A stretch of DNA of 23,948 nucleotides from Ruminococcaceae bacterium UBA5396 (GTDB taxonomy: Bacteria > Bacillota > Clostridia > Oscillospirales > Acutalibacteraceae): the NCBI GenBank assembly GCA_002410715.1, contig DHOG01000158.1, positions 34,218-58,165 on the forward strand, in the 5' to 3' direction. Positions 1 through 23,948 of the stretch are shown one piece after another. The notes beneath the pieces are model-generated. The model searched no databases. It was not told the origin of the DNA and saw only the letters and a list, made by a program, of their open reading frames with translations. The position numbers were made by a program, and so were the translations under genes. How positions within the stretch are numbered: the stretch's first letter is position 1; each line of letters opens with the position of its first letter.

Positions 1-496
1 ATGGACTGCACTGCCCGAAATCATAAAAATGGCTTCTTACTATACCATTGCTTCCGATTTTCTTTTTAGCCTCTATAACCGGACTCCAATCGACGCCATT
101 TGGACGAGGGTAATATTTTTGCCACAGTACGAAATCGTCTTGAGTCTTTATAATGTGCTCCGTATCCCATTGTGTAAATTCATTTTTTGCACATTTATGA
201 ACAAGCTTTCCCTCAGGTGTGGTAATATGATATTCAAAATGAATGTATCCGTCTTCTAGAAAGCCCAAATCACGATATTCAATTTGCCAGTTTTGCAGTG
301 CATAAGAATCATATGTAAACAAAGGATTTACATAAATAACAGGATCCATATTGAAATAGTCATAAGCCTCGAACTGATCTGCACCATTAAGATATGTATC
401 AAGGTAATACTGCATCCATGAATGTACCTGACAAGGCAGGCGGTCCGGCTTTTGGTTCTTCAAAGCCGCTAATAAGCGTTCTCTGCCTGTCATCAT
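1..496 (-). CDS. Uroporphyrinogen decarboxylase (URO-D) family protein, N-terminal part only
   Basis: The reading frame is open from an ATG at 496 to the left edge of the window, giving about 165 residues; the rest lies outside. The start MMTGRERLLAALKNQKPDR closely resembles the N-terminal motif of URO-D-fold proteins (true HemE, the MtaA/MtbA methyltransferases and many uncharacterised relatives). A perfect AAGGAGG site sits 10 bases upstream of ATG 496; a second ATG follows directly at 493. It is the last visible gene of the GH38-HAD-GxGYxYP group, 79 bases after the preceding stop. A haem role is unlikely in this setting. URO-D-like proteins next to sugar genes are usually of unknown function, and methyl or corrinoid transfer is one family possibility. 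The C-terminal half, which could separate the subgroups, is not visible. Family assignment is fairly sure, function is not. Confidence 0.8.
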   Translation of the reverse strand, partial: MMTGRERLLAALKNQKPDRLPCQVHSWMQYYLDTYLNGADQFEAYDYFNMDPVIYVNPLFTYDSYALQNWQIEYRDLGFLEDGYIHFEYHITTPEGKLVHKCAKNEFTQWDTEHIIKTQDDFVLWQKYYPRPNGVDWSPVIEAKKKIGSNGIVRSHFYDFGQCSP

Positions 497-575
497 AAAC
501 AGTTATCCTCCTTATATAAACTTCTGTCTAGTTAAACAACTATGAAGAAATATCTTTTGTAAATATCACGATTTT

Positions 576-2147
576 TTAAAAAGCAGATACGCCTGTTTTA
601 TGGGTGCTTTCTAACTCACTTACGCAAATATCATTCAATATTACATCATTACAACCCCTAAGATTATGACTAATCAAATCAACAAACGTGTCGGGCGGAA
701 CAATACGCACATCGGAATTAAACCTTTTTACAAGTTTATTTAACGCGTCAAGCGTACCGTTTTTTTTACTCCATACATGAACCAGAACAAGGGAATATGC
801 GTCAGCGCTTTTCACGTCTCTTGAAGCTTGATTAATATGATCGGAAACCGATTTCACATCGCATCCTTTGATGCCGTCCCACAGCATTTCTTTTACACTA
901 ATAATCGGTTTGTTGTTTGACCACAGAATTCTGCCCTTATGCTCATTGTGTAAGCTGTATTCCAGATAGAAAAGTCCTCTGATATTCGGTTGATCAAGAT
1001 ACTTCTTCCATATATCTAAATTATAAAACGAATCAAAATCAATAATTTCAACGACACTTAAATCCATTTTTACCATGTAATCATTCAACCGCATGGTATG
1101 CAGGGAGAGTACTTCATCTGGATACATGGAAGGATACATATACCCGTTACCCGAGGGGCCGGCCACAAAGCCATCCCGCACTTCTCCTTCCGAAGCTGTT
1201 TCATAATATTTGGCTACCACAGAAGGCGCAAGGTCGTATAATGACGGCGACAGTGCCCAGCCAATACTGAATTTTCCGCGGTGTGAACTGGCCCACAGCT
1301 TTTTGTCATTGATCAATCTTCCTTTTTCCCACTGGATGTTATCTCCGTCGCTCATCATAAAACAGACGTAATGCACATGATCCTCGTATTTCAATGGAAA
1401 CTTATTCTGTTTAACCGGTTCGCTTTTTTTAGAACTTAAAACTGACAAATTTAATGACCAATCCGCCGGAATGACAAATGAACCTTTTTGGGATGAAGGA
1501 GCTACAAACTTATCCTCGCCGTCGCGGGCATCCCCCCATCCGAGAACCGCTGAATCCGGTTCCAGTTTTGACATAATCTCTTCCCTTAATGAATCGTCAT
1601 ACGCGCTAAAAATAAGAGAGTTCGTCATAACCGCATAGTCAAACAGGTAGGGCGTATTCTCCGGCTTCTGTTCAATTACCATACGGTGATTGAGGCTGTT
1701 CTTCCAATAATGATTAAAAACGAACCGGTCATCTTTGCCCCTCATGTCGAATAATTCAGACAAACCCAGACGGATCATATCTGATTTTAAACTTTCATGT
1801 ACCACGATGGCATTTTTAATACCGGCCAATGACACTGAGGGCAGGATGGAATCTTCATCCGAATAGGTAATGAATCCGTAAATTTTATCACTGAATTGAC
1901 CAATCAGCTGAGAGATATCGGCGTCATAATAAAGTTCACATTTGCTCTCCAATTCCTCAAGCCAGACACCATAGTCAGGATGATGGTCATCTAAAAAATA
2001 AATTTGCCGATCAGATGACCCTGCAAGCAGCCCCTGAAGCGTTCCGAGTATCGTCTTTTCATAATCCGTCAGCTTCTGCAATAAAAATACATAAAGCACA
2101 GCAGGAGGAATAGATGACTTGACATAATATGAGAATTCATTTGGCAT
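576..2147 (-). CDS. GxGYxYP-family putative glycoside hydrolase, cytosolic form
   Basis: This 523-residue protein has both halves of the GxGYxYP family. The N-terminal part holds the LQGLL/IYFLDD region at about residues 28-55 and an MRGKDDRFVF segment near 135. The C-terminal part holds MSDGDN at 265-270 and the signature GNGYMYP at 333-339. The family is annotated as putative glycoside hydrolase, but I know of no characterised activity. There is no signal peptide, lipobox or membrane segment, so this copy should act in the cytoplasm. The homologue at 17350-19512 is a lipoprotein. GGGGAG lies 7 bases before the ATG. It follows the HAD gene by 19 bases and precedes the URO-D-like gene, so all are probably co-transcribed. 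The conserved acidic SDGDN motif is a candidate active-site element (inference). Family assignment is confident; substrate is unknown. Confidence 0.85.
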   Translation of the reverse strand: MPNEFSYYVKSSIPPAVLYVFLLQKLTDYEKTILGTLQGLLAGSSDRQIYFLDDHHPDYGVWLEELESKCELYYDADISQLIGQFSDKIYGFITYSDEDSILPSVSLAGIKNAIVVHESLKSDMIRLGLSELFDMRGKDDRFVFNHYWKNSLNHRMVIEQKPENTPYLFDYAVMTNSLIFSAYDDSLREEIMSKLEPDSAVLGWGDARDGEDKFVAPSSQKGSFVIPADWSLNLSVLSSKKSEPVKQNKFPLKYEDHVHYVCFMMSDGDNIQWEKGRLINDKKLWASSHRGKFSIGWALSPSLYDLAPSVVAKYYETASEGEVRDGFVAGPSGNGYMYPSMYPDEVLSLHTMRLNDYMVKMDLSVVEIIDFDSFYNLDIWKKYLDQPNIRGLFYLEYSLHNEHKGRILWSNNKPIISVKEMLWDGIKGCDVKSVSDHINQASRDVKSADAYSLVLVHVWSKKNGTLDALNKLVKRFNSDVRIVPPDTFVDLISHNLRGCNDVILNDICVSELESTHKTGVSAF

Positions 2148-2166
2148 ATTGTATCTCCCCTGATAT

Positions 2167-3150
2167 TCAATCTTTTAATAACTTTAGAATTTCTCCCAGT
2201 GATTTGCAGTAATTTACACAAAGACCTTTCGTTCCGCTCTGCTCAATATTACCGCCGTCAATTCCCACTACCGGAATATTCGCTAGTCTGATTGAACAGA
2301 CACCGGCACCGCTGTCCTCAATGCCGATCACAGAATTCCTTTCACTATAGGGTACCCCAAGACCAACGCAAAGCGTTTCGGCATAAAGCCACGGATGCGG
2401 CTTGGGAGACAGCTCGCCAAGCGTTCCCGTCTCCCCTTTACGAAGAGGGTATCCGGCAGTGATGATGGCGTCGTAAAACTCTTTGGGATCACCCATTTTT
2501 AGGGTATTGAACGCTGATAGAATCTCCGGATATGCTTTTTCATATAAGCCTGATGTTACCAGCCCGATTTTTATCTTCATTTCCTTCAACTGAAGAAGAA
2601 AATCCTTCAAACCATATGTGGGTACAAAAGCGTTTTTCCTTCCCCTGCCCGCCATGATCGCTTCCATTTCCTTATGTGTATGCATGAAGTAATATTCCCT
2701 GGCCTGTTCAAGGGACACCCCGGGCACATATTTACTAATACAGTATTTCAAATGTTCCGACACACTGTGCCCCGAAACAAACGGAAGATCACTTTCTTCC
2801 AGTTGAAATTTCGGGTTATCCAGCAGGCTGGCGGTCGTTTGTTCAATGATCCAAATCCAGAATTCTTCGCTTCGGACGCTTGTGCCGTCCAAATCCATTA
2901 AAACTGCCTGAACCGGTTTCCTGATTTCCACCGGCTCGATCGGATAATAAGCCGGGTAGCCCAGCGATGATTTAACATAAGCGATCGTTCTGTCAGCAAA
3001 GCCGATAAATTCAACCTTTCGGTCACCGGTCGCAGCGATTTCGGTTACGCCGTCTTTATCTGCCTGATAAAATCCGTCGCTGCATTTTTCAAGTTTATTC
3101 AGCCCCGAATTCTCATCAAAAGTACCAAGGTCTTTTAAAACGATATTCAT
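2167..3150 (-). CDS. HAD-superfamily hydrolase (phosphoglycolate phosphatase/beta-phosphoglucomutase-like) with N-terminal extension
   Basis: The HAD motifs are complete: DLDGT at residues 86-90 (nucleophile D86, acid/base D88), VTSG at 198-201 (motif II Thr/Ser), Lys250 in SPKPHP (motif III), and GIEDSGAG at 276-283 (motif IV metal-binding acids). A helical cap lies between motifs I and II, as in subfamily I enzymes that act on sugar phosphates. Unusually, about 80 residues precede motif I and I do not recognise them; typical members start within ten residues of it. The protein has no signal peptide and should be cytosolic. The start ATG has AGAGGA 9 bases upstream. It begins 27 bases after the GH38 gene, which suggests it processes a phosphorylated product of the imported glycan (inference). 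It could be a phosphatase or a mutase; the sequence alone does not decide. Confidence 0.88.
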   Translation of the reverse strand: MNIVLKDLGTFDENSGLNKLEKCSDGFYQADKDGVTEIAATGDRKVEFIGFADRTIAYVKSSLGYPAYYPIEPVEIRKPVQAVLMDLDGTSVRSEEFWIWIIEQTTASLLDNPKFQLEESDLPFVSGHSVSEHLKYCISKYVPGVSLEQAREYYFMHTHKEMEAIMAGRGRKNAFVPTYGLKDFLLQLKEMKIKIGLVTSGLYEKAYPEILSAFNTLKMGDPKEFYDAIITAGYPLRKGETGTLGELSPKPHPWLYAETLCVGLGVPYSERNSVIGIEDSGAGVCSIRLANIPVVGIDGGNIEQSGTKGLCVNYCKSLGEILKLLKD

Positions 3151-3177
3151 TATCTGTTGTCCTCTTTATTTTAATAC

Positions 3178-6024
3178 TTATTGAAACATCCGGAGCGTTA
3201 CGATCTTATGCGCCGCAATATCAACTTTGAAGTGCCCGTCTTCCAGCCCGACGTCACGTATCTTAACTGTTTCATCTAGCCTTAATTCTTCTATTCCTCT
3301 GATATTAAGCCGCGTCTTCGCATGAACAGACAGGTCATCATCGCTGTTGTTCCATAGTCTGACAATAATGCCATCCCCGTTTTCCGCCTGCTTGATACCC
3401 GATACCATGACCTTGTTTTCACAGTTAAGTTCGAGGAAGCTGCCGGTCGATGGGAGCGAAGCATCCATCGTCACGCCCTGAATTGCCTTTATATCCACCT
3501 TGTAATCATTGGCGGCGCTCATGACGTCACCCTCACTCCAGCTTCCCGTATGAGGATAAACAGCGTAGTTGTATTCAAAGCTACCGAAAGATTGCAAGCC
3601 GGTGTATTTGTCGTATTCCTCGGGAATCATATCAGGATTTGCGGTCATGTAAGCACGGTGCGTTCTCAAAAGCGTAAGCTTAACGGTGCGTTCGACATCG
3701 TCACATACCTCATACTCACGAAGCCCCTTATTCAGAAATGCGATTCCGTGTTTACCGTCCGAAAGATCGATAAAATTCTGCATAGGCTGGAATGGAACAT
3801 ACGGATCAAAATTGTCACCGACATCACGCCAGTTGATGTTGCGCTTCACAACGTCCCAGATGCTGTCTACCATGACGTCGTCCGTCCTGATTCCGGTCGG
3901 GAAATTGACCGTCAGCTTATGATCGCGGCACTCGTTATTAAGCCTCGTCCTGATCTTTACAAATTTTGAATCCTTCTCGAGCGTAATAAAATATGTGATT
4001 TTTAAATTCTTTGTTTCTCTCAGTCTGTCTTTACCATCAAGTGTAGCAGCCGCAGGTATAGTCATAGATAGCTCAACCTTGAATGCGCCGCGCAGCAGAT
4101 TGGCTTCCGTCATTGTAATTACAGCTTCGCAGCCGATTGACGTCACCGCGAAATCCCGTTTCGGCTTTGTGCTGATATGGGCACTTCCGGTTTCCCCATT
4201 ATCCGCGAAATAATGCATGTTATCCACCGCGTGTCCGGTCGTTTTATCCAGAAGATTGAACGTCCCGTTAGGGTTTAGCGTAACCTTCACAAATTCATTT
4301 TCAAGAATTCCGCTGTCTCTCGCGATTAGCTTTCTGTCTTCCATAAGCTGCGGATGGTATTTAAAATCGGGTTCACGGAAGCGAAGCGCGACGGATACAT
4401 ACCCCATCGCAGGGATTTCCGCCTTCAGCAGGATACGCCTGCGGTTAGCCTGGAATTTAATCGCCTTGGTATCCAGCTCCCGCTCCACTCCGATTTTGAT
4501 ATCCTCGCTCGAAAGCTCGGTATATTCCAGTTTGTTACCATCTTTGTCGACGATATCATAAAATACGTCGCAGCTCGCGGCTCCGTCGACTCCAATATCC
4601 GCTTTTTTGCCTCCACCCGACTTGGGAAGGTCAATGACAAGCGGAATAATGCCAGCCCGTTTGAACGGCAGCGTGTTGAACAGGGTGATGATATGATCCG
4701 TATCGCGGAAATCCTTTGCGGTATTGATATTCCTATAAAGAGCAATAGCACTTCTCGCCGTAACCTCTTCCGCAACCGTATTGGCCAGCGAGAAGTTATA
4801 CATCATATCCTCATGTGCAAGATCCACCGCGGCGCCGCATATGCTGTCATGGGCATGATTTTTCAGAAGCGCCTGCCACGCGCGCTCAAAATTTGCGCGC
4901 GGATATTCTTTGCCGAATACTGAGGCAAACGAGGCAAGCGGTTCGGCAATACCGATCAGATTGGTTTCGACCTTGTCGTTATATAACTTAATCTTAATTC
5001 TGGAAGAATGCGTGGCTCCAAGTAGCGCGTTAAAATTATCATATTCGACTGTCGTATACCGCAGTTCACCCTTGTGTCTTGCCAGATCAGATTCCTCCAC
5101 CTGACTGCGGATGGTATCCATGTAGTTATCCAGAGAGTCCTGAATAATTTCTACCCCTTCTGATACCGCGTTCATTTCATTAATCAACTGCGGCAGATAC
5201 CTGTAAGGCTCGTCGTTATCCTCCATATTTAACGCCAGAAGATTGCCCGCGATGCTGTAAGGCTCTGATTGCCTGACAATTGCGTCCAGGCCCTTTTTCA
5301 GCACGTCTTTGTCGTGATTGAAATCAAAATCTTCCTTAAGCAGGACAAAAGCTTTTTCATATAATCCCATATCAGCCATATGAACCGGCTTTTCAGCTTT
5401 ATCGTATGTATAGGAAAGGTCCTTGGGCGGCTTGCCCAGAACAACCGTATTGTGGACGTAAAAGAACCAGTTCGTTCTTGTTACCTCGTCGAAAGTCCGA
5501 AGGGTATGGAGCGTGGAACCATCCGCACCCTCCCAGATGAACAGCGGGGTCATTTCGTATTTATTTGTACCGCGGTAGAAGATGGCGGTATCAATTCCGA
5601 ATCCATTGTACAGCTGAGGCATTTGAGAATTCTGACCATATGCGGTGGCGGTATATCCCGATTTCATGCCGCCACCCATCTCTTTCGCCATCTTATGCCC
5701 CATCAGAAGATTGCGGACAAGCGATTCGGGCGCGACCGTATTTGTTTCGGGCAGCGTATACCAGTTGACTACCAGCATCTTTTTTTGTGATATTAATTTT
5801 TTAATGCGTTCCTTATTTTCGGGTCTGACAGATAAGTAATCCTCGATTACGATCATACCGCCGTCAACGCAAAAGCATTTATAATCCTCGCGGGTTTCCA
5901 ATATATTGATGATATTATCCATCAGATCACAAAGCCTGAGCTTTGACTGTTCAGCGGTATGCCTCCATTCTCGATCCCAGTGTGTACCACTGATCACATG
6001 CATTGTCATTTTCTTTTTTTTCAT
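3178..6024 (-). CDS. Glycoside hydrolase family 38 (alpha-mannosidase-type) homologue, nucleophile position altered
   Basis: The 948-residue protein has the GH38 plan. An N-terminal catalytic barrel opens with GTHWDREW at residues 13-20 (zinc ligands H15 and D17). A helical middle domain contains NHAHDSICG at 389-397 (zinc-ligand His region). Large beta-domains fill about 440-948. Bacterial GH38 enzymes are retaining alpha-mannosidases. The nucleophile, which is also a zinc ligand, normally sits in a PDxFG motif just before GQxxQMPQ. Here that stretch reads GYTATAYGQNSQMPQ, placing Thr127 at the Asp position. The codons were read directly (gcc acc gca tat ggt), with no frameshift. It has no signal peptide, so it is cytosolic. 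AGGAG lies 7 bases before ATG 6024. It is the first gene of the downstream group, after a 141-base gap with a possible promoter. Hand counts show higher GC than in the transport genes. It may be inactive, have a changed mechanism, or bind rather than cleave. Confidence 0.9.
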   Translation of the reverse strand: MKKKKMTMHVISGTHWDREWRHTAEQSKLRLCDLMDNIINILETREDYKCFCVDGGMIVIEDYLSVRPENKERIKKLISQKKMLVVNWYTLPETNTVAPESLVRNLLMGHKMAKEMGGGMKSGYTATAYGQNSQMPQLYNGFGIDTAIFYRGTNKYEMTPLFIWEGADGSTLHTLRTFDEVTRTNWFFYVHNTVVLGKPPKDLSYTYDKAEKPVHMADMGLYEKAFVLLKEDFDFNHDKDVLKKGLDAIVRQSEPYSIAGNLLALNMEDNDEPYRYLPQLINEMNAVSEGVEIIQDSLDNYMDTIRSQVEESDLARHKGELRYTTVEYDNFNALLGATHSSRIKIKLYNDKVETNLIGIAEPLASFASVFGKEYPRANFERAWQALLKNHAHDSICGAAVDLAHEDMMYNFSLANTVAEEVTARSAIALYRNINTAKDFRDTDHIITLFNTLPFKRAGIIPLVIDLPKSGGGKKADIGVDGAASCDVFYDIVDKDGNKLEYTELSSEDIKIGVERELDTKAIKFQANRRRILLKAEIPAMGYVSVALRFREPDFKYHPQLMEDRKLIARDSGILENEFVKVTLNPNGTFNLLDKTTGHAVDNMHYFADNGETGSAHISTKPKRDFAVTSIGCEAVITMTEANLLRGAFKVELSMTIPAAATLDGKDRLRETKNLKITYFITLEKDSKFVKIRTRLNNECRDHKLTVNFPTGIRTDDVMVDSIWDVVKRNINWRDVGDNFDPYVPFQPMQNFIDLSDGKHGIAFLNKGLREYEVCDDVERTVKLTLLRTHRAYMTANPDMIPEEYDKYTGLQSFGSFEYNYAVYPHTGSWSEGDVMSAANDYKVDIKAIQGVTMDASLPSTGSFLELNCENKVMVSGIKQAENGDGIIVRLWNNSDDDLSVHAKTRLNIRGIEELRLDETVKIRDVGLEDGHFKVDIAAHKIVTLRMFQ

Positions 6025-6055
6025 ACTTTTTCTCCTATCATCATATTACATTTTT

Positions 6056-6084
6056 TTGTTATTATGCTTTTTAATGAATGTCAA
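6056..6084 (-). promoter_or_regulatory. Possible sigma-A promoter for the GH38 group
   Basis: On the minus strand a perfect TTGACA -35 box lies at 6084-6079. With a 17-base spacer the -10 position (6061-6056) reads TAACAA, a poor match to TATAAT; better TAATAA or CATAAT matches lie at non-ideal spacing. It precedes the GH38 ATG by about 30-60 bases, in the only gap over 100 bases inside the window. It would let the GH38-HAD-GxGYxYP-URO-D block be expressed without the transport genes. Evidence is consensus only. Confidence 0.4.
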
Positions 6085-6091
6085 CAAACTA

Positions 6092-6116
6092 TAACGAAAA
6101 ACACCCAGCTTCGTTA
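6092..6116. promoter_or_regulatory. 7-bp inverted repeat, candidate operator
   Basis: TAACGAA (6092-6098) and TTCGTTA (6110-6116) are perfect inverted arms separated by 11 bases. The repeat lies a few bases upstream of the TTGACA box before the GH38 gene. There is no T-run after it in either direction, so it is not an intrinsic terminator. The position suits an operator or activator site for a dimeric regulator, but no regulator gene is in the window to pair with it. Confidence 0.35.
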
Positions 6117-6165
6117 ATTGATAGTGAGTATTGTTGTATATATGTAGTTGTTGTGCCCTGAAAAA

Positions 6166-7059
6166 TCAGTTCGCAAGACCGCTATGCTCAATTCCCCGAA
6201 TGAAGCGACGATTTAGAAGTATATACATAATAATAACCGGAAGTATCGTCAGCAACGTACAGGCCATTTTAACGGCAATCGTATACTGGTCCATATATTT
6301 CTGCATGGCAATTGGTGTTTCCATAATTTCAAGATACATGGTAAGAGTCCCCTTGCTGACATCAATTAAATACATGGATGGTTCAAAGAAATCGTTCCAA
6401 TGCCAAATAAAGGACAGTATAAAAACAACGAGCAACGATGTTTGAGAAGTCGGAACAATAATTTTCCAAAAGGTTTCTAAAAATCCGCACCCATCAATTG
6501 TTGCCGCATCCTCCAAGTCGGTAGGAAGCCCCTTATAAAACTGCCTGAATATGAAAATAAATATGGCACCGTTGAGCCCCATTCCAAAGAAACAAGGAAC
6601 AATTACAGGCAAAAATGTACCTAACATATTCATTTTTGAGAAATTGATATAGCTGGGAATGATCAATGTCTGCGGCGGAACTATAACACTAAACAGCACA
6701 AGCAAAAATAATACATCCCTGAACTTAAAACGAAATCTTGCAAAACCATAGGCAATAAATGAGCATGATAAAACCTGCCCGAAAACCGCCAATATAGTTA
6801 CAATCAAACTGGTTTTTAACCGATTCCAGTAATCTAATACAAAAACTGCTGATTTAAAGTTCTGAAACGTAATGTGATGTGGAAGCCACTTTACCGTAGT
6901 ATCATACAAATCAATCGGAGATTTCAGTGAATTGGATAACATATACAAAAACGGTAACAGAAAAATAAAAGCAAATCCGACCAGCATAATATAAACAGGA
7001 AGCCTGCCGGCAGTGGATTGTATGAGATGTATCGGTTTTTGCAAATAAATTTTTTTCAT
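6166..7059 (-). CDS. Carbohydrate ABC transporter permease, MalG type (second pair)
   Basis: This is an inner-membrane permease subunit of a CUT1-type sugar importer, about 297 residues with six predicted membrane segments. The EAA loop that contacts the ATPase is at about residues 181-204 (DLEDAATIDGCGFLETFWKI). The frame stays open to a start at 7161 inside the previous gene, but the ATG at 7059 is preferred: AGAAAGGA lies 8 bases upstream and MKK followed by the first membrane segment is the usual layout. It starts 14 bases after the stop of its MalF-type partner. No solute-binding protein or ATPase gene adjoins this pair. The substrate cannot be read from the sequence, though the setting suggests an oligosaccharide. 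A 141-base gap follows, separating it from the GH38 group. Confidence 0.93.
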   Translation of the reverse strand: MKKIYLQKPIHLIQSTAGRLPVYIMLVGFAFIFLLPFLYMLSNSLKSPIDLYDTTVKWLPHHITFQNFKSAVFVLDYWNRLKTSLIVTILAVFGQVLSCSFIAYGFARFRFKFRDVLFLLVLFSVIVPPQTLIIPSYINFSKMNMLGTFLPVIVPCFFGMGLNGAIFIFIFRQFYKGLPTDLEDAATIDGCGFLETFWKIIVPTSQTSLLVVFILSFIWHWNDFFEPSMYLIDVSKGTLTMYLEIMETPIAMQKYMDQYTIAVKMACTLLTILPVIIMYILLNRRFIRGIEHSGLAN

Positions 7060-7073
7060 GCAACCCATCCTTT

Positions 7074-7943
7074 CTATTTTTCTCCTCCGTAAAATATAAG
7101 CTTTCTCATACCTGCGAATACTGTTATAACAACCACAAAAATAAATAGAAAATAAATCCAACCCATTGCGGCACCATAGGAATAATTTAGACTTTTAACG
7201 CCGTTCTGTATGATATAGCCGACAATAGGATTGCTGATATCTCTGAAAAAATCAATAAGCGTGTAAATACAATTTAACAAGACAATCGGCGATATCATCG
7301 GAAGGGTTATTTTCCAAAAAATGACCCATTCTGAAGCAGCGTCTACCCTTGCGGATTCATAGAGCGGTTCCGGAACACTTTGGAGCGCAGCCAGAAATAA
7401 AACAATCTGAATACAGGATTTCCACAGAATTACTGTAAGTTGCCCTATAAAATTCAAAATGATATCGCCTACCAGCGATCCGGTAATCTGATAAAAGGAC
7501 TCCGGTATGGTGATAATTCCGTTTGTACCGGTAATGCCCATATCCAGCAGCTGTTTTAATACAAACCCATTTCCAAGCAAAACCGGAAGAAAGAATATAC
7601 TCTTAAATATTGCTTTCCCTCTTATTTTTCCGTTAATTAAGACGGCTATAAACAGTGAAAATATCACGATCACGGGAGTCCATATAAGCGTTGAAGTAAC
7701 TGTCTTTAAGAACATTGGGAGGAAATTAATATCCACTGTAAATGCATATAAAAAATTGTTGAATCCAACAAATACTGAATCGAGTGTTGAAATATCAGTT
7801 ATTTTTGAAAAGCTCATGCTAATCGACTTAATGAAAGGATAAGCCAGAAATAAAGCAAATCCTATTATCCACGGAGAAATAAATCCCCAGCCTGCAATTG
7901 CTTTGCGTTTTTCAAGGCTGAATTTCGCGGATACTTTTTTCAT
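7074..7943 (-). CDS. Sugar ABC transporter permease, MalF type (second pair)
   Basis: This is the membrane partner of the MalG-type protein at 6166-7059. It has about 289 residues, a positively charged N-terminus, six membrane segments and an EAA loop at about 192-217 (EPLYESARVDAASEW then ITLP). The frame could start at 7967, overlapping the DUF5696 stop, but ATG 7943 has AAAGGGTG 5 bases upstream and gives the normal MKK start. It begins 4 bases after the DUF5696 stop, so the two genes are tightly, perhaps translationally, coupled. It is short and lacks the large periplasmic loop of E. coli MalF, as is normal for Gram-positive CUT1 permeases. It must pair with a solute-binding protein made elsewhere, possibly one of the two encoded upstream in this window (inference). 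Confidence 0.93.
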   Translation of the reverse strand: MKKVSAKFSLEKRKAIAGWGFISPWIIGFALFLAYPFIKSISMSFSKITDISTLDSVFVGFNNFLYAFTVDINFLPMFLKTVTSTLIWTPVIVIFSLFIAVLINGKIRGKAIFKSIFFLPVLLGNGFVLKQLLDMGITGTNGIITIPESFYQITGSLVGDIILNFIGQLTVILWKSCIQIVLFLAALQSVPEPLYESARVDAASEWVIFWKITLPMISPIVLLNCIYTLIDFFRDISNPIVGYIIQNGVKSLNYSYGAAMGWIYFLFIFVVVITVFAGMRKLIFYGGEK

Positions 7944-7947
7944 GACA

Positions 7948-10446
7948 TCACCCTTTTCTGCTAACAAAATAGGAATATGGTGAAATATTTATACTCCCAT
8001 CTGCAAAATCTGTAGATCGATAATTCACATAAACTGCCGTTCCGTCAGAATACTTAGTCTGGTATACTTTATCTGCAACTTTCTCGTGCTTCTCAATTGT
8101 ACAGTTGCAAATGCCATGAAAGATTTCTTTATACATGTTATTAGTAACCTGAATATCGTCATACCACTGATTTACCTCGGATGAAAACAGGGCATTATAT
8201 AATGTACCTTTAAGTCTAGATGAACTTTTGTAAGTCAATTTATAATAAGGCATGCTTCCATATTCGATCGCCCGAAGCTTATCGACTTTTGGATTTGCAA
8301 ACAGGTTGAATGGCTTGTCACAATATAATACATATCCATGATAGACCATTTGAATAAACGGAACGGTTTCATTTGTGAAAAAGTATCCGGTATCATATGT
8401 TGGCACTTCTCGTAAAACTGTCGAATATTTCGCCGCGTATAGGTTTGATCCGCCTATCATTACCTGGCCAAGATCCTGATTTATTTCTTTACACATATTG
8501 TTGTATATATCTATCGTATCGCCTCTTGATACAACCCTATTCTTTTTATAATTTGTGTATATTAGTGATCCGATATTATCAAGATAAAGCCCGTCTGTCC
8601 GATGAAGCCATTTGTTTTTTGGGAGTAAAAAAGCAATTAACCTGTCATATATATGCTGAGAATCCAACCAATAAGTTTTCTGAGCAGAATCACTAACAAC
8701 CAGACTGCTTTTCTGCCGCACGACATCATTTGCCAGTGAAAAACCTGATACCCCTTTTTGAGCCTCTACCGGATTGATATACAGGAACAATGGAAAGCCC
8801 TTTTGCTGTGCGGCTGACGTAAGTTTTTCTATGCCATTGATTCCTCCAAGCTTTTTACTCGGTTTGGTTGAATATGGATTCCTCATGATTCCTGTCTCAT
8901 TCCATCCAAGCAAAGCTACGTCAGGATTTGCAACTCCTCGTTTCTTTAATTCCGCAAGAATATCTTCCGCCTGAGCAAAGCTTGTCATAGAAATAAACTT
9001 GTTAAATAGAAACGACTTCTTTCGTATACCCATTAGTAGATCTAATTGCATTTTTGGATCTTTCACTTCCGCGTTCCGCTTTAACATACCGGTATCCAAT
9101 AAATGTTGACGATATGTTTTGGCCATTCCTGAATAATTCGCATTGTCTCCGGAAAGAAAGGAATATACCAGTACTCGATCACCTGAAATACGTTCTTTTT
9201 CAAGTGCCTTTAGTTTTTGAGCATTGCTGGTAGTTGTAATGTAAAAATTGCGGTAAATTAGCGTGGAATATACCGAATATAAAGGCTGCAATTGTGTCTT
9301 TGGATAATATGAAATTTTTGCATCGGCATCTCCTTTATCAATATACGCCATAAAAGCGGAACCCATGGAACGGATCCCAAACACCGGCATTCCCGCGATC
9401 TTTTTCCCTGAGATTTTATTTTGATTCACAAGATCAATGTTTTGTTCCTGCTCAGAATAAACGGAAGAATCGTAATAACCAATATAATCGGGATATGTCT
9501 CAGAAAAATAAGATATTGCACCCGGGCCATCCGGGTAGAACGCATAACCGTCTTCTTCCTCGACCGTGCTGCCGAAATAAGGCAGAATCTCGATCGACGA
9601 CACCAAACAGGTGGCACTATTTGATACAATTGTAAACTTCTCTGATATTATATTTAAATATCGTTCAATGTCTTCCCTTTCGTTTGAATAAGCATTTGTG
9701 TCCTGCAAATTTGTAAATACTATCTCTAAATTTGATCGAATATTTGAAATAGCAGTAAAAACAACGCCTTCTCCTTTAATATTATCTCTGATTTTTATGA
9801 TCTCCTGTTGACAAGCATCAAACATGAGCATAAACAGTTCATATTCCGCCTGACCAACTGAAGCAGAGTTCATTGATCCTCGAATATTGTTTAAAACCTT
9901 TTCCAGCAAATTAACATTTTTCTTGATATCGTCCAAAGCAACCCTTGATTTTTCAAGTCCATCGGAATTCTCCAGAAAAGATTTGTCCGGTATCCTTACT
10001 TTGAGAGAAGACCCTTCTATAATAAATTCGATATCTAATGAAATATTAAGTTTTGTAATTGTGATCGTATAGATAAATCCATTATCAATTATCTGGACTG
10101 ACAAGTCATATGGTAATTCCTGTAACGAAGCGCTCTCGACCTTACTGCTATTTCCACCCATATCAACATAATCGAGGGACAATAGAGATTCCATCCTTAT
10201 CTTTACAGTGTCTGCAGCACTTTCATAAACGCTTGAATCAGGATAATTTGAATACCACCATTTACCGTCATTAAGATTCTGAACCGCTATGTTTGCTTTA
10301 CTTTCGTTATAATATAAAGCTATTGAATCATTTTTTGCAGCCTCCTGAAAACCATTGGGTATATTTGTATCCGCAGCCGCTGATAACAGAGGTAAACATT
10401 CGACAAACAGCAAAAAGCCAGTAATAAAACCGATTATTTTTTTCAT
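7948..10446 (-). CDS. DUF5696 exported protein, possible TIM-barrel glycoside hydrolase
   Basis: This 832-residue protein has a signal peptide (about residues 1-25, ending LLSAAA) and no lipobox. An N-terminal beta-rich region (27-155) is interrupted by a long helical, coiled-coil-like insert (about 155-275). A second beta region follows (290-430), then an alpha/beta part (about 465-720) with barrel-like strands: LLGWNETG at 512-519, FLYINP at 554-559, TDGLYLDNIG at 617-626 and MIGGSN at 663-668. The pattern resembles TIM-barrel hydrolases in which an Asp follows a strand, and D618 and D623 are candidates. This is inference; the name DUF5696 rests on my memory of similar proteins beside sugar permeases. 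AGGAGG lies 6 bases before the ATG and overlaps the TAG of the previous gene. It sits between the Yip1-like gene and the second permease pair, so a role in handling the glycan outside the membrane is likely. Confidence 0.72.
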   Translation of the reverse strand: MKKIIGFITGFLLFVECLPLLSAAADTNIPNGFQEAAKNDSIALYYNESKANIAVQNLNDGKWWYSNYPDSSVYESAADTVKIRMESLLSLDYVDMGGNSSKVESASLQELPYDLSVQIIDNGFIYTITITKLNISLDIEFIIEGSSLKVRIPDKSFLENSDGLEKSRVALDDIKKNVNLLEKVLNNIRGSMNSASVGQAEYELFMLMFDACQQEIIKIRDNIKGEGVVFTAISNIRSNLEIVFTNLQDTNAYSNEREDIERYLNIISEKFTIVSNSATCLVSSIEILPYFGSTVEEEDGYAFYPDGPGAISYFSETYPDYIGYYDSSVYSEQEQNIDLVNQNKISGKKIAGMPVFGIRSMGSAFMAYIDKGDADAKISYYPKTQLQPLYSVYSTLIYRNFYITTTSNAQKLKALEKERISGDRVLVYSFLSGDNANYSGMAKTYRQHLLDTGMLKRNAEVKDPKMQLDLLMGIRKKSFLFNKFISMTSFAQAEDILAELKKRGVANPDVALLGWNETGIMRNPYSTKPSKKLGGINGIEKLTSAAQQKGFPLFLYINPVEAQKGVSGFSLANDVVRQKSSLVVSDSAQKTYWLDSQHIYDRLIAFLLPKNKWLHRTDGLYLDNIGSLIYTNYKKNRVVSRGDTIDIYNNMCKEINQDLGQVMIGGSNLYAAKYSTVLREVPTYDTGYFFTNETVPFIQMVYHGYVLYCDKPFNLFANPKVDKLRAIEYGSMPYYKLTYKSSSRLKGTLYNALFSSEVNQWYDDIQVTNNMYKEIFHGICNCTIEKHEKVADKVYQTKYSDGTAVYVNYRSTDFADGSINISPYSYFVSRKG

Positions 10447-10456
10447 GCTTATCCTC

Positions 10457-12550
10457 CTATGTCATCAAATTTATCTCTACAATGATGTCCTTTATGAAAC
10501 TATACATCTGAGTAATCAAAACAAAAAATATAACGGCTACAGCCCACACAAAAACCATGCCGATCAAAGTTAGAATGATTACCCCGGCGGTTCGTTTTAT
10601 GCTATATTCATTCATGGTATAAACCTCAACAAAACACATTACAATTACCCAGGTCCAAATGATTGTCCACAGAAAATAAAAAATATCCGCCTCAGAGATA
10701 CACAATATATTTGAAATTAAAACGATCATTGGGCTGAAAATTATATATGGTATCATGCAATAAAGGATCCCCAATAAACACTCCATAAGTTGCTGCTTTC
10801 CGTTCATAATTGAGGTAAGTGCATAATTCACGAAAATAAATGTCAGCAACGGCAAAAATACCTTTCCAAGTTCAAGCCAAACATTTAAATCCTCAGGCGC
10901 TTGTGTTTCCAAAGGAAAATGTGTTCCCAAACCATTAAAAAGAATGGCCGCCGCCAACGCCAAAAATATCAAAAACACCTTGAAAAGATTAATATTTTTC
11001 CTGTCACGCTTAATTAAGTTGAACGTATCAATCGGATGAAAAAGATATAATACAATTGTCTGTCCAAGCCCTTTTATTCCTAGCCTTCCAATATTTAACG
11101 CTGCTGTCAGCACATACTTATCAGCCATTTTTTTCATGCGAGTGAGAAGTATAACACTACCGGAAACCATTACAGTAATGAATAATACAATCCACCCAAA
11201 ATACTGTCTGAAAAATTCTAACCGGTAATCCTGATATGCGGTTGAATAAGAACTCTTATCATTAATCGCTTTAAAATAGTCCATTGCTTCCTGATAACTG
11301 CCTTGTTTATATAGGACCTTACCTATACCCAAATACGCCAGTGGATAATTTGCATCAATTTTTAAGGCTTCAGTCCATGGCTTAAATGCCTGATCGTATT
11401 TGCCTTCCTGATATAATTTAATTCCGTTATGCACTTCTTCAGCAAACTGTGTCCTTTTAAAAATCTGGATATTGTTTAAGGTCGAATCCAGAACAAATAT
11501 ACGACGGTTTTGATCTATCGCGATACTGACAGGAGACTTAAATTTCCCTTTCCATGAGCCTTCTCCCCCGAAGACGCCAAGCAGATTTCCCTCCGTATCA
11601 TACTGATAAAGTTTTTTTGAAACAGAATCAATAGCAGTTAAAACGCCGTAGCTGTCAACAGCAACATCAACAAAGCCTGGATAACCTTCATAAAGTTTTG
11701 TATTGCTATGCCGCTCTCCGAACAAATCTCTTTTCGGATATACATTATCGCCAGAAAAAGTGATTTTCTTCAACTGTTCCTTTTTCGACCATAAAGTAGT
11801 AACATATATCATCCCCGTATTAGATATCATAAAGTTTGAATGGTACGCGGGAACTCTTTTCGATATCTGCTCCTTCTGCTCCTCACTTGCAAACAACCGG
11901 ATAAAAGTATCTAAAAAACTGTATTCGAGTCTAGTTGGCGCTATATATCCTTTAAAGTTGTTTCTGTCATCAATGGTAATTAATCCGTGAAAATCAGTAT
12001 TGTTTAATATATAAATATACCCCAGGCTGTCAACCGCAACCTTTTTAGGCTGGAACTTTAGAGTCTTTTCATACATAGATGATTTGGGTTGGGTCAGTAT
12101 CCCCTTTGTCTCCCCCGCTCTGTCTATATGTACCACCCGCTCATTATCTGTGTCCGCTATGTAGATATCACCGTTCTCATCCGCAAAGATACCGGAAGGA
12201 TTTTTAAATTTTATTCCGGCGGCCTGATAAAAGCTGCCGGTCATATCCATGTTCTTATTAAAACGAAGCACCCGATTATGACCTGTATCAGCTACATAAA
12301 CTTCCCCTGATTTTGATACAAAAATATCTTCAGGCGATAAGAAAGTTGGAGTTGCATCATCTATATTAATAATTGCCTGTTCCATTTTATATAATGCAGG
12401 TATCGGTACTCGTTCACCATCTTGTAAAATGTAGTCGCTTTCTGGAACCAAACCGGAGAACTCTGCTGGTGCAGCATCTGCGAAAACACATAAAAGACAT
12501 GTCAACAAACAGATAAATGGAACATAAAATGCTGATTTTGTTATTCTCAT
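10457..12550 (-). CDS. NHL-repeat, TPR and Yip1-like multi-pass membrane protein
   Basis: The 697-residue protein has a signal peptide (1-27, ending ADAA). An NHL-type beta-propeller follows (about 60-370), with repeats such as GEVYVADTGHNRVLRF (82-97) and GDIYIADTDNERVV (127-140). A TPR-like helical pair lies at about 373-430 (NGIKLYQEGKYDQA, then GKVLYKQGSYQEAMDYF). One membrane segment follows near 451-470, then a Yip1-like domain with four or five further segments (about 520-690). The propeller and TPR should therefore face outside, and the Yip1-like part is in the membrane. Propellers of this kind bind ligands or proteins, so it may organise or sense at the transporter; no enzyme motif is visible. 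It starts 13 bases after the first MalG-type gene, and its stop overlaps the ribosome site of the DUF5696 gene. Domain calls are good; function is unknown. Confidence 0.8.
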   Translation of the reverse strand: MRITKSAFYVPFICLLTCLLCVFADAAPAEFSGLVPESDYILQDGERVPIPALYKMEQAIINIDDATPTFLSPEDIFVSKSGEVYVADTGHNRVLRFNKNMDMTGSFYQAAGIKFKNPSGIFADENGDIYIADTDNERVVHIDRAGETKGILTQPKSSMYEKTLKFQPKKVAVDSLGYIYILNNTDFHGLITIDDRNNFKGYIAPTRLEYSFLDTFIRLFASEEQKEQISKRVPAYHSNFMISNTGMIYVTTLWSKKEQLKKITFSGDNVYPKRDLFGERHSNTKLYEGYPGFVDVAVDSYGVLTAIDSVSKKLYQYDTEGNLLGVFGGEGSWKGKFKSPVSIAIDQNRRIFVLDSTLNNIQIFKRTQFAEEVHNGIKLYQEGKYDQAFKPWTEALKIDANYPLAYLGIGKVLYKQGSYQEAMDYFKAINDKSSYSTAYQDYRLEFFRQYFGWIVLFITVMVSGSVILLTRMKKMADKYVLTAALNIGRLGIKGLGQTIVLYLFHPIDTFNLIKRDRKNINLFKVFLIFLALAAAILFNGLGTHFPLETQAPEDLNVWLELGKVFLPLLTFIFVNYALTSIMNGKQQLMECLLGILYCMIPYIIFSPMIVLISNILCISEADIFYFLWTIIWTWVIVMCFVEVYTMNEYSIKRTAGVIILTLIGMVFVWAVAVIFFVLITQMYSFIKDIIVEINLMT

Positions 12551-12563
12551 ATTCCAACCCTCG

Positions 12564-13433
12564 TTATGATTTAATACCGGAAAAAGCCATAGTTTTTATA
12601 ACCCTTGACTGCATACTCAAATATAACATTATCACGGGTAAAGTCGTTAAAAATATAGCGGCTGCCGTGACCCCTGACCTTGTAAATGAGCCAGCAGTTC
12701 CCGCTAATGACTGTAATGCAAGCGGAAGGGTTTTCATTGACTGCCGCTGAATAAATATAAGCGGTGTAAAATAATCGTTCCAGGTTGCTACCGTGGTTAA
12801 CACCACCAGAGTCGCCCAAGCCGGTTTAACCATAGGCATGATAATTGAACCAAAAATCCTCCATTCTCCAGCCCCGTCTATCCGTGATGCTTCAAGAATC
12901 GTATCCGGTATCTGCTCCATGTATTGTTTCATAAGAAATATGCTGTATGCGGTAGCGATTTTAGGGATGATCAATGAGCTGAACTGGTTTATCATTCCGA
13001 GACTATTGACTACCATGTAATTAGGTATTTGTGTTACCTGAGGTGAAAACATCAGGGCTGCTATTATTAATGTAAATATCAGATTTTTGCCCTTAATATT
13101 CAGCTTCGTCAATGCATATGCACCGGTACTGGCAACAAAAACTGTACCTAAAATGGTTGAAACAGTTGAAAAAAGACTGTTAAACAGATATCTTGAAAAA
13201 GGAACGACAGAACTGTCCATTGAAGAAAAAAGATCTCTAATGTTTTTTGATGTCGGATTTTGCACAAAAAATTTGGGAGGATATAAAAACAACTCGTTAA
13301 ACGGTTTGAACGCTGTACTAACCATATAAATTAATGGTAGGGAAGTAAAACACACAAGTAAAATCATCAATATGTAAACTGTGATCCAGCCTGCCGAAAG
13401 GTTTCTGATCCTCCGCCTAAAATTGTATTCCAT
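12564..13433 (-). CDS. Carbohydrate ABC transporter permease, MalG type (first pair)
   Basis: This CUT1 permease subunit has about 289 residues, six membrane segments and an EAA loop at about 179-203 (ILEASRIDGAGEWRIFGSII). The frame remains open up to 13595 inside the preceding gene. ATG 13433 is the likely start: AAGGGGGG lies 7 bases upstream and the protein then begins MEYNFRRRIRN just before the first membrane segment. It lies 13 bases after the stop of the MalF-type partner, with the ribosome site overlapping that stop. The order of SBP fusion, MalF, MalG implies that it imports the ligand of the 969-residue binding protein (inference). No nucleotide-binding subunit is encoded nearby. 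Confidence 0.94.
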   Translation of the reverse strand: MEYNFRRRIRNLSAGWITVYILMILLVCFTSLPLIYMVSTAFKPFNELFLYPPKFFVQNPTSKNIRDLFSSMDSSVVPFSRYLFNSLFSTVSTILGTVFVASTGAYALTKLNIKGKNLIFTLIIAALMFSPQVTQIPNYMVVNSLGMINQFSSLIIPKIATAYSIFLMKQYMEQIPDTILEASRIDGAGEWRIFGSIIMPMVKPAWATLVVLTTVATWNDYFTPLIFIQRQSMKTLPLALQSLAGTAGSFTRSGVTAAAIFLTTLPVIMLYLSMQSRVIKTMAFSGIKS

Positions 13434-13446
13434 ATCGTTACCCCCC

Positions 13447-14343
13447 TTAATCTTTAGACGACAGGAGCCGTGTACAAATTCTGCCGAGGCCGAAGGTAAT
13501 GACAAAGAGAACAACCGAAACAGCAGCAGAATAGCCCATATCAAACCGGATGAATGCATAATCATACAAATGGGTAACAATTGTATGGCCGGCATAGCCC
13601 GGACTTGGCAGAGGTGCTACGGCAACAGCAACGTCAAACACGGCAAATGATCCTACTATGGAATTGATCGCGCCAAAAAGTAGCTGAGGTTTCATAAGGG
13701 GAAGTGTTATGTAAAACAATTCCTGAAAAATATTATTTATGCCATCAATTCTTCCAGACTCAAACTGCTCGGTCGGCAGGTTCTGGAATCCCGCCAAAAA
13801 AACCAGAAATCCCGTTCCCATACTCATCCAGATAGAAATAATTATGATAACCGGTAATATCGTTCTTGTATCCATTGTCCAGGCTATCGGCTCAGACAGT
13901 ATTCCAATCCGAAGCAGTGTATAGTTTATCAATCCGTAATGATCACTAGCAAAAAAGTAGAGCCATACAACAGATAAAGCAATGCCGCTTGTAATAGACG
14001 GTGCGTAAAATGCTAATGAAAATGCATTTCGAAATTTCAGCTGATCAATGAGCCATGCCATAATAAATGAGGCGAAAAAGCCCACAGGACCGGTTATTAC
14101 GGCAAATGTAAAAGTATTCTTTAATGCTATAAAAAACACATCGTCTTCTAAAAAAAGCTTTTTGAAATTATCGAATCCAATGAAATCAAACGTGGAAATC
14201 AAGTCATAATCCGTAAAACTCAAAAAAACTGCTGCTAAAACAGGAATGATTGTAAAAATAAAAAACAGTACAAGGAAAGGTAAAATAAAAGATAGAGGAA
14301 TGACAGTTTTATTCCAAAAATGTTTCCACACCTGCTGCTTCAA
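13447..14343 (-). CDS. Sugar ABC transporter permease, MalF type (first pair), TTG start
   Basis: This 298-residue integral membrane protein has six predicted segments and an EAA loop at about 193-218 (EQFESGRIDGINNIFQELF, then YITLPL), typical of the larger CUT1 permease subunit. The best start is TTG at 14343, giving MKQQVWKHFW. AGGGGGA lies about 7 bases upstream and no ATG is suitably placed before the first membrane segment. It follows the stop of the solute-binding fusion by 24 bases and is followed by its MalG-type partner. The TTG start may lower its output relative to the binding protein. Family is certain; substrate is unknown. Confidence 0.92.
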   Translation of the reverse strand: MKQQVWKHFWNKTVIPLSFILPFLVLFFIFTIIPVLAAVFLSFTDYDLISTFDFIGFDNFKKLFLEDDVFFIALKNTFTFAVITGPVGFFASFIMAWLIDQLKFRNAFSLAFYAPSITSGIALSVVWLYFFASDHYGLINYTLLRIGILSEPIAWTMDTRTILPVIIIISIWMSMGTGFLVFLAGFQNLPTEQFESGRIDGINNIFQELFYITLPLMKPQLLFGAINSIVGSFAVFDVAVAVAPLPSPGYAGHTIVTHLYDYAFIRFDMGYSAAVSVVLFVITFGLGRICTRLLSSKD

Positions 14344-14367
14344 AACCAGTTCCCCCTAAATCATTAC

Positions 14368-17277
14368 TCAGGACAAATACTGCCGCTGTTTACTTCGCAT
14401 TTCTGCGTTAATGTCTTTTATTGCCTTTTCAAGCGAGTCTCTGGGGTTAATCTTATTCATGACTATTCTGTTCCAGGCATTATTCATATGTCGGCTGGTA
14501 AAATAACCGCCTAAAACTGTGGGCATATCTTTGTAGTATGAATATTGCTTTTTTATTACCTCAAGGTCTTTGCTGTCCCACGGCATCAATTGAAAAGCTT
14601 CATAATTAGCAGTAGCCCATCGCGCAGACACTCCGAAGTATGATTCGACAGTATAGCCGTATTGTACCTGAGTATCCCTGGACATCCACCATTTCATAAA
14701 CTTCCAGGCTTCCTGTTTATGTTTGGACTGTTCCATAATCAGAATTCCGGTAACTCCCCCGCCCGCAGTACGATCTATCGTATTATCTTTTTTTCTTGTA
14801 CCGATCATTGGTGCAATCGCATATCTGCCCTGAAGTTCAGGAGCTGCAACACTTAATTGCGTGTATAAATTGAAGTCTGATATACCAATTGGCATTTCCC
14901 CGCTTCGGAACCTGTTGAAAAAATTTGCCGCCATCGGCATTTTATATACGCTGTAAAGCTCGGTCCACTTAATAAACGCGGAATATGCTTCATCTGAATC
15001 AAGCGTACACGTCAAACCATCTTCTTTGTAATAACTTCCGTCGTTCTGATACAAAATTGGAGTAAAACTTTGAATAACCGGCATGTAATAAAAATTCATA
15101 TTATTTTGCCTGAGACGCGGAAGGACAACAGTACATAATTCTTCCCATGTATCCGGGGGGGAAATTCCCAGTTTCTTTAATATATCCGTTCTATAAAACT
15201 GAACCATAAAGCTCATTGTCTCAGGAAGAGCGTAAATACGATTATTATATTGAAACGGAATATTCACATTTGGCACGAAGAATTTTTCTATTTCTTTATA
15301 ATCACTAAATTGAGTCAAATCTGCCGTAGCGCCACGAATGCCAAATTCAACCGGTAAACCTGACTCCACTCCGCAAGCTACATCCGGTGCAGTTCCGGAT
15401 GCATTAGCCAGCATCAAAGTATTCAACCCGCCTACGTTTAATTGTCCGGCTGGTACGATATTATACCGAACTCCAATTCCTGTTTTGGATGTAAAGCTGT
15501 CGTCAGTAAGCTCTTTCATAAGTTCTACCCATTCTTTTCCTCGTGCGACCCATACATCAATTACTTTTTCAATTTTCATATCAGAAGCTACTGTTTTATT
15601 TACACTGTCATAATCCTCATAAAATGACTTAATAAAATTTTGAATAAATTTTTCGATTCTCTGCCATATGCTGGATTTTCCATTTTCAATGGTCTGGTCT
15701 TCCGGAGCGAAAACAATATAATCCAACATAAGCGGTGAGGATCTTAGAATGGTGATCCAATCTCCAATTGCCATTTGTAAATTATTGATGTCATTTAACT
15801 TACGAGGAATTAAATAGGGGTCATTTATCATCTCTTCAATTTGTGTCTTAAGTATTAGGAGGTTATTAAGAATGGATGGTTTATAACTCGAAAATGATTT
15901 AATTTGTTCGATCTGGCTCGGAATTCTGTCGCCGATATCCTTCAGTTGTTTGATAATTTGCGGTGCATTTTTCCCAATTTCATAGTCAAAATTCAAATCA
16001 GGGTTATTACCGGTTATTAGAATAATATTTTGAATGATTTCAGAAAGGGCAAATGCGTCCAATTCCAAATTGTTTACCATTTCTGTAACAGGGCCCAAAA
16101 CGCTGGTCATCGATAAAGTATGCTCCCCCTCTCTCAGGTAAAGAAGATATGGAACCCCTTTTTCATTACTGAGTTCTTCCATCTGCCAGCCGTTCTGATA
16201 TTTAAACTCATAAGCATTCCATTCTTGAAATGGAACCTGATCGTCTATACGAATTTGTCTATATATTGACAGACCGTCATTATAATTTTGAAGGGAACGC
16301 ATATATAATTTATATAACCCTGTCTGTGTTACTTTAAATTTCCATGAAATAGTATGTCCTAAACTGCTCCAGTTTGATCCACCAATCACATTTAAAACAC
16401 GGTTATCACGTGAAGACGGTACCGTAGCCGGATCCTCATCATACCCCATTTGTATATTGGAAGCAGTTCTAACGGTTTTATCTTCTGCCTGAATACGGAT
16501 CTCAATGTTTGCATTTTTATAATCTTTTTGATTATACTCCTTCTGCAATTCATTATAGGATTTATATGTTACAGGAGAGGTAAGCTCAAGCTTCTGAATT
16601 GCTAAATCACCCCTTACGTACTCAAATCTGACAGTATGGCTTCCCTTTACAAAAAACAAACGCAACGGTTCTGTATACAGACGGCTTGCATCATATAGAT
16701 ATCGATTCTGCCAAACCTTGATTTCTTCAATTTTAGGGCGTATTTCATCCCCGTTATATTTCTCCCGGATCATTCCGTTATCGGTCCATAATCTATAGAA
16801 ATTGATACCCGTTGCTTCCTTGAAAGGTAAGTTACCATCAATCAGCAGCGTACGTTTCGGTGTATCAACAGAATTTTCAATTGTTATATATTCCACATTT
16901 AAATTATAAAAACCGGATTGTGGAACAGTTATTGTCCATTCTATAAATGATTCATTCTTTTCCCAAATCAAAACGGGTTTCTCAGCATTCTCATATGCAG
17001 CGCGGATATCCGGTTTCCCATCGAATGACGTTATGGCTTCGGTGCCGAATTGAATTATCAGATCAGAAGTGTCTTTGGCTCCCTTTTGTTCGCAATCTTT
17101 GATATAATTAATATAACTTCCCTCATTCGGACTTTCAAAAAAATACGAATCATTATCTGTTTGCTCTATTGAATCTGTCTGAACCTCATCATCTGCCGAT
17201 ACCGGATATAAAATGAAAATACAGGTTAAAAGCAAAGCTATAGTTTTTTTCAAAACGGATTTGTCATAGAGCTTCAA
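14368..17277 (-). CDS. Exported solute-binding protein fused to two N-terminal carbohydrate-binding-like domains
   Basis: This 969-residue protein has a signal peptide (about 1-28, FILYPVSA) and no lipobox cysteine. Two related beta-sandwich-like domains occupy about 50-235 and 255-410. Each ends in a similar strand pair (GSHTVRFEYV at 212-221; GEHTLSMTSV at 384-393), as in carbohydrate-binding modules. A helical linker covers about 410-555. A family 1 extracellular solute-binding protein fills about 565-950 (GTAPDVACG, then PETMSFMVQFYRTDILKKLG, a typical hinge segment). Ordinary binding proteins have about 400-550 residues. The start is TTG at 17277 with AAAGGCGG 8 bases upstream; no in-frame ATG would keep the signal peptide. 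A permease pair follows directly, so it probably delivers a large glycan ligand to it. How it stays at the surface without a lipid anchor is unclear; the added domains may hold it to cell wall or substrate. Confidence 0.87.
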   Translation of the reverse strand: MKLYDKSVLKKTIALLLTCIFILYPVSADDEVQTDSIEQTDNDSYFFESPNEGSYINYIKDCEQKGAKDTSDLIIQFGTEAITSFDGKPDIRAAYENAEKPVLIWEKNESFIEWTITVPQSGFYNLNVEYITIENSVDTPKRTLLIDGNLPFKEATGINFYRLWTDNGMIREKYNGDEIRPKIEEIKVWQNRYLYDASRLYTEPLRLFFVKGSHTVRFEYVRGDLAIQKLELTSPVTYKSYNELQKEYNQKDYKNANIEIRIQAEDKTVRTASNIQMGYDEDPATVPSSRDNRVLNVIGGSNWSSLGHTISWKFKVTQTGLYKLYMRSLQNYNDGLSIYRQIRIDDQVPFQEWNAYEFKYQNGWQMEELSNEKGVPYLLYLREGEHTLSMTSVLGPVTEMVNNLELDAFALSEIIQNIILITGNNPDLNFDYEIGKNAPQIIKQLKDIGDRIPSQIEQIKSFSSYKPSILNNLLILKTQIEEMINDPYLIPRKLNDINNLQMAIGDWITILRSSPLMLDYIVFAPEDQTIENGKSSIWQRIEKFIQNFIKSFYEDYDSVNKTVASDMKIEKVIDVWVARGKEWVELMKELTDDSFTSKTGIGVRYNIVPAGQLNVGGLNTLMLANASGTAPDVACGVESGLPVEFGIRGATADLTQFSDYKEIEKFFVPNVNIPFQYNNRIYALPETMSFMVQFYRTDILKKLGISPPDTWEELCTVVLPRLRQNNMNFYYMPVIQSFTPILYQNDGSYYKEDGLTCTLDSDEAYSAFIKWTELYSVYKMPMAANFFNRFRSGEMPIGISDFNLYTQLSVAAPELQGRYAIAPMIGTRKKDNTIDRTAGGGVTGILIMEQSKHKQEAWKFMKWWMSRDTQVQYGYTVESYFGVSARWATANYEAFQLMPWDSKDLEVIKKQYSYYKDMPTVLGGYFTSRHMNNAWNRIVMNKINPRDSLEKAIKDINAEMRSKQRQYLS

Positions 17278-17304
17278 TTCTAATTCCGCCTTTCTAAATA
17301 GAAC

Positions 17305-17343
17305 GCCGCGCTGAATGTTGCGTTCAGCGCGGCATGCGCTGAA
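17305..17343 (-). promoter_or_regulatory. Intercistronic stem-loop with two alternative pairings
   Basis: GCCGCGCTGAA (17305-17315) pairs perfectly with TTCAGCGCGGC (17323-17333), an 11-bp GC-rich stem with a 7-base loop. The inner element TTCAGCGC (17323-17330) can instead pair with GCGCTGAA (17336-17343), an 8-bp stem with a 5-base loop. The two stems exclude each other. The element lies between the GxGYxYP lipoprotein stop and the TTG start of the binding-protein fusion. No U-tract follows, so an mRNA stabiliser, processing site or switch is likelier than a terminator. Confidence 0.6.
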
Positions 17344-17349
17344 TATCAG

Positions 17350-19512
17350 TTATCTACCCACTAGCTCAACCTTTTCCAGTATGAGTGCTTCTGATTTTCC
17401 ACTCATTCCGTTATCGTAATCCACCGTTACCGTAATGCTTTTTCCTGCCAATTTTTTTACATTCGCATAAACACCCTGATATGATCTCGTAAACCTTGTC
17501 CAATTTGCAATCACTGTCTCGTTATTCCCATCCTTGATTCGAATCCGATAGCAACCGCCCGCCTGCGCGTCAGGAGCATGGAAATTAAAAATCATATATT
17601 CACTGCTGTTTGGTATCCTGAAATTGTAGGATGCAGATGCTTTTACCTGCCCGTCACTGAATCCGCCGTCACCGCGGAATACAATGCCGCTGCCGCTGCC
17701 CCATGCTGCTTTACCGCTAATCTTCCAGTTGTTTGTACCTTTGCGGAAATCCCATTCCGTCGGCTTGATATTGTCCTTCATAAGATGAAACATCTCATCG
17801 GGAGTCACTACCTCAACGTTTGACGGCAGTGACTTTATGATTCGGCTAACACTGTTTAATCCCTCAGCCCAAAGGTTTACAAAAATTAAAGTATAGCCGG
17901 CCGCAATTGTTGGGTCTTTCACCGACGATTCTTTCAGATATTTAATATAGCTGTTTTCTTCAGCCGTTGCTTTCGAACCGGCTTCCCAAAGCGTAAAGCG
18001 CGGTGCTACAACCGGTTTCCCGTTACTAAACCGAACCAATCCGTCAATTGATTTGTTAAAACCGTAGTTTTCATATATGATACCATCGCAATTTGGCTGC
18101 TTTGTATATGTCTCCCAAAGATAACCGTCAAAATAACTGTTGTGATCCAATATCTGCACCAAACGCATTCCGGTGCGCTCCAAATAATAATTTAGAGTTG
18201 CAGCCTGATATTTTAACTCATCCAATGGCATTCTGCTCGGATAAAAATAACCCATTCCGGAAGCCGAACATGCAAACGAATTCATACCGGCGTTATCGTA
18301 ATAATATTTTAGACTAAACGGCGCCAAATCTATCAGGGCCGGTGGAATACCCCAGCTGACCTTCATACTTTTACGGTCTGGCTGTTTCCAAAGCTTGGGC
18401 GAAGTATACATCGCATTCAGTACCACCTGCACATTATCTCCATCCGATACCTGAAACGCCACATAATGTTTACTGGAATCCGCTTTAATTCCACCCGCAT
18501 TTTTTTGGGGTTGCGTTTCCTGCAAATGATAGCCGCAGAACACACTTAGATTACTGGATAAACCGTCAGCAATCAAATACACTCCATTATCAGAGTAATT
18601 GTTGACAAATTCCTGTTCGCCCTTGGAATAATCTCCATATCCGATTGCTCGGGCATGTTTATCCATAGCTTTTAACAGTTTATCATGAAGAGCGGTGTTG
18701 CCGTATATAACAAAAGCTTTGCTTAGGGCCGCATAATCCCTGAGTTCATAGCTGTTCTTGGGATCTATTTCCACAACAATCTTATGGCTCAGGCTTTTCC
18801 AATAATTATCGAACAGCCATTGAAGGTTTTTCCCGCGTACATCCAGCTTCATTGTCAGTCCGAGTGATTTTGCTTTGGATTCCAATGACGGCGTTACGAC
18901 AAGGCATCCGAGAAGTCCCCCCAGTGAATTTGCGACATTCGTAGATTCACTTCCAGTACCATCGTATAAAATATAACCCTTTAATAAACTCTTAAACTGC
19001 CCTATTGTATTCCAGATATCACTCGAGGCTGTAAAGGATACATCATAATTATCTTTCAGATACTTTAAATACGTTGCGTAGTGTGAGTCAGAAAAATATA
19101 TTTGGGTCGAACTGCTCTGCGCAACATAACCCTGAAGCACAGCCATCATGATTTTCTCATCTTTTGTCATACTGTTCGAGGAATGACATATAAGCTTATC
19201 TGCTTTTACTGATTTTGTCATTACGGGATCCTGACTAATCTTTATAATCTTTTCCGGCGGTGCGGACGGTTCTGTTTTAACAGTTGATGACTCGGTTTTG
19301 AATGTTGTGTCCGATGATCGGCCTGCCGTTGTATTGGTCACTTGAATAGAGCCCTTTGTATTTGTTGCAGATTTGCTCTCTTTCATTGTTCCTGTAGTAA
19401 AACCTGTATTTTGATCAGAAGAATCCATTTGAGTGCTTTTACATCCGGTTATACCGTATATTGAAATCAGAATTGCACCAGATAGCGCAACCAACCGCCA
19501 AGCGAGCTTCAT
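17350..19512 (-). CDS. GxGYxYP-family lipoprotein with C-terminal beta-domain
   Basis: The protein has 720 residues from ATG 19512. A TTG two codons upstream is possible, but AAAGGAG lies 7 bases before the ATG. The signal peptide ends in the lipobox ITGC with Cys24, so it should be anchored to the outer face of the membrane. A Ser/Thr-rich linker runs to about 90. The GxGYxYP N-terminal part (about 100-300) includes VLQGYV and IYFSD, and the C-terminal part (about 345-590) includes VSDGDN at 355-360 and the signature GMGYFYP at 419-425. Residues 590-720 form an extra beta-rich domain with no counterpart in the cytosolic homologue at 576-2147; it resembles a carbohydrate-binding module, which is inference. 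It sits between two solute-binding protein genes, with hairpins in both flanking gaps. It is probably a surface glycan hydrolase of unknown specificity. Confidence 0.85.
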   Translation of the reverse strand: MKLAWRLVALSGAILISIYGITGCKSTQMDSSDQNTGFTTGTMKESKSATNTKGSIQVTNTTAGRSSDTTFKTESSTVKTEPSAPPEKIIKISQDPVMTKSVKADKLICHSSNSMTKDEKIMMAVLQGYVAQSSSTQIYFSDSHYATYLKYLKDNYDVSFTASSDIWNTIGQFKSLLKGYILYDGTGSESTNVANSLGGLLGCLVVTPSLESKAKSLGLTMKLDVRGKNLQWLFDNYWKSLSHKIVVEIDPKNSYELRDYAALSKAFVIYGNTALHDKLLKAMDKHARAIGYGDYSKGEQEFVNNYSDNGVYLIADGLSSNLSVFCGYHLQETQPQKNAGGIKADSSKHYVAFQVSDGDNVQVVLNAMYTSPKLWKQPDRKSMKVSWGIPPALIDLAPFSLKYYYDNAGMNSFACSASGMGYFYPSRMPLDELKYQAATLNYYLERTGMRLVQILDHNSYFDGYLWETYTKQPNCDGIIYENYGFNKSIDGLVRFSNGKPVVAPRFTLWEAGSKATAEENSYIKYLKESSVKDPTIAAGYTLIFVNLWAEGLNSVSRIIKSLPSNVEVVTPDEMFHLMKDNIKPTEWDFRKGTNNWKISGKAAWGSGSGIVFRGDGGFSDGQVKASASYNFRIPNSSEYMIFNFHAPDAQAGGCYRIRIKDGNNETVIANWTRFTRSYQGVYANVKKLAGKSITVTVDYDNGMSGKSEALILEKVELVGR

Positions 19513-19536
19513 CTGCAAACTCCTTTCAAAGGGCGA

Positions 19537-19563
19537 CGATATGCAAATCCACTCTGCATATCG
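19537..19563 (-). promoter_or_regulatory. Intercistronic stem-loop
   Basis: CGATATGCA (19537-19545) and TGCATATCG (19555-19563) form a perfect 9-bp stem with a 9-base loop. It lies between the stop of the solute-binding lipoprotein and the ribosome site of the GxGYxYP lipoprotein. No T-run follows it on the transcribed strand. A hairpin after a solute-binding gene commonly protects its mRNA from 3' decay (known for malE-type operons); that role here is inferred. Confidence 0.55.
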
Positions 19564-19577
19564 CCACGATTCCCTTT

Positions 19578-21050
19578 TTACACGTATTTCTGAATGGCCT
19601 TATCCGCAACCCTGGCAGCACTGTCCAAAGCACTTTTGGCCGGAGTTCCACGAATCACCAACGAACATGCGCCGTCAATCGCTTTTTCTATTTCCGCCCA
19701 TGCCGGGGAATTTGGACGTGCTTTTGATAATTCCAGTTGCTTACGGCATGCCTGCCACAAATCGCTCTTGTATTCCGGATAATCGTACCCGCCTTTTAAA
19801 GTAGGTAATTGCCACAACTTTGAGCAGTAATTGACCTGATATTTTTCATCAGTCGCCAGATGACGCATAAACTCATATGCATATTTGGCATTTTCCTTTA
19901 TTTTATCATTCTTGACGAGGGACAGAGCATACATTCCCATGCCTGAATAACGCGGAACACCTTTTTTTAATTCCGGCATCAGACTTATGCCATAATCAGC
20001 GTTTCTTCCCGGATTAACAAAATCCTTAATATCCCAGGAACCGCCCTCAATAAAACCTACACGGCCTGTCAGGAACTCGACAGTTGAATAATAATCATCC
20101 TTGACAAGCTTATTTGCGCGCGTTTCGACAAGCATCATATTCATAGCCTGAACGCCTGCGTCACTGTTAAAAGTGGATTTCAATCCGTCTGCACTTAAAA
20201 CATCTCCGCCCAGACGCCACAGGTACGTACAGAATGTAAATGCCGTCCATCCCCCAACGATACCGTCTCCGGCAACCGGAATTGTAAACGCGGATTCAAA
20301 CTGGTCAATCTGGTCTTTTACAGAATTAATTGCTTTTCCCGCACTGATTAATTCCTGCCATGTATTTGGAGGATTGACTCCAGCTTTTTTAAGAATGTCT
20401 TTATTGTAAGAAAAGGTAATGACGTTTGCGTCAAAAGGAAGCGCATACGGTTTGTTCTGATACAGAATCGGTTCCCATGTTGAAGCAATATATTTGCCTT
20501 TTACTTTATCGCTGTTTGCACCATACTGCCCCAGCTCGTAAACCTGGTTTGTACGAGCAAGTTCTGCCACATATGTATGTGAAAGCTTCACGATATCCGG
20601 CTGCGTTTTAGCCGCCAGCGCAGCTTTCAGATCCGTATACATATCAGGCCCTTTTGCTACAATGTCAACCTTCTGATTTGGATAAACCTTCTTAAAATCT
20701 AAGGACAGTTGATAAACAATTGATTTCGCGTCCGTAGTATCCGGCCACCATATCGTGATTTTTCCCGCCGTTTTATCTATCTTAACATCATCCCAGGTTT
20801 CCCCCTGATTTCCCTTGTAAGCGGTAGTCGTTGTAATATTACCGCTTTTTGATGTCGTATCGGAATTGCTCGCTTGCGAGCCAGTTGTACCTGAAGAATT
20901 TGTTTCAGAAATAGAACTTTCGGTTAAGCTAACAGATCCGGTGGTTTTGGATGATCCGCTGTTATCTTCAGGTTTCTTACCGCAGCCGCTGACAATAACG
21001 ATTAAGAGTGATATTACCGAAAATATAGAAGCTAACTGTTTAAGGTTCAT
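19578..21050 (-). CDS. Extracellular solute-binding lipoprotein, sugar ABC transporter (family 1)
   Basis: This 490-residue protein has a lipoprotein signal (VSGC, Cys23) followed by a Ser/Thr-rich spacer to about residue 85. The mature domain begins with KITIWWPDTTDAKSI and contains the family hallmarks KAALAAKTQPDIVKL, PYALPFDANVITFSYNKDIL, PPNTWQEL and a late GGSWDIKDF ligand-site segment. Family 1 members capture oligosaccharides or sugars for CUT1 importers. The frame extends to an ATG at 21071, but GGAAGGGG lies 11 bases before ATG 21050, and only the latter gives the canonical short charged start (MNLKQ). No permease gene is adjacent. It could serve either of the permease pairs at 14343-12564 and 7943-6166, and the second pair has no neighbouring binding protein. 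Function at family level is firm; ligand is unknown. Confidence 0.93.
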   Translation of the reverse strand: MNLKQLASIFSVISLLIVIVSGCGKKPEDNSGSSKTTGSVSLTESSISETNSSGTTGSQASNSDTTSKSGNITTTTAYKGNQGETWDDVKIDKTAGKITIWWPDTTDAKSIVYQLSLDFKKVYPNQKVDIVAKGPDMYTDLKAALAAKTQPDIVKLSHTYVAELARTNQVYELGQYGANSDKVKGKYIASTWEPILYQNKPYALPFDANVITFSYNKDILKKAGVNPPNTWQELISAGKAINSVKDQIDQFESAFTIPVAGDGIVGGWTAFTFCTYLWRLGGDVLSADGLKSTFNSDAGVQAMNMMLVETRANKLVKDDYYSTVEFLTGRVGFIEGGSWDIKDFVNPGRNADYGISLMPELKKGVPRYSGMGMYALSLVKNDKIKENAKYAYEFMRHLATDEKYQVNYCSKLWQLPTLKGGYDYPEYKSDLWQACRKQLELSKARPNSPAWAEIEKAIDGACSLVIRGTPAKSALDSAARVADKAIQKYV

Positions 21051-21106
21051 TTTGGGACACGCCCCTTCCATAGCAGAAATAACTTGTGTTCATAAATCGC
21101 GTTACC

Positions 21107-21147
21107 GCAGAAGCGCCGCACAGATTTCGTTACTGTGAGCGCTCTGC
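21107..21147 (-). promoter_or_regulatory. Long imperfect intercistronic stem-loop
   Basis: Three paired blocks, GCAG/CTGC, AGCGC/GCGCT and CACAG/CTGTG, are separated by one- or two-base bulges and close a 9-base loop. The hairpin fills the middle of the 112-base gap between the LamG gene stop and the solute-binding lipoprotein start at 21050. No U-run follows in the direction of transcription. The rest of the gap shows no clear promoter. Confidence 0.5.
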
Positions 21148-21162
21148 GACAACAGCAATGAT

Positions 21163-22905
21163 TTAAGCGCTTTTCTTCTTATTTAAGACCATAACTGCCG
21201 AGGCTGCAAGCACTAATATCGCAATAGCTCCGGTAACCGGTGATGCATCACCGGTGTCAGGCGATTCATCCGCATTTTGAGTCGTTTCTGTTTGCTCCGT
21301 ATCTTCTGTAACAATTGTGGTAGCAGCAGTAGTAGGACTGGTGGTTTGCTCACCGCCAGTGCCATCGTCCGGATTAGCAGGAGTCTCACCGGCATTCAAC
21401 AAACCGACTTCAGCAACTGTGAAACCACGTGAATAAACGCGGAGCTCATCTATCGAGCCTTCAAACAGAGCATCCTGTACAAATCTGGACATGCCGATAT
21501 AGTTCTCCGAAGACTCTCCGATATCGCTAAAGTCCACTAAATTCGTTGTTGAACAAACCGCTGATCCATTTACATAAACTGTCATGAGCTTATCCTTAAC
21601 AGTAACTGCAACATGATTCCATTCGCCTTTTTTAATCGTTTTATCCTCATTATATGCTGAACTGAACGTTGTGCCAGGCTGTCCGAACCATCCATCGGTT
21701 GTCATAGCAGCTTCTATACGACCCCATTCGGCGTCATCGCTTGTGCTTAGGATAACAGAGAAAAATTTTGTTCCTAATCCAATGTCAAATAATCGCACAT
21801 AAGGCTTAATTGCCACTGGTTTCACCCACAATGAGACAGTCATTTCATTCGTGATGCCGGACAATATGTCATCGGTAATCAGACCATATGTGAAAACGCC
21901 GTCAAATGTTGCGTATTTGCCATACTGATTATTAAGAGGCCCGTCTTCGTCTGAACGTACGATTTCACCAGTTTCTTCTAAAATGTTATTCTTGGAAACA
22001 GAGTCTCGCCCAACATTATCAAAATCAAAACTAAAGTGATATTTCAAATCTGAAGTTAAATCTGCAGGCTCCGGCGGAGCGGGAGGGGTAGCTGCATCTC
22101 TTAGTTCTACAATTGCATTTTCAGATAAGGCTTTATTATAGACACGTAATTCATCAAACTGACCGGTCGGCGATTCATTCCAATAGGATCTTCCGATCTG
22201 GTTCCAGATATTTAATCCATCGCTTTCATAGTCGGGGAGCTTGATGTCATTTTTTTCCGCTTTTTTAGCGCCATCCACATAGAAAACAAGCGCATCCGCT
22301 GTATCCCCACGGGTTATAGTTAAAGTATAAAGATGCCATTGATCGTCATTTGATGGAACAGCAGTTTCTGACTGAAATAAGCGGGTAGCATCCGAGCCTG
22401 TGGCATCAGACACCCAGACACACAATGGGTTTCCTTCAAAACCTGTAGCGTGGAATGTGATTTTCTTTACTAGCATCTTATCACCAAAAGCTAATACAGT
22501 CTGGTATTCGGCCATCGCACTTGTTCCTTTAAACCAGAATGATATTGTTTGATCTGTATTAGCAACTGTACTTCTAAAGTTATCCGGAATTGCTAACATA
22601 CCATCCGTAACCGGTAAATCAAGTGCTTTACCATAACCCGTTTTCCCATCAGAAACAGTTGCCGTCACTCCATCAGTCGTGCGGGTGTCATTTTCCGCAG
22701 GTTTCGCGGGAAATGCATCAAACCCACCGCCTGACTTGTCATTAAACATCGTACTGGAATCGCCTTCAAAATCATAATATAGTTTTAAGCCATCATTGAA
22801 ATCTGTGGAAGACACTGCAGGCTCTGCAGAAGACATTACCGGAGTTAAAGTCAGGAGACCTACCAGAACCAAACCAAGTAAACTTTTGATACTGTGCTTT
22901 TTCAT
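21163..22905 (-). CDS. Two-LamG surface protein with SPDTGD sortase-type signal
   Basis: The 580-residue protein has a signal peptide (1-27, MKKHSIKSLL to SSA). Two LamG/concanavalin-A-like lectin domains follow. The first spans about 35-272, with the paired strands TISFWFKG and QFDELRVYNKAL. The second spans about 286-505, with MTVSLWVKP and SIDELRVYSRGF. A Thr-rich wall-spanning linker covers 515-547. Then come SPDTGD at 548-553, a hydrophobic stretch and a KKK tail. That layout matches Gram-positive sortase substrates, with SPDTG in place of LPXTG. No sortase gene is in the window. LamG domains commonly bind or, less often, cleave glycans; I see no clear catalytic motif, so binding is more likely. 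AGGAGG lies 6 bases before the ATG. The gene lies between the GH127-like gene and the first solute-binding protein. Confidence 0.87.
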   Translation of the reverse strand: MKKHSIKSLLGLVLVGLLTLTPVMSSAEPAVSSTDFNDGLKLYYDFEGDSSTMFNDKSGGGFDAFPAKPAENDTRTTDGVTATVSDGKTGYGKALDLPVTDGMLAIPDNFRSTVANTDQTISFWFKGTSAMAEYQTVLAFGDKMLVKKITFHATGFEGNPLCVWVSDATGSDATRLFQSETAVPSNDDQWHLYTLTITRGDTADALVFYVDGAKKAEKNDIKLPDYESDGLNIWNQIGRSYWNESPTGQFDELRVYNKALSENAIVELRDAATPPAPPEPADLTSDLKYHFSFDFDNVGRDSVSKNNILEETGEIVRSDEDGPLNNQYGKYATFDGVFTYGLITDDILSGITNEMTVSLWVKPVAIKPYVRLFDIGLGTKFFSVILSTSDDAEWGRIEAAMTTDGWFGQPGTTFSSAYNEDKTIKKGEWNHVAVTVKDKLMTVYVNGSAVCSTTNLVDFSDIGESSENYIGMSRFVQDALFEGSIDELRVYSRGFTVAEVGLLNAGETPANPDDGTGGEQTTSPTTAATTIVTEDTEQTETTQNADESPDTGDASPVTGAIAILVLAASAVMVLNKKKSA

Positions 22906-22984
22906 TTTTATCCTCCTAGTATTTATTTGGGTCGCCAGAAACCTTTGATAAATATGAATCAGTAGACTGTATCACCCCCATTTT

Positions 22985-22999
22985 ATCTGCTTCGCAGAT
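22985..22999 (-). promoter_or_regulatory. Small hairpin overlapping the GH127-like stop codon
   Basis: ATCTGC (22985-22990) and GCAGAT (22994-22999) form a perfect 6-bp stem around a 3-base loop, beginning within the TAA stop of the GH127-like gene. It is followed by AAAATGGG rather than a U-tract. It may mark the 3' end of a processed segment or be chance. Confidence 0.3.
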
Positions 23000-23948
23000 T
23001 ACCTGTAATGACTTCGCTCCATGTACACAGACAGATTTTCACCCTGACTTATTTCATAATAAGGTACAAAGGTAAATTCACGATTCAACGCATCGGTCAC
23101 CGAAAATTTCAGAGAACTTTGCGATTGCCGTACAAAAACTTCGTTCAAATCTCTGCCATCTATTGAAATATCGCCATTCACGACTCCCTTGGCGACAAGA
23201 ACAACCGGGCCGTACATAAAAGTCCCGAAGTCTGCGTTTGTATCATCACAGGGTACAAATGTAATATCAGTGCCCAATTCAATTTCAACTAAATCCCCGT
23301 CATTCCATGATCTGCCTATACACATCCATGAACCTGGCATGCTGTCAATTCCCCATTGTTCATTACTGCTGTTGACACAAATAAACTCGCCATTTATCTT
23401 CACCTTTACTGTTCCTCTTACCCATTGAGGAATACGAATATAAAAATCAAAATCCGCTGTCCCTTCAGTTTCTATCTGATACCGGGTAGCAAAAGTATTC
23501 GGAAATTGGGAAGTTTGAGTTACGGAAACTTTTTTACCGTTATATATATTCTCAACCTTTGATGATACAAAAAGATTAGAGTACAGTGAGTCTTGTGTAT
23601 TAAAATAGATTAAATTGGTATATTCTGTAAGACAGAGCGGATATGTTCCAGAGCAGCATGGCCACCCCTCGTGAAACATGAATTTTGTAGCGCCGCGCTG
23701 CGCAAAACACCCGTAATAAAATGTTTCACCGCGCTTTTTGCCATTACGCATGTCAGAAGCCGCCATAATATAATTGTAAAGCTGCTTTTCCAGCCAGTCT
23801 CCAAACCGAGATTGGCCAGTCAGACTTAATAAATATCGACCAAGTTTGAATCCGGCCCAAGTGCAACATGGTATTTCATAAGACCATTTATAAGCCCGCA
23901 TCATATTCGCCAGATTTTTAGTATCCCCTACAAGACACTCGCCGGGGC
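22999..23948 (-). CDS. GH127/DUF1680 (beta-L-arabinofuranosidase-like) protein, C-terminal part
   Basis: The frame is open to the right edge of the window, so the gene starts outside it. An internal ATG at 23904 is not a credible start, because the protein reads GECLVGDTKNLAN before it. About 315 residues are visible. They contain the GH127-type segments CCTWAGFKLGRYLL (Cys pair at about 23863-23868) and WPCCSGTYPLCLTEY (Cys pair at about 23653-23658), followed by a beta-rich C-terminal domain ending at TAA 22999. In characterised GH127 enzymes a Cys of the CC pair is the nucleophile and Cys/Glu residues bind zinc. Both CC cysteines are present here. The Glu expected two residues before the first Cys is Ile, with a Glu one residue further away. 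Whether it is exported cannot be seen. Family call is good; activity is uncertain. Confidence 0.78.
   Translation of the reverse strand, partial: PGECLVGDTKNLANMMRAYKWSYEIPCCTWAGFKLGRYLLSLTGQSRFGDWLEKQLYNYIMAASDMRNGKKRGETFYYGCFAQRGATKFMFHEGWPCCSGTYPLCLTEYTNLIYFNTQDSLYSNLFVSSKVENIYNGKKVSVTQTSQFPNTFATRYQIETEGTADFDFYIRIPQWVRGTVKVKINGEFICVNSSNEQWGIDSMPGSWMCIGRSWNDGDLVEIELGTDITFVPCDDTNADFGTFMYGPVVLVAKGVVNGDISIDGRDLNEVFVRQSQSSLKFSVTDALNREFTFVPYYEISQGENLSVYMERSHYR

Follow-up and report, generated by a model that had tools for sequence, protein, structure and literature searches.

Seven adjacent genes on the minus strand of the window, the 23,948-nucleotide stretch of Ruminococcaceae bacterium UBA5396 analysed here, probably encode a tandem importer, in which two complete type I sugar importers are made and evolve as one unit (we put the probability of this reading at about 0.55). 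The genes follow in the order A-F1-G1-Y-D-F2-G2, with A-F1-G1 forming module 1 and Y-D-F2-G2 forming module 2.

The intergenic gaps from A to G2 amount to 24, 13, 13, 10, 4 and 5-14 bases, sizes that depend on the starts of G1, F2 and G2, for which internal ATG codons were chosen by eye. With these starts, the coordinates from the list of open reading frames bear out the gene order and the gaps of 4-24 bases described in an earlier note on this DNA. The first gene, A (14368..17277, 969 aa), encodes an N-terminal hydrophobic stretch, a weak Golvesin_C region (carbohydrate-binding-like) and a C-terminal solute-binding domain (SBP_bac_8/SBP_bac_1, residues 583-881, Pfam); on this domain content A is the binding protein of module 1, and it was found in 118 full loci. 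F1 (13447..14343) is a MalF/UgpA-type permease that gave no Pfam match at 1e-3 and matched the NCBIfam UgpA model below its cut-off; its L014 homologue matches PF00528, and in the named loci its own model gives the F1 family at least 418 bits, the next model no more than 91 bits. BPD_transp_1 (Pfam) is present in the MalG/UgpE-type permease of module 1, G1 (12564..13433, longest ORF reaching 13595), and in both permeases of module 2, the MalF-type F2 (7074..7943, longest ORF reaching 7967) and the MalG-type G2 (6166..7068, longest ORF reaching 7161). Y (10457..12550) combines an N-terminal helix, an NHL-type propeller, TPR, a long membrane helix and a Yip1 membrane domain, the last matched in Pfam at 28.7 bits against a cut-off of 28.6. 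D (7948..10446) has a hydrophobic N-terminus and matches DUF5696 (PF18952) at 2.6e-147. Pfam thus recovered the domains named beforehand (binding protein, permeases, NHL/TPR/Yip1 and DUF5696), with F1 recognised through the UgpA model and the L014 homologue. A terminator-like hairpin of 13 pairs (17303..17335, minus strand) lies just upstream of A, between the cassette and the gene of a GxGYxYP protein, and none of the 13 hairpins listed (11.5 expected by chance) falls between the seven genes. The promoter scan gave 50 hits against 50.4 expected, no more than chance. Both permease pairs apparently belong to one operon.

The gene order is conserved far beyond chance. It was kept in all 76 evaluable named loci, although these are biased, since they come from the 80 highest-ranking of at least 571 matches to one Paenibacillus D. 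Carriers of the cassette among them include Paenibacillus pabuli (L054) and P. xylanexedens (L071). The fairer sample of 398 genomes across the phylum showed Y-D-F2-G2 contiguous in 36/36 DUF5696 loci. The earlier note had named the absence of a conserved order elsewhere as evidence against the assembly; instead, the order was conserved in both the named and the sampled genomes. Moreover, D, Y and F2 occupy the identical 37 of the 398 genomes, with Y additionally occurring as one fragment elsewhere, which supports a dedicated set. In 62 of the 76 full named loci Y is split into two genes (NHL-TPR and Yip1), and ten full copies of the cassette are present in the genome studied here. It is very improbable that two unrelated importers share the operon by chance and that Y and D are dedicated to neither of them; the modules are indeed separable, as described below, but the identical distribution of D, Y and F2 and the unbroken contiguity of module 2 strongly disfavour this explanation. 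A search of the open-licence literature found no description of the cassette, of DUF5696/PF18952 or of a combination of Yip1, ABC and NHL.

Within this conserved grouping the two modules can part. Among the 36 sampled loci, A-F1-G1 precedes Y in 23, follows G2 in 5 and does not adjoin Y-D-F2-G2 in 6, while in the remaining 2 its position is cut by contig ends. In three of the six cases of a separated module 2 (L139, L144, L157) the contig runs out after a few kb, and "separated" means no more than "not adjacent" there. A-F1-G1 is also found apart from module 2 at L173, L177 and L180. One further candidate for a separated module 2 (L147, genome G394) was rejected, because its Y is truncated where the contig stops and the complementary part of the cassette lies at the end of another contig (L189). 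Module 2 without F1 was not found in any of the 398 sampled genomes, and all 37 genomes with module 2 also have F1. Among paralogues the divergence of the modules is correlated, which suggests a shared task, although the correlation also follows from inheritance together in one operon; it is closer within each permease pair (F1-G1, F2-G2) than between members of different pairs. The conserved order, the co-divergence and the constant company of F1 could be taken to mean that Y bridges both permease pairs in a single supercomplex with substrate or energy coupling common to both. We consider this unlikely, because the modules occur apart in several loci, a separated module 2 mostly has a binding protein of its own, and each permease follows its partner in divergence more closely than it follows the other pair. 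Two separable, linked importers are favoured over one four-permease machine. Thus, of the earlier proposal of a dedicated importer assembly rather than two transporters, the conserved and dedicated grouping holds and the single importer does not, and the Yip1-like and DUF5696 proteins, correctly placed between the permease pairs, both go with the second pair.

An extra binding protein, S, often stands beside module 2 and outside this genome belongs mostly to one subfamily. An adjacent binding protein of its own accompanies separated module 2 in 4/6 loci; when the rejected L147 is included, one is adjacent in 4/7 and within 5 kb in 5/7. The comparison with 71 binding proteins from upstream of A (mostly of Paenibacillus relatives, redundancy left in) is partly circular, since four of the seven proteins used to seed the candidate search themselves came from loci with a separated module 2. 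In the genome studied here, an extra binding protein is directly adjacent in three of the ten full copies, and the extra binding proteins of its own copies gave 82, 36, 29, 2 and no score with the S profile, so the argument for S is weak in this genome. Upstream of the cassette in the window, S2 (19578..21071, minus strand) encodes a free-standing solute-binding protein recognised by its Pfam family. It scored -2.3 bits against the profile of the binding proteins beside separated module 2, lies outside that subfamily and is unsupported as the module 2 binding protein.

Alignment columns of 79 representatives carry the EAA loop glycine in 97-100% of F1, G1, F2 and G2, indicating that the ATPase-docking loop is retained in all four permeases; F2 of the window has Ala at the position where 97% have Gly. 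No ATPase gene was found within 5 kb in any of 118 full loci. The genome studied here yielded a single MalK/UgpC-type ATPase gene, located away from the cassette, and being 73% complete it may hold more. Of the features of a type I carbohydrate ABC importer, the cassette shows the permease pair, the EAA loops and the extracellular binding protein, and has no ATPase in the operon, which is compatible with this class because shared ATPases are known in it.

D is probably membrane-anchored and located outside the cell. The predicted structure of a Paenibacillus D (pLDDT 84.8) shows a GH129-type fold over the whole ectodomain, and D also has a detectable sequence relation to the GH129 glycosidases (NagBb; ZgGH129/DagB), of which the ZgGH129/DagB enzyme is reportedly proposed by its authors as a separate family. 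PF11308 (GH129) had no match at 1e-3 in D of the window or of L021, both of which match PF18952 alone, and the protein of L169 matches both models. Across this genome and 199 genomes of the phylum PF11308 found no match, a result that carries no weight because the control genomes were equally silent. At the position of NagBb Asp435/ZgGH129 Asp486 (window residue 623, end of strand 4), the D family is acidic in 6/71 members, including Asp623 of the window, and has Arg in 40/71; this mapping rests on predicted secondary structure (L021: strand 645-648, then Arg649), since hhalign of the D profile with the true GH129 of L169 aligned the C-terminal half well and missed strand 4. The position aligned with Glu517 is acidic in 18/71; to map Glu517/531, L169 was aligned to 5opq with HMMER and the correspondence was then extended to the D family by eye. 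Both positions are acidic in 1/71, or in 12/71 if residue 624 is accepted for 623. As far as these alignments tell, the catalytic positions of GH129 are mostly lost in the D family. Further acids are conserved (window numbering: D632 in 60/71, D692 in 60/71, E728 in 68/71), residue 624 is acidic in 46/71 and an acid stands at 623 or 624 in 52/71, so a different catalytic scheme would be possible. D might then be a catalytically active glycosidase at the surface, representing a new family and trimming the substrate at the entrance to importer 2, with the rest as in the tandem model. The fold, the conserved acidic columns and the hydrolases that are frequent as neighbours speak for such an enzyme, which we nevertheless hold to be rather doubtful given how seldom the two catalytic positions carry acids. 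Unlike the GH129 glycosidases, D lies in a transporter operon, has a hydrophobic N-terminus and does not conserve the catalytic Asp.

In the tandem importer that we prefer, module 1 would comprise A and the F1G1 pair, with A presenting at the surface a binding domain joined to carbohydrate-binding-like ones. Module 2 would comprise F2G2 and its dedicated partners Y and D, plus the free binding protein S in many relatives. Outside the membrane, D most likely holds on to the ends of glycans, and it may pass oligosaccharides to S and F2G2, while Y, with its propeller/TPR ectodomain and Yip1 membrane domain, would hold D, S and F2G2 together in a physical complex or gate them. Both permease pairs would draw on one MalK/UgpC-type ATPase, shared between them and encoded elsewhere, and the modules may import different pieces of one glycan freed by neighbouring hydrolases. 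Hydrolases are common neighbours of the cassette. In the window a GxGYxYP putative glycoside hydrolase (17350..19518, minus strand, Pfam) is encoded upstream, and a GH38 family protein (3178..6024, minus strand) matched a mannosylglycerate hydrolase model below its cut-off. The substrates need not all be glycans, since some neighbours are peptidases and the plasmid copy of P. cellulosilyticus lies among flavin oxidoreductases.

Sugar import in Bacillota is usually described as relying on a single binding protein with a single pair of permeases, energised by a shared ATPase (PMC7658222). The type I importers with a multitask ATPase treated there (MsmX/MsmK, MalEFG/UgpABCE; PMC7658222) resemble the cassette in their MalF/MalG-type pairs, EAA loops, binding protein and an ATPase from elsewhere. 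Unlike them, the cassette has two permease families and two dedicated partners (Y, D), and many loci add an extra binding protein. In Bacillus, the YknWXYZ genes likewise include one for a membrane protein of the Yip1 family, YknW, an accessory of this ABC transporter (PMC4338810). YknWXYZ differs from the cassette in being a MacB-like efflux pump that includes a membrane fusion protein; Pfam matched neither such a protein nor a MacB-type permease among the window proteins scanned. YknW is not known to carry a propeller or TPR ectodomain. The gpPUL/SusCD concept likewise joins an importer with changing hydrolases in many copies per genome; here, by contrast, the constant core is a seven-gene cassette. 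SusC and SusD are not expected where there is no outer membrane, and neither was matched in Pfam among the window proteins scanned.

It is conceivable, and we offer it tentatively, that the cassette represents a novel kind of glycan uptake machine in Gram-positive bacteria, a Bacillota counterpart of SusCD. A surface receptor of glycosidase fold without catalysis would be coupled by a Yip1 propeller protein to its own permease pair, and this second importer would be locked to the first, so that the two pieces of a single glycan are taken up with one shared ATPase; the cassette would be copied with interchangeable hydrolases. Module 2 occurs in about a tenth of the phylum-wide sample (37/398), and ten full copies occur in one genome. 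If the reading is true, it would provide a first function for DUF5696 and for a bacterial Yip1 family, and a case of a glycosidase fold repurposed for transport. Furthermore, the cassette would serve as a marker for locating glycan loci and guessing their substrates.

All window genes with recognised domains lie on the minus strand of a draft genome of 3.16 Mb (210 contigs, 73% complete). Open reading frames and domain matches placed the cassette on this strand at 17277 to 6166, in the order A, F1, G1, Y, D, F2, G2. A has 969 residues with a solute-binding domain in the last 390, F1/G1 and F2/G2 are MalF/MalG-type permeases, Y combines NHL repeats, TPR and a Yip1 domain, and D matches DUF5696. 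Given internal starts for G1, F2 and G2, the intergenic gaps measure 4 to 24 bases, and the gene order and spacing described in the earlier note were thus borne out. A terminator-like hairpin of 13 pairs separates A from the upstream GxGYxYP gene, and our hairpin scan of the window found none in the gaps between the seven genes. The wider cluster also encodes one GH38 protein, one laminin-G protein, two GxGYxYP proteins, another binding protein and the end of a protein of the GH127 family. The GxGYxYP proteins, putative glycoside hydrolases, flank the cassette on both sides (576-2147 and 17350-19518).

A GTDB genome scan retrieved at least 571 related stretches, the best 80 of which were analysed. 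These derive from Paenibacillus, Cohnella, Lederbergia, Amphibacillus and others, as well as from metagenome bins labelled Oscillospiraceae, Clostridiaceae, Lachnoclostridium, Acetatifactor and Mahella. The full ordered set was present in 76 of the 80 loci, and the other four (L081, L095, L113, L114) are interrupted by contig ends. In 62 of the 76 full loci Y is split into two genes, encoding an NHL-TPR protein (~488 aa) and a Yip1 protein (~206 aa). Under NCBI annotation names the identical order occurs on Butyrivibrio fibrisolvens pNP243 and on a Paenibacillus cellulosilyticus plasmid (L193, NZ_CP054609.1). Within the own genome DUF5696 gave 13 matches in 12 loci, and nine of the 11 loci other than the window's repeat the complete seven-gene order, including L018, whose D lies in two overlapping frames (9016-11509; frameshift or assembly error). 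In L009 the contig begins within the cassette. In L019 (9508-12869, contig C34) D is truncated and followed by other genes, with no F2-G2. Judged from sequence, the own-genome cassettes are not recent duplicates, since the ten full copies share a median pairwise identity of 22% in D and 44% in F1, and their common ancestor is the root of the D+F2+G2 tree (72 loci, midpoint rooting).

Co-occurrence was followed in an even sample of the phylum (398 genomes). D was matched at 1e-3 in 46 of them, strongly (E < 1e-140) in 37 and only weakly in nine. Y was found in the same 37 genomes plus one contig-end fragment in G243, F2 exceeded 290 bits in exactly these 37, and F1 exceeded 300 bits in the 37 and in G007, G054, G093, G127, G080 and G154, with a contig-end fragment of 231 bits in G104. 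Four of the nine weak D matches were inspected and belong to other families: DUF6259 (L168, L170), true GH129 (L169) and a protein of 482 residues in L171 that, by eye, we take for GH13. The L169 protein (7417-10032, G325; PF11308, 4e-31) also matches the DUF5696 C-terminus and could be an intermediate that roots the DUF5696 family. The DUF6259 proteins (L168, 8633-10768; L170, 9301-11289) match DUF5696 weakly over the barrel; because an Asp directly follows their apparent strand 4 (by eye), this family may be one of active glycosidases.

Gene order was compared in the best D locus from each of the 36 other strong-D genomes. Y-D-F2-G2 is unbroken in all 36. A-F1-G1 immediately precedes Y in 23, one of which has an interrupted G1 and one an A cut by the contig start; it immediately follows G2 in five (G342, G331, G385, G205, G180) and does not adjoin module 2 in six (G062, G135, G165, G082, G040, G240), three of whose contigs end within a few kb. 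The last two loci (G266, G394) are cut by contig ends. The interrupted G1 lies in two parts ~1.6 kb apart (L151, 3861-6720, G152). From the six separated loci it follows that Y-D-F2-G2 forms a stand-alone unit. A-F1-G1 was found away from module 2 in L173 (G062), L177 (G040) and L180 (G165); full cassettes also occur in G062 (L172, L174) and G165 (L181), and L176 in G040 is a cassette cut after D. In the D+F2+G2 tree a single 11-member clade (support 1.0) unites the separated copies with two full loci, two loci of reversed order and L147, which is cut by its contig end, so the separation is probably a derived state. The permeases are also distinct families, each scoring 287 bits or more with its own model and no more than 138 with the next model (92 loci). 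Distances among the ten full own copies were correlated for all 21 gene pairs (r from 0.64 to 0.86; p 0.001, the lowest value that the permutation test can give). F1-G1 (0.81) and F2-G2 (0.80) ranked above the crossed pairs, with 0.64 for F1-G2 and G1-G2, 0.68 for F1-F2 and 0.69 for G1-F2; with 79 representatives all r were 0.85-0.93 and the ranking was unchanged. These correlations fit F1G1 and F2G2 heterodimers diverging together, although shared operon inheritance would correlate too. Of the proposal that two permease pairs enclosing Y and D form one importer assembly and not two transporters, the dedicated system stands, but the evidence points to two linked importers more than to one.

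Module 2 also seems to favour one subfamily of binding proteins, S. Of 63 full loci left after dereplication, 43 have a free binding protein besides A as a direct neighbour, either upstream of A or past G2. Four of the six separated module 2 loci have such a neighbour too; none was found within 5 kb of the three separated module 1 loci. The suggestion of a preferred subfamily comes from the scores of a profile built from the six binding proteins that accompany separated module 2 loci, whose medians were 127 bits for 71 proteins upstream of A, 104 for 26 downstream of G2, 32 for 30 distant ones and -1 for the binding domain of A (118); the ranges of the first three groups, which reach 151, 207 and 204 bits, respectively, overlap. 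The case is weaker in the own genome, where an extra binding protein directly adjoins three of ten full copies and lies within 5 kb in six; adjacent ones scored 82 (the cut copy L009), 36, 29, 2 and nothing, and the free binding protein of the window (19578-21071) scored -2.3 bits.

The EAA loop is kept in all four permeases. Across 118 full loci, no MalK-type gene above 250 bits was found within 5 kb of the cassette in the sequence available around each. A single MalK/UgpC-type gene was found in the own draft genome (73% complete), on another contig than the window, and among the genes listed for plasmid L193 one ugpC immediately precedes A. The simple reading would be one common ATPase for both permease pairs; multitask ATPases of this class are already known (PMC7658222). 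Unexpectedly, in four genomes of one family, G007, G054, G093 and G127 (L183, 5339-10714; L184, L185, L186), relatives of F1-G1 precede genes for two distinct, adjacent MalK-type ATPases, and small carbohydrate-binding-like proteins are encoded close by. Profile searches of the sampled genomes gave no strong match to D, Y or F2 in these four, and the loci possibly represent a heterodimeric-ATPase sister system.

The predicted model of Y (pLDDT 80.9) comprises an N-terminal helix, a beta-propeller with NHL domains as best PDB matches, TPR helices, a long helix and a helical membrane domain. For the Yip1 family, an accessory role at an ABC pump is known from YknW, which influences the state of YknX, its partner (PMC4338810). 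Because of this precedent and its constant position next to D, Y might hold module 2 together.

Neighbouring hydrolases vary and the seven-gene core is constant. The 58 neighbours scanned around own copies, window included, comprise six SBP_bac_1 binding proteins and, among the matches listed (25 of 49 families), GH38, GH130, GH36/melibiase, GH113, GH123, GH30, GH4, DUF2961, CBM4/9 and F5/8C. Elsewhere (93 of 125 proteins scanned), the matches listed (25 of 93 families) include 21 SBP_bac_1 proteins, GH42, GH10, GH28, GH3, pectate lyase, GH32, LacI-type regulators and M42, M20 and M28 peptidases. Several flavin oxidoreductases of the LLM class, along with binding proteins, are encoded downstream of the L193 cassette. 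Given the peptidase neighbours and this plasmid copy amid flavin oxidoreductases, a glycan may not be the substrate in every case, and that of L193 is perhaps something other than a plain glycan. No name for the cassette was found in the literature listings searched. It is a real, widely conserved system, and we consider it somewhat probable (about 0.55) that it is a tandem importer in which D serves as a receptor and is mostly non-catalytic.
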